Part shown: positions 1 through 64,000 of the stretch, piece after piece
Layout of the letters: each line of letters opens with the position of its first letter
How positions within the stretch are numbered: the first letter of the stretch is position 1
Made by a program: the position numbers and the translations under genes
Notes under the pieces: generated by a model
The model's database searches: none
Seen by the model: the letters and a program-made list of their open reading frames with translations, nothing else
What the model was told of the DNA's origin: nothing
Assembly (NCBI RefSeq): GCF_037392515.1
Contig: NC_090291.1
Coordinates: 33,050,501 to 33,114,500 of the forward strand
Length of the DNA stretch: 64,000 nt
Direction of reading: 5' to 3'
Source: Haliotis asinina
Lineage: Eukaryota > Mollusca > Gastropoda > Lepetellida > Haliotidae

Positions 1-261
1 AAACCTAGTTTGTAAATCGAAAACATTGTTAATCTTAATAACCTAGTACAATACAACATAATAGATCGCCACCAAGTGGAAGTAGATCACCATTCTAGGT
101 ACCATGGCAGCACATCATGAACAATCTTTGGAAGGGAAACGTCTAGTCATCCAAATCATTTCACCCATCCGAAGCCCACGGTTCGTTTCCCAAAATAGTT
201 GAACCTTGACGCCCCTTAGCAACACAATTCACTGATATTACTAACATCAGTAAGTGAATAC
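1..261. other. No gene seen
   Basis: AT-rich sequence with no coding signal, RNA gene or recognisable repeat. Confidence 0.5.
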
Positions 262-350
262 GTTTGTTTTTAAGCCGCTTTTAGCAAAATTCCAGGAATA
301 TAAAGGCGGGGTACACCAGAAACAGCTTCACACATTACACCAATGTGTAG
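262..350 (-). mobile_element. tRNA-type SINE fragment
   Basis: The stretch contains the reversed tail of the tRNA-derived SINE seen elsewhere in the window (AAGCCGCTTTTAGCAAAATT, then the ACACCAGAAA block and a CACACATT block). The tRNA-like head is missing, so this is a truncated, diverged copy. Confidence 0.6.
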
Positions 351-711
351 ACTTGAGCCTTTGACTCTGACTTTGACAGAGGAACGCTTCAAACTTGAAG
401 CTATCCCACTCCCCGATATTACTAAAGGCGGTATAAAACAGCATGCAGAACTCTGACCACTCGTGCCCTTTAATGGGAATCTCTAGACCAGAATATATAT
501 AGAAAAGCTATACATGTACACAGTCGTGTCGAAGTGGAAGGGAGCTACATAAATACTTCGAGTTATCCGAATTTCTAGAAAACTAGTTACTGAAAAAAAT
601 AATATACTGAGTTATCAAGCTTTTACGTATTGTCAACCATAAGCCAGAGACATTACAGTGCGACGCAAACGTGTTTACAAATGTCCAGGGTCCCGTTTCA
701 CAAAGGCCTCT

Positions 712-984
712 GACCCGTGAAGGTCCCGGGATAGAATAGGCCTTCAGCAACCCATGCTTGCCATAAAAGGTGACTCAGCTTGTCGTAAGAGGCGACTAAT
801 GGGATCGGGTGGTCAGACTAGCTGACTTGGTTGACACATGTCATCGGGTCCCCATTGCGCAGATCGATGCTCATGTTGTTGATCACTGGATTGTCTGGTC
901 CAGATTCGATTATTTACAGACCGTCGCCATATAGCTGGAATATTGCTAAGTGCGACGTAAAACTAAACTCACTCACTCACTCAC
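712..984 (+). mobile_element. Full-length abalone-type SINE (family 1)
   Basis: Begins GACCCGTGAAGGTCCCGGG and ends in the ACTCACTCACTCAC tail. It is flanked by a direct repeat CACAAAGGCCTCT at about 699-711 and 982-994, which is the target-site duplication of a retroposed element. The same unit recurs many times in both orientations. Confidence 0.85.
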
Positions 985-1374
985 AAAGGCCTCTTAAGCC
1001 TGCGATCTCGTAACAGCATTGGCACATCCTATGCTTAAACATAGATTTACGGCAGTCGTAGTGTTACGATAACTTTGTGAAACGAGGCCCTTGATGATTT
1101 AAACGTATTGCACAGAGGCGTCATACAACTCATGTGAGGTGAAACGGGGTTTAGGTTCTACCTGAGAAAATGTCGCTCATGTCACCACCTGCATGCGTGT
1201 CTATGTGTGGCTGTTTGTACTAGCCCAGCCTTGAGATTGTGCTTTATAGTGCTTGCTCGATATCCCACTCTGACATAGTAAACTGACCCGGAACCGATCA
1301 GTCCTTTTTGTACTCACTAATGCCGACAGCCAGGCAGGTACCAACAAGTGCTATAATTTTAACGTCTTTTGGTA

Positions 1375-1530
1375 TGGCGCGAACGGGGATCGAACCCGAG
1401 ACCTTCCACCCTCCGGGCTGACACTCTTACCACTACACCACTGAAGCGGTGCGGAGGAGTCATACAATGGAGTTTGTATCTAAAGACCCTAAAGCTGGAA
1501 TATTGCTAAAAGTGGCGTAAAACTAAACTC
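1375..1530 (-). mobile_element. tRNA-derived SINE, second head type
   Basis: The reverse strand holds an A-box-like TGGTGTAGTGGTAAGAG and a B-box-like GGTTCGATCCC, followed on the plus strand by the common SINE body (CTGGAATATTGCTAAAAG, GGCGTAAAACTAAACTCACT). The acceptor stem of a real tRNA cannot be formed, so it is a tRNA-derived repeat and not a tRNA gene. Confidence 0.5.
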
Positions 1531-2816
1531 ACTGAAGACGCGTGGCATTACCTGACACGTATGGATGAAAGCGTCGGAATATTTGACTCCTGAGACCAAA
1601 GCCGTCTGAACATCCGTCACTGTAACACTTGCACTAGCAAAACCAAAAATCATACGTTCATGTTCATTGAGATGCAGTTTCATTTAACGAGTTCATCGTA
1701 ACATTCGTAATTTTTCAAGAGTTCGAACCAAACTACCTCCGATGAAATATGTGTCGGAGTTTAGGTCAGCGCATATGTTGGAACTTACATCGCAGCTTAT
1801 GTTGGAGCATGAGCTGGGTCATATTTCGGGTTATTTTCCACGGCTTTCGTTTCAGCTAACGCCGCATTTTATTTACTGGGCACTCTGTGTGCACAGAGCA
1901 GACATAATGGTTGACTAATATTAATTAACTCCTCATACGCTTCATGAAGGGTTATAGACAGAAGACAGGATATGTTTGATCTTGGGATTCGAAACCACGA
2001 CCACAGGTTCTTGGCACACCAAGGGGATGTAACTCTGACCTGAATACCACTGTGCGTTCTTGTTGATTTTTAAAGGGCACATGCAATAAAAAAATCAAAC
2101 ATAATTAAAACACAGTTATCACTTATTCGTGATATTTAAAATGCATTGCTGATTAATGAAAAACAAATAAACAAAATTATAAGCGTATAATCGCAAATGA
2201 AAAGTGTAATATTTTGTTCTTGGGTTTAGCTCCCTCGAAACGAAGCAGCCGCGATACCGAACCCAGTCAGGGATGGTGGATGTGCACTCGAGTGTACCGC
2301 AGCTTTTTCATTGGCCACCGGTTCACTTGCCGATACACTTATGGCTTATAAACCCGATAGGTGTTAATTGTATGTGGTCAGTGATTAAAGTTGTGCATTG
2401 CATATTGTCATTAGCAGACAGACAGGCAGACATGTAAGTGTCAATAAACCAGACATTGAGTTTCCTCTGTTACAGAGTCTGCTTATTACAATCAACATGG
2501 ATATTTTTTTTGTTTTGCTTTGTTTTTATGTAACGAGTAGCTTATTTACTTATTTGTGTACACAAAAAAGGTTAAACTAATTAAATTAAATTAGTGAATC
2601 GTTTGAACTCCGATTTCGTTGCCTTTTTTCATCGCGTTTTTTTTTTAACTTTATAGGTTAAGCTGGCATTTTGATGATTTGTTTCGGTAAGTGCATACCA
2701 AAAAGTTGTGTTTTACATTGCATGTGATCTCTAAAGTTCTGCATCATTTGTATCCTCATACCATAACATCGAGAAAACCATTTAGAACGAAAAGACTATA
2801 CATGATGTCGACATAC

Positions 2817-3083
2817 CTTTGTGTAGGCCATATCGTTGTTCCCAGGGGTAGTGTTTCTGAGAAGACAGGTACGAGTCTGAGGATCGTAATTGAATGAGGC
2901 GCAGCCTTCATTCAAGGCACAGACTGCTGCACAACTGCAAGTAGAAGGCTTCAAGGACTTTAAACCTCTATGGTTTTCCAAACCAACATGATCCGCATCT
3001 TCAAAGGCACCATTGTAGTCAGCGAGCAGAATGTGCACCCATATAAGTAAACACACTTTACCACCGACACTGAAGGTTTTCAT
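2817..3083 (-). CDS. First exon of a secreted PAN/Apple-domain protein (partial gene)
   Basis: The exon starts at the methionine at 3083 and codes 89 residues. Residues about 1-24 form a hydrophobic signal peptide (core VCLLIWVHILLA). Residues about 45-80 form a PAN/Apple-like module with closely spaced cysteines (STCSCAAVCALNEGCASF, then TRTCLLRN). The reading frame runs into a good donor, AAAG|GTATGT, in phase 0. This is the same design and the same phase as the first exons of the PAN-CCP-galectin genes at 33329-33637 and 44476-44784, especially around the TRTCLL motif, so it is probably another family member. I found no matching CCP or galectin exon in the remaining 2.8 kb to the left. The rest lies outside the window or is lost. 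Confidence 0.6.
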
Positions 3084-3599
3084 TTCTACGAATGCCAACA
3101 GGAACTTCTCTATAGCTTTAGCCAAAGCTCTGTGTTCATGCTTGTTCACCAATCGGACAAAAGTTCGTGCTTACAAGGAGGTAGTGAAATGTCTGCATCT
3201 AGTTTTTATTCCCAGTCATGAAGTCATTGCAGCGATCTTGAGATGAATATTAACGAATAGCATTAGATTCCTAATATTCAAAATATATCACATTTCAAGA
3301 CAACGTTAGCAATCTCATAGAGGAAATAAAACTTCTTATCGATTTCATGGGATGGGGAAAAGGAATTATACAACGCCAGGTGTGTACTTTCTTCTGTACG
3401 TCAGTTTAGTTCTATTCTTGTATGATGGGTCATTTTCACCAGGCCAACATTTGCCTGATTAAGAACTTCAATCAGAACTTCAATATTTATGGTCATTTCA
3501 CAAGGTTATCACGACTTTCTCGTGCATTTTTCTTTTACTTTCCATTCCAGGATAATTTCGTGGAGAGCTATAAATATTCTTGTTTGAAGCCCTGAGCGC

Positions 3600-3750
3600 T
3601 AGTGGTGGCGGGTTAGCCTTGTGGTTCAGTAGTTCGTCAGTCACGTCGAAGAGTTCGATTCTCCTCATGGGCACGATGTGTGAAACGTTTTCCTGGTATC
3701 ACCTTCCTTAATATTGCTGGAATAATGTTAAAAGCTAACAAGCTACTAGC
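3600..3750 (+). mobile_element. tRNA-derived SINE, diverged copy
   Basis: Contains a head resembling the copy at 6110 (GGTGGCGGGTTAGCCTTGTGG, B-box GAGTTCGATTCTCC, then CATGGGCACGATGTGTGAA) and the shared body ending near TTAAAAGC. It is clearly older than the 6110 copy. Confidence 0.65.
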
Positions 3751-4735
3751 CGGATCTTCGTGGGTCTGTAACCTTATGGTCGACCTGAATAATATCTGTG
3801 TCGTTTTATACAACTCAAAGTTTGAAGTTGACTGACAAAAGAGTCCATATTCTGTGATTTCCTGTCAGATTATTTTTATTTGTGCACACTGCTGTTAAAT
3901 GGTTCGACAATACTCCATAGTATTCAAATGTTATGACGGATGTTACCGTCTTGCCAGTAAAACGCCTTAATAATCCTAACTGCAGTTTGTAATAATTTCA
4001 ACATTAGTGCTTTGTTGCCATAAGACACAATCGTTCATCCCAAACTGAACTTGCCATTAAGCTTTACAGAATTGTTACTTCAATATTTGTTAAGGTCTAA
4101 ATTTCTATCAAAAAGCACACAAATTTCCAGTCCGCTTCTGAAGCTAATCTTATTAAATTGTTTATGAATTAGTGGACTGCAAACCGTTGCGACAAAATCG
4201 TTCATCGTCCAAATAATCATACCATAAAACCCAGTAGAATTGCTTGTTCAATATTTGTTGAAGTCATAGTTTATTTTAAGGATAATACAAAACTTCAACC
4301 CACTTTGGAAGTATTCTTTTTTAGATTATTGACAGATAAAGCAATATAGTTAACGATGACACAATTTAGAATTACCAGTCATTGAATCTTTCTCCAAGAC
4401 AATATATAATGTTTTCAGTGAGGATTTCAGGCGGGAAGGAGTTTTTGTGTCGTACAAACAATATGTTACAGCGGTGAAGTGTTGGGCACAAAACAAAATC
4501 TGCTCAACCTGCTCTGATAAGTTTGTTTGTATCTTTTTCCTGTGATAAAAGGATTATTTGTTTACAAAGGTCCTTTCTTTTTGTCCAGATGCAGATTTTA
4601 TAGCCAATTCTAAGAGTCAAAATACAGGAAAATCCAAGCCGCGTATGTTTTCACTTGCTTTTTGATGTTATGTCATGATATGAACAAAGCAATATATTTA
4701 CATTCATCATTTTTTAACTGACAGGTCGAAAGTCA
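3751..4735. other. No gene seen
   Basis: About 1 kb of AT-rich sequence between SINE copies with no supported exon or recognisable element. Confidence 0.5.
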
Positions 4736-4739
4736 TTTT

Positions 4740-5070
4740 GTTTATTGTTTAATGCCGTATTCAGGAATATTTCAGCTGCCTGAGGGCGATCTGTTCATAA
4801 CAGAGTCAATCAGACAATCCAGTGATCAATATCATGTACTGTTCATCCTATAAACTGGCACATCCTATAAACTGTTTGATGTATGACGCCGCATTCAGCA
4901 ATATCACAGCTAAATAATCCAGACCGGATCATGCAATCCTGTGATTAACAAACACGATCATCGATACATGCAGTTGAGATACGAGGACGTGCGTCAGCAA
5001 GTCAATAAGTCTGACCACCCGATCCCGTTAGTCGCCTCATACGACAAGCTTGGGTTACTGACCAATTCTA
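4740..5070 (-). mobile_element. Two nested or adjacent SINE family 1 remnants
   Basis: 4740-4850 and 4880-5070 both show reversed SINE body, including the diagnostic CCACCCGATCCCGTTAGTCG. Both are diverged and truncated. Confidence 0.6.
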
Positions 5071-5344
5071 TTTTGAGCATATCAGTGTATGCAGGTATTT
5101 GGGTGATATCTGTTATCACACGGTAGATATTAATGTTATCAATGACAAGAGTTAGTGTAAGCCCGAAACTGATACAGCCGACAAGGTTATACTTCACCTG
5201 CGTCACATTAAACTATGTAACACGGGCAGGTGGAGCACAAACAGCAAGGTATATTGTTTCACGTTGTATAATCAATTAGATGTCAATTTCAAAACGTTCA
5301 TGTACGGAATCCCAGTAGTGACATTGTCGCCTTTACTATTAATC

Positions 5345-5432
5345 AGGAGACAACCTGAACCCGTTAGTCACCTCTTACGATAAGCATGTGTTTATGAAGA
5401 GCAATCCTAACCCAGACCTTCACGGGTCTGGA
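5345..5432 (-). mobile_element. SINE family 1 fragment
   Basis: Reversed head of the SINE (CCCGTTAGTCACCTCTTACG through GACCTTCACGGGTCTG). It ends about 200 bases before the cathepsin Z start codon, in the putative promoter or 5' untranslated region. Confidence 0.65.
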
Positions 5433-5631
5433 AACAAAGTTATCACAGCGGGTGGGTCCAGAGTATTTAATACTCTTGATAACCATGGTTAAAGTCTCGA
5501 AATCTTATCCTTCCGAAACCCTAATCCATCCATTAAATACATGTATACAGTTAACATGGACATGCGTGTTTTGTGGATGTGAGTCTTCTGTTTTTAAACG
5601 GTATTCTATCTATTGTTACAGGAACGTTACC

Positions 5632-8600
5632 ATGGCAGCCTGGTTTATCTACCTGTTCAGTATTTTGTCGTGTGCGTCTTATCACGTGACAGGAGAAATT
5701 CCGGCATGCTACCACCCGAAGTTTGACGAGGGTGTGGAAGAGGTCAGGTAAGTGCAGCGTGACCTCTATACGTTAAAGTCGATTATTACAGACCGCCGCC
5801 ACATTTTTGGAATATTACTATGTGTGGCGTACAACTAAACTAACTCACTTTCTGGTAGGAACCAAATATTAGCCCTTCCGCATCTTATAAGTATTGGATT
5901 CGCTGTACCCCTAAACAACAATGGCAAACAAGGATAAATTGGACCGGCGCAGAGAACGCGTTTACGAGAAGTGTGGTGCACGGCAATGAACAAACCAACT
6001 TGGTTTGTGAAATGAGAGCAGATGTAGGTCAGTGCATGTGTAGTGAATGACGATGAAATTGATTCCGCGCGGATCTGCAAACACTTGCTCATAAGACTCT
6101 TACATGGGGCGGTGGGGTAGCCTAGTGGTTAAAGCGTTCGCTCGTCACGCCGAAGACCCGTGTTCGATTCCCCACATGGGTACAATGTGTAAAGCCCATT
6201 TTCTGGTGTCCCCCGCCGTGATCTTGCTGGAATATTGTTAAAAGCGGCGTAAAACTTAACTCACTCACTCACTCTTACATGGTAGGTGCAGCAATGGCGG
6301 CAGTAGCACCTGATTGCGGACAACCTGGGACCCCCTCGCTCACAATGGCAAGCGCCAGTGAGCGGTACTCATACATTTCAATACGAAATCGGTGCTCAAC
6401 TTATTCTTGTTTGCCAGTAGTGCGTGAGTGGGTACGCCACGCTCAACAACATTCCGGCTATATGGTTGCGGTCTGGACCAGACAATCCAGCGATTAACAG
6501 TATGTACATCGATCTGCGCAATTGGGAACCGATGACATGCGTCAACCAAGTCAGCGAGCCTGACTACCCGATCCCGTTAGTCGCCTCTTCAGGCAAGTAT
6601 GGGTTGCTGAAGGCCTATTCTACCCCGGACCTTCATGGGTCTGTTTGTCTGTTTGTAAAAATAAGTGTTGCCATTAACATGGTACGGTGAGTTAGCATAT
6701 TTTAGGCCGCTTTTATCGATATTCCAGCAGTATCACTGCAGGGAAATTCAGAATTAGGGAATCGAACCAGTGTGACGAGCGAACGCGTTAACCAGTAGAC
6801 TTCCTCATCGCCCATATTTCTATACGCAGCTGCACGTTGTGGCATAGATGACATGTTGTATAAGACGACGTTAAACAACTGTGAGATGTTCGGACTTTCT
6901 TTGTTCAGAACGAAGCCCCGTCCCTCGGACTACATGAGTTTAGCTGATCTACCCAAGGCTTGGGACTGGCGAAACGTCAATGGCACCAACTACTGTAGCC
7001 CCACCCGGAACCAGCACATCCCACAGTGTGAGTACTACAACCGGATTAAAGAAACGTATCACGTGATGGCGTGGCTCATAAAGAATACAACAAGACATAT
7101 TATGATAGAAATATTTATTATTACACAACATTTAACCATTTACCAAACATGAAACAGAATCACCGATGTCCAGTCGACAGCAGTCACGGAACCAAGCACA
7201 AGAGACGTGGGGTCAAAATGAAATCACAGATTATTCACAAGATGTGACGAGCCCTTGAATCGATGCACGTCCCAGAAGACGTCTCCTCTTGGATAACGTT
7301 AGTCGCCGGATCATGTCAGCGGGAATTTTGTGCCCAAGATCCACGAAAACTTGTTCGAGCTGCTGCCTTGCTTGTGGAGGTTGTCGTTGTCTCAACTGTC
7401 TATCCAGATGATCCCACAGATGCTCTATCACATTCATGTCCGGAGATCGTGCTGGCCAAGGCAGAACGTTGGTGTCACGTTGTTGAGGTTGTCTTTACGT
7501 GCCTGTCAGTATGAGGACGTGCATTGTCCTACTGCAAGATTAAACCCCTCGGCTGTTGGCGTACACATAGTAACACTACTGGCGTCAAGACTTCGTCTCT
7601 GTACCTTTTGAGCAGTCAAATTTCCTTGAAGGATGACAAGTCGTGATCTCTGCTGAACACAAATCCATGACACCGCTCCCACAAAAAGCGTGAACTTGAC
7701 CTCTACAGCTGTAAACAGGAACTCGCCCACCATTTCTGATCATGTTGAATCGACTGTCGTTTGTAAACAAAACTCCATCTTAATCACGTCGCTGCCACCA
7801 ACGTACAATTCGAGCCCACTTTAATTGACCAGTCAAGGCCATTCCACTCCATTCCATTCCATTCTCAAGCTGGCGTGGTATCCCATGGTCTTCCCGTTCT
7901 TCGACGGTCTTGTGTCTGGCAACCCGTGAAGGTCCCGGGGTAGAATAGGCCTTCAGCAACCCATGCTTGCCATAAAAGGTGACTCAGCTTGTCGTAAGAG
8001 GCGACTAACGGGATCGGGTGGTCAGGCTCGCTGACTTGGTTGACACATGTCATCGGTTCCCAATTGCGCAGATCGATGCTCATGTTGTTGATCACTGGAT
8101 TGTCTGGTCCAGACTCGATTATTTACAGACCGCCGCCATATAGCTGTAATATTGCTGAGTGCGGCGTAAAGCTAAACTCACTCACTCACTCACTCTTGTG
8201 TCTGGCCTGTCTGTTGGTAACGGCTCAGCAAGATGCTGATAGTTGCTCGGCTTGCAATGTGACCTTGTGAGGCCCCAATTCTGCCATACAATTGGCTCTA
8301 TCACGTTCGGCTTATGAAATTCTCGGCATTTCTGTGATGATCTTTTTGATACGGCGCGGTTCCACTGTTGCACTGTTCCGCTGTTCCACTGTTGCACTGT
8401 TCCGCTGTTCCACTGTTGCACTGTTCCACTGTTCCGCTGTTCCACTGTTGCACTGTTGCACTGTTCCGCTGTTGCACTGTTCCGCTGTTGCACTGTTCCA
8501 CTGTTGCACTGTTGCACTGTTCCACATCTGTATTTATGCAACTGTTATGCATGGGTATTTTCAGGAAAGAAAATTTATTCTGTTTCTGGAATGATTCAGG

Positions 8601-11327
8601 CCCGCGAGAGATTCACTTAACCACGGACTTATGGCTTGCTACACGTCCACGGTATGTGTTTGGGTGAATGTTTTCTGAAGACATGGCAGTGGCTGTAATC
8701 GTGAAAACGTTAATTTAAAAGTGATAAGTTTCTGTTGTCGGTGAAGATCCGTTTACGATTCAGCAACCCATGCCTGTCGATCAGGTGGTCGGGCCCGCCG
8801 ATGTGTTTGAATATTGCTAAGTGTAGCGCTATACCACAAACAAAAGTCATGTTAGATATCCATTGCATTGTTGTTGTTAGATATAGCTTTCGTTGAAATT
8901 TTCTGTCGACCCAAACCTAAATCCACTCCAGAATGCCTTAACTCTGTATAACGACTGCATGTGTGTAATCGAAACTGAAGATGTCGATGAGGATTATTTG
9001 GAGCTTTTACCTGCGCTCTTGGACATGGACTTCGTAGAAGCTGGAGTAAAATGTTCAAACAGATATACGGTTGATAATATAAGCCACTCACTTCGCCTTC
9101 AACCAAATCAAGTGACTGAGTTTGACCATCACATAAGTAATTCGCCACTTTTATAAACCTAATTCTGATCACTGCCTTTAATGGTCATTATCCTTTCTAC
9201 TTGCACCAATACCCGGTAAGAGGTTTTACTCCCAATGTAAAACCTGGGAATAGGTTTAACTAGATTTAAGTAAAACCTATTCCCAGGTTTTACTAGGAGT
9301 AAACCCTCGTCCCGAAAGTACCGGTTTGGAGCGATCAGCCACCGAAATCTGCATTCACAGGAAAGGAAAAACAAAAACTCTGACAACAGTGTTTTAATTG
9401 AAATTGAACGTCATTGTAACACTTCCGTGAGCGACAGTTTGTGTTGTACCGGAATCTCCCTCTGAAGTAGGAACCGACACTGTCGCAGACGTCTGAGTTT
9501 TCTTTGGAGCTGAACATGAGAGAACATCTGACGCCATTGCTTGTTGTTGATCACTGGTTCTCTTGTAAACCCTCACTGCCTCGCTTTTGTGACATACAAT
9601 AAAAGAATTCATCTTGATAAGTCATTTCAAATTGTACATAACCGTTTGAAAAGCAATTTATATGATATTGTAATCGCTTTGCTTGGGGCCATCATTGGGA
9701 TTCGAACCCGGATCTTGGCATGTTAACCATAACACATGTTGACATCACAAGTTCTAGCATTTAAAATCGCCAAATTGCAATTTGGCCCAGTCACTTCAAG
9801 TTTCATTCGTGTTTTGCAGATATTCATTGAGTTACATACCAGTTTGTTCACAAATCTGTTGCTCGCTTATGTTTGCCTCGTAGAGACGGGTAGCAGCAGT
9901 GCATCTGAGCGAGTGGTTCGTTTTCCTTCCTTCAATTCCGGCTTCAGCACATATTCTCTTCACCGTTGTCTGGATTGTGTTGTGGCCCATGGGCGACTCT
10001 AGGTACCATTTTCCATCCTTAGGTTTCTTCATCGGGGTGAAGTAAAACGCATTTGCTCGAGTTGAAGATGGTAGGCTGGAAAGTTAAATTGTGTTGACAT
10101 AGAATCAATTAAGTATGAAATGTTTGCATTTGTCATTTATATGCCCCTAAACCAATGCGTGCAATCATCATCAGGGAGTAAAATTATAAGACAATTTACA
10201 TGCAGTATGGGTCAAGTCACCCGCATGATGTGATTAAATGAGTGGTATATCTAAAGAATGTATAACATGTATCAGAAATGTATCAGAAAACATCTAATAC
10301 ATACCAAAGTGACTTGTACTTCATGAAAAGGCGCACATAACATCGTTCCGGGTTCTTGGTATTTTCATACGCTCGCACCTTTTTCTTCTGCAGTTTCCTG
10401 TCTTTCACTCCCCCGGCATTTGTCTTAGAGACGTCTTCCACATACTGCAGGTACCTGCGGCCGTTCTGGTCTGTATGTGGGCCTGTAATCTGAGGTTGTT
10501 GGTGTAGTCTTAAACTCCGATGTTCCTTTCCACCTCTCAAGGCGAAGTTAAGTCCTGGAAAATAAAATTCCGTACACAATTATATAATGTTTATCTATTT
10601 TGGTCTTAACACGGGATTCAAAATATCCATCCAAACTTTGTTTGGTTTGGTTTGCCTCAAAGTGAAGTCGGGCATTTTGTTCCAGTTAATCACATTTATT
10701 TTCGATGTGAAGGTTTGATTGTAAATGCCAAAATTGCTAATATCCGACTTTTCGACAGGGAAATCAAATGCAAAATGCAACTCACCAGTTAAGTAGAGGA
10801 CTGTGTCCAGGAGTTTTTGCGGCGTGCCTTCTCCAAGAGCCCCCTTCTCCCACAGAGTGTTCTCCTCGTCTCGAGTTATCACCTCTGTAGGTTTTCTCAC
10901 GTCTGCTCCAAGACCAGCTGTGGACCTCTCACGCATGCATGCGTCCAGTGCCTGTCTGCTGTCCTGGAACTCTTCGCCTTCCATCAGATTGTAAGGAGAT
11001 TTGTTAGCTTTCAAGTGTGACGCTATTGCCGTGAATAGCCCATACACAGTAACAGCTGGGTAGCAAGTCCCGTCCACTTTCCTCGCCTCGAATAGGAAAT
11101 ACTTTAGGGCTGTATTTATATCTTTAGCAGTCATATCCAGCAAGTCTTCAGTCAAGACGGACGACGACAGCGCGATGTTTGCATCCATTGACCTCGTCCG
11201 ACGCTCTTCTTGCCATCGCCTGAATACTCCTTTCGCCCAATCATTTTTGTACCTTGTCGTTCTTGGAACACATCGAGATAATTTCCTTTCAATATCTTCC
11301 TCAGTCAAAGGTGCCGCGAAACGGAAC

Positions 11328-11366
<39 letters not shown>

Positions 11367-11373
11367 ACATCAT

Positions 11374-11414
<41 letters not shown>

Positions 11415-14400
11415 TTGTCATCATCTTTCTTAAACTGCGACTGTGTTAAAAACATTTCGTCTTCGCTCTGGTTTGCCATGGTTAGCAATGAGCGGATTCA
11501 AGTAACCACGTGGTATATAACTGACTCACTCACAAAAAACACGTGCACTGCGTGAAAATCCCGTGCGTTTTCTAACTTGTGCATTAGAGTTGCGACATTG
11601 CTGTCATTCCGAATGTTCGCGGTATAGTGAGGTCCTAATTCCTTATAACGCAATATTTAAAATGACGGTTTATAAGCAAGAGAAAAAACTTCTCCTCAGT
11701 TTTGGTAGAGAATGTAAACCTTCGGGGGTCGGGAAATCCCTCGGGGCTACGCCCCTCGGGATTTCCCTACCCCTCAGGTTTACATTCTCTACCAAAACTT
11801 CGGAGGCGTTTTTTCTCCTATACATAACCCCAATAGGTTGCTAAGGACCTCTTTTATCCTGAATCCTGACGCACCCATAAAGATCCTCGGTACAACTGGC
11901 CTTCAGGAACCCATGTTTGTCGTAAGAGGCGACTAACGGGTTTTGGTGGTCAGACTCACTGATTTGGTTGACACATGTCATCGTATCCCACTGGCATAGA
12001 TAGATGCTCTTGCTGTTGAAAACCAGTCTCAGATCTGTCAATCTTGTCTTTCAAATCCCAGTCTGTGCGTCCTGCTGGGGAATGAGTTCTACAAGCTCAT
12101 TGGCTGACCGCATCAATATACTCAGGAAGGGGGCTTGGCCATCAGCTTATCTCTCTGTCCAGAACGTGATTGACTGTGGAGGGGCGGGATCATGTGAAGG
12201 AGGCGGGGACTTGGCGGTGTACAGATACGCCCACAGAGAAGGCATTCCCGATGAAACGTGCAACAACTTCCAAGCCAAAGATCAGGGTAAGCATGTCCGC
12301 TTGTCTGACACAAAGATTCACTGTCAGTACGCCACAGCGTTTACACCACCTGTGAATACAAATGGCCGGTTGTCATTTTTACCAGTTTAGCAGTTCCTGC
12401 TTGAAGGGAACAGCAGATGATCTGGCCGATGAGCGTGCGTTTTATTGATACATGACAGTTAGGGTTCGCAGATATTCTTTGCATGAAAAAGGGCCCATTT
12501 GACGCCCATTATTTAACTCGTTTAAATTTCTCTGACTCCAGTACGTACGTAATGTGTCGACGTGAGATGTAGGATACAAACTGGTGGAGCGATGATGGTG
12601 AAGAATATGCTGGTAACAGTGACACTGAAGCATCCGAATGCATTTGCGTGCTTTCATACTGAACACCAAAAGAAACGCAATTTTCGAAAAAGTGAATATC
12701 TCATACAAGTGTTCATGTTTTTGTCTTCTATTTAAAAACTTGACAAAAGTTGCGTTTCTTTTGCTGCTCAATATATTTTACTGTTCATATTCCAAACGCA
12801 TCCTTACTCTGTTGGCATATCAGCGTATTACATTGACTAAGTTCAGTTTTACACTGCTTTTAGTAACATTCTAGCAATATCACTGGACACCAGAAAAGAG
12901 CTGGCAAACAGTGATACAATACTTTAATAGTACGTATTACCTTACTAATCCTGGAAGAAGAAGTTGCAGAAGATTGGGGAAGAAATAGTTTGTTTCACGC
13001 ACTCAAAAATAATTGTTCTCTGAATATTCCTAAAATAACTTGTGTGTCCCTAATATAAGTTTTCCACTGAACTGCTACGTATCGCAGCTGTTTACGTTTG
13101 AAATTATTTTGGAAATTATCCACGACTCTCAGAGTCAATTCGAATTTGAAGCGTCTGTAAAATATTATGCAAAAACTGTGCTCGAGAATAAATTTATCTT
13201 TATTCTTTAAACATTAATATGTTTTTCTGCCTTCAGAATGCAACCAGTTTAACCAGTGCGGCACATGTCATAAGGACAAATGCGAATATATTCAGAATTA
13301 CACGCGCTGGTTTGTGGGTGATTACGGTACCATCAGTGGCCGAGAAGTGTTGATGGCGGAAATATTTAAGAATGGGCCAATAAGGTGACAATTTACGTGT
13401 TACTCCTAGTATTATTACGGAAAAAGTACATACAAGCAGTTATTTTGAAGATAGTTACCATATTTGTGTTGAGATGTATCACATTTGTTGAGGTGCTTGT
13501 ACATATTTTCCCGAAATGATTGTTTCCTGTTTACAATAATAGTTTGTTTTATGATAATAGGATGGTAAGATTCTGTATGTTATATTATATTCATTTCATA
13601 TCGTTACAGTTGTTCTATCGTCACAACAAAGAAATTCCACGCTTATACAGGAGGAATCTTTAGTGAATTCAACTTAAACCCGCTGGTATGTTGAAAACGT
13701 TTCTAGTTCGTGTATTTCTGACTTGGTATTAGTCACCATAATCAAGCCATTGTTTCTTCTGGAAATATGTTTTAAATCAAGTCATCACCGTAGGAGAGCT
13801 AGTAGTTTGGAGGGCTTGTTTAACTCCTCGAATGAACACGTGCTGGGTATCGATTACCTCAGTCGTTTCAGAAAATGTGTCGACAGCGATGTTTTAACAT
13901 TGATCTGAGGGGAGAGTCCTGTAAAGAATACGTGCGTCCGTGTTTAAGGCGTCGTGTGTTTGTAAGACCTTTAATAATAACACAGCGTTTTGCAATTCTT
14001 TTCAAACTCGGTGAACGACATGTATACGTATAGGTGAAGTGCATCGCTAAGTTTGCTTTCAGTGTTTGTATTTTGTGAAGTAAATAATCATTTTGTTTTG
14101 CGCTAACTTATAAACCTGTGGTTATAACTGAAACATAACATTGTTCTTCAGCTGATGTTGGTAATTAGTGAACCTTTCTCATATTCTTTAATCGTGCAGA
14201 TCGGTGTCAGTAACCTTGAGCTGTTTGACTCAGATCATCATATCCCAGTTGATGTTCATGCTGTTGATCATGTGATTGACTGGCCCAGACTCGAATATTT
14301 ACCTACCGTCACACAGCAGTATTGTTGTTGAGTACTCCGTTAAACAACAAACCAACTCATGTTTTGTCTACATTTAATGTTTTGTTGCCCACTCCAAACA

Positions 14401-15255
14401 TAAATGGAGTGAGTGAGTGAGTTTAATTTTACGGCGCACTTAGCAATATTCCAGGTACAACGGCGGTCAGTAATAATCGAATCTGGACCAAACAATTCAG
14501 TGAACAACAGCATGAGCATCAATCTGCGCAATTTGGGAACCGATGACATGTGCCAACCAAGTCAGCAAGCCTGACCACCCGATCCCGTTAGCTTCCTCCT
14601 CAACCAGAGTCGCCATTTGTGGCAAGCATGGGTTGCTGAAGGCCTGTTCTACCCCGGACGTGTCCACTCAAAACAGGATGCACGATACACACATGTATCA
14701 TGATTCTCGTGTTATCTAAAACTACCCACTTATTTTACAGAGTAATCACATGATAGCTCTGGTGGGGTGGGGCGTGGATGAAAGTACGGGCACCGAGTAC
14801 TGGATTGGTAGGAACTCCTGGGGAGAGCCGTGGGTAAGTTCCACCCCTAACCTTCCGTTACATGTATAAGATAAGTGGAGCCAGACTATAATCCATGTTT
14901 GTCGTTAGAGCTGACTATAATGAATGAATGAGTGAGTTATGTTTTACGCCGCTTTTAGCAATATTCCATCAAAATCACGCCGGGGGACACCAGAAACTGG
15001 GCTTCACACATTGTACCCATGTGGGGAATCGAACCCGGGTTTTTTAGCGTGACGAGCGAACGCCTTAACCCCTAAGCTACCCCACCGCCCCCTGACTATA
15101 ATGAAAGGTAGTATTGGCCTGTGGTGTGATGTTGTTCCAACTGTGTGGCATCGATGATGGTCATCTTGTGCAGGATACGAGATCATACATGTAGGAAATA
15201 TTTCGGCAGGATGGGAACTTTCTTTTAACCTGAAGTAATTACGACCACACGCACG

Positions 15256-15353
<98 letters not shown>

Positions 15354-16086
15354 ATGAAAACGTAATATCTAGGTTTATTATATTGATAATAGCACCAAAA
15401 ATTTTTATGATGTAGATCAGGTCGCTCGCCACACAAACTGTTTTTAATGGAAGATGAGGAATTATCGTATCATTATTATAAATTCAGTTTTAGCAAGGTC
15501 GTGATAGATTTTAGCAATTCATTTAAGCGTAAAAACAACCTGCCATTAGTTCATCCATCACCCTCAACACTGCCATCGTCAGACTGTGCGCCATTATTAG
15601 TTGGAGTGATAAATACAAAAACATCAGCACAATCGTATTCCTTGATCATTCTAACATCATGTACTCCATACATTTTACAAAGACTGCGCATTAATCAAGG
15701 CGTTTCATTATAGTACTGTGCTCAAGTTATTTAAACTAGAGCTCAAAAGAAAGTATACAGCGTCTGACTAAACTTGAAAATGATATTGCTGGCATATATG
15801 CTAAAAGCGGCGTGAAGGTTTACTTTACCTCACTGTTACTATGGTAAAAAGTAAGTGTGCAAAAATCTTGGTCTTTAAAAAATTCCTTCAATGTTAATTG
15901 GGTGTGATGTAACTGAAATGCCGTTAAATGTGTGTGAAGCAAATGCCAAATAATTGAGCTGTCATTGTTTAATTATTCCAGGGCGAACACGGATGGTTCA
16001 GAATTGTGACGAGCACGTATCGGGATGGTCACTACAACCTTGGGGTGGAGAACCGGTGTAATTTTGGAGACGTAATACTTCCGTGA
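5632..16086 (+). CDS. CTSZ: Cathepsin Z (cathepsin X), seven exons, complete
   Basis: Papain-family (C1A) cysteine carboxypeptidase that removes single C-terminal residues in lysosomes or after secretion. Exons: 5632-5747, 6909-7027, 12062-12286, 13237-13384, 13610-13685, 14741-14833, 15982-16086. All introns are GT/AG and the phases join to 293 residues (human about 303). Signal peptide about 1-20; short propeptide with the conserved Cys26 (ACYHP), which in the family blocks the active site. The family-specific HIP mini-loop is at 75-77. Catalytic Gln78, Cys83 (ASCW), His231 ([11 protein letters not shown]) and Asn253 (GRNSWGEPW) are all present. The RGD of the human propeptide is absent, and human CGSCWAH reads CASCWGM. 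A pyrimidine-rich TTACAG at about 5616-5621 may close a 5' untranslated intron. I saw no canonical AATAAA close downstream. Confidence 0.95.
5775..5852 (+). mobile_element. SINE family 1, 3' fragment
   Basis: Only the tail portion is present (TTACAGACCGCCGCCA through TAACTCAC). It lies in intron 1 of cathepsin Z, 28 bases after the donor. Confidence 0.65.
6110..6275 (+). mobile_element. tRNA-derived SINE (family 2), full length
   Basis: tRNA-like head GGTGGGGTAGCCTAGTGG (A box) and GTGTTCGATTCCCC (B box), a middle with GTACAATGTGTAAAGCCC and CTGGTGTCCCCC, and the shared tail (AAAAGCGGCGTAAAACTTAA, then ACTCACTCACTC). Located in intron 1 of cathepsin Z. Confidence 0.8.
6424..6645 (-). mobile_element. 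SINE family 1
   Basis: Reversed full unit from the GTGAGTGGGTACGCC tail to ACCTTCATGGGTCTG. The open frames across this stretch are SINE artefacts that recur at every copy. Confidence 0.8.
6688..6815 (-). mobile_element. tRNA-derived SINE (family 2), reversed
   Basis: Reversed copy: tail, then GCCGCTTTTATCGATATTCC, then GGGAATCGAACCAGTGTGAC (B box) and GCGAACGCGTTAACCAGTAG (A box). It ends about 95 bases before cathepsin Z exon 2. Confidence 0.7.
7150..7850 (-). mobile_element. Tc1/mariner transposase relic
   Basis: On the reverse strand the frames read through recognisable Tc1 blocks: [34 protein letters not shown], and [20 protein letters not shown] followed by ADMIRRL. The blocks lie in different frames with stops between them, so the gene is dead. 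It lies just inside intron 2 of cathepsin Z. Confidence 0.75.
7921..8193 (+). mobile_element. Full-length SINE family 1 with target-site duplication
   Basis: Runs from AACCCGTGAAGG to the ACTCACTCACTCAC tail, flanked by the 13-base direct repeat TCTTGTGTCTGGC at 7908-7920 and 8194-8206. Located in intron 2 of cathepsin Z. Confidence 0.9.
8363..8524 (+). repeat. 8-bp minisatellite
   Basis: About 20 tandem copies of an octamer with three main variants (CACTGTTG, CACTGTTC, CGCTGTTC). Because 8 is not a multiple of 3, long frames stay open on both strands, but they are repeat artefacts. Confidence 0.9.
8750..8835 (+). mobile_element. SINE family 1, internally deleted
   Basis: Head piece (GATTCAGCAACCCATGCCTG) joined directly to GGTGGTCGGGCCCGCC and a tail-like GAATATTGCTAAGTGTAGCG. 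The middle of the unit is missing. Confidence 0.45.
9221..9306. repeat. Inverted repeat (hairpin), about 35-base arms
   Basis: The left arm (9221-9256, containing AAAACCTGGGAATAGGTTT) pairs with the right arm (9272-9306, containing AAAACCTATTCCCAGGTTTT) across a short AT-rich spacer. It could be a small palindromic transposon or a structured spacer. It sits just downstream of the Crypton gene. Confidence 0.8.
9394..11479 (-). CDS. Crypton-type tyrosine recombinase (KIAA1958-like), four exons
   Basis: Exons: 10786-11479, 10305-10554, 9840-10075, 9393/9394-9593; phases join to about 459 residues. The start is the ATG at 11479 (MANQSEDE). Residues about 20-50 are Ala and Asp runs from a CAT/GCA trinucleotide tract. 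The N-terminal DNA-binding part holds [20 protein letters not shown]; the catalytic domain follows with Arg in [15 protein letters not shown], His/Arg in [13 protein letters not shown], His in TG-HKS and the nucleophile Tyr in [10 protein letters not shown]. Splice sites 1-3 are canonical. The last acceptor, which the phase places at 9594-9595, reads TAT instead of TAG, so the final intron may not splice normally. Crypton recombinases integrate DNA by site-specific recombination; related host genes are domesticated copies. It lies antisense in cathepsin Z intron 2. Confidence 0.75.
9675..9730 (-). mobile_element. tRNA-like SINE head fragment
   Basis: Contains a reversed B-box-like GGGATTCGAACCCGGATC with GTTAACCATAACACATG. 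It lies in the last intron of the Crypton gene and is too short and unpaired to be a tRNA gene. Confidence 0.4.
11333..11415 (-). repeat. Trinucleotide repeat (CAT/GCA) coding Asp and Ala runs
   Basis: On the plus strand this is a CAT tract followed by a GCA tract. Read on the minus strand within exon 1 of the Crypton gene it gives an Ala run followed by an Asp run. Probably length-variable. Confidence 0.9.
11681..11816. repeat. Long near-perfect hairpin, about 65-base arms
   Basis: The left arm (11681-11747) and right arm (11751-11816) are reverse complements around a 3-base TAC loop. Paired blocks include TTTGGTAGAGAATGTAAACC with GGTTTACATTCTCTACCAAA, and AAATCCCTCGGGGC with GCCCCTCGGGATTT. 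It lies about 200 bases upstream of the Crypton start codon. Confidence 0.9.
11878..12022 (+). mobile_element. SINE family 1, truncated
   Basis: Head to middle of the SINE (ATCCTCGGTACAACTGGCC to GATGCTCTTGCTGTTGAAAA), with no tail. It ends about 40 bases before the cathepsin Z exon 3 acceptor, so the branch-point region may be SINE-derived. Confidence 0.65.
12660..12770. mobile_element. 111-bp MITE with Tc1-like inverted ends
   Basis: Left end TGAACACCAAAAGAAACGCA and reverse-complemented right end TGAGCAGCAAAAGAAACGCA match over about 25 bases. There is no coding capacity. A similar end occurs at the Tc1 relic starting near 45183. Located in cathepsin Z intron 3. Confidence 0.7.
14190..14340 (+). 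mobile_element. SINE family 1, old copy
   Basis: Recognisable blocks are GATGTTCATGCTGTTGATCA, CTGGCCCAGACTCGAATATT and a decayed tail. Located in cathepsin Z intron 5. Confidence 0.5.
14408..14668 (-). mobile_element. SINE family 1, reversed
   Basis: Starts with the reversed GAGTGAGTGAGTGAGTTTAA tail and ends at CTACCCCGGACGTG. It is followed about 80 bases later by cathepsin Z exon 6. Confidence 0.75.
14925..15091 (-). mobile_element. tRNA-derived SINE (family 2), full length
   Basis: Reversed tail (TGAATGAGTGAGTTATG), body (ACGCCGCTTTTAGCAATATT), B box (GGGGAATCGAACCCGGG) and A-box side (AACCCCTAAGCTACCCCACC). Located in cathepsin Z intron 6. Confidence 0.85.
15249..15349. repeat. (AC)n microsatellite
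   Basis: About 46 AC repeats, preceded by CGCACGCACGC. Located in cathepsin Z intron 6. Frames read through it as Cys-Val runs and are not genes. Confidence 0.98.
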
Positions 16087-16615
16087 TCCAGAATACAAAA
16101 ACCCTAATGACGTACATATTTAACTTTTACAAGAAATCGAACTAAATACTAATATATATTCCAGTGCAATCTTGTCATTCAACAACTAAATTAAGCACAT
16201 TTCCAAAGGAACTTTGTCAAAATAAGCATATTATGAGTGATAATGGTTCAGTGCCACACCAGAACTTTTGGAGGTTTCGTGGCGTAATATGAGAATTTAT
16301 GGTAATATTTGATTTCTTATTTTAAAATACAGATATGCTGTGTCGAGTTTGTGTATAAATTGTTGGTTAGGCATACCTGGTGTCCAGCAAAGGCATAAAA
16401 ATAAGTTCCAAGAACCCCAGTCTACATTAACACCTTTGGGGTTTTGTGAGTAACCGGAAGCGAACATCCTGTTTTGCCGTTGAATCAGGAAATATTGCTA
16501 TGTATAATCCTTAGTGCTGAATATATAACTAAATACTGCTGATTGTATATTATGCTGGTTTGCTTATGTAAAATTAGTCATGTGTAAAACATCGGAATGT
16601 TATCATACAACATTC
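16087..16615. other. Cathepsin Z 3' flank, no element seen
   Basis: Presumed 3' untranslated region and flank. There is no canonical AATAAA; AT-rich near-matches such as AAAATAAG occur, so the poly(A) site cannot be placed. Confidence 0.4.
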
Positions 16616-16619
16616 GCCC

Positions 16620-16850
16620 GCCGCATAAACCCGTCATCAGCAACCCATGCAACAGGTGACTATCGGGATCGAGTGGTCAGCTCGCTGACCTTGTTGACAC
16701 ATGTCATCGTATCCCAACTGTATGTCGATGTTCATAGCCTTGATCGGTGGATTATCTGGTCCAGACACAATCATTTAGGGACAATAGCTGGAATAATTCT
16801 AATTCTGAGTGCGGCGTCAAACAAAAACCCAACGAGCCAATCCTGTACAT
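16620..16850 (+). mobile_element. SINE family 1, diverged
   Basis: Contains GTTGACACATGTCATCGTAT and TTATCTGGTCCAGACACAAT in the right order and spacing, with decayed ends. Confidence 0.65.
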
Positions 16851-17033
16851 AAATCCAGCAACAGATTGACACATCTGTAGATTCTGCTTTAAAATATGTT
16901 GTTTGTCCAATCTTCAATTCAACGTTGGCAGCATTTTGTCAATCATACATCAGAACATGAGAAGTGGTTGGCACCAGACATCAAGTGGATGACATCATGA
17001 CCTTCACTCTACGTAAATGGTTCACGTTGAATT

Positions 17034-17170
17034 GAGTGAGTGAGTTTAGGTTTACATTGCACTCAACAATATTCCAGCTATATGGCGGTGGTCTGTCTGT
17101 CTGGACCAGACAATCCAGTGAGCATCGATCTGCGCAGTTGGGAACCGATGACATGTGTCAACCAAGTCAT
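17034..17170 (-). mobile_element. SINE family 1, truncated at the inverted-duplication edge
   Basis: The reversed tail and middle are intact up to ACATGTGTCAACCAAGTCAT, then the sequence changes abruptly into a copy of the PAN exon. The SINE edge therefore marks a duplication breakpoint. Confidence 0.75.
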
Positions 17171-17180
17171 CAATCCAGAA

Positions 17181-17293
17181 TTGGATTTGAGAATAAAACC
17201 CGCACCTGCCTACTCAACTGTAACAGTCGTGATACTGCTAACGTTGTTCACAGAACGGGATTCCTCTTCAGTGATATTCAACATTGGCCAAAG
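17181..17293 (+). pseudogene. PAN-exon pseudo-fragment in an inverted duplicate
   Basis: Codes a near copy of the end of the PAN exon of gene A (GFENKTRTCLL, then ANVVHRTGFLFSDIQHWPK) and keeps the donor AAAG|GTTAGT. It lacks the signal peptide and the first half of the module and lies on the opposite strand from the parent. The intron that follows continues to match the parent up to the Tc1 insertion. Confidence 0.8.
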
Positions 17294-17674
17294 GTTAGTG
17301 TTCATAGAGAGTAATTTCTTTGATTTCGGACGATCCTGTTTAAGGGTCTCATGTTGTTGATCTATTGTTACCGTACATACCAACAGGAAAACAGTAGAGA
17401 CGAAAATAACTTTTGGATTGTGTCTATCTGTGTGGAACGCCTAGTTCAAATTCTGTAGCTGTGACGCCACAAACGTTTATGAGGACAAGGAGAACAATGG
17501 TTGTATTTTGAGCTTAGTATTTACTGGTATATAATTCATATGAGTAATAGTTTCAATCATTTACCCACTGCGAGTGTTACAAGACATATCTTTGTGTCAG
17601 ATAAGTGGAACATTAAATTTGATGTTAAAAATTGAATATGATGTTTGCCGTCATTGCTAGAGCAGCTATATATA

Positions 17675-19286
17675 CATATGGAAATTAATTAAGCAACACC
17701 AAATTCAAAGACACATAAAAACTTAACAAAGTTTAACGAAGTAATTTTGATGATTGATTATTCAATTTTGATGTATTGACATACAGCATGAGCTTTTCAT
17801 GGGTTGATATGACGCGCGTGAAGCTTGCACAGCGCACGTGCATTGCTTTAACCTCAACTTTCGAAAAATGCACTTTTTCCCTGGGGTGTTTACAAGCGCA
17901 GGTTGTCGATTGCATTCGGTTTTTCATTCATTTCAATGTCATGGCACGTAGGAAATTATCAGAGGCCACTCGTTGGCAAATAATCGGCATGAGGAATGCT
18001 GGTATGTCTCTAAGACAAATCGGGACTCAAATCGGACGACATCATTCCATAATTTCAAAACTTTTGAAAAAATACCGGGCCACTAATGAAGTTAAAGACC
18101 TGCCTAGACCAGGAAGACCCAGGAAGACCACAGTCCGGGAGGACAGAGCTTTACTGAGACTTGTACGGCGCAGGTCCTTCGACTCGAGCTCTCGGTTGAG
18201 ACAGGAGTGGCTTCCAGGGAGACCCATCTCGAACAGGACTGTTCGGAATCGTCTGAAAGCTGCAGGATACCGGGCAAGGAGGCCAATCAAGCGACCCAGA
18301 CTGTCTCCAGCCCATAAGGCAGCCCGACTGGCCTGGTGTAATGACCGTTTGCACTGGAACATTGCCTCTTGGAGGAAGGTCCATTTCTCAGATGAGAGCC
18401 GGTTCTTGCTGCACATGGTGGACGGTCGTACTCGGGTCTGGAGGCAGAGGAACACAGCAATGGCTCCACGGAACATCCAGGAGACTGTGGCCTTTGGGGG
18501 AGGTTCCGTTATGGTATGGGGGTGCATTTCCATGAACTGCAAGTTGGATATCATTACTATCCGTGGCAACCTTAACGGTGTTCGTTACCAACAGGAGGTT
18601 CTTGACAGGGCTGTGGTACCTCATTTTGAGAACCATCCTCTGGCAACGAGACCCATATTTATGGACGACAATGCTAGACCTCACAGGGCGCATGCTGTAA
18701 ATGATTTTTTGCGGCAAAATGCAATTGACAGAATTCCATGGCCTGCCATGAGCCCTGACCTCAACCCCATTGAACATTTGTGGGACTTTATTGGCCGTCG
18801 TGTGAGGCAGAGAGACCCACCAGTCCATAATCTCAACGAATTGACGGCTGCCCTGCATGAGGAGTGGAACAGGATCCCCCAGAATCAGATCCGGAGACTC
18901 ATCCAAGGAATGAGGAGGCGTCTGGAATCGGTGGTGCGTGCGCAGGGAGGACACACTAGATATTGATGAAAGTCGGTGTGCAGACTCTCAGATGACTGTT
19001 CTTTCTTTCCATGTGACATTTGTGTTAATACACCTGACAACAACGTCTGTGGATGAATAGTAAATTGTGTCCATTTTTTCATGAATTTAAGACAGTTTTA
19101 AGAATTTGGATTTCGTTGCAATAAAGCAAAGTCTTGATACTTTTTCCCTTTAAGTTGTTTGTCAGAGATCGTCTGTTGAATAAAAAAGTGTCAAACTATA
19201 TCAACCCGGCATATTTTGATTGTCAGAACACTTCAAAGTTGCTCCAATAGAAAAAATTGGGGTGTTGCTTGATTAATTTCCAGGTG
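17675..19286 (+). mobile_element. Tc1/mariner transposon, apparently complete
   Basis: About 1.6 kb. The left end CATATGGAAATTAATTAAGC and reverse-complemented right end CACCTGGAAATTAATCAAGC are imperfect inverted repeats of about 28 bases, sitting in a TA-rich target. The paralogous sequence at about 32950 is uninterrupted (AGCAGCTATATATTTCTTC on the reverse strand), an empty site that defines the boundaries. The exact TA duplication is ambiguous because the target is a TA run. It contains an intact transposase frame, so it is a recent arrival. Confidence 0.92.
17941..18966 (+). CDS. Tc1-family DD34E transposase, intact
   Basis: 341 residues from MARRKLSEATRWQIIGM. The N-terminal paired-type helix-turn-helix is followed by a GRPRK AT-hook-like motif (about residue 56). 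The catalytic triad is Asp in HFSDESRF, the second Asp of MDDNARPH and Glu in PDLNPIEHLWD, with 34 residues between the second Asp and the Glu. The frame stays open 55 codons upstream, but the ATG at 17941 matches the usual start and length of this family. The transposase cuts and pastes its own element into TA targets. No stop or frameshift is visible, so the protein may still be active. Confidence 0.93.
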   Translation: MARRKLSEATRWQIIGMRNAGMSLRQIGTQIGRHHSIISKLLKKYRATNEVKDLPRPGRPRKTTVREDRALLRLVRRRSFDSSSRLRQEWLPGRPISNRTVRNRLKAAGYRARRPIKRPRLSPAHKAARLAWCNDRLHWNIASWRKVHFSDESRFLLHMVDGRTRVWRQRNTAMAPRNIQETVAFGGGSVMVWGCISMNCKLDIITIRGNLNGVRYQQEVLDRAVVPHFENHPLATRPIFMDDNARPHRAHAVNDFLRQNAIDRIPWPAMSPDLNPIEHLWDFIGRRVRQRDPPVHNLNELTAALHEEWNRIPQNQIRRLIQGMRRRLESVVRAQGGHTRY

Positions 19287-19741
19287 TATATTTCTTCTCC
19301 TGACTTGGCACATTGGACTTTCGAAAAAATGCTTTTTTTATATATTTCAGTCAAAGATGTGTATGGTGATAATATATGAATGTGACTCAAAACATGTTGT
19401 ATCCTTGGATCTATATGAGTGAGTGAGTTGATTTTTACGCCGCACTCAGGAATATTCCAGTTATATGACGGCGGTCTGTAAATAATCGAGTCTGGACCAG
19501 ACAATCCAGTGATCAACACCATAAGCATCGATCTGCGCAATTGGGAACCGATGACAGGTGTCAACCAAGTCAGCGAGCCTGACCACCCGATCCCGTTAGT
19601 CGCATCTTACGGCACGCATAGTCGCCTACTATGGCACGTATGGGTTGCTGAATGCCTATTCTACCCCGGGACCTTCACGGGTATGGGTCTATATGAGTTT
19701 CATGATGACAGTATATACTACCCATCAAAAGTTTAGACTGG
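19287..19741 (-). repeat. Inverted duplicate of 32514-32960, carrying a SINE
   Basis: Matches the reverse complement of arm A with only a few differences over about 300 bases, including the same SINE (19416-19685) at the same position and the same MITE end (TACTACCCATCAAAAGTTTA at about 19723-19740). Together with 17181-17674 it makes one inverted copy split by the Tc1 insertion. Confidence 0.88.
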
Positions 19742-19815
19742 CCAAAAGTTAGTGTTCACAGAGAGTATTTTCTTTAATTCCAGACGATCCTGTTGATCTA
19801 CTGCAAACCCGATAT
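19741..19815 (+). pseudogene. Second small PAN-exon/intron fragment
   Basis: Starts TGGCCAAAAGTTAGTGTTCA, a diverged copy of the donor region of the PAN exon followed by intron sequence (AGACGATCCTGTTGATCTAC). It lies directly after the MITE end. Confidence 0.55.
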
Positions 19816-20073
19816 TACCTCAGTAGCTTCTGAATGTGATATATAGCTTTGTTATACTTCAACTAAATTCAAATTTCTAAATTTAGTTAACTATAATACT
19901 TGATTCTCGTCACGGTATGGCTAAAATATTGTTGATGTGACGATAAATTGATTCGCTCACTCTCTCACTCACTCACTCTAAATGTCTTCAATGGATGTAT
20001 GTCTTAATATATGGATGTTTCCAGTTTATTATTAAATGTATAAAATTTAAGTCAGTGTTTTGGTAAAATAGTC

Positions 20074-20291
20074 AAGTGAGTTTAGTTTGACGCCGCACTC
20101 ATCAATATTCCAGCCATGGAGGCGGTCTGTAAATAATCGAGTCTGGGCCAGACAATCCAGATCCTTCGCAACTGGGAACCGATGAAATGTGTCAACCAAG
20201 TTAGCCAGCCTGACCACCCGATCCCGTTAGTCGCCTCTTACGACAAGCATAGTTGCTGAAGGCCTATTCTAGCCCGGGACCTTCACGGGTC
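20074..20291 (-). mobile_element. SINE family 1
   Basis: Complete reversed unit from AGTGAGTTTAGTTTGACGCC to GGGACCTTCACGGGTC. A tail-like piece of a third SINE type (TCACGGTATGGCTAAAATAT and CTCACTCACTCACTC) lies just before it at about 19910-19980. Confidence 0.8.
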
Positions 20292-23200
20292 AGACCGAGA
20301 AAGATTGACCTAACGGAAATCCGAACTCTTTCATATACAGTTACATTATGAGAATCAGGGCAATAGCCAGCCCTACTGATCATTCGCAATTTCACGACAC
20401 GTGCGCATTAACCGGGTACGACATATGCAGGTCACATGCTGAGGATATGAAAACCGTCATCAAGTACAGCACTGTAGACAGATAGCGTAATTTCGCATCG
20501 GACACAGTTGCACTTGCAAAAGTTCAAACTGCCGTGTCCAGTAATGATTCGCGGTATAATCCCTGGCGTCCCGACAGCAGAGCACGTGCGTTCAGACTGC
20601 CTCATGAACTGTATGCTCCAAATACAGAAAGTGGACAGATTTGACCAAATTCCAAAAGCTAGGAAAACGAATTCGCTTTGGTTAGACGCCATTTGCGTTA
20701 AGTTAATATCCAGCTCTTCAATTGCTACTATCACTCGTACTAATTATGATAACATTGCAACCTAAATTGCCTAGTTACCGCGTGCGTTTAAATATTACAT
20801 GTTAAAAGTTTGGAAACATCAATAAAAGAACAATATGAGTGTTTGAGCATGTAATTCAATTAAGAAAATATTCATCTTTGTTCATTAGTGTGTGGTCTTG
20901 AGAACCTTTAGAATCGCTCATGGTGTACACTCACAGGCAATATGATCTTACGTATAATAGTCTAGAAATGGTTAAATATCTGGAGCATGTTATTTCAGTA
21001 ACACAGTTTCAAGAAGGAAGTCCTGATCATATAAGGACAGGGTAATGTTCGAATAACTCTCTATTCTTTATAACTAAGGGAGGCAAGGCCCAGGAAAGCC
21101 CGAGGCACATTAGTTTTAAGGAATGGCAAGATACGAGGATGATACCCTTTTTAAAATACATCTAAAGTATTGGGAATATTGTCAAAATGACAAAATAATT
21201 TGTAAGTCTTAAATTTGAATTTGGTGCATGTCACTTCATTCTTTGAAAGTAATTGAGCCAGCAGACAATGGAATGACGTCACAAAACGTAATTACCATGA
21301 CAGGTGATCTTGAAGATCACATGTTTGCACTTTGACAAATGAAGGTCAAACCTCGTTATGCAAACATATTTAGCATCTGGGAAATCAGTTCCAACACAAA
21401 TATGTTTCAATTTAAAAATACGATTCATTTGCTGTTTTATCTAATCTCACAGCACGTGTTTCACAATTCTGGATAGTCGGCGTTACACCTCATTCAAGGG
21501 TAGGTGTTTCATAGTAATGCTTTTGTGAAGTCACGTAACCGTCAGTGAAAAGTCTGGTCGGCGTCACTTTCACTGATGTTGTCATTTTAAGCGTTGAAAC
21601 AGTATTTTTTGCATACAATTGTATACGCACGTACGTATTGTATTGATTATTGTCTTGTCTGACAGCGACGTCCGGTAGCTTCAAGTCTCTAACTGAACAC
21701 GAGTGTAGTGAAGATTAGCTGAAGAGTTCCAGAATGCTGGAGACTTCTATCGAGGACCGACAATCCACGGCCAGTGGCTGATGCCAATAATGGTTTGGGA
21801 CGATGGGACTGTTTCAAGATAATCGATTGGTATCGAACTCGCTTCATAGATACAGTAATGACATTTTACTTTTCATAAATTGGTAGCAAAAGTCGTGGCA
21901 GTCGTGTTTTCTCTTCTGTTGTTGTATGCCCGTTTCAGAAACATCTGGATATAACTGAGTTATGTCCATCAATCAATGCAGACTGAACTGTCACCAGCAA
22001 ACAATCAATTACCTCGATATCATTGCCATGTAACGGTAGTCTGTAAACAAACAGAAGACAAGTTGCCGATGAACCAGAATAGCAATGACAGTTTTCAAAT
22101 AACTGTTTTTCACACGTCGTGCGAGATAGTTAGAGGTATCGTACCATTTCTTTTGTAATTGACCTGCACGAGAACTACGGTTACACATTATTATAGAAGA
22201 TATCAGGTCTATATTTGCAAGAGCCATTTTTCTGTACATCTCGTGGCAAGTCATCTCGTGGTAAGGTCGTTGTTTTGTTTTGACACAGGTCTTGAGCAGG
22301 TTTGATGACGTTAGACAGGCCAGATTTTATGACACCGGATTGGTGATGCGAGACGTGAGGTTTGGTGATTTTAGACAGGACCATACGTCACCGTTCCCCC
22401 TTTTCCTTAACCTCTTAAAAGCGTTCCCCTAGCCATTGTGAAATATTTTATGACCTCATGAAACCGGGGTAGTCTGTTAAGGCCATGCTGCTTACGCCTC
22501 GCCACAAAACACAAACAGTTACGGTGTTACTAACGTTTAAAATTGAAATTTATTTGTAAATAACATCTCTTTATGAAACAAGGAATTGGAATTTAGTGGA
22601 ACCAAAGATGTATGTGACGTCTGTTTCAACTTTCTGATTCGGATCAGCTGGAAAGAAGGATTAGACTCATACTTCCATGTGGATAAACATTTTATGCAAA
22701 CATTTCTTTATATTCTATACAAAATCCTTTGTAACATACAAATAATCGGTTTTACAGTGTTGTCTATACATGAATGTTACTTTTGCTCCTATCAGGTAAA
22801 TAATGGAAAAAATAACCGAAATATTACTATATTATATATTATATTATGTGAAGAACATAACATGGAAGCTGACAAAAGTATGCATTTATTGCATTAAGCC
22901 ATTTTAAATAATTTGGGGCATTTTGACTATCCCCATGGAGCAATTTGACCAAACCTGAGGTGATTTTACTAAACATAGGAGGCAGTGTGACCAAATTTGC
23001 TAGGGCATTTAGTCGCCTGGATGATGTGACTGGCAGCACCCCTGTCGGTTACTCTGAACGGGAAAGGTCATGTTGGACATGCCATTGTTTATGATTTGGC
23101 ACAGGTCAGACTGATCAAAATGTGAGAGGCAGCTCAGGTCATATGTAGAATGGCACGTTTTTGACTTGGGACATGCCGAGGTTGCCTGGTTTACCATTTC

Positions 23201-23370
23201 AATTTGTTATTGTGGCTGATGGAATGACACTAATGTGTGTATCATCCATAACTGGGGATGTGTTTCTTTTACTCTTTCTCTTCCCAACTTTCGTGGCATT
23301 TACGATGTGTTCCTTTCCAATCTGCCATTTGAGAGGTACAATATTCCAGCCTACAGGCTATAGTCCTATG
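20292..23370. other. Intergenic, no supported gene
   Basis: About 3 kb with only short, unrecognised frames. The pieces at 22270-22390 and 22900-23150 contain loose repeats of the type GGTTTGATGACGT and GACCAAA, resembling a decayed form of the 24-bp minisatellite at 52716. Confidence 0.5.
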
Positions 23371-24732
23371 CTTTGTGACAGATTAAACTGTTTGAAACAT
23401 ATCTATGTTGACTATAGTGCCTTGAAACTGTCTTAATTATACGGCACTGTAGCCCTCAATGTTAATTGGTATCTGAGTGTAGATATTGTTAAGTCTCTGC
23501 TTATACTGTACGTGGACTGTACTGTACTGTACGTACAGTCGTATAGTTATTAATAAACATGTTCATGATGTCGTCGGAACTGCACAATCAGTTCTGCTTT
23601 TAACAAAAAGTTCGTATAGATATGGAAACTTTTGGTTGGGGTTAGCTTGTACAAGTAAACATGAAGTATTTTCACGTGAATCTGTTTATTTATGGAACAT
23701 GTTATATTGGTAACTGCAAGATAACTACAAAAATGCTATACTCTAGTACAGACAGCAACACAACAAGTACCAGGTATATGTGTACAGAGAACACAGTGGG
23801 ATATGAAAACAGTAACAAACGTAACTACCATAGTCATACAATGGAAATTACACCAAAGACTCCCTATCTAGTGAGATTACAGGAATGGTTGAAAGACAGC
23901 TGAAGGAATGAACCATTTCACATGCACGCCTTTCTCAACGAAACCAAAGCAAAGTTTCCAAGCTTCAAATAATGAACTCAAGAGGGACATGCATTTTAGA
24001 GTTAAGTTCTGCTATGTCTGAACGTTAAATTCAGCCAGCCGACACGCATTACCTTATAAATGGCCTTTAGGGTAAGGCAAATTCTAATTTAAGAAAAACA
24101 ATTAGTTACAAAATATATGCTCTTTGCAAAACATATTACTTGTAAGATCACACGACTATTCTGCACACTTAATCTGTATTGTTAGGTGTTGATTCTTTAG
24201 TTGATACGATAAGTTACCCACACATCAGTCTGTGAAAGAACTGGATGTTAAACTGCCAATCAACGACAAAAAGTAATTCAACTGAAACTGTACTTTGACT
24301 GCAACTAAGTTTACAAAACACTCTAAAGGAAGTACAATGGCAGTACAAAATAAAGTGGCAGCACATACTTAGGTGGTAGACCACTGAACGCCTCCTTTCA
24401 TTATCCTGGCAAATTTTCCAACACGTTTTATTTCTAAAGAGGTTTCGTCATAAATAGGACCGAAACAAGGACATATTATTTGTCAAATACATTCGTCAAC
24501 CGTCAGAAAAAAAACATATCCCCCAAATCCAAATCCCTAAATCCCAATATAACCCTATGTGCCTACTAACAAAACGACTTCAGATAGTTCTTTGGCCGTG
24601 AACGGAAGATGTGGTACGTTGTGTGCCTGGTTTTTCATATCGAGTCGTATCTGAACACTATTCTGAACCAGTTTCTAAATTGCCAATCAAACAAAACAAA
24701 TGATTTTTCGAGTCAAATCAGCTTTAAATTTA

Positions 24733-24958
24733 AAGTGAGTCAGCAAATATTTCAGCTATATGGCGGCGGTCTGTAAATAATCGATAAGGACCAGAAGATC
24801 CAGTGATCAACAACATAAGCATCGATCTGCGCAGTTGGGAACCGATGACATGTGGCAACCATGTCAGCGAGCCTGAAAACCCGATCCCGTTAGTGCCCTC
24901 TTACGACAAGCATAGTTGCCTTTTAAGGCAAGAATGGGTTGCGGAACGCCTATTCTTC
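24733..24958 (-). mobile_element. SINE family 1
   Basis: Reversed unit (TATTTCAGCTATATGGCGGC through AATGGGTTGCGGAACGCC), missing the outermost head. It lies about 130 bases downstream of the stop codon of galectin gene A. Confidence 0.75.
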
Positions 24959-25087
24959 GTTTAAAGTTATAACACATTCAACCTTGGAGTTAGAAATGCA
25001 ATTACTGTCTCGTATGAAACGAGAAAACATCTCTGTTGGCCTTACATCAAAGCGATCAAGGTCATCTGTTTCTTTGGAAGAGTTCGA

Positions 25088-28000
25088 CTACAATGTCCAC
25101 TCCATCATACTGACAGAGACATCGCCCCAAAATGAAACATGGCCAGGCTTTGCTGCAGGGACTCTCTCGGTGAAGTTATGAATGCTGCCACCATCGGTTA
25201 CTGACTGGAATAAAACGTAAAGAAATTTATGGATGTGAACAAGTGGTTTTCCTTGTTATTTCATACCTGTTGTTGCTTTTACATGTACATACATAGCTGT
25301 CTGTTTCCTAATTGTTTTATTCACCTGACGCAGAAGTAAGACTATACTTAGAAACGCCACAATAAAGAAGTTAATATCCATACAATTTGGGAGCAGGAGA
25401 ATTCCCACCCTGACAATTCCCACCCGGACAATTCCCACCCTGACAATTCCCACCCGGACAATTCCCACCCGGACAATTCCCACCCAGTTATTTTCACTAT
25501 AATCCCCACCATACTGAAATAAAGATATTGACTTTGAACACGTTTGTGCAGTATTCACTTTTTAATAAAATTTTATACTGGATGAAATTTTAAGATCAAA
25601 TGTTTATAAAACCAGTACATTTGGGTTTGGGTGCTACTGTTGAACAATATACTAGTACATGAGAAGAAAATGAGAAGACCTATTTATTAAAATAACAAAG
25701 AGAAATGGTTATTGTGAGCAAGTGCTTATCAGATCACGTGTTTTGACAACCAGTTTACTTGAGCTTGGGTGCTACTGTTTTAAGTATACATATTTTGAGA
25801 TGAATCTTCTTATGTTCTTACGTGAATGTTCTTATGAGGTGAGCATACATACTTGACTAGAAAAACAGTAGAATTCTGCATGTGCCATCCTTTTGTATTT
25901 CAGCATTAATCTAATTTAGTAGTGCTTGTAGTAAATTAGAGAGTTGTACATAAAATGATCTTTTTTCCACGAGAACCTCGCTTCCACCATGGATAACAAA
26001 GCAGAGTATGTTCTGTCGCAGAGAGGTGCCAAGAAGGTTCATTTCAGACGGTATCGGTATGTTAGACACAAGGATCTGAAACCTTAATTCATTTTGAGAA
26101 AACTGACACTAAAGCATGTCAAGAAGAAGATATAGTTCGTGCTTGTTTCATAAGGAATATTAATTAATATTGTTATAACTTGTACATATGTTAAAATGAA
26201 TAAATGTTCAAACTGACATATTTTCTTCATGTTACTTTTATATTGGGGTGGGAATTGTCCTAGATAGGATTTGCCCTAGGTGGGAATTGTCCTGGTGTCA
26301 TTTGACCGCGTGGCAATTGTCCTAGACCGCATAAAACTCTATTCTTCGCTTTTGCTTTTTGTAACATTTGTAAATGCCATTCAAGGACACTGAAATAAAT
26401 CGGCCTTACTTCGTTTTACTGTTAATGTTTTACCCGACATGGAACATAAAGTGAAAAACATGGATACAAGTATATGTTTCCGAATTTGGTTTCAGTATAT
26501 TTTCTTTCTAATCACAAAGACAATCCTTTTAGATATAGTCCACAGAGGTGCCAGAGTGATAAAGACAAATTTTCACTTACTGGAATATTAAATGAAACTG
26601 CGGGTGTATTCAGTATAGTTCTCACTTTACCTTCACTGTTATAAATGCTTTAATACTCCAATTTGCAATTTACACTCCATGTATAAGTCCCAAATTCTCT
26701 ATATCTTTATGCTTAACTGTTGTTTTAACCATCTACAGTAGAAGCTGTCTAAACCGGCACTCATTGGGACTGAAGAAGTAATCCGGTTTAGACAAAGTGC
26801 TGGATTGAATAGCTGATGGTAAATCTACAATGTATGGACTGAGATTTTATGCAGGTGTAGAAAACATGCCGGATTGGACAGATGCCAGTTTTCGCAGCTT
26901 CCACTGTATTTATCATCAGTATTTCTCGGTTATATTCCATACATACTCTGTATACTCCATCTTGGAGGGTTATTTGAATCTCCATTGGTTTTCCGACAGC
27001 CATTGATACATTGAAACGCTCCGCTGCTCCCCAGCTACCTTCTATCATTGTGTTGACAACGACCACGTTACTTTCACCAAAAGAGCCTAAGCGAAATCCT
27101 AAGTGGAATAAATAGTCCTCTTCTTGCTGTATCCCGACGCCCCATCTGGAAATGAATGATAAAAGAAGGAATGAATCAGTTCATATTGGTACACGAGTTC
27201 ATCAAACATTATTTATATGCAAAGACATTACTACGTGCCAATATATCATCTTCTTCCGTAGGTTAACCTGTCATAACGTCTTGACTGTATTTTTCCATTT
27301 TTCTATTTTTTAAATATTTCAGTGTCAAAGCAATTTAGGGTTTTTACAGAAATAGATTTTTTAGAATGTTATCTTTTGTAATAGACCAAGGTGCTTTTAT
27401 AATTGTTAGAATGAAAGAATGAATTAATAACTGAGACTGTGAGTGACTTTATCCCCAAAAGGGTTAAAGTATTGTTAACTTATTGTCCCCCTACGTAAAA
27501 GCACGTCTATCAAAGTATATTTAATCTGACCACAATTGTCATCATTGTATACATGTTTATGTACATTAATGACACAATCTCTCCCAATTGCCAACAACTT
27601 GAGGAATGCTGTAAAACCAGCTGGGGTCCAATCAGGTTGCAAAAGTACTCCTCATGGTACTCAGTAAGGTGATTTACCTTCAGTTGTGGGCAATCAATAG
27701 TCTGTTGTATTATATGCCATGTATTATCTTCTATAGTAAACCGTTTCAGATTTTCAAACTATATTTAAATTCATATCTACAATTTTCTAGTTGTGGTGAT
27801 TTGCCTTCATTTGGGATATGACTTAAAATCGTATCTCACTCAAATATAGAAAAATTTCGTTCACAAGAAATTGTTCTGCAATATCCGTAAATATGCTTTT
27901 CAAAACCTCGCCATAATGACAATGGATGAATTCATCCATGGGTGAATTCCATTTTACATGTATCACGGGTCACTTGCTTGATAACGACATTCGAATCTAT

Positions 28001-31000
28001 GTCTAAACGCCGCCTTCACTAAATGTAAGAAGTTGTACATCGATATAGAATCTAATGCTGTTATCAAGCAGGCATCACTTGCTTGATAACAGCATCAAAA
28101 TGTATGTCAAAACGTCACCTTCACAAAATAAAAGAAGCTGTAAGTCCATAAACTTTTCACAATTCTTCATCAACCCAACATCTAAAATCACTATCGAGAA
28201 AGCAATAGCTGAATGTGTAAAGAACAACTTCATGAATTTATTTCAAGATGTACATTCTTTACCTTGTAGCTTCTGTCGGTATCCCATGGATTATGAACCG
28301 GAAACTGCTGGATGCACCACACGGAAATGAATATTTCCCCTGGATCTGCAACAGACATACCAGTACATTTCATCATTCGCTGCTGCACGTGTACAGTGAT
28401 TTTGTTGTGTCTGATTGCTTGTGCGGGGTCTTATCTCATTCAACATAGGTTCGATATTGTGTCAACATTACCAGGGCTGGAAAAATAGAAATCAGACTGA
28501 TATTTAAATTTCTGTGTTGTGTTACTCCGCTGTTTAGCTAGCCATGTCATAAAAGACAAGGAAAACCAAAGCACGTAGCTTGAATCACAACCAGTTATCT
28601 ATGTTGCTGGGCACCAGTCTAACTTGAAATTCCCAAAAGGAAGTCGCATGGTTGGTTTCGTGTGGAGTATAAGGTCTGTGGTCGTTTATACATGCAACAC
28701 AAGAATGCTCAAGTCCTGAAAATCCTAAAACACTCAGACGCAAATATTATCTTACCGGGTCATGCCATCTGCTCTGTACACAAAGACCGACTAAACTCTC
28801 CCACGTTCCAGATGACTGACAGGTGCTGGTGACATTGTTGTAGCAGGCTCGGTAGTCAGGGTCACAGTAGTAGGTCGCCACAGCTCCCTGGTAGTGACCA
28901 TCATACGTGATGTTGGCGCCAATCACTTCTGGGGGATGACCACACCCTTGGAACTCTTCACAAAATTATACATACACCCACAATTTGAATCCATGTCAAT
29001 ATGTCGTGTTTGGGAATTCAATTTCTCACCATACATACTTGACTAGAGATCAAAAGTAGACCAAAAGAGACCAAGTCCTAAGGAACTGATTTTTTGTCAG
29101 TGGCATTCCGAAAGAATGTGTATGTGGGCGTAGAAGGAGCTCATCCGTTTAAGTAGATGAACATCTGTCGAGTCTTTACACTGCATCTGTTTGTTGCCTT
29201 AGCTATCGCTGTGGGTTTATTGTACAAAATGTAGTTGAGGCATTAGAAGAACATGGGTTACCTGGAGCACACCTTGCATGACCAAGTCGAGTTACTTCAC
29301 AGCGGGTGGTGTTGTGACATACCATTTGAGCGCATCGTCCAGGCAGATACTAGAAGGAAAAGAGTCCATACTAAATTTAAAGGAAATTGTTTATTGAAAA
29401 ACCAAACTAGTGTTGAGGACAGATTGACAGATCGCTAACCTTTAGACATCAGAAGATGTTGTTCGTCTAAACTTTAATTCCACCTTACACAGCAATTGTC
29501 AACTACACATGGAAAAATAATTTGGCACCGTGTAGCCAGTGAATGACACTATGGGCAGAAGTCTATCCGAGACATGATGAAACACACTGACCAACTTCAG
29601 TGACCAGTCGATCCTGTTGGCAACATGAGTTGGTTGGGACCGAGTCCTCTCCATGCCAGACTTCAGCCCAATGTTCCGCGATAACGTCTGAAGACACTTT
29701 GACGTCCGCCAATACAGGAATTGGTAAATTTTGACTCATCTGTGAAAACAGTCCCCTATCATAATCGAAGTCCAGCAATTGTCTGAGCACTGGCCACTGC
29801 TGTCTTAAACCTCTGCCGAAGATCGGCCACCCGTATCTATCTGTCATGTCTTTGCGTTTTTACATTATGATGTTTTGGTGGCAGTGGACATGTGGACAGC
29901 TATTCGTTTCCACATGGGGCAATTTGCGGTTCAATAGCTGTCTACTATTTGTAACGATGAAACGTCAAACAATTAAACTTCGCAAATCAATAGAAGCACA
30001 TTCGTGTTCTTCATGTGTAACTGTGTATATGTAGTTGAAATGTCTTCCTACGAGTAGTTTGTTTGTTTGTTTTTTCTGGCGTTGTAATTGTAATTTTAAT
30101 TGTATACCTGGTGAGGTTTTGATGACGGCTAAACACATTATTGCCCCATACTTGACAAATATCTTTAACAAGATGTTGCAGAATGCCTATTTCCAAAAAG
30201 TTGGGGTAACAGTATTATTTGTCCATTATTTAAATCTGGAAGCAAACAGGACACATACAATTATAGAGGTATTTCCCTCTTTGATACAATATGTAACATA
30301 TTTACTGCTATTTTGAACAAAAGACTACAGAAATGGTGTGATTTAAAACAAATAATAAGTGAATATAAGGCCGGTTTCAGAGCCAACTATTCAACTACTG
30401 AAAACATCTTTGGATTACAGTGAATTATCCAAAATATGCATGTAAGAAAAATGGACGGTTTTATTGCCTTTTTATAGATTTTTCTAAGGCCTTCGATAAA
30501 ATGAGACACGATGTACTTTTAAGATCTCTTCATGATGGTGTAACCGGCAAATACTACAACATTATTGTCTTCATGTACTCTCCACTTTCATCCTGTGTAA
30601 GAACAAACTGTGGACTGTCATCATGCTTCACCTGTAATGTGGGTGCCCGTCAGGGGTTCATACTAAGTCCACAATTGTTTATTTTTTTATAAATGAACTG
30701 TACAAGAAATGTTAAATGATGGTGGTAAAGGTGTTTTTATTACACAAACCATGGACAACCTGTTTGCACTTATGTTTGTTGGTGTTATCTCAGCACTCGT
30801 TGACACATGCCTTCTTTTACAAGAGAAGATTTACGTTTTAGAAACTTTTTGTAATGAAACTGGAATGCAAGTTATTCTTAAGAAGACTATAGTAACAGTT
30901 TTTAGAAATTGCGGTCCTCTACGATCATACGAGAAATGATTTTACAAGGGCCAACAGATTGAATCTGCCTCTTTTTATAGATACCTGGGTATTGTTTTCA

Positions 31001-33637
31001 CACCCAAGCTTGTGTGGAGCAAAGCACAACTATGTTTATCATCCCAGGCTAACAAAGCAATATTATCATTATTCAATTGTCAGAGAAAAATTGGTAATAT
31101 AGACGGCTGTGATTTATTTAGGATTTTTTACTCAGTGATTGCACCTATACTCTGTTATGGAGCAGAAATTTCGAGCACTGAATATTATAAAGTTATTGAG
31201 GCTGTACATCTCACGTTTTGTAAACAGTACATAAGAGTAAACAAATCTACGTTTAATGGGATAGTGTTGGGCGAGTGCGGCAGACTCCCTCTCCAATATG
31301 TTTATCTCCTGTGTGTTATTGGATACTGGTGTCGTCTCATACACCTGCCTGAAAATAGGTTGCCTCGTCAATGTTACGTCATGTTGAGATCTTTAGATGA
31401 AACAGGCCGCATCATATGGGTTTCTAAGATGAAACAAATATTACTCATGTATGGCTTTGGTTATGCCGGGTTTTATCAAGGACTCGGAAATGTTGGTATG
31501 TTCATTTCTCTTTTAAACAAAGATTAAAGGATAATCTAAAATAGTCATGGTACTCATCAATACAAGAGTCTCCGAAATGTTTTTATTATAAGCACTATAA
31601 GTCTTTGTTGAATGTTGAAAACTATTTGTGTTCTGACATTCCAGTGTATCTAAGGATGACCTAATCAAGATTTAGATGTAGTAACTTTAAGATAGTAATA
31701 GAAACTGGTAGATATGGAAATATTGAACCAAGAGATAGACTCTGTATGTACTGTAAATCAAACGGGTTGGACTATGTTGAAAATGAATGGCATGTCATAT
31801 TTATATATAGTTTTAATAAAGATTTAAAAGCCAAATACAGTACTAAATATAAACAAGAACCCTATACTGTATACACTATGGTAAATCTGCTCCAAAATGA
31901 ACATTATGATGTTATGTATAACATCGGTTTGTTTTTGTACCACGTCAACAATATTATAAAATGTAGGAACAAATGAGCGCTATATATACATCCTAAAACA
32001 TGCGCACGTGAAAGGTGTAAACTATTATCTGCATGTATTATGGACCAGTGGCCTCCTTACTGAATAAACTGTCTGGCTGGCTGTATGTCTGTCTGTCTAA
32101 TTGTAATTGACAACACCGCGATATATTTGGGTGCGACGAAATGTTATGCTACAATAATATATTATCCATCAAAAGTTCAGACCCACTTAAAACACTCAGT
32201 ATATGTCATGTCCAAACGCATATAACCAAGGTGAATTTCGCGAGGATCACAAGGATCATGCACCAAATTGCCCAAATGTATGTGCAAATATCGTGCATGT
32301 GAAGTCCTGCCTTTAAATTTTGATAAGAATTTGCCAGTTTCGTCATTTATTGAACGCATGACAATAATTTTTCAATGTTACGAATTTGTTTTACAATACA
32401 TTAGTTCATGTATAAATATTACCTTTAAACAGTATGAATTCTAATGCAAAATCTAGTTTAGAGCAGTTGATCGTAGTGAGTGGCTACATTTACACTAGTG
32501 TGTCTAAACTTTTGATGGGTAGTATATACTGTCATCATGAAACTCATATAGACCCATACCCGTGAAGGTCCCGGGGTAGAATAGGCATTCAGCAACCCAT
32601 ACGTGCCATAGTAGGCGACTATGCGTGCCGTAAGATGCGACTAATGGGATCGGGTGGTCAGGCTCGTTGACTTGGTTGACACCTGTCATCGGTTCCCAAT
32701 TGCGCAGATCGATGCTTATGGTGTTGATCACTGGATTGTCTGGTCCAGACTCGATTATTTACAGACCGCCGTCATATAACTGGAATATTTCTGAGTGCGG
32801 CGTAAAAATCAACTCACTCACTCATATAGATCCAAGGATACAACATGTTTTGAGTCACATTCATATATTATCACCATACACATCTTTGACTGAAATATAT
32901 AAAAAAAGCATTTTTTCGAAAGTCCAATGTGCCAAGTCAGGAGAAGAAATATATAGCTGCTCTAGCAATGACGGCAAACATCATATTCAATTTTTAACAT
33001 CAAATTTAATGTTCCACTTATCTGACACAAAGATATGTCTTGTAACACTCGCAGTGGGTAAATGATTGAAATTATTACTCATATGAATTATATACCAGTA
33101 AATACTAAGCTCAAAATACAACCATTGTTCTCCTTGTCCTCATAAACGTTTGTGGCGCCACAGCTACAGAATTTGAACAAGGCGTTCCACACAGATAGAC
33201 ACAATCCAAAAGTTATTTTCGCCTCTACTGTTTTCCTGTTGGTATGTACGGTAACAACAGATCAACAACATGAGACCCTTAAACAGGATCGTCCGAAATC
33301 AAAGAAATTACTCTCTATGAACACTAACCTTTGGCCAATGTTGAATATCACTGAAGAGGAATCCCGTTCTGTGAACAACGTTAGCAGTATCACTACCGTT
33401 ACTGTTGAGGAGGCAGGTGCGCGTTTTATTCTCAAATCCAAAGGACAGACATACTGAGGACATGAGGCATTCTGATGCACAGGTGTAGAGAGACTGACTC
33501 CAGAACTTTCTGAACACCTGGTGTTCCATGTACTTATCATACCGAACTACAGAATCCATGCCCAAACAGTTGTCACCACTGACTAACTTCGTGATTCCAA
33601 ATATTAGAAAAACAACTTCCCTCCAGTAAGGCCACAT
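25088..33637 (-). CDS. Secreted PAN-CCP-galectin protein, gene A (five exons, complete)
   Basis: Exons, 5' to 3': 33329-33637, 28756-28953, 28263-28345, 26947-27145, 25088-25204; all GT/AG, phases 0/0/2/0, total 301 residues. Signal peptide 1-21 (VVFLIFGITKLVSG). PAN/Apple-like module about 24-90 (CASECLMSSVCLSFGF, TRTCLL). Sushi/CCP 104-165 (CGHPP, YYCDPDY, TCQSSGTWES, GLC) plus one extra Cys. Galectin domain about 172-300 over three exons: FPCGASSSFRFIIHGIP, LFHLGFRL, VVVVNTMIEGSWGAAER, GKPMEIQITLQDG, GHVSFWGDVSVSMME. Galactoside-contact positions: His211, Arg215, Asn228, Trp235 and Arg240 kept; the usual Asn is Gly213 and the usual Glu is Ala238. Several N-glycosylation sites fit secretion. 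Likely an extracellular lectin or recognition protein (inference). Intron 1 holds a LINE, a Tc1 relic and a MITE; intron 4 holds a Mutator-like element. Confidence 0.88.
25321..25380 (+). other. Hammerhead-like repeat motif, copy 1
   Basis: CCTGACGCAGAAGTA, then TACTTAGAAACGCC and AATAAAGAAGTTAATATCC. The layout CTGANG - stem - GAAAC resembles the core of hammerhead ribozymes that Penelope-like elements carry. Here the core is diverged. The same block sits at the paralogous place in arm B (38637). Confidence 0.45.
25389..26325. mobile_element. Mutator-like (Rehavkus/Phantom-type) element remnant
   Basis: The left end is a 15-base tandem array (GACAATTCCCACCCG, six copies); the right end carries the reverse unit (GGGTGGGAATTGTCC) three times. 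Between them a 33-codon frame at 25989-26087 begins MDNKAEYVLSQRGAKKVHF, which resembles the start of a FLYWCH zinc finger. Tandem-repeat termini and a FLYWCH gene are typical of some animal Mutator-like elements. Arm B lacks the insert, so it arrived after the duplication. The core transposase is missing. Confidence 0.6.
29530..29880 (-). mobile_element. Tc1-type transposase relic in intron 1 of gene A
   Basis: The reverse strand shows RQRFKTAVASAQTIAGL-like and TVFTDESKFTN-like blocks followed by GGRQSVFRRYRG, the first catalytic-Asp region of a Tc1 transposase. The frames are interrupted. The same relic lies at 42600-42910 in arm B, so it predates the duplication. Confidence 0.65.
30060..32100 (+). 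mobile_element. LINE (non-LTR retrotransposon), decayed, arm A only
   Basis: The reverse transcriptase shows SEYKAGFRANYSTTENIFGL, DFSKAFDKMRHDVLLRSLH, GARQGFILSPQLF and, where the catalytic FADD should be, FVGV, so it is catalytically dead. Downstream come the thumb-like block NETGMQV and a C-terminal domain (SVIAPILCYGAEI). It ends with TGAATAAACTGTCTGGCTGG and a TCTG-rich tail. Several stops and frameshifts are visible. Arm B is continuous at this place, so the LINE inserted after the duplication. The clade is not assigned. Confidence 0.85.
32158..32530. mobile_element. MITE with Tc1-like inverted ends
   Basis: The left end TATCCATCAAAAGTTCAGAC and reverse-complemented right end TACCCATCAAAAGTTTAGAC are inverted repeats. 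About 370 bases, with no coding capacity. The right half is also present in arm B (43180-43562). Confidence 0.65.
32556..32823 (+). mobile_element. SINE family 1 in intron 1 of gene A
   Basis: Full unit with flanking direct repeats CTCATATAG. It is absent from arm B and present at the same site in the inverted copy at 19416-19685, which dates the inverted duplication to after this insertion. Confidence 0.88.
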
Positions 33638-34904
33638 TTTCAGTAGCTGGACCTTCAGCTGTTAAATTGATACTTATTTCTGTTGAGTCTTTGTAACCCT
33701 GCCAACTCCTGTTTCATGACAGGTATTCAGGTTTAATGGATGGAAACATCACTGTATCAATAGTAATCATATGTGTAAAATATTTTCCTCGACAACAATG
33801 GATTCTATGTGTCTCAGAGCTCTCATAAAATCAATTCATGTGACAAATAATGTATTTATTATTTAACAAGACAGTTAATTGGAACAAACACAGTAGTCTG
33901 TGAATAATCAATGGGCAGCTGCGTGACTTCATCCATTGGGTGTAGTGCATGGGACAAATGTCTTGGAAGCAAAATATAGTCATGGATGGAATACCGCCAA
34001 TATCACTTTAGAATTTAACTCATTCGTTCATTCCTCAGCACTAGGGATCTTAATATTTACAGTGTTAACACAATGATGTCAGCCATACGGAGGGCAATTA
34101 TGATATACCTTAGAGTAATCTATACAAGTAATGAAACAAACTACGGTAATGATTTGAAAACAGTCGTCAAGTGGAAAGTAAAAAATTGTCTTTTGCCGTG
34201 AAAAACAGTATTAACGGAATCAGTTACATACAAAAAAAAACTATTCAACACAATGGATTTACGTCGCAGAAGATATTGATGAATTTCGGGTTTATTTTAG
34301 CGGCGAGTATATATTGTGTTGTCAATTAACACTTTACTATTTTAAATACTCTTAAAATGCATTTCTAAAAGTTGGGACAATGTTTAATCCCATTTTTATT
34401 TATTCCCAATTCTTTGCGATCAATAAAGAACCGGTTCAATAAATTAGTATAACATCACACAGTCGGCATCCTGTGCCACAAGATGATATTGACTTGATTA
34501 TTCGAACAATGTTGTATTTACCGCTAGCATGGCTGGCGTTTTCCAACACAGCGTTTTCCATGTTTTTTTTCACCCAGTCAGTGTTTTCATAAATACAAAT
34601 TACGTACAACGACTTTACATGGATATTTTTCTTCAGTCAACATTTGTAAAAACTGATTATGTTCCCGAAACTACAGACAGTTAATGAGCAGAGTTTGGCA
34701 TCACGTGATCGACATCATACACTGAACCACTTAAGAAATGTTTCACTGATAGCGCTTTCTTGAAGCACACACTTTAATTCACTCTCAGTAACAATGAAAA
34801 AGGAGGTTTGAGTTCAAACGTGACAATTATGGTTAACGCATTTTCGGGAATCACATTTAGTAGTTCACACAAACAAAATCACCAAAAATAGAATCATCAA
34901 GATA

Positions 34905-35640
34905 CCCTTAAGTCAACATTGTGTGTGGCCTCCATGGGCATCGATGAAAGCGTTAAATCCTCAGTAGATGGAATGAATTAGCCGATTGATGACGGTCACT
35001 GGCTCTTGAGGCCATACTCTGCGAAGTGCATTATGTAGTCCAGCCGCAGTTGTCGGCCTTGTTTGAAGGTCATTCACTCTTCTTTGAATCTCGTCCCAGT
35101 GGTGTTCTGTTGGACTTAAATCATCAGTGAGTGCAGGCTATTGTAGGGTTTGGATGGTATGATGTCATAGGAAGGCAAATATTGCTCTGTTAGTGTGGGT
35201 ACGAGCGCTGTCTTGATATATGATTTGATATCTGTAACGTCCAAAACGTGTTTCAGCGTGGGGTCTTATGACTTGGCCAGTACAGCGAGCAACTGTCACG
35301 TCATTTCCTCAGCCTGGACCAAGATTCTGGAACACCAGGTGTTAACTAACTGGTTCAGACCGATTGCACACCAAACCATGATGCTTGGACCACACCACGA
35401 ATCTCTTACAACAATACAATCTTTGGAAAACAGATCCCATGCCTTCACCATACTCTCACTTTGCCATCGACTCTCAAAACACAACATCGGCTTTTGTACG
35501 ATAAAAACACAGTTCTCCATTGTCGATAACGTCCATTTCGATGCTGAGTTGCCCTTGAAAGTAAGTTTTGGAAGTGATGAGAGGACAGGGCTACAATATG
35601 GTCCGTGACAGCAGTACAACATACAAATTGTCCGATGTGG
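34905..35640 (-). mobile_element. Tc1-type transposase relic between the arms
   Basis: The reverse strand codes WDLFSKDCIVVRDSWCGPSI and MVWCAIGLNQLVNT, the middle of a Tc1 transposase, followed after stops by an HLWDEIQRR-like region and a PMEATH-like C-terminus. It is broken and old. It lies close to the junction between arm A and arm B. Confidence 0.75.
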
Positions 35641-36337
35641 AGAAACTGGTCAGAAATAGTTTAAACAAGATAGAAAATGGAAATGTTTCAGAGCAGAAGT
35701 ATTGAGTTTATCCCTGTGTTTCGCAATGCATTTTAGCTGTTCTCTTTATTGTGTATACCCCCTTGTTACAAAGGTCATTACAATATCAACATGCCAATAT
35801 CTGAAATTATAGTGACGAGCTGGATTGGACAAACTTTCATGTCATTGCAGACAATTTGTTGCTTTCCAGTGTATATTTATTCATCTGTTCGATCTTGAAG
35901 CAAACGATAAAGTCATGTGCTTGGTAGATTGTTTGAAACATGTCAATGTTGACTATAATGCCTTGACACTGCCTTCTATCCTTGTTACCATCAATACTCT
36001 GTGCTAAATACTCAATACTCTATTGGTATCTGAGTGTAGATATTGTTAAGTGGCATCTGATAACTGTCATGATCGGATAGTTATTAATATACGTCGATGG
36101 TGTAGTCGGAATTACACAATCGAATCGAACAGAGCTTTCCTATAGATATGGAAAGGGGTTTGTTGGTTTATAGGACGGGTAACATTGTAGAATGAAACCG
36201 TGAAAGCACTGTTTGGTCGTGAATCCGTTTATTACTGTAGCTCAAATTATATGGGTAATTATGAAATAATCATAAAATGAATGTTACGTGCACAGAATAA
36301 CACAATCTGATATTTAGCAGAAATTTCTTACAAGACA

Positions 36338-37430
36338 AATATTATGGATAACAACTTCATGGCTTCTTTTTCACAACGTTTCTGGGCTTGTTATTGCCCC
36401 TTCGTCAGGTGGATAAAAAAATAGTGAACAGTACAGTGTATTTGCATTAATGAACAGGAAGCCAGATATGTATGTAAGTATATACAAGCAAAAGTGAGAA
36501 AGGAGTTGTGATTATGTACAAACAGTGATGTGAGATCAAAGAGGACTGCAGTGAAAGGATTTGTCTTTACATTAAGTACAAGCGTATCTTTACATAGCAG
36601 AGTGGTTTGAGAGTCTATGATTTCTTGGTGATGCACCACGCACTAGAGGGGTAAACCCCTTGATACCTGTGGATCTCGGACACTAATTGTCTTACGCTGA
36701 TTGACTCAAGTTTTCTTTTCCGTAAGTTACTGATGTTGGAAGCTGGGATTTGAGTGTGTTGCCCAGTTGGTAGAGTGATTTGGATTTTTGGTCTGCTCTA
36801 CAAGTTGTTAGGGATATCCGTTGAGAGTGATGAAAGTTGTTTTGAGGTGGTCGATTTCATTTTGGAGTTGGGCTGGGTCGTAGAAAACCTTGGCACGTCT
36901 GGTTAGGGTTGACACAATGGCTTGTTTTATCTTTGGTTGGATAGATATAGTGGCTAGAACGGAGATGTTTGTAACGCTGACTCTTCAAAGTTGGTCATGG
37001 AGATTTCGGTAATCAGAGGGGACAATGGTGAACCCATGGGGAGCCCATAAATTTGTTGATAGATGGTGTTCTGCCATGTTATATAAGAAGTGTGGAAACA
37101 ACTGGATACCAATTCGAATATACTGTGTATGCTAGGTTTTGTGTCAAGAGTGTCAATACAACTGTCTAGATCTAATTTTCCACGGAGAATATCAAGAGCT
37201 TCATATAATGGAATATTTACAAATAAGTCAACAACATCATAGCTGACCATTCAGCCTGATGATCTAGATTCTAACAGTTAGTTCACAAATGATGCCGTGT
37301 CGCTGATGAAGGATTTACCTTCTTTACCAAAGGGGCAAGCAGTTTAGAAAGGAATTGAGCTGTATTGTAGTAAACTGGAGTTGGTGGCAGAGTTGATGTG
37401 GAAAAAATTCATACAGATACGGAAACGTTG
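36338..37430 (-). mobile_element. Penelope-like retroelement, broken
   Basis: The reverse strand codes part of a Penelope-type reverse transcriptase: SYDVVDLFVNIPLYEALDIL and QQIYGLPMGSPLSPLITEI, preceded by an LSKLLAPLVK-like block. The 3' end holds a hammerhead-like motif (CTGACGAAGGGGC, then GCCCAGAAACG). It lies in arm B only. The element is incomplete and carries several breaks. Confidence 0.8.
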
Positions 37431-38396
37431 ACGGATTTGGTGCTTTTCAGTTCGGGGTAGTTTGTAGAGATAACTACAAATATGTCTGTGGTACAGACAG
37501 CAACACAACAAATGTCAGAAATATGTGCACAGATAACACAGTGTGATATGAAAGCAGTAACAAACGTAACTACCATGTTCATTATTTGAAGCTTGGAAAC
37601 TTTGCCTCGATTTCTTTGAGAAAGGCGTGCATGTGAAATGGTTCATTCCTTCAGCTGCCTTTCAGTCATTCGTGCAATCTCTCTGGAAAGGGACCTATCA
37701 TTTCCATTGTATGACTTCAAATAGGGACATGCATTTAAAAAACTGTTAACTTCTCCTAAGTCGGAACGTTACATTCCAGCCACCCGACACGATTACCTTC
37801 CAAGTTGGCCGTAAAGGAGAAAGCAAATATGTTGCAGACAAATTCTAATTTAAGAAAGCAGACCAAAGACGACTTCTTAAAACATTTATTAGTAAGAAAC
37901 AAGCTCTTTGCAAGACTTTTAAAAAAAATGCAATGTCAAGGGCAAAAGCAGAAACAATTGTGACTTGCATGCACAATTACCCATTCATCTCTTTACGTGT
38001 TGATTCCAATAACTTAAAGTCCGCGAAGCTACTACACAATGAAATGCAATATAAATGACTGTTATAATTGTACTTATAACTGTAAATGTATATAACCGTA
38101 CTTTGAAAATAAATAAGGCTACAAATCCCTCCAAGGGAATAACAGTGTCAGTTCCAGAAAGAGTGACAGTATGCGATCCATTTCGTGCAGTCCTCGGAAA
38201 ATGACACGTTGTGTGCAATGCCCATTTTGTTATTCTTGTGAATCTTTAGGAAACAATTATTTCTCATATCGAGTCATAAAGTTTATGTTCAAGACAGTGA
38301 ACAAATTCAACCATGGTGTCAGTAATAGTCACTGTCTTGTATGAGACAAAAGACATCATTGTTATGGAAACCATCCGTTGCTCTCGTGGTTTTCGG

Positions 38397-41300
38397 TTAA
38401 GACGAGAATTCCATCATACTAACAAAGACGTCGCCCCAAATGGAAACGTGCCCAGGCTTTGCTCCAGGGACTCTCTCGGTGAAGTTGTGAATGCTAGCAC
38501 CATCGATTACTAACTGGAATAAGCCATAAAAGCAAGAATTTTATGCATGTGAACTCTTGGTTTTCCTTGTTATTTCAAAACTGTTGTTGTTTTCAAATGT
38601 ACAAACATAGCTGTCTGTTTCATAGTGTTTTTTATTCACCTGATGCAGGAGTATGAGTATACTTCGAAACGTCACAATAAAGAAGTTGACATCAACAACA
38701 TTATATATTTACCTTTATGTGTATCGTTTTTAAATGCCATTCAAAGACACTGAAATAAGTGAGTGAGTGAGTTTGGTTTTACGCCGCTTTTAGCAATATT
38801 CCAGCAATATCACGACGGGGGACACCAGAAAATGGGCCTTACACGTTGTACCCATGTGGAAAATCGAACCCGTTTCTTCGGCGTGACGAGCGAACACTTT
38901 AACCACTAGGCTACCCCACCGCCCCACACTGAAATAAACCAGCCTTTACTTTACTGTTACTGTTTTACCCGACATCGCACACAAAGTGAATAACATGGAT
39001 ACACGTATATATTTTTAATTGGTTTTCAGTATGTTTTCTTGCTTATTACTTAGATAATCATTTGGATATACTCCATGGAGGTGCCACAGTGACAAGGACA
39101 CATTGTCACTCACTGACATCAAATGAAACTGTGGTGTATTCAATATTGTTCTCAGTTTACCTTCACTGTTATAGATACTGTTATACACCAGTTTGCGATT
39201 TACATTCCATGTATAAATCACCAGTTCTCTATAGCCTTAAGGTTACCTTTAACTGCTAAGTTAACGATGTACATATCATCGGTGTTTCTCGTTTACATTG
39301 TATACCTACCATATATACTCCATCTTGGAGGGTTATTTGAATCTCCATTGGTTTTCCAACAGCCATTGATACATTGAAACGCTCAGCTGCTCCCCAATCA
39401 TCATCTATCATTGTGTTAATAACGACCACGTTACTTTCATCATTAAAACCTAAGCGAAAGGAGGATTGGAGTAATGTGTCAGCTTGTTTCTTTATCCTGA
39501 CGCGCCATCTGCAAACGAATGATTACAGAAGAAATGAATCAGTTCACATTGGTACACTAGTTCAACAACATAATTCATATGTAAAGATCTTACAACTAGA
39601 AAATACATCATCGCCCTCCGTATGTTACCCTGCCAAATCCTTCTTGACTGTATTGTATTTCCATTTTGCAATTTTTGCATTTATTTAAATATTTCCCTGT
39701 CAAATATAATTTTTAATAATGTTAATTGTCACTAATAATTGTGGTTTTGCTGAAATTGGAATTGTCAGAATATTATCTTTTATAAAGGATCAAAGGTATT
39801 TTTTATAATTGGTAGAATGAAAGAATGAATGAGATTGTCAGTGACTTTACCCTCAAAGGGGGTTTAAATATTGTAAACTTATTGTCCCCCTGAAAGGGTA
39901 CGTCAGACTACGTCTTTCCGAGTATAGTTTTATTTTGACCGCAGTTTTCATCATAGTATACATGTTCGTTTGAATTAATAAAAAATTATGCCCCAGTTAT
40001 CAACAACTGGAGGAATCAAACTAAAAGTGCTTTATAGTTCAACTTCTTTATTATACAAGGTCACAACGTTTCGAGACAGATTCTAGTCTCTTCTTCAGGT
40101 GAAGTGAGGGTAAAACTAATATATATACACATAACAGTAGAATGATAACAATGGGTAACAAGATATACAGGCTTCGATTGATTGATGTACAGGCTTCAAC
40201 TTATGTACAGGCTTAAACTGATTGGTGTGCAGGCTTGTGTTGATTAGGTTAACGAGTTACAGGTAAAGATGTTTGGATAAGGATTAGTCACTGAGGATAA
40301 GGTGGTTCCATGCATTGGGTAAGTAAACACCTCCGTCTCTGTTGATTGTATCTAGCAAATTATATTACCAAATATAGTTCTCCTTTACCAATCGTTTAAT
40401 ATTCAATGTTTGCTTTTCTTGTTCATCCACCTACAATGGCTTAACATTACAGTTTTGGTCAGATTTTGGACGAAGGTTGAAATAAATAGCTAAATGTGAA
40501 GAACTATGACGATTGTTTTATTCTTTGAAGGTGACGTTTCGACATAAAATCTAATATCGAATCTACTCGAATCTATGTCATCGTTGCCTTCACAGAATAA
40601 AAGAAGCTGTATATCCATAATGTTTTCCATAATTCTTCATCAACTCAGCTTCTATAATACCTATCCAAGAAGCAATATCCAATTTTGAATTTAATTCCAA
40701 ATGTACATTCTTTACTTTTTAGCTTCTGTCGGTATCCCATGGATTATGAGCCGGAAACTGCTGGATGGACCACACGGAAATGAATATTTGCCCTGAATCT
40801 GCAACAGACATGCCAACATATTTCATCATTCGCTATTTTACATGTATAGATAAAGTATGACTCCTTGTGTGGGATCTTATTTCATTTAAATATATTCAAC
40901 ATAAACTCATGGGCAAAAAGTGAACACTTTGTATTCTGTATTTTGGGGAAAGTTGTCCAGTAAGTAAAATCCATTGAGGCCGAAACAGTTCGCACAGACA
41001 CTTACCAAAACGCAACATGTTGGCTGTGCAGAAGCACGTGAATTTGCCAAAAATGGCAAAACGTGCATCGAGAAATGATACATCTCAGCTGACAGAAAAC
41101 CCTCGAAGACGTACCATGTTACGACATCCACATGCAGCAGGTATCAGAGCTCGCCATTCCCAGGTATATCGTACTGACCCAGGAACATCGTCGTCATAGG
41201 TTACAGCGGGTAAAGACTGCAAGTCGCTGCCTGGTACGAAATTGGCAGCGAGGGTTTTTTTAACAATCAAAAGTTCATTCACCATCTTCCATAATGATTG

Positions 41301-44300
41301 TAAGATTTGCTGTATCGATCATTAATAAGGGTGTTCACTTTCTTTTGCCCACTAGTTTATTTTGTCAAAAATGATCGGAATTACTAGGGCTGGAAAAATA
41401 GAAATCAGACTGATATCTAAATTTCTGTGTTGTGTTACGCCGCTATTTAGCTAGCCATGTCAGTACAAGACAAGGAAAGCCAAGACACGTAGCTTGACTG
41501 ACAACCAGTTATGTGTGTTGCTGGGTACCAATAGTACCCAAATTCTCAACAAAAAGTGGTATGATTGGGTGCTTGTGGTATGTAGGTTCCGTGTCCTGAA
41601 GATCCTAAAATACTCAGACGCAAATATTATCTTACCGGATCATGCCATCTGCTCTGTCCACAAAGACCGACTAAACTCTCCCACAATCCAGATGACTGAC
41701 AGGTGCTGGTGACATTGTTGTAGCAGGCTCTGAAGTCAGGGTCACAAGTGTACCTGGAGTAGGTCGCCACAGCTCCCTGGTAGTGACCATCATATTTGAT
41801 GTCGGCGTCAGTAACTTGCGGGGGATGACCACACCCTTGGAACTCTTCACAAAAAATACACAAAGCCCAACAATTTGAATCCATGTTATTATGTCAACCG
41901 TCGTGCTTAGGAATCCAATCTTTCATCATACATACTTGACTAGAAATCAAAAGTAGAAACCAAGACAAAATCCAAAAGGATTGATTTTGTCTACAACATT
42001 CCGAAGTTCTCACTACACCAAGAATGTGCATATGGGCGCAGAAAGGCACAAAGGGATATCCACGCTCATCCTTTTCAGTCGCTGAAACATCTTTACTATT
42101 CTGCTCATGTTGGCTGTCTTCACACTGCTGTTTGTTGCCTTCGCTATCGCTGTCGTTTCATTGTACAAAATGTAACTTACAAAATATCACCTTATTCTTT
42201 CTAATTGCGATCTACCATCCAGTCCAAATCATGTACAATGTCGCCAACTGGAACTATGCAAACCTATTCTCCCATATCTTTGTGGTGAAGGTAGTTGAGG
42301 CATTAGAAGAACATTGGTTACCTGGAGCACACCTTGCAAGACCAAGTCGAGTTACTTCACAGCGGGTGGTGTTGTGACATACCATTTGAGCGCATCGTCC
42401 AGACAGAGACTAGAAGGAAAAGAGTCCATACTAAATTTAATGCAAATTGTTTATTGAAAAACCAAACTAATGTTGAGGACGTATTGGCAGATCTCTAAGC
42501 TCAACCTATAGACATAGGGCAGATGTCTCATCTTTAATTCCACCTTTCACAGCAATTGTCAACTACACATGGAAACAATATTTTGGCACCGTGTAGCCAG
42601 GGAATGGCAGTGTGGGCGGATGTCTAATCGCCACATGATGAAATCTATTGACCAAATTCAGTGACCACGCTGTCCCGTTGGCAACATGGACTGCATGGGA
42701 CCGAGTCCTCTCCATGACAGACGTCAGGACAGTGTTCCCAAATGACGTCTGTAGACGCCTGGACGACCGACAATACAGGAAATGGTAAATTTTGACTCAT
42801 CTGTAAAGACAGTTCACCACCACAGTCTAAGTCCTGAAATTGTCTAAGCACTGGCCACTGCTGTCTTAAACCTCTGTCCGTATCTACCTGTCCTGTCTTG
42901 GCGTGTTAACTTTATGGTGTTTTGGTGGCAGCGAGACAATTTGAGTTTCATTAGCTGTTTAATATTTGTAACTGTCAAACAATTAAGCTTCCCAAATCCA
43001 TTGCGGTCTTTCACATTCGTGTTCTTCATTTTTAATCGTGCACATGTGTAGTTAAAATGTACAGTTTGACCTTCTATGAGTAGTTTCTCTTTTTTCTGGC
43101 TGGTATACATTGTATGACAAATGTAATGGATGATAGCGGGTGCGACATATTAGGGTGCCATCTTCGACGAATATTATGCTACAAGTTAGATGTTATGTCT
43201 ATACACATGGTTACAACCGAGACGAGTTTCTCCACTAACTTGGAGGAACCAACTGCAAACCTTAGGTAGATAAATTGCACGAGGATCATGCACCACATTG
43301 CCCAAATGTGTGTGCAAAATCGTGCATGTGAACAGCTGAGTTTTGGTATAAATTTTTTATAAGAATATGCCATTTTCGTCATTATTGAACGCATGACAAT
43401 AATGTTTCAATGTTACGAATTTGCCTTACAAAACATTAGTTCATGTATAAACGTTACCTTGAAACAGTATGAATTATTTTGCAAAATCTAGTTTAGAGCA
43501 GTTAAATGAAATAAGTGCTACATTTCACTAGTGTGTCTAAACCTTTGCTGGGTAGTATATACTGTCATCATGAATCTCACATGGACCTCAAATATAGAAC
43601 GTTGTTTAAAATGTTACAAGAGTGTATTTTCTGTAAACTGTATTATGGGTGATAATTATTATGGGTCACATTTCGTATCATAAATGCACAGTGCTTTTCA
43701 TACTTTGGCAGCGGGCTTTAAGGTAGCGCTTTAGAGTTACCTCCCTTTGAGTTTGTGTTTTGATTAGTAGAGTGTACTTCCGGGAGACTACCAGAGAATT
43801 CTACGTTGTGGCGATGGTCGTATGTGCTCGAATATTCAAGAATCGGTGACTATGTATATAAAGGCTGGTTATTGTGTAAACTGCCTGCCTTTGTCACCGT
43901 TAGACCTACATAACCGATGCCTGACCGCTCACAGTTTCTGTGCATCATAGTTTCCCTATATGAAAGAGTTCAGATTTCCATTAGGTCAGTTTTTCCACAC
44001 AAGTCAAATTTTGACCACCTGACAATTTTATCAAATTACCAACTTTTCATACCTTTTATAAAGTGGGAAAACTTCATCTCTTAATATACATATTGAAGAA
44101 ATTTAGAAGCTACCGGGGTAATATGAGGTTTGCAGCAGATTAACAACATGACACTCTTCAACAGGCTTGCCTGAAATTATAGGAAATACCCGCTGTGAAC
44201 GCTAACCGTTGGCCAGTAGAAAATACTAGAGTATAAGAAAAGAAAGTAAATGTCATATAATCATAAAACGGTATCATTATAGAAAACAGTGCAATATAGA

Positions 44301-44784
44301 AACGGGCTATAGACCACATTCGGAAGCGCTCCGTGCAGATAGACACAATCCAAACGTTGTTTTCACCTCTACTGTGGTTTGCCTATGTGTAGGTGCGAGA
44401 ACAGTAGATCAACAACATAAGACTCTTAAACAGGATCGTCTGAAATTGAAGAATATACTCTCTGTGAACACCAACCTTTGGCCAATGTTGAATATCACTG
44501 AAGAGGAATCCCGTTCTGAAGAGGATGTTAGCAGTGTCACCACTGTTATCGTTGAGGAGGCAGGTGCGCGTTTTATGCTCAAATCCAAAGGACAGACATG
44601 CTGAGGACATCAGACATTCTGATGCACAGTTGTAGAGAGACTGACTCCAGAACTTTCTGAACACCTGGTGTTCCATGTACTTGTCACGCTGAAATACAGA
44701 ATCCATATCCAAACAGTTGTCACCACTGACTAACTTCGTGATTCCAAAAATTAGTAAAGCAACTTCTCTCCAGTAAGGCCACAT
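38397..44784 (-). CDS. Secreted PAN-CCP-galectin protein, gene B (five exons, complete)
   Basis: Exons, 5' to 3': 44476-44784, 41636-41842, 40716-40798, 39310-39508, 38397-38513; all GT/AG with the same phases as gene A; total 304 residues. The start is the ATG at 44784 (MWPYWREVALLIFG), giving a signal peptide. PAN/Apple-like module about 24-90 (CASECLMSSACLSFGF); CCP 104-168 (CGHPP, YTCDPDF, TCQSSGLWES, GLC), three residues longer than in A; galectin domain about 175-303. The galectin sugar-contact positions differ from A: the usual His is Gln214, the usual Asn is Ser216 and the usual Glu is Ala241, while Arg218, Asn231, Trp238 and Arg243 remain. Sugar binding is therefore probably weak or changed (inference). 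The first donor is GTTGGT, weaker than GTTAGT in gene A. No break is seen. Confidence 0.88.
38637..38700 (+). other. Hammerhead-like repeat motif, copy 2
   Basis: CACCTGATGCAGGAGTATGA, then GTATACTTCGAAACGTC and AATAAAGAAGTTGACATC. It is the counterpart of 25321 in arm A. Confidence 0.5.
38759..38925 (-). mobile_element. tRNA-derived SINE (family 2) with target-site duplication
   Basis: Complete reversed unit, flanked by ACACTGAAATAA at 38747-38758 and 38926-38937. Arm A has the uninterrupted empty site near 26382-26397. It lies in intron 4 of gene B. Confidence 0.9.
40050..40105 (-). other. Hammerhead-like repeat motif, copy 3
   Basis: On the reverse strand: CACCTGAAGAAGAGAC, a short loop, GTCTCGAAACGTTGTGACC, then AATAAAGAAGTTG. 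The stem GAGAC/GTCTC is perfect, making this the best preserved copy. Confidence 0.55.
40901..41360. mobile_element. Non-autonomous DNA transposon with inverted ends
   Basis: The left end ATAAACTCATGGGCAAAAAG and the reverse-complemented right end ATAAACTAGTGGGCAAAAGA are followed on both sides by AAGTGAACAC-like sequence. About 460 bases, with no intact gene. Located in intron 2 of gene B. Confidence 0.7.
42600..43110 (-). mobile_element. Tc1-type transposase relic in intron 1 of gene B
   Basis: The reverse strand holds RFKTAVASA and VFTDESKFTISCIVGRPGVY-like blocks in broken frames. It is the counterpart of 29530-29880 in arm A. Confidence 0.65.
43590..43965 (+). repeat. Unclassified dispersed repeat, copy 1
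   Basis: Shares blocks with the reverse complement of 61030-61445, such as GGTAGCGCTTTAGAGTTACC and GGTCACATTTCGTA. It contains a TATATAAAG box at about 43855. No coding sequence, so the class is unknown. Confidence 0.6.
44130..44235 (-). pseudogene. PAN-exon donor-region fragment
   Basis: The reverse strand resembles the end of the PAN exon and the start of its intron (ACTGGCCAACGGTTAGCGTT), just 240 bases downstream of the real exon of gene B. It looks like a small decayed tandem copy. Confidence 0.5.
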
Positions 44785-45182
44785 TTTCAACTGCTGGACC
44801 TTCAGCTGTTAAACTGATACTTTCACTCCTTATTTCTGCTGAATCCTTTTACCCCTGCCACCTCCTGTTTCATGGCAGGTATTCAGGTTTAATAATTAAG
44901 CCGGGAACATCACTGTATCAATAGTAATCACATGTGCAGAATACTTTCCTCGACGACAATCACTTCATATAAAATGGATTCCATTGAAGTTAATTGAAAT
45001 CTCAGAGCTCTCATAAAATCAATATATGAGACAAAGAATGCATTTATTATTTAACAAGACAGTTAATTGGAACAAACAACCATCATCATACAAAATAAAT
45101 AACACCAAATAGACAACATCATGACCCCTAAAATGGCGATCTACCTTCAGCTGCTAGCGATCCACTTCTCATATACCCATCG

Positions 45183-46260
45183 CCAAAAGAAACGCGAAGT
45201 TTCAAATGGTGATATTGACATTGTGGTTTCTAAATTTATTTTGAAAAGAGACAACGATAACTCGAAAGAAAGCACCCGGTGTGTTTATTGTCTACATGAT
45301 ATGAAATTCCAATAAAGTAGTATGAAAATCACATAACACATGACTTTAGGTATAGTCCTTAGAAGGGAAACAACCGTCAACGTCAATAACGGGTGGCACC
45401 TCCATTGGCATCAGCAACAGCTGCACATCTCCTCCCAATGCTGTTGGAAACACGTCGAATGAACCTCCTGGGAATATTGTTGTAAGCATCTACAACACTC
45501 CGTTGCACTTGTTGCATCTTAACTGGAGGTACTCGCTGTTGGTGAATTTGTCTTTCCATCTCCCCCAAAGGTGTACGATGGGATTCAAAACCGGGCTTAA
45601 AGCTAGCCAATCCATGGTGTGGGTGTTGTTTTGGAGTGTCTGTGTCAGTCTTGCTGTGTGCGCTCTTGCGTTATCGTGTTATCTTTGAGCAAAAAATGGA
45701 AGCATTTCTTGTCTCAACTCTTCTTCGATGTAGCGCTGCGCAGTAACACCCTACCACGACCTTGCCCATTGTTCTGGAACATTACTTGTTGAACATGATG
45801 TTCCCAGATTATGGCAAAGCATGAGGGAAGGCCCTCTTTAATGATCACTCTCTAATACACAAGATTCTGAGAATCGTCCACCTCGACGACGCCATATTCT
45901 CACTCTGTTGTCAGCTGTATTGATGCAAAAGCGACTTTCATCTGAGAAGACGGTGTTCTGCCATTGTCCAGTGAATCAGCGTATGGTCGACGACAACATA
46001 AACCTGCCTGAGTGAGAAGTATGTTCTACAGTATTGTCGCTAATGGGTTTGTTATGTGTCACGGGCTATTTTAGTAGCTCGTATGAAGCGATTTCGCAAA
46101 CGAGCGGTCACAAATGATCTTGCCGGTATAACGTTACACGCGGACGTCCGCAATGAGGGTGGTCAGCAACGGTGTTTGTCTGCTGATAGCGGTCAAGCAG
46201 TCTGTAGATGTTGAACAGTTGTGTTCCATAATGTCTGGTGACACGTTAGATGCTTCAAAC
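45183..46260 (-). mobile_element. Tc1-type transposase relic in arm B
   Basis: The reverse strand ends with VDAYNNIPRRFIRRVSNSIG and AVADANGGATRY, the C-terminus of a Tc1 transposase; upstream blocks are broken by stops. The left end has GCCAAAAGAAACGCGAAG, related to the MITE at 12660. Confidence 0.75.
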
Positions 46261-46413
46261 TGCCCATTGCTCTCTGACGTTCGTGACTTAAACGTGGCAT
46301 GACCACTGCAGCATGAAAATGCAAATGCAGACGTTAAGCAGTATCCATTCCTTAACTATCATCATGAGTGCATGAACATCATGCAAAGAATGCAGTTGTA
46401 CCTTCACAACCTG

Positions 46414-46911
46414 TCTCTGCACGGGTACAATGAAACCAATAGGTTCACATTTAGTGATATGTGACGTCACGTATGCTGCGTTTGTGGTGATCATTTGTCT
46501 TTTGCCGTGAAAAATACAGTATGAACGAAATCATATCAGAAACCTATTCAACACAGTGGATTTACGTCACAGAAGATATTGGTGAATTTCGCTCTTCTTT
46601 TCGCGGTGAGCATATATTGTGTTGTCAGTTAACAGTTTTCTATTTTAAATGTTGTAACTTCAGAACCTTTCTCTGCACGGGTACAATGAAACCAATAGGT
46701 TCACATTTTAGTGATATGTGACGTCACGTATGCTGCGTTTGTGGTGATCATTTGTCTTTTGTAGTGAAAAAACAGTATGAACGAAATCATATCAGAAACC
46801 TATTCAACACAGTGGATTTACGTCACAGAAGATATTGGTGAATTTCGCTCTTCTTTTCGCGGTGAGCATATATTGTGTTGTCAGTAAACAGTTTTCTATT
46901 TTAAATGTTCC
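46414..46911. repeat. Two-copy tandem repeat, about 256-bp unit
   Basis: Units at 46414-46669 and 46670-46911 are nearly identical (TCTCTGCACGGGTACAATGA to TTTCTATTTTAAATGTT). A single related copy lies in arm A at about 34180-34350. Confidence 0.85.
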
Positions 46912-47619
46912 TTAAATACATTTCTAAAAGTTGGGTGTTTAATGCAAATATTATTTTATTCCCAATTCTCTGCGATCAACTAAGAAACAGTTCTATAAAT
47001 TAGTATCACATCAAACAATCAGCATCATGCACACAGGATGATACTGACTTGATGATACGAACAATGCTATATTTACCACTAGTATGGATGACGTTTTCCA
47101 AAATACGGTGTAGATTTTAGTTTTTATCCTCCAAGGCGCAACTTTCTCATCCAGTCAGTATTTTTATGAACACAAATTACGTACAGCTACTTTACATGTT
47201 TTTTTTCTCTTCAGTCAACATTTGTTAAATCTGCTTATGTTCCTGAAACTACAGTCTCTTACTGAGCAGAGTTTGGCATCACGTGACCTGACATCATAGT
47301 TGGGCGGTCCCTCACTGCTTCTAAAGGTGTTTAGTGGGTAACCTGGATTCTCCAAAACTGCACAAAGAACTTTAGAAAATATGTCAACATGTCAGGCATG
47401 CATTCCTCATCGTCAAAAGATTGCCCGTTTTTGGAAAAGGGAAATTGAAGTAAATAAAATAGAGCATAGTCGAAGCATCAGTTATGCTGACGATAAGAAA
47501 CCTATCCCATCTGTCCTCCCAGAAAACGCACCCTGTCTGACCATCACTATCAGGCAATATCTTGTCTGCCAACTTTCAGTATCAAGATTAACAGTTTATC
47601 CATGGATTTAACTGATTCA

Positions 47620-48035
47620 TCGATGGATCACGCCACTCCCCTACACCTATACAGATCAATTGTCCGCTCGTTTGATTATGCTTCCATTGTATATGGTGAA
47701 GCCTGCAACAACATTGGACTCTGTCGATCATCAAGGCCGGAGACTTTGTCTTGGAACTTTCAGAACCTCTCCTGTTGCTAGTATTTACGATGCGCCTTCT
47801 CTTAGCCTACGCCGTATAAAATTATCTTTGCAATGTATCACTAAACTATATTCTAGACAGTCGAACACTGCATATAACTGTGTCTTTGATCCTCTCTATG
47901 AGGGTTTATACAATAAGAAACCTTCCCTTGTTCCGCCTCATGGGCTCAGACACCTTTCATTTCTGCGGCAGACATTAAGCTGGAGAATATATCTCCTCCG
48001 TCTTCTTTCTTCTCCTGCTGGGCAGGTGGTTTGAC
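47620..48035 (+). mobile_element. LINE fragment, C-terminal region
   Basis: Frames read TPLHLYRSIVRSFDYASIVY, LDSVDHQGRRLCLGTFRTSP, LSLRRIKLSLQCITKLYSRQ and NCVFDPLYEGLYNKKPSLVP, the region after the reverse transcriptase in LINEs with an RNase-H-type C-terminus. At least one frameshift is seen. Only this segment remains. Confidence 0.75.
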
Positions 48036-49351
48036 CACAACTTGATCTATCATTGATGTACAGTAATAACAAGAATACAATCAATTGAAAAGAAAACATA
48101 GCAATTACAAATCCTCAATTACAAATGGGTCCCAAGACGGTGTCGGAGACTTTGTGCCACTGTCATTGGATCCAGAACAGTATCCTCTAGATTACCGCAT
48201 AGCAGTTCTATTTTCACTACTGAAGCTAACACCATACTAACGGCTCTTAAGTTTATTCAGCAATATATAATCTCTTTTCTTACGTAATTACTCACAAAGT
48301 AATTATGTTCTTTTCTATAAGATAGATGGATATCATTGCCTCTGACATTTTACGCATAAATGTTATAACTGTCATGTTTGATGAATATTATAACAAACAA
48401 AATAACGGGTGCAGTAGTTTATTATATTATTCAAATGATCTCATTTGTTTTTTGTTGTTGAAGCATTGGAAGAACTTTAGCTACCTTGAACACACCTTCC
48501 AAGACCAAGTCGAGTTATTTCACAGCGGGTGTTGTTTTGACACGCCTTTTGAGCGCATCGCCCAGAGAGAGACTGGGAAGAAAAGAGTGCATTCAAAATA
48601 ATGCAGTTGTTCATAAATCAAACTAGCGTTGTGGTTTCCCATGTATATAAATCCAGGGACAGATTGACAGATCTCTAAGTTCAACATAGACATCATAAGC
48701 TGGACATCAGAGGATGTTGTTTGTCAAAGCATTCGTCCGCCTTTAGCAGTTGTGTTCAACTACACATGGAAGCATGAGAAAGATTTCATCAGACATCCAG
48801 TGAGTGAAATCATGAGTAAACGTTTACGTAACTGGAACATGATGAAATCTATTGGCCAATTCCTTGAGCCTGACCAGTCGATCCACTTAGTCTTTGAACA
48901 AACATATGGCCCCTAGAATAGTGATCTACCTGCAGCTGTTGACAAACAAGTCTGATTTTACATTGTCTTGTTATGTCTAGTACAAATGTTTTAGATTTAA
49001 TTTCTGGTTTTAAGTGGATATCTGTGGTACACTAGTAGTTTTACTGTTCATCGTCAACAGGGTTTCTATTTTTTTTAATTTTAATGATCTGTAATACACT
49101 TAGTTATTGTCCTCATCACGATATGACTGCAATATTGCCGATGTGACGATAAATACCAACTCACCCACTCGCTTTTTGAACAAGCATGGGATGCTGACGA
49201 TCAATTCATACGAGCATTCAAAACGTATCAGCATATTATGGCATTCTTAACAGAAAACACTATACTCATTCGAATAATATTGTTTTTACACAGCGTCATG
49301 GAATCTGTATTTGATATTAAGTTAATTTGAGATTCCTTGATGATAGTCTTT
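48036..49351. other. Partial third duplication remnant, no intact gene
   Basis: 48470-48600 matches intron 1 of both galectin genes (AAGACCAAGTCGAGTTATTT; counterparts near 29280 and 42335). A SINE-tail piece lies at 49105-49165. No coding exon is seen here. Confidence 0.55.
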
Positions 49352-49363
49352 ACAAACATGGTA

Positions 49364-49638
49364 GACCCGTGAAGGTCCCGGGGTAGAATAGGCCTTCAGC
49401 AACCCATGCTTGCCATAAAAGGTGACTATGCTTGTCGTAAGAGGCGACTAACGGGATCGGGTGATCAGACTAGCTGACTTGGTTGACACATGTCATCGGT
49501 TCCCCATTGCGCAGATCGATGCTCATGTTGTTGATCACTGGATTGTCTAGTCCAGACTCGATTATTCACAGACCGTCGCCATATAGCTGGAATATTTCTA
49601 AGTGCGACGTAAAACTAAACTCACTCACTCACTCACTC
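49364..49638 (+). mobile_element. Full-length SINE family 1 with target-site duplication
   Basis: Complete unit flanked by ACAAACATGGTA at 49352-49363 and 49639-49650. Confidence 0.9.
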
Positions 49639-49854
49639 ACAAACATGGTAACTGTTGCTTTAAACTCAAGTAGCAGTCACGGACAAAATATAAGTTTTCT
49701 AAAAGATCTCGCAATATTTCAAGTTTCAGGCATGAATATCCTCGAAAACACTTCCATGTTTGCTTTAGAGCTTCAAAATCCTTTTCATCTCCATAAGTAA
49801 TCTCTGCTACAAGGTAAAAAAGTTGTAGAATTCCGACTATATAATTAGCATGTG

Positions 49855-49985
49855 TTTACACAATAAAGTTGTCACCAGTGACTAACTTTATGATTCCAAA
49901 AATTATGAAAACATATTTGCTATGGTTTGACGACATGTGCATCACCTTGATCTTCAACTGTCAAACTTGTGTCTAACACTCCTTA
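49855..49985 (-). pseudogene. Signal-peptide fragment of a PAN-family first exon
   Basis: The reverse strand reads YVFIIFGIIKLVTGDN, matching LLIFGITKLVSGDN of the galectin genes, with matching upstream flank. It diverges right after the cleavage site, so the PAN module is missing. Confidence 0.65.
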
Positions 49986-51179
49986 CTTTTCCTGAGTTCT
50001 GTTAACATTGAAATTTACGCTGCATGGTAACCATTGTCATTTTAATGTTTTGATTGAAAAACTAGGAAACATCAATAAAAGACGCAAGTACGGTATTATG
50101 TTTTCCAACAAGGCAATCACATATTGCGTTGTGTATGAAGATATGAGTGGGCGGTTCAGTTCCGCTCGCATTAAGGATGCCCATTAGTGTGTGGTCTTAG
50201 AAAGCACAGCTTCCCTCAAATGCAATAAACTGAGTGATCTTTACGTTGTCAAGAAATGACAAAGCTAAATACCTGCAGTATGTTGCTTCACAGCCATGTT
50301 TTACAGTGTTTTGTTTTTAGCACACCTCTTTGAGTGACATTTTAGAAGTTAGAAAGTACAATATTGAACAAAGTTTATGGACAATAGCGTCTGCTATTTC
50401 GTTTTGTGGTCCATTTCTGCTTGGTATCTGTATCCAAACGTCGCACACACGAAATAAAAGAAGCTGTTCTCCATACAATTTGTTCAGTATTTAGGAAATT
50501 TGTTTCATAAGTTTAGATCATCGGATAAACCTTTATTTAACTCAAGGTTGAGTTGTTCATAGACATCTTCAGTTGGTGGTAAATTGATGGGAAACGAGTG
50601 GCCTGTCCTAATCCTCTTATCTTAACAACAGTGGTAAAAGCACTAACGTTGCTATGACAACAACAACATGTAAACAAACTGGACAATGATGTGCTCGATA
50701 GCTTTCATAAGTCTGAATTATGACTGTTGTGCACAAGTACTTATAAGTAAAGGAAAACGTTTGGGAAGATCTTTTTTTAACAATTCTATACGCGTCTCAG
50801 ATGCTTGTGATTGGTGTGTATCATTCTCGATAACGTACTGGTATCCATTTGGATGAAATCAAGAATGCTGTCAGAAAAAACAAGGACGTAGAGCGTGTTT
50901 AACTTAGGTGCAAGCTGCCGATACTATTCTGAAAGGGTTTGCTTAATGTACTGAAACGACACTAGGATCTAATCATTTGGAAACACAAGTTTGTTTGGGG
51001 TTGTAAAAAGTATACGTAAGGATTTAAAATGCAAAACATTCCATTACAGAATGTTCAAAGTCTAGTTCAGATTGAATATGGTATTCTTGACAGAACACAG
51101 ATATTTTACCTTGCAGAGTGTGATGGTTTACGTGTGTGACCTGCAGAGACTGTGACAGTCGACATAGACATAGGTCAAT

Positions 51180-51475
51180 AGCCACGGACCATGATAATGT
51201 CCGCCAAATGACGTAACCTGATAACAAATTTGTAACCGTGTACTTGTCACGCTGAACTACAGAATCCATGTCAAAACAGTTCCCACTGTGAACTGACTGT
51301 ATGATTACAAACATGTACAAAATGGTTGTAATCCATGTTGGTTTTTCTATTTATGAATGTGACCTGCAGAAGCTGTGTCAATGGCCACTGACCAGTAAAG
51401 ATGTGAACGAAGGCCACTTCAAAGGATGTAACCTGGTAACAAATTTGTATATAGTCAAAAGCTATGATGCGAGTT
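51180..51475 (-). pseudogene. Second PAN-family first-exon remnant with local duplication
   Basis: The reverse strand reads VIIQSVHSGNCFDMDSVVQRDKYT in pieces, matching SGDNCLDMDSVFQRDKYM of gene B. The frame then leaves the family. A sequence of about 60 bases (AACCTGGTAACAAATTTGTA) occurs twice, at about 51210 and 51430. Confidence 0.6.
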
Positions 51476-51959
51476 AGAGTGGAGATGGTAAATATTAGTA
51501 TAAAATATATAAGCATTGTATTCAGACAGCCTTGTAAGATGTGAGAAAGGTAAAGGTCATTCGAGAGAGTATGAGTCCAATTTTCATTTGAATACACCCC
51601 CTAGATATTTCTTGTAGTCAGGTCCTGGTGGTGTTGTGGTTATAATTATAATATTTGTATTATTTCCATATATCTATTTTTCGGATGATCCTCTGATGAT
51701 GCATGTCAGATTCCACAGCTCTTTCAAGCGTATCGAAGTTGTAGGACAGGATCCGAAATTTATTTTTTTTCTTTTATTTTGTTTATGGCGATGTACTGCT
51801 AGACGGTACAACGATGGGGTAAGGTGAAGATACTCACTACGTCTGCTCAGAGACGATCATTTGTGGAGACACTTTCAGAAAACTGCATCATGTGTATAAT
51901 GTACATGCAGTGTGTGGAACAGAACAGTAATCCAATCGACTTCTTTGCCTGGCTGAAGT

Positions 51960-52440
51960 CAGCTGGTCTTAAATGTGAAACAGAGGTCTTCCTTTTTTGC
52001 TGCCCAGGACCAGTCACTTCCCACTCGCTATCACCAAAATGTGATTCTGAAACAAAATATCAATGTGAAATGTCGACTTTGCATTGAATATACAGAGACC
52101 ATCCAACACCTTGTCAGTGGATTCCCATCCTTGGCACGCAGGGAGTCGTGGAAAAGTATGTTTTTAAACTTTTTTGGAATAGGCCAAGATATATCCACAG
52201 AAAATTCCAGCCTGATCTTGTCCTTCTGGATGAAGCTAATGAATGCATTTATATAACTGAATTTTTTGACAGCAGGATGATTGGCAAGAGTCAGGAAAAG
52301 CATGAAATCCATCGCTTGTATCCCATGAACACTGTCGTCAGGCTCCACGGTGTTCTCGGTGCGCTTGGTTTGGTACCTCCTGATCTCTTGCCGCAGATCA
52401 GGAGAGTGCCCAGGTTCTCCACCGGAAACACCACCCACCT
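51960..52440 (+). mobile_element. LINE fragment, C-terminal zinc-knuckle region
   Basis: AAQDQSLPTRYHQNVILKQ, KCRLCIEYTETIQHLVSGF and KFQPDLVLLDEANECIYITE correspond to the tail of a LINE polyprotein with a CxxC...H...C knuckle. The last Cys is Phe here (SGFPSLA instead of SGCPSLA), and two frames are involved. Confidence 0.75.
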
Positions 52441-52458
52441 AATGCTCTGGTTGATGTT

Positions 52459-52705
52459 ACCCGTGAAGGTTCGGGTGAGAATACTGGCCTTCAGTTACCC
52501 ATGCTTGTCTTAACAAGTGACTGACAGGATCGGGTGGTCAGGCTCGCTGACTTGGTTGACACATGTCATCGGTTCCCAGTTGAGCTGATCGATGCTCATA
52601 CTGTGGATCACTGGAATGTCTGGTCCAGACTCCATTATTTACAGAGCGCCTGCACACAGCCGAAATGTTCCTGAGAGCGACATAAACCTAAACTCACTCA
52701 CTCAT
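52459..52705 (+). mobile_element. SINE family 1
   Basis: Complete but diverged unit (ACCCGTGAAGGTTCGGGTGA to AACTCACTCACTCAT). It abuts the 24-bp minisatellite. Confidence 0.8.
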
Positions 52706-52715
52706 TTTGGATATG

Positions 52716-53292
52716 GACAGAACAGGTTTGGTGACGTCGCACTGAACAGGTTTAGTGACGTGAGACAGAACAGGTTTGGTGACGTGGCACAACAGGTCTG
52801 GTGAAGTGGCACTGAACAGGTTTGGAGACGTGGCACAGAACAGGTTTGGTGACGTGGCACAGAACAGGTTTGGAGACGTGGCATAGAACAGGTCTGGTGA
52901 CGTGGCACAGAACAGGTTTGGTGACGTGGCACAGAACAGGTTTGGTGACGTGGCACTGAACAGGTTTGGTGACGTGGCATAGAACAGGTCTGGTGACGTG
53001 GCACTGAACAGGTTTGGAGACGTGGCACAGAACAGGTTTGGTGACGTGGCACAGAACAGGTTTGGTGACGTGGCACAGAACAGGTTTGGTGACGTGGCAC
53101 AGAACAGGTCTCGTGACGTGGCACAGAACAGGTTTGGTGACGTGGGACAGAACCGGTTTGGTGACGCGGGACAGAACAGGTTTGATGACGTATGATAGAA
53201 CAGGTTTGGTGACGTGAGACAGAACAGGTTTGGTGACGTGAGACAGAACACGTTTGGTGACGTAGGACAGGTTAGTTTAGGTGACGTAGGAC
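52716..53292. repeat. 24-bp minisatellite, about 23 copies
   Basis: The unit is roughly ACAGAACAGGTTTGGTGACG plus TGGC. Because 24 is a multiple of 3, each frame on both strands stays open for hundreds of bases, giving repetitive frames that are not real genes. Degenerate units continue to about 53510. Confidence 0.95.
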
Positions 53293-53514
53293 ATCCACGT
53301 TTGAGGTAGGAAGGATCAGGTCAAGAGACTGTAGAGGGGTCAGGTTTGGTGAATTGTGACGTTTCGGATTTGATAACGTGGTGCGTGTCATATTTGGTGA
53401 CATGGCAGAGATTGGATTTGGTGACTTTAGACATTTCCAAGTTTGATGACAGGTCAGGTTTGGTGAAGTGGTACAGGCCAGGACAGAAGACACGACACAG
53501 GTCAATGACTACAA

Positions 53515-54515
53515 CATTATATGAGCACTATCATCGAAATGATACCATAATATCGCAATGAGTTTGGCTCAGATTATGAAACTACTGTTATTACCAGTGA
53601 ACCATGAATTGCAATCTTGAAAACGTTTTACCAGTTAACTGGTTTAGCCCAGCGTCATGTGTTTTAATTGAGTTGTGCGCTTCGTGTTGCAAGCATATAA
53701 TCTGGCATGGTTGTAGCTTATACCATTCTTGTCAAATAAAGATCGAGAGGCCACGTAGATTTTTTTATAATTTATACGTTTTGGCGGGAAAGGTGATTTT
53801 TTCTACTATTTTCGTCATACCTTTTTGTACAATTCTCCAATAAATCATAAATCATACATCAAATTGTGGGAAATTCATAGATGATCATAACCATCGATAC
53901 GTGTCTTTAATGGTTACAACTTCAGAAGTCAGTTTATGTCATGTCAATCAGGAAATTCCTAAATAATTTACCCTAACTCAATTATATATTTCGCTATTTC
54001 GACAATGTGTGGCGGGTTACTCAATCATGTCTGAAGTGAAACTGTATCTAGCTTGAAAAGAATCAGATAATGACTTACAGTCTCCGTCAAATTTGCATAA
54101 TGCAGTGCACTAATGAATTGCTTTTACACACTTGGAGCGGTTTGAACATTTTTACATATCTATTATTATTACATTACAGGATATTATACAGTGCACATAT
54201 CCACACAACTGGTACATGCTCAAGGTGCTTAATATTTTCCTCTCGATCATTGGATGTCAATCTCAACGGCACATCGTATTATCAATCTCAACTCCCTGGG
54301 GATCACAGAACTCTTGCAGCCACTAGACGCACAAAGTTATTGCGACTTTTGGTAGAAAAGGCGCTGCAAGTTCCCAGGGTGCCTAGTATGGTGACTTACC
54401 TTTAGTTGTTGGCGATTTATGGCCCAAGTTTACGTTGTGTGTGTTGTCCTCTATATGTATATGCTCCCTAACATCTTAGATAAAATGTGATGCAGAAGTT
54501 GTTGTTCTTTTGGAA
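53515..54515. other. No gene seen
   Basis: AT-rich spacer with short unrecognised frames only. Confidence 0.5.
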
Positions 54516-54712
54516 TCTTTTGTTTTGTATTGTATTGTTTTGTTTTGTTTGTTTCTTTTTTGTTTGTTTGTTGTTGTTTTTGGGTTTTTGGGGGTTTTTT
54601 TGTGGGGTGTGTGTTTTTTTTGGGGGGGGTTGGGGGGGTGTTTGGTTTGGGTTTTTTTCTTGTTTGTTGTTCTTGTTATGGGGGGTTGGGGGTTGGGGGG
54701 GTATTTTCAGTT
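54516..54712 (+). repeat. G/T-only, strand-asymmetric tract with G-runs
   Basis: Nearly 200 bases almost free of A and C on the plus strand, with several runs of 5-8 G in the second half. The open frames here are low-complexity artefacts. Confidence 0.9.
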
Positions 54713-54809
54713 ACCATGATTTCATTATCGTTTGGGCATCTGCAATTGTCAGAAATGAGATATCAAATTGTGGGAAATTCTTAGATGACCATTTTCTATC
54801 TAGTTACGT

Positions 54810-54875
54810 TAAGGTGCTCGCTCGAAGACCTATGTTCGATGTTCGATTACCCACACTGGAACAATGTGTGAAGTA
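54810..54875 (+). mobile_element. SINE family 2, head fragment
   Basis: GCTCGCTCGAAGACC, a B-box-like GTTCGATTACCC and ACAATGTGTGAAG match the middle of the tRNA-derived SINE. Confidence 0.5.
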
Positions 54876-54879
54876 AAAA

Positions 54880-55650
54880 TGAGGCCATTCTCTGCATATT
54901 TTGAAGCGCTGGTTGACAGAATCTCAACTTAAATTGGTATACAGGTTTAGGGGTAATCAATAATTCGCCTGGGAGGCTTTAATCGTTGGGAGGAAGTTCA
55001 CGTTGTGCCATTGTACACCGTCGGCCTAGATCGGTGTATATTGTCAACCAAGAGGATCTTGGATGTAGAAATCGGTTCAGCTACCTATCGATTTTGGTCG
55101 CCCAGGAATATTTTTAAATGTCACCGTCAGTTTCTTCCATAATGTGTTTAGCTTCGTAACGAGTATGTACACTATCGATTCCATTTGTCACGACCTGAAG
55201 CCTTAAAAACGTTGGACATGACAAGTTCTTGGATGGGTGGCCGTGTTTAGTAGTTAGAGAGTTTCTACGACATGAGTCCTGTACAACAACGAAACACATT
55301 GATACATGTCGTCTCCCCATAGGCAAGTGAAAAATTGCATCGGTTCACCCAGCTGAACATTTGTACCGGTGGCAGAAGTCATGTGTTTATAACCTTCTAG
55401 CACCTCGCAAAGATTGGGCTATCCGGGGTAAAATTGTGCCGTGCTTTGATAGCAATCTAAGCATTTACCTGGTAAATGGAGTTCAGCGCAGTATAAATAC
55501 ACTTATTATTACTTATGATGCCTCAGAGCTTTCATCGCCTTGACGAGGTATTTTATTTACCAAGCACACTGCGTATTGTTTCCACAGAATAGAGATCGTG
55601 GTTGAGTGTTATCAAGACTTGAAATAGTCCATGTCTCAGCATCATGAGGG
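54880..55650. other. No gene recognised
   Basis: A 70-codon reverse frame at 55114-55326 and a 60-codon forward frame at 55361-55543 were examined. Neither shows a known motif or splice context. Confidence 0.45.
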
Positions 55651-55654
55651 AGGA

Positions 55655-55725
55655 AAGACTCAGGGATTCGAACCCACAATCACGACTTCCTGGCACACTC
55701 AGGGGGTGTAACTCGAATTGTACCG
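55655..55725 (-). mobile_element. tRNA-like SINE head, third type
   Basis: GGGATTCGAACCCACAATCA and TGGCACACTCAGGGGGTGTA; a related piece occurs at 1980-2040 (GGGATTCGAAACCACGACC, TTGGCACACCAAGGGGATGT). Confidence 0.45.
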
Positions 55726-56194
55726 GATATCACTATGCCTACCCATTTTCAAAGTCAGTTACCTTTTGCACCTGCATTGTATACAGAAAAATACAGGGAT
55801 TTATTACTTATGCACCTGGAGAAATCAACTATATTTAAACACACGCACGCACGCTTCTAAGTTTGAAGTTTTTCATTGCTACCTGTTGCTATGCATGGTG
55901 CCAAAACATACGAGGGTGGAGCTCTGTGAACAGTATTAAGCACGCTTTTAGCAATATTCCAGCAATATCTGGGTGTGACACACGTTCCCAGGTGGTTTCT
56001 TACACTATTAGAAGTTGATGGCGATTACTGTATTATCTCCGCTCTGAGAAAGTCCTTGCATTTAGAGGTTAATGGGATTTTTATGGAAGGTAACAGTGAC
56101 TGTAACATGGGTGACCGAGATATACTTTTATGTTTTACAATATTGGTTACCCCTCAGCCACCCATGTGCTTAACAAACTGCTAACCAGTTTGAA

Positions 56195-56345
56195 TGAAGA
56201 GTTTTTACGGATATCAACTTCTTTATTATGAGAACACAACGTTTCGGAGTTACTGCATTAACGTCGTGTTCTCATAATAAAGAAGTTGATATCCATAAAA
56301 ATGTTCATTATTCTGTATTTCACTTCTAAATGCCCCTCAAAGACT
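56195..56345. repeat. Palindromic pair of the hammerhead-associated repeat
   Basis: TATCAACTTCTTTATTATGA and its complement TCATAATAAAGAAGTTGATA face each other across a spacer of about 40 bases containing AACGTTTCGGAG. It continues into TTCACTTCTAAATGCCC, the same downstream block as at 62700. Confidence 0.7.
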
Positions 56346-56811
56346 TGGCGCTAACCAGTTTCACTAGCAGGAGTATTTTAATTTGTAATTTACTCACTCC
56401 TTGTTCTGTTATTTGGATGAAACAACAAAGGTTACTATTAAATCGACACACTGTAAAAAATCCTACTTGTCTTATTTAATCAAAACATTGTCTTTATTTA
56501 CGTGTTTATCTTGAATTCTGGTGTGTTGTTTTCTATAAAGTACATTACGATGGCGAAACCCACAACTTTCAACCCACATGAAAGTACAAGACAAAACACA
56601 GTTTTAAGTTTTGCGATGTTATAGTGTTGTAACACGAAATAAATTAGACGTTATAACAATATGAAATTAGAAGAATATATCGCATCTTCCGAAATTGCGG
56701 CTGCTTTGTGGATAGACTACTTCTACTTCAGTGATGGGCTTGCGACGTCATGCTACATGGCAATGGTCTGCAAAGCTTTGGGGTGACTTTCACTGACGCA
56801 ATATCTCTTTA

Positions 56812-57058
56812 GTGAGTGAGTTCAGTTTTACGCCGCACTCAGCAATATTCCAGCTCTGTGGCTGCGGTCTGTAAATAATCGAGTCTGGAACAGACAATCC
56901 TGTGACCAACAGCATGAGCATCGATCTGCGCAATTGGGAAGCGATGACGTGTCAACCAAGTCCGCCAGCATGACCACCCGACCCCTTTAGCATAGTCTCC
57001 TTTTATGGCCAACGTGGGTTGTCGAGGGCCTATAACTACCCCGGACCTTCACGGGTCA
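56812..57058 (-). mobile_element. SINE family 1
   Basis: Reversed complete unit from AGTGAGTGAGTTCAG to CCGGACCTTCACGGGTCAG. Confidence 0.85.
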
Positions 57059-57925
57059 GTAATTCTTGAGGAAACCTGGTTTGGATGTTAGATACTGAAT
57101 AGTTTGAGTTACATGTCTTTACTTTATTCGCTATTGCTAAACAAATATTATTGTTGAATTAAAAACGAGACGGGGGACACACTAATACGTCTGGAGTACA
57201 AACCAAAACTAGAACTAAAATTTAAAAATAGTTTTTCTTATTTGCAATCCGTGACAAGGTTCAGGCGAAGCATTACCCTATCATGGAAAGAAATGTGACG
57301 TGAACCTGAAACCAGTTCACACGATTCTCATCAATCCAGAATATCGTGAGTCGAGGACGGCAAGTTTCACGTGCAAAACGTGGTTTTAGCTAGGTGACTT
57401 CGCTATTCGTCAGCGACGGCTCAAAAAGGCAGACGTGCTGGAGAATTGTTTTGTTTGATTTGAAACGATGTCTATCTCCACAATGGTGAGTAATCGTCTT
57501 GCATGGAGCGGAGATATCGTTGTCATGTCGTAGGGACCCATTTACTGTTTGACAATCAACTAGCCCAATATTTCATAAGTAGAAGGAAACTGAACAGAGT
57601 TTCTTTAATTTCCGGGCAGCAGGGAAACATTGAGGTTAATGTGTTCGTTTGAACGCTAAACGCTTCGATGCCACAGGCCCTCGTGTCACTGCGAGGATTA
57701 AAGGTTTTTTTAAACAAAATGTAAAAAAATTGTGATGACTTGAAAATGAAATGCTTCGTAATACAATAAATCTAGACACAACCGGACACTTCGATGTACC
57801 CCACTCGCCTGCTTTGCCGATCGCTACGCTACCATCGCATGCAACCGATTAAAACCTATGTAAACATAATAATGGGTGATTGGCCTATAGATCTCCACTC
57901 ATGACACATACCAGTTCTTTATTGT
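57059..57925. other. No gene seen
   Basis: No supported frame, RNA or repeat recognised. Confidence 0.5.
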
Positions 57926-57930
57926 TAGTT

Positions 57931-58101
57931 CTACAAGTCGATTCACAGCTGATTTTGACTCTCAACTAAACGATCTTGACACAAATGGCGGACGATAGCA
58001 AGCGTTGCTTTGAGGACACACCCTTTATGCGGCCTTATCGTCTTTGCTATCGTCCGCCATTTGTGTCAAGGTCGTATAGTTGAGGGTCCAAATCGGCTTG
58101 T
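57931..58101. mobile_element. Palindromic (fold-back) element
   Basis: CTTGACACAAATGGCGGACG (from about 57975) and its complement CGTCCGCCATTTGTGTCAAG (to about 58070) form a long stem. The pairing extends outward (CTCAACTAAACGATC with GGTCGTATAGTTGAG) over about 75 bases per arm. Confidence 0.8.
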
Positions 58102-58264
58102 GGCGGAAATGGTCGAACGAAATTACAAAGATAAGCTGAAAAAAATGACAATCTTGTAAAGGTTTGGTATCATGGTGACCTCAAGACCCTGGTGAAGAAG
58201 AGAAGGCATAAAAAGTCTCATTTACCTACCTTGAACCAATACAAAATATCGTGTCTTTGTGTCA

Positions 58265-58336
58265 ATTCCTAATCGTCACGATATGGCTGCAATATTGCCG
58301 ATGTGACGTTAAATCTTAACTCACTCACTCAATTCC
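58265..58336 (+). mobile_element. SINE tail, third type
   Basis: TCGTCACGATATGGCTGCAA, TATTGCCGATGTGACGTTAA and ACTCACTCACTCA. The same tail type occurs near 19910 and 49105. Confidence 0.6.
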
Positions 58337-58599
58337 TAATCCGCGAGTAGAATTGATAAATAACTTGCAACACAAATGCGTAGTTTTCTGGACAGGAGAA
58401 CCAGATACAGTAACTCGAAACCTCATTTACAAGATAATAAACAAGATCTCAAGATACCCTTATTAATGGAAATTAACCTGGAAAAATATCCTTGATAACC
58501 AGAGTGTACACACATAATGCAAAACTGAAATAAAGTCGAACACGGTTGTCTCGATATTTAAGGGACCAGGAAAAAATATCGACTCATCCGAACATCGAC

Positions 58600-59145
58600 A
58601 CATCTGAATTAGGCATATCATCACATACCAACATGAAAGAAATAAAAAAAACTAAGAAAACCAGTAAACTGAACATCTATTATTTATTTGTTCTCAACAA
58701 TCTTACTGTCCATTTCCAACCAAAGGATTCATAAGATCCGATAAAAATGGGATCAACTTATTTGCGAAAATCTTATACAAAATGTATGAAATGCTTTCTG
58801 GAAAGATGTTTTAATTCATGGGCAACATTACAAAGTAAAACGACTGAGAACGATATTCCAATCAAGTACTTATGGGCAAACGACAATATTTTGATACAAA
58901 ACCAAATGTTTAAATAATACGTAAGAGAAAACGTCAGATTCGTCAATGACCCTCTGAAAATGAATATGTATTGTACCCACAAATGGAAATTGTCATATAA
59001 AGTTCTCATATTTTATTGTAAGTTCATAAAATTAATACACTCCTATTTTCTTGGAAGTCCGTAAATTGATATCAAATTAGTTTCCGATCCAACGAAGCAA
59101 ATTTATCAAGAACTACAAAAGCGTCGTATACCATAGTTCAATATG
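58600..59145 (+). mobile_element. LINE C-terminal fragment (weak)
   Basis: The plus strand reads LNNLTVHFQPKDS and, after stops, CFNSWATLQSKTTENDIPIK, VRENVRFVNDPL and IYQELQKRR, resembling the region after the reverse transcriptase in L1-type LINEs. Old and broken; family uncertain. Confidence 0.45.
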
Positions 59146-59355
59146 TGTGTTTTTAAGACCATCAGTCTTTCATGCCAACATAATTTTTTCTATTTTGTTT
59201 GTTTAGGGGGCTTTTTTTCTTTTGTTTTCTCTTTTTTGTTTTGTTTCAATTACCAGATGCAGTACACATGACAAGGCAATACCTCGCATCTTTGAAGTAC
59301 ATAGATATGCATGTACATGTATATAGGTACATAGAATATCGTGACAGTTTCTGTA

Positions 59356-59358
59356 GAG

Positions 59359-59393
<35 letters not shown>

Positions 59394-59399
59394 TATATG

Positions 59400-59440
<41 letters not shown>

Positions 59441-59448
59441 TATATATA
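59356..59448. repeat. Compound (GA)n/(TA)n microsatellite
   Basis: Alternating runs TATATATA, GAGAGAGA, TATATATA, GAGAGAGA. Confidence 0.97.
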
Positions 59449-59539
59449 ACAGGGTTACACAAAGCGAGTACATTGGGAAGAGATTGGAAATACATGTATC
59501 AATTTATATTATAAGAGCGCTTCAGTGCTCACGTACAAC

Positions 59540-62230
59540 AGCAGATAAATGTTTCCAATTCCTTACAAAGGGATCTAATTTGTTGTTTTTCCTGGCTATA
59601 CACTCTTTGGTTGGACGTGTCTTTTAGCAGTCTAAAATCTCTCGTTTAATATGTGAAACATAATTGAATCTTTTGGATGGAAGTATAATATGATTTATCA
59701 TTTTATTGTTTGAATATATTCCAAACATGACAGAATTTTATAAATGTGACATTACACTGGAGAGGGGTATATAGAAATTGTTCCACATTTGCCAAAAGGT
59801 TTTAAATAAATCACAGTAAAGGAATACATGAGATATGTCTTCTGAGTGTTTTACAGAGATTACGTGTATCGTATCCACTAATTTCATCTTCAGTAGTTCT
59901 TTCTTATAATTTATTCCGTAAATAAACCTGTATTGCAAGACTAACAGTTTAAAATCACCTGTACATTTCCTGTAGCATTTGAATGCATCTCTCCAAATAT
60001 TGTGTTGAAAGACATATGTATTCCAATACTCTAGTACCTTAGGCGTATTGTTGTTCTCCATCAATATATCATAAAATACCCCTTGAACCTTTAACATTTG
60101 AGAATCATATCTTGGTATACACTATCAATTCTAATTGATTTAAGGAGAGAGCTCTGTTGCGTAAAATTATTCTCCACTTTACTGGAATGTTATTTAGCAA
60201 ATGATAACCTAAGGAGGTTCGTCTTATTTTGTACCTGTGTTTTAGCTCATCAAAGCTAAGGAGACAATTTTCATTAAAAATATCTCTAACATAATGGATA
60301 CCGCAATGAAACCAATCTTTTATCATGCTTGAGGATTTAGAGGAAAGATTTCACCTAAGTGGCTGAAAAAGGGTTTGGCCTAAGTCATCACAGTCAAAGG
60401 TGTGGTTTTAATAAAGTATTGTCCAAGCAGAGAAAACATTTCTTCGTTAAGGATTGTCGTTGTCAGATAGGCAATCTACAGCATCAGAGCCAAGTGAGTG
60501 TACAGGATATATGGGGAAAGTGTTATTAAAGCTTGAAGCTTTCTGTAAGTGGCATTTCAATGATGACAATTTCATAGAATTGATGAAACATTCAATGTCA
60601 GCCATTCTGAGGCCTCCAGCCTCGTGGGTTCTAGTGATATTCGACCTTTGAATCTTATATTATTCCACATAAATTTGTAGATTAGATTTCTTTGATGAAT
60701 GTTTTGGTGGGTTAGGGAGTGCAGAGATCACATGTACTAGAGTAGAAGTTGCTAGAGTTTTGATAACAGTAATGTTTCAGATTAAAGTCAACTTTCTTCG
60801 TCTTCAACGATCTATTGTTGCCGTTACGTTTGCCGCTACAAAAGGTATAAGAAATCCCCACAGAACCAGCAAAATATACCACTGAGAAGTCTAAAATTTT
60901 CAATATTTTGTATTGAACAAAAACAAAGGCAAGGTACAAAGATTCACAATAGAGGTTTCATGTACAATGCAAATGAGTCAATTCTAAAGTAATGGGTCAC
61001 AAATATAATATCAACTCGCCAAAGTCTTGGTTTGAGAGTGAGAAACAGTAATACTGAATGTGACGCGGTGGTCAGGCAGCGGTTATGTAGATCAAGCGTT
61101 GACGGAGAGGCAGGCCAGATTGATGCACTCCAGTAAATCTGTGTGTCGATGTCAACACAACCAGCCTTTGATGATTCTTGAATGTTCGAGCACATGTGCC
61201 ACTGTTTCCATTAACGCAGAATTTTCTCGTAGTCTCCCTGAAGGCAGTAATTAATGATAACACATACTGAAAGGGAGGTAACTCTAAAGCGCTACCTTAA
61301 AGCATGATACAAAAAGCACAGAACATTTATGGTACGAAATGTGACCGATAATAGCAATCACTGAAAACCCTAAATATTTATCATGATAATAATCATCACT
61401 TAATCAATAATACAAATTACGGAAAATACACTCTCGTAGCACTATTAATATGTTCTAGGCGTTGTATTAATTACCCAAAGGTCTTTAAGAGAAGCGTTCA
61501 GTGTTATTCCTAAGGTTTAAAATTCACCACTGTGCCAGTTAAGATAAGACATTGCTCAAAGTTATATTACTACCTGTCATTGAGCCTATTTTGTCATATG
61601 TTCATTTTAAGTCATGACATCTAATAGAATTTATTCAGTGTTTCATTTGCAACATTGAGGCTTTTTTCGGAACCATCTAGATATTGTTATGCAGTGCATG
61701 AAACTCTTATCAAAAACAGGAAGCCCACAGAGCTGGTAACTGAAAAATGTCGCCAGCCCCATTAACATGTAACCAGACATGTTTCACAAATAAAATCTGA
61801 TCTGTGGAAGTTGTGGTTTTACTTATCTAACTCATAACTACTATACAGACGTTGTCTATCTACCACAGTTGTAAATCATTTTCGAAATATTACCCTTAGT
61901 CAATGGCATGGTCAAATATATACCCTTGGAAAATGATTTGGCCGACAGGGCTATCAATACAATAAAGCTGTAGGCTAGTTTAAGTACCAAGCAGCACGCC
62001 GCCGGGCTGACGCTATTTCATACACTGGCTGTGTGTCATCAGCATACTGTCCAAGTTTATGTTCAGGATCATAAAGTGTTATACCTTTCATTTCGGGATT
62101 CGACGTTATCATAATGCCTAAAATTTCAATTGCAAGGATAAATAAATAAGGTGAGAGCGGATCTCCCAGTCTACATCCTCGTTCCTTTGATATTAATCTT
62201 AGTAATTACAGAAAAGTGATAGGATCGTTA
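59540..62230 (-). mobile_element. L1-type LINE, decayed
   Basis: On the reverse strand, in order: reverse transcriptase palm with CRLGDPLSPYLFILAIEI and QYADDTQ at about 62010-62200; EAGGLRMADIECFINSMKLS at about 60560-60640; DWFHCGIHYVRDIFNENCLL and RTSLGYHLLNNIPVKWR at 60105-60326; and KVLEYWNTYVFQHNIWRDAF, SEDISHVFLYCDLFKTFWQM (zinc-binding tail) at 59738-60097. The block order and spacing fit an L1/Tx1-type element. Multiple stops and frameshifts separate the blocks; the 5' half is missing. A dispersed repeat interrupts it at 61030-61445. Confidence 0.8.
61030..61445 (-). repeat. Unclassified dispersed repeat, copy 2
   Basis: Reverse complement of the repeat at 43590-43965 (GGTAACTCTAAAGCGCTACC; TACGAAATGTGACC), inserted in the LINE. 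Confidence 0.6.
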
Positions 62231-62244
62231 GCAATGTGTTGGGG

Positions 62245-62390
62245 CAACCTAGTGGTTAACACGTCCACACGTCAGACCGAAGACCAGGGCTCGATTCCCG
62301 ACATACGTAGACTTTCAGGAACCCATTCCTAGTGTCTTCCCCCGAGATGTTTCTGGAATATCGCCCATACAGGCGTAAAATCGTGTTCAC
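62245..62390 (+). mobile_element. tRNA-derived SINE, diverged
   Basis: GGGGCAACCTAGTGGTTAAC (A-box side), GGGCTCGATTCCCGACATAC (B box), then AGTGTCTTCCCCCGAGATGT and a decayed tail. Confidence 0.65.
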
Positions 62391-62599
62391 TAGTGCTATG
62401 CAATATTACCGGTATATACCGATAAATATCACGTGATATGATTATGGCGATATGGTTCAGATTCAGGAATATATTTGATCATCCAGAGTTTTTATCCAGT
62501 TGAATTGCATAGTGACCAAAATGTGCTCTAAGAGTGCTAAATGTACTATATTTTTGCTTTCAAGACTCATTGTACATGTGGAAGCGTCGTTATAAGAGG

Positions 62600-62735
62600 C
62601 TCGAGGTGCCATCAAAGGTCATGAAGGAGTGAGCATACACCCCGAAACGGCACATTACTCACTATAAATAAGCTGAGATCCATGAATCTTACTTTTCTTG
62701 TGCATTTCACTTCTAAATGCTCTTCAAGGATTTTA
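62600..62735 (+). other. Hammerhead-associated repeat, copy 5 (diverged)
   Basis: CATGAAGGAGTGAGCATACA, CCCCGAAACGGC, then TAAATAAGCTGAGATCC and TTCACTTCTAAATGCTCTTC. Same block order as the copies at 25321, 38637 and 56195. Confidence 0.4.
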
Positions 62736-63214
62736 TTAGACTTGTTAGTAGTCTCTGGCTCTGAGTGAACATTTCACAAATCAAATTATTTTGTCTTTTT
62801 TGTTTGTTTAATAGTGGAACATACCTTTTCAATTTTTCATAAAGACCAGTCTTATAAATTTTGTAGGAATGTATGACATTCTGGTCAAGGCTGTCAGTTA
62901 TTGGAGGTCACATGAGATTTTGAGCTCCAGTAATTCACCTAAAGCATGTTTCGTTTCATGCTGAAAACACATTTATATTGGATCTGAATTATAGTAACAA
63001 CTAGGATGGCCCCAAAGGCAATACTGAACGGACTTCCTCCATACACCCACCGTGGCTATCTTCACTTGAACAGTTTCTTTAGACGCCAGCTGGAACGTTC
63101 TGCTGACACGAACACAAAATTCACAAACTGCAGAAAAACAAACTGGATGGCAACGTCAAATATACAAACTACTAGAAAGATTAGAGTCTGACATTTCCCG
63201 AACACTGATTGTTT

Positions 63215-63362
63215 TGATTGTAGGTCATAGATTCCAAATTGCGCAGGTTGATGCTCATGCTGTTGATAACTGGATTGTCTGGTCCAGACTCGACCATTTA
63301 CAGACCACAGCCATATAGCTGGAATACTGCTGAGTGCGGCGAAAAACTCAACTCACCCACTG
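63215..63362 (+). mobile_element. SINE family 1, 5' truncated
   Basis: The middle and tail are present (GCGCAGGTTGATGCTCATGC through AAAAACTCAACTCACCCAC); the head is lost. Confidence 0.75.
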
Positions 63363-63896
63363 TTACGGAATCGACTATTTCCTGAACTCTCATGTATATC
63401 TGTGAACATTCAGTGTTAGGGAAACTCGAGATCTAATTTGAGTGTACCATAGCGGCGTTAAAAATAGATATCTGCCTGTCAGTGCGGCACGGGAACGTTT
63501 AGTTAAAACTTGAGTTGATTCTGCCTGGAAATGTGACAATTTTGTTTCCGTCATAATTGTGACGTAAGTAGTGATATTTACATAACCATAATGTGAAGCA
63601 AATATGTGTCCGAGACTACTTAAAAATAGATATCAAGAGGTCTTGAACAAATTAAGCTTTCCATGGTATGGGCGTTCTAATGATCTATCAAACTCGATTG
63701 TGCTATATGCCGTTCTGGAGAAAAAGAATTTCAAAGACAGGCACTGTCAAAACGCGGAAATCGGCGAAAATTTCAGGGTTTTAAAAAACGCAAAATTTCA
63801 TGTGCTGAATTACTTTTTTTGCATGTTTAATCGATGGGGAATGGGGTTGTCTACATTGTGTGAAAATTTGGTCCATTTACCTCTTTTAGCTTTCGG

Positions 63897-64000
63897 ACCC
63901 GTGAAGGTCGCGGGGGTAGAATAGGCCTTCAGCAACCTATGCTTGCCATAAAAGGCGACTATGCTTGTCGTAAGAGGCGACTAACGGGATCGGGTGGTCG
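63897..64000 (+). mobile_element. SINE family 1, cut by the window end
   Basis: Starts GACCCGTGAAGGTCGCGGG and runs off the end at GATCGGGTGGTCG. Confidence 0.85.

Follow-up and report, generated by a model that had tools for sequence, protein, structure and literature searches.

Can a galectin be built as a classically secreted protein, and if so, what does its lectin domain recognize? This question is raised by a 64,000-nucleotide stretch of the Haliotis asinina genome (the window; C12:33050501-33114500, on contig C12 of a 1.143-Gb genome of 159 contigs), in which an initial annotation had placed two intact tandem genes for a secreted chimeric lectin. We find that the observation is real once the gene model is corrected, and that its interpretation is partly right. 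The architecture of the proteins, the family to which they belong, its pattern of conservation and the changes in its sugar-binding pocket are all read here from sequence.

Gene models and domain architecture

Genes A (25088-33637) and B (38397-44784) lie in tandem on the minus strand with open frames, as had been proposed. The clean GT/AG sites and identical phases noted earlier also hold, since every border in A and B is GT/AG and the exon phases are 0, 1, 0, 2, 0 in both. However, translating each exon and comparing the copies gave six exons per gene rather than five, an 88-bp exon 2 having been overlooked, and the earlier lengths of 301 and 304 residues become 328 aa for A and 331 aa for B. 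The order PAN, EGF-like, Sushi, galectin, spread over six exons with these phases, was found directly in both genes. Exon 1 (44476..44784 in B, 33329..33637 in A) encodes the predicted signal peptide and the PAN module (aa 1-103 in B) and ends in phase 0, exon 2 (42322..42409 and 29262..29349) encodes a four-cysteine EGF-like module, and exon 3 (41636..41835 and 28756..28946) encodes the Sushi/CCP module; in gene B, an in-frame AG 9 bases upstream of exon 3 would add 3 residues. The galectin domain follows, with its first strands in exon 4 (40716..40798 and 28263..28345), the W exon, running from S3 to F4, as exon 5 (39310..39508 and 26947..27145), and its end and the stop codon in exon 6 (38397..38513 and 25088..25204). 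An AATAAA lies 507 bases downstream in B and 656 bases downstream in A.

Exon 2 sits between the PAN and Sushi exons and runs from phase 0 to phase 1, which is compatible with both neighbors. It is identical at 85/88 positions between A and B, with flanks of 78% and 58%, has a good acceptor (CCTTCTAG) and a donor matching the consensus at 7/9 positions, and encodes C-x4-C-x5-C-x9-C in both genes. An equivalent is present in 10/10 modelled family members, at 88 bp in nine of them and 85 bp in J. The exon 1 donor adopted here matches the consensus at 8/9 or 7/9 positions; the donor 4 bases downstream matches at 3/9 (A) and 4/9 (B). By arithmetic on exon lengths, extending exon 1 by those 4 bases and leaving out exon 2 yields 301 and 304 codons including the stop, and we therefore infer that this junction was used initially. 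We call the module EGF-like by its cysteine spacing only: exon 2 carries four cysteines rather than the six of an EGF domain, and Pfam gave no EGF match. A PDB search with the PAN and EGF-like segment returned no match up to E 10.

Pfam reports PAN_1, Sushi and Gal-bind_lectin in that order in A and B. Gal-bind_lectin (PF00337) scores 62.6 bits (3.3e-17) in A and 56.2 bits (3.3e-15) in B at a cut-off of 22.1, with profile positions 4-131 and 4-130 of 132 covered, a match to the whole CRD; the possibility that the last exons lack a galectin profile match is thus excluded. PAN_1 is above its cut-off of 21.4 in both proteins (27.6 bits, 2.5e-6 in A; 29.1 bits, 9.1e-7 in B). Sushi scores 27.7 bits (3.7e-6) in A, above the cut-off of 20.7, and 18.7 bits (0.0024) in B, below it, for which three extra residues in B may be the cause. 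The N-terminus is hydrophobic (Kyte-Doolittle 2.86 in A and 2.70 in B over 9 residues), which argues that A and B depart from the signal-peptide-less galectin norm; the signal peptide is called from hydrophobicity and a plausible -3/-1 site only, and we count this against the explanation preferred below. Of the architecture first proposed, a hydrophobic N-terminus, PAN, Sushi and galectin are confirmed, although it omitted the EGF-like module between PAN and Sushi, and a secreted galectin chimera is well supported at the sequence level.

Both proteins contain 15 cysteines: five in PAN, four in the EGF-like module, five in Sushi and one in the galectin domain (C205 in A, C208 in B). The notion of a disulfide-stabilized galectin thus applies to the 14 cysteines of the disulfide-rich modules but hardly to the galectin domain itself, with its single one. 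Protein A carries seven N-glycosylation sequons (shuffle p 0.001) and protein B four (p 0.10), which we count in favor of our preferred explanation, and their scarcity in the paralogues G and K (one each) against it. The PDB relatives identified by sequence are galectins. The top scores belong to two-CRD chains named only 'galectin', and galectin-7 aligns across nearly the whole galectin domain of A (E 2.1e-9). The W exon ends within the F4 strand ('DGVYM|LVIDG' in B aligned with 'DDGFKAVVGD' in galectin-7), an end position of the F4 type (PMC5751359).

Family members across the genome

A search of the same genome with protein B gave at least 121 exon matches (the best 121 of 353 candidates scored). 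We compared 38 galectin W exons, drawn from a Pfam galectin search, the protein-B search, a W-exon search and local models. Among the matches listed, 23 of the 38 are preceded, on their own strand and at no more than 30 kb, by a Sushi exon and, further upstream, a PAN exon; two W exons are accompanied by Sushi alone, and the other 13 by PAN alone or by neither. The count omits 12 galectin rows on contig C8 with no PAN or Sushi match nearby among the matches listed, PAN rows of low identity on other contigs, the PAN fragment at position 33067674 and all rows for EGF, exon 4 and exon 6. In A, B and J the Sushi row was not scored as broken, because the reported stops fall outside the exon as modelled. 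Two of the 23 ordered loci have a reported stop in the PAN or Sushi match, and two (E and I) are damaged otherwise. The ordered loci cluster on C12 at 33.0, 34.2-34.3, 38.6 and 40.7-40.8 Mb, with further ones on C12 at 8.4 and 31.2 Mb, on C1 at 17.3 and 44.4 Mb and on C2 at 42.7 Mb. A and B are therefore two members of a multigene family; the two genes of the lectin initially described are real, but they are only part of it.

Within the window, this family has left further traces. Exon 1 (PAN) of a more distant member, one with the ordered exons, lies at 2817..3083 on the minus strand, its Sushi and W exons falling shortly beyond the window. Part of exon 1, together with the flank 3' of it, recurs in inverted orientation at 17181..17430 on the plus strand. 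A remnant, C, consists of an exon 2-like sequence (48485..48572), an exon 1 signal-peptide fragment (49868..49912) and a second exon 1 fragment (51240..51341), all on the minus strand; no Sushi or galectin exon accompanying the exon 2-like sequence was found within the window.

Eight genes (A, B, D, F, G, H, J and K) have open six-exon frames of 328-333 residues, and exons 4 and 5 measure 83 bp and 199 bp in all ten modelled members. Because the script that modelled D to K accepted only GT/AG borders and the exon phases seen in A and B, neither feature is independent evidence in those models; what is informative in the paralogues is the matching exon lengths and the open joined frames of six further full-length members. 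Exon 1 of K was joined over about 8.3 kb of mostly unread sequence. E, with a partly missing Sushi exon, and I, in which exon 6 was not found, do not enter the eight-gene alignment but are counted in the pocket table and as two of the 23 ordered loci. In all eight full-length members PAN_1 and Gal-bind_lectin exceed the Pfam cut-off, and Sushi does so in 6/8, with B and K scoring slightly under it; the scan of D, F, H, J and K omitted three ambiguous residues (EFQ) that begin exon 3, which the joined models of these genes had included.

The lectin end varies much more across the family than the remaining protein. Mean pairwise identity among the eight members is 80% for PAN, 73% for the EGF-like module and 80% for Sushi, compared with 56% for the galectin domain and 49% for its sugar face (the W-exon part, placed by alignment); all 15 cysteine columns are invariant. 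Between A and B, exons 1-4 are 91-97% identical, higher than their flanks (58-87%). Whole-gene dN/dS for the pair is 0.51 (95% 0.36-0.75), which, together with the recurrence of the exon order in the genome, argues that the gene pair is more than chance. Exons 5 and 6 are 83% and 82% identical, not clearly above the 5' flanks (81% and 84%), and this also counts against the explanation that we prefer.

Rates of change and the galectin pocket

Omega is 0.51 for PAN, 0.63 for the EGF-like module, 0.42 for Sushi and 0.61 for the galectin domain; the value for the sugar face, 0.71, is not above 1 and is another point against the preferred explanation. Of the 71 amino-acid changes between A and B, about 25 fall within the opening 39 codons of the W exon (0/5000 shuffles were as dense), and the next 28 codons have none. 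Within the 39-codon stretch dN is 0.336 and dS 0.294 (Fisher p 1.0), with p 0.10 for the comparison with flank divergence and p 0.07 for the nonsynonymous/synonymous ratio against the rest of the gene. The stretch is quicker than the rest of the gene, but an excess over neutral change is not established.

For the whole gene, the comparison of M2a with M1a was significant, with LRT values of 16.3 and 17.1 in two runs, against at most 2.9 in null simulations (n=15), and 12.3 with A and B removed. The LRT was 2.1 (p 0.35) on exons 4-6 alone and 7.6 (p 0.02) on exons 1-3. The galectin half has a higher overall rate (scale 1.41), a feature outside the simple site model, and holds 10 of the 14 sites with posterior >0.5. 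These values come from our own site-model code rather than PAML, on a tree with weak inner nodes (49, 28) and with gene conversion outside the model. Faster galectin change is thus partly a higher overall rate. We also considered positive selection on the sugar face, which is not established given the null result on exons 4-6 alone and the raised overall rate.

Galectins contact beta-galactosides through seven residues, H, N, R, N, W, E and R, whose positions we take to be His49, Asn51, Arg53, Asn62, Trp69, Glu72 and Arg74. We aligned 24 W exons to galectin-7 and to L002, a galectin from this genome with a complete pocket, leaving out L066 (the same as L065), L068 (nearly the same as L067) and L071 (reported stop); 21 of the 24 belong to the 23 ordered loci, with L065, L067 and L011 lying elsewhere. 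The Arg53 equivalent is kept in 23 of the 24, Trp69 in 22, Asn62 in 20, Glu72 in 14 and Arg74 in 8. At the His49 position there are 7 His and 11 Tyr. Asn is found at the Asn51 position in 0/24, and Asp or Glu in 19/24. That an acid recurs here points to a new ligand rather than to decay.

None of the 24 has the complete set of seven, the best being L069 with 6/7. The pocket reads H-G-R-N-W-A-R in A (5/7) and Q-S-R-N-W-A-R in B (4/7), compared with H-N-R-N-W-E-R in galectin-7 and one C8 galectin. Other pockets are altered more than those of A and B, yet in these two neither the acid at the Asn51 position nor the Glu is present; the Glu is missing in 10/24 W exons (A, B and 8 others). Three C8 galectins were compared, with 7/7, 6/7 and 4/7 pocket residues; the last of these has Asp at the Asn51 position as well. 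An Asp at this position in a stand-alone galectin of the same genome (L008) counts against the preferred explanation. Glu184 of galectin-3 has been reported as crucial for galactose recognition (PMC12355970), and on our reading it would be the counterpart of the missing pocket Glu. Ordinary beta-galactoside binding by A and B seems doubtful because pocket residues are replaced, and some members, given the pocket residues that they lack, may bind no sugar.

Possible roles and comparison with known systems

Our preferred explanation, which we hold to be somewhat more probable than its opposite, is that A and B encode classically secreted recognition proteins with a disulfide-rich stalk and a variable galectin head, probably for non-galactoside ligands. 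Transcription, secretion, dimerization, ligand and role all belong to this model. The signal peptide would lead into a disulfide-rich stalk of PAN, a short EGF-like module and one Sushi, followed by one galectin-fold domain from three exons of the S3-F4 type, and the protein would be N-glycosylated. The 15 conserved cysteines are an odd number, from which we infer at least one free cysteine; such a conserved odd cysteine could form an interchain disulfide, so that a covalently linked dimer or oligomer would carry at least two lectin heads. It could also pair another way, which counts against the explanation. With pocket Arg, Asn and Trp kept in most members and the galactose-reading positions changed, the members would probably bind other glycans or glycoproteins because of those changes, and specificity would vary from one paralogue to another. 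As soluble proteins of hemolymph or mucus, they would most likely recognize microbes or foreign surfaces, and the innate recognition role suggested at the outset appears plausible.

Some vertebrate galectin-related proteins are thought to be scaffolds that make protein contacts and bind no sugar. It is possible, if on the doubtful side, that the galectin domain of A and B has likewise lost sugar binding and serves protein contacts instead, as their pockets, with neither the acid at the Asn51 position nor the Glu, would allow. However, the Arg-Asn-Trp core is retained, the five canonical residues of A are exceeded only by the six of L069 among the 24, and an acid at the Asn position in 19/24 W exons resembles retooling more than decay. 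Even further from our preferred explanation would be a galectin-less secreted form, with PAN-EGF-Sushi and galectin on separate transcripts or exon 3 retained into the intron: past the exon 3 donor both genes read WHDPVR and then a stop, yet the frame is open across exons 3 and 4 in eight full models, and the exon order is maintained at 23 loci among the matches listed, so that such a form strikes us as very improbable.

Two other roles were weighed. That these are structural proteins of shell matrix or mucus is unlikely: shell-matrix tables of Haliotis laevigata contain secreted proteins with Sushi and galectin together, plus chitin-binding and other lectin domains (PMC6003135), whereas Pfam found no chitin-binding domain in A or B, and the word PAN is absent from the main text of that paper. 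Gamete or egg-coat recognition would account for the many copies and the fast-changing head, and a multigene family with a variable domain would suit it; but nothing in the sequence points to the gonad and positive selection on the head is not established, and we give this role little credence.

The initial annotation knew of no described gastropod family with the order PAN, Sushi, galectin, and our search of open PMC papers, which found no description of the present domain order, does not contradict it. The closest gastropod parallel is the GREPs, members of the VIgL family in Biomphalaria, in which extra N-terminal extracellular domains are likewise joined to a galectin domain; GREPs are plasma proteins that bound parasite proteins in pull-downs (PMC5433772). 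GREPs thus provide a precedent for gastropod plasma galectin chimeras that bind parasite proteins. Their extra domains are IgSF domains, in place of which A and B have PAN, EGF-like and Sushi; because Pfam found PAN_1 and Sushi but no Ig domain in any of A, B or the six paralogues, these proteins do not show the N-terminal IgSF plus galectin of a GREP or VIgL. Mollusc VIgL IgSF domains are described as hard to detect automatically in a review of Aplysia (PMC9334734), and the reported distribution of GREPs is confined to Heterobranchia (PMC8878817). The shell-matrix protein idb_982 and the CLC_3878 group in H. laevigata resemble A and B, with their predicted signal peptide, in having a signal peptide and combined Sushi and galectin, but have several chitin-binding and other lectin domains (PMC6003135). 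In these sources, neither GREPs nor the abalone shell-matrix proteins are described with a PAN-EGF-Sushi-galectin order.

Galectin-7 and other F4-type single-CRD galectins share fold, by sequence, and W-exon type with A and B, which differ in their altered pocket, predicted signal peptide and added modules. The W exon of scallop galectins, except the four-CRD ones, also runs from S3 to F4, an F4-type W exon as in A and B; deuterostome and bivalve galectins, however, typically lack a classical secretion signal, whereas A and B have a predicted one (PMC10343441). A and B have a single galectin domain, compared with the two or four CRDs general in lophotrochozoans (PMC8878817). A multigene family of galectins that apparently pass through the ER and carry disulfide-rich modules would be a clear exception to export without a signal peptide (PMC10343441).

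A broader reading, which we hold tentatively and place a little short of an even chance, takes the whole as a large family of classically secreted lectins in which the PAN-EGF-Sushi stalk stays constant, covalent dimers are probable and the galectin head varies. On this reading, the change from Asn to Asp/Glu would have turned the pocket of most members toward a new class of ligand, and the family would be a lineage-specific recognition repertoire parallel to the FREPs and GREPs of other snails. Other snail recognition families combine a conserved stalk with a variable lectin head, and because the present family shares this build, it may amount to an independent repertoire. The replacement of Asn by Asp/Glu, being widespread, would give a sharp, testable prediction of ligand change in a well-studied lectin fold.

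Finally, contig C16 of the same genome carries an intronless PAN-EGF-Sushi reading frame (L072, L073), one open frame of 573 aa. Pfam places PAN_1 and Sushi above cut-off in L072; by eye there are further Sushi-like repeats and no galectin in the sequence inspected, which ran up to the last part of L073. Its C-terminus resembles what we take to be a GON domain. Like A and B, this relative has a hydrophobic N-terminus, a PAN ending in WPK, an EGF-like C-x4-C-x5-C-x9-C and Sushi; unlike them, it is intronless and has a different C-terminal end. Because it shares the signal peptide-PAN-EGF-Sushi start while carrying another end, the PAN-EGF-Sushi stalk may be an older block that was later joined to a galectin.

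Stalk-like and galectin sequences elsewhere in the genome

An intronless frame, covered by loci L072 and L073, lies on the minus strand of another contig of the same genome (C16:34287601-34289450). It encodes a hydrophobic N-terminus followed by PAN, EGF-like and Sushi modules, and has the stalk layout of the PAN-EGF-Sushi-galectin family in common. By eye, the frame appears to contain further Sushi-like repeats and a GON-like end. Galectin W exons (the counterpart of exon 5 of genes A and B) are found at C1:44.58-44.79 Mb, C7:56.2 Mb, C14:34.1 Mb and C2:46.2 Mb; among the matches listed, none was a PAN or Sushi exon within 30 kb upstream of these W exons.

Duplicated and mobile sequences in the window

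An inverted copy of 33441-32502 (98-99% identity) occupies 17181-17673 and 19281-19738 on the plus strand, its two parts separated by ~1.6 kb that hold an open Tc1-like transposase frame (17758-18963; Pfam HTH_Tnp_Tc3_2 and DDE_3). Several copies of a ~270-bp repeat, 89-96% identical and in both orientations, lie at 713-984, 7922-8195, 19416-19682, 32558-32824 and 49364-49638. Reverse-transcriptase-like fragments occur between genes A and B (36957-37250, minus; RVT_1, score below the cut-off) and, by eye, in gene A intron 1 (~30.2-31.5 kb, plus), where a Pfam scan of part of the fragment (30940-31524) gave zero matches.

Other coding sequences

Two ORFs (5398-5748 and 6799-7149), neither matched in a Pfam scan, look by eye like pieces of the cathepsin-like gene represented by a papain-family cysteine protease exon at 12004-12387 (plus; Peptidase_C1, 4e-14). 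On the minus strand, a 300-aa ORF (10598-11497) carries QRICH1 and DUF3504 domains (Pfam) together with long Ala and long Asp runs.
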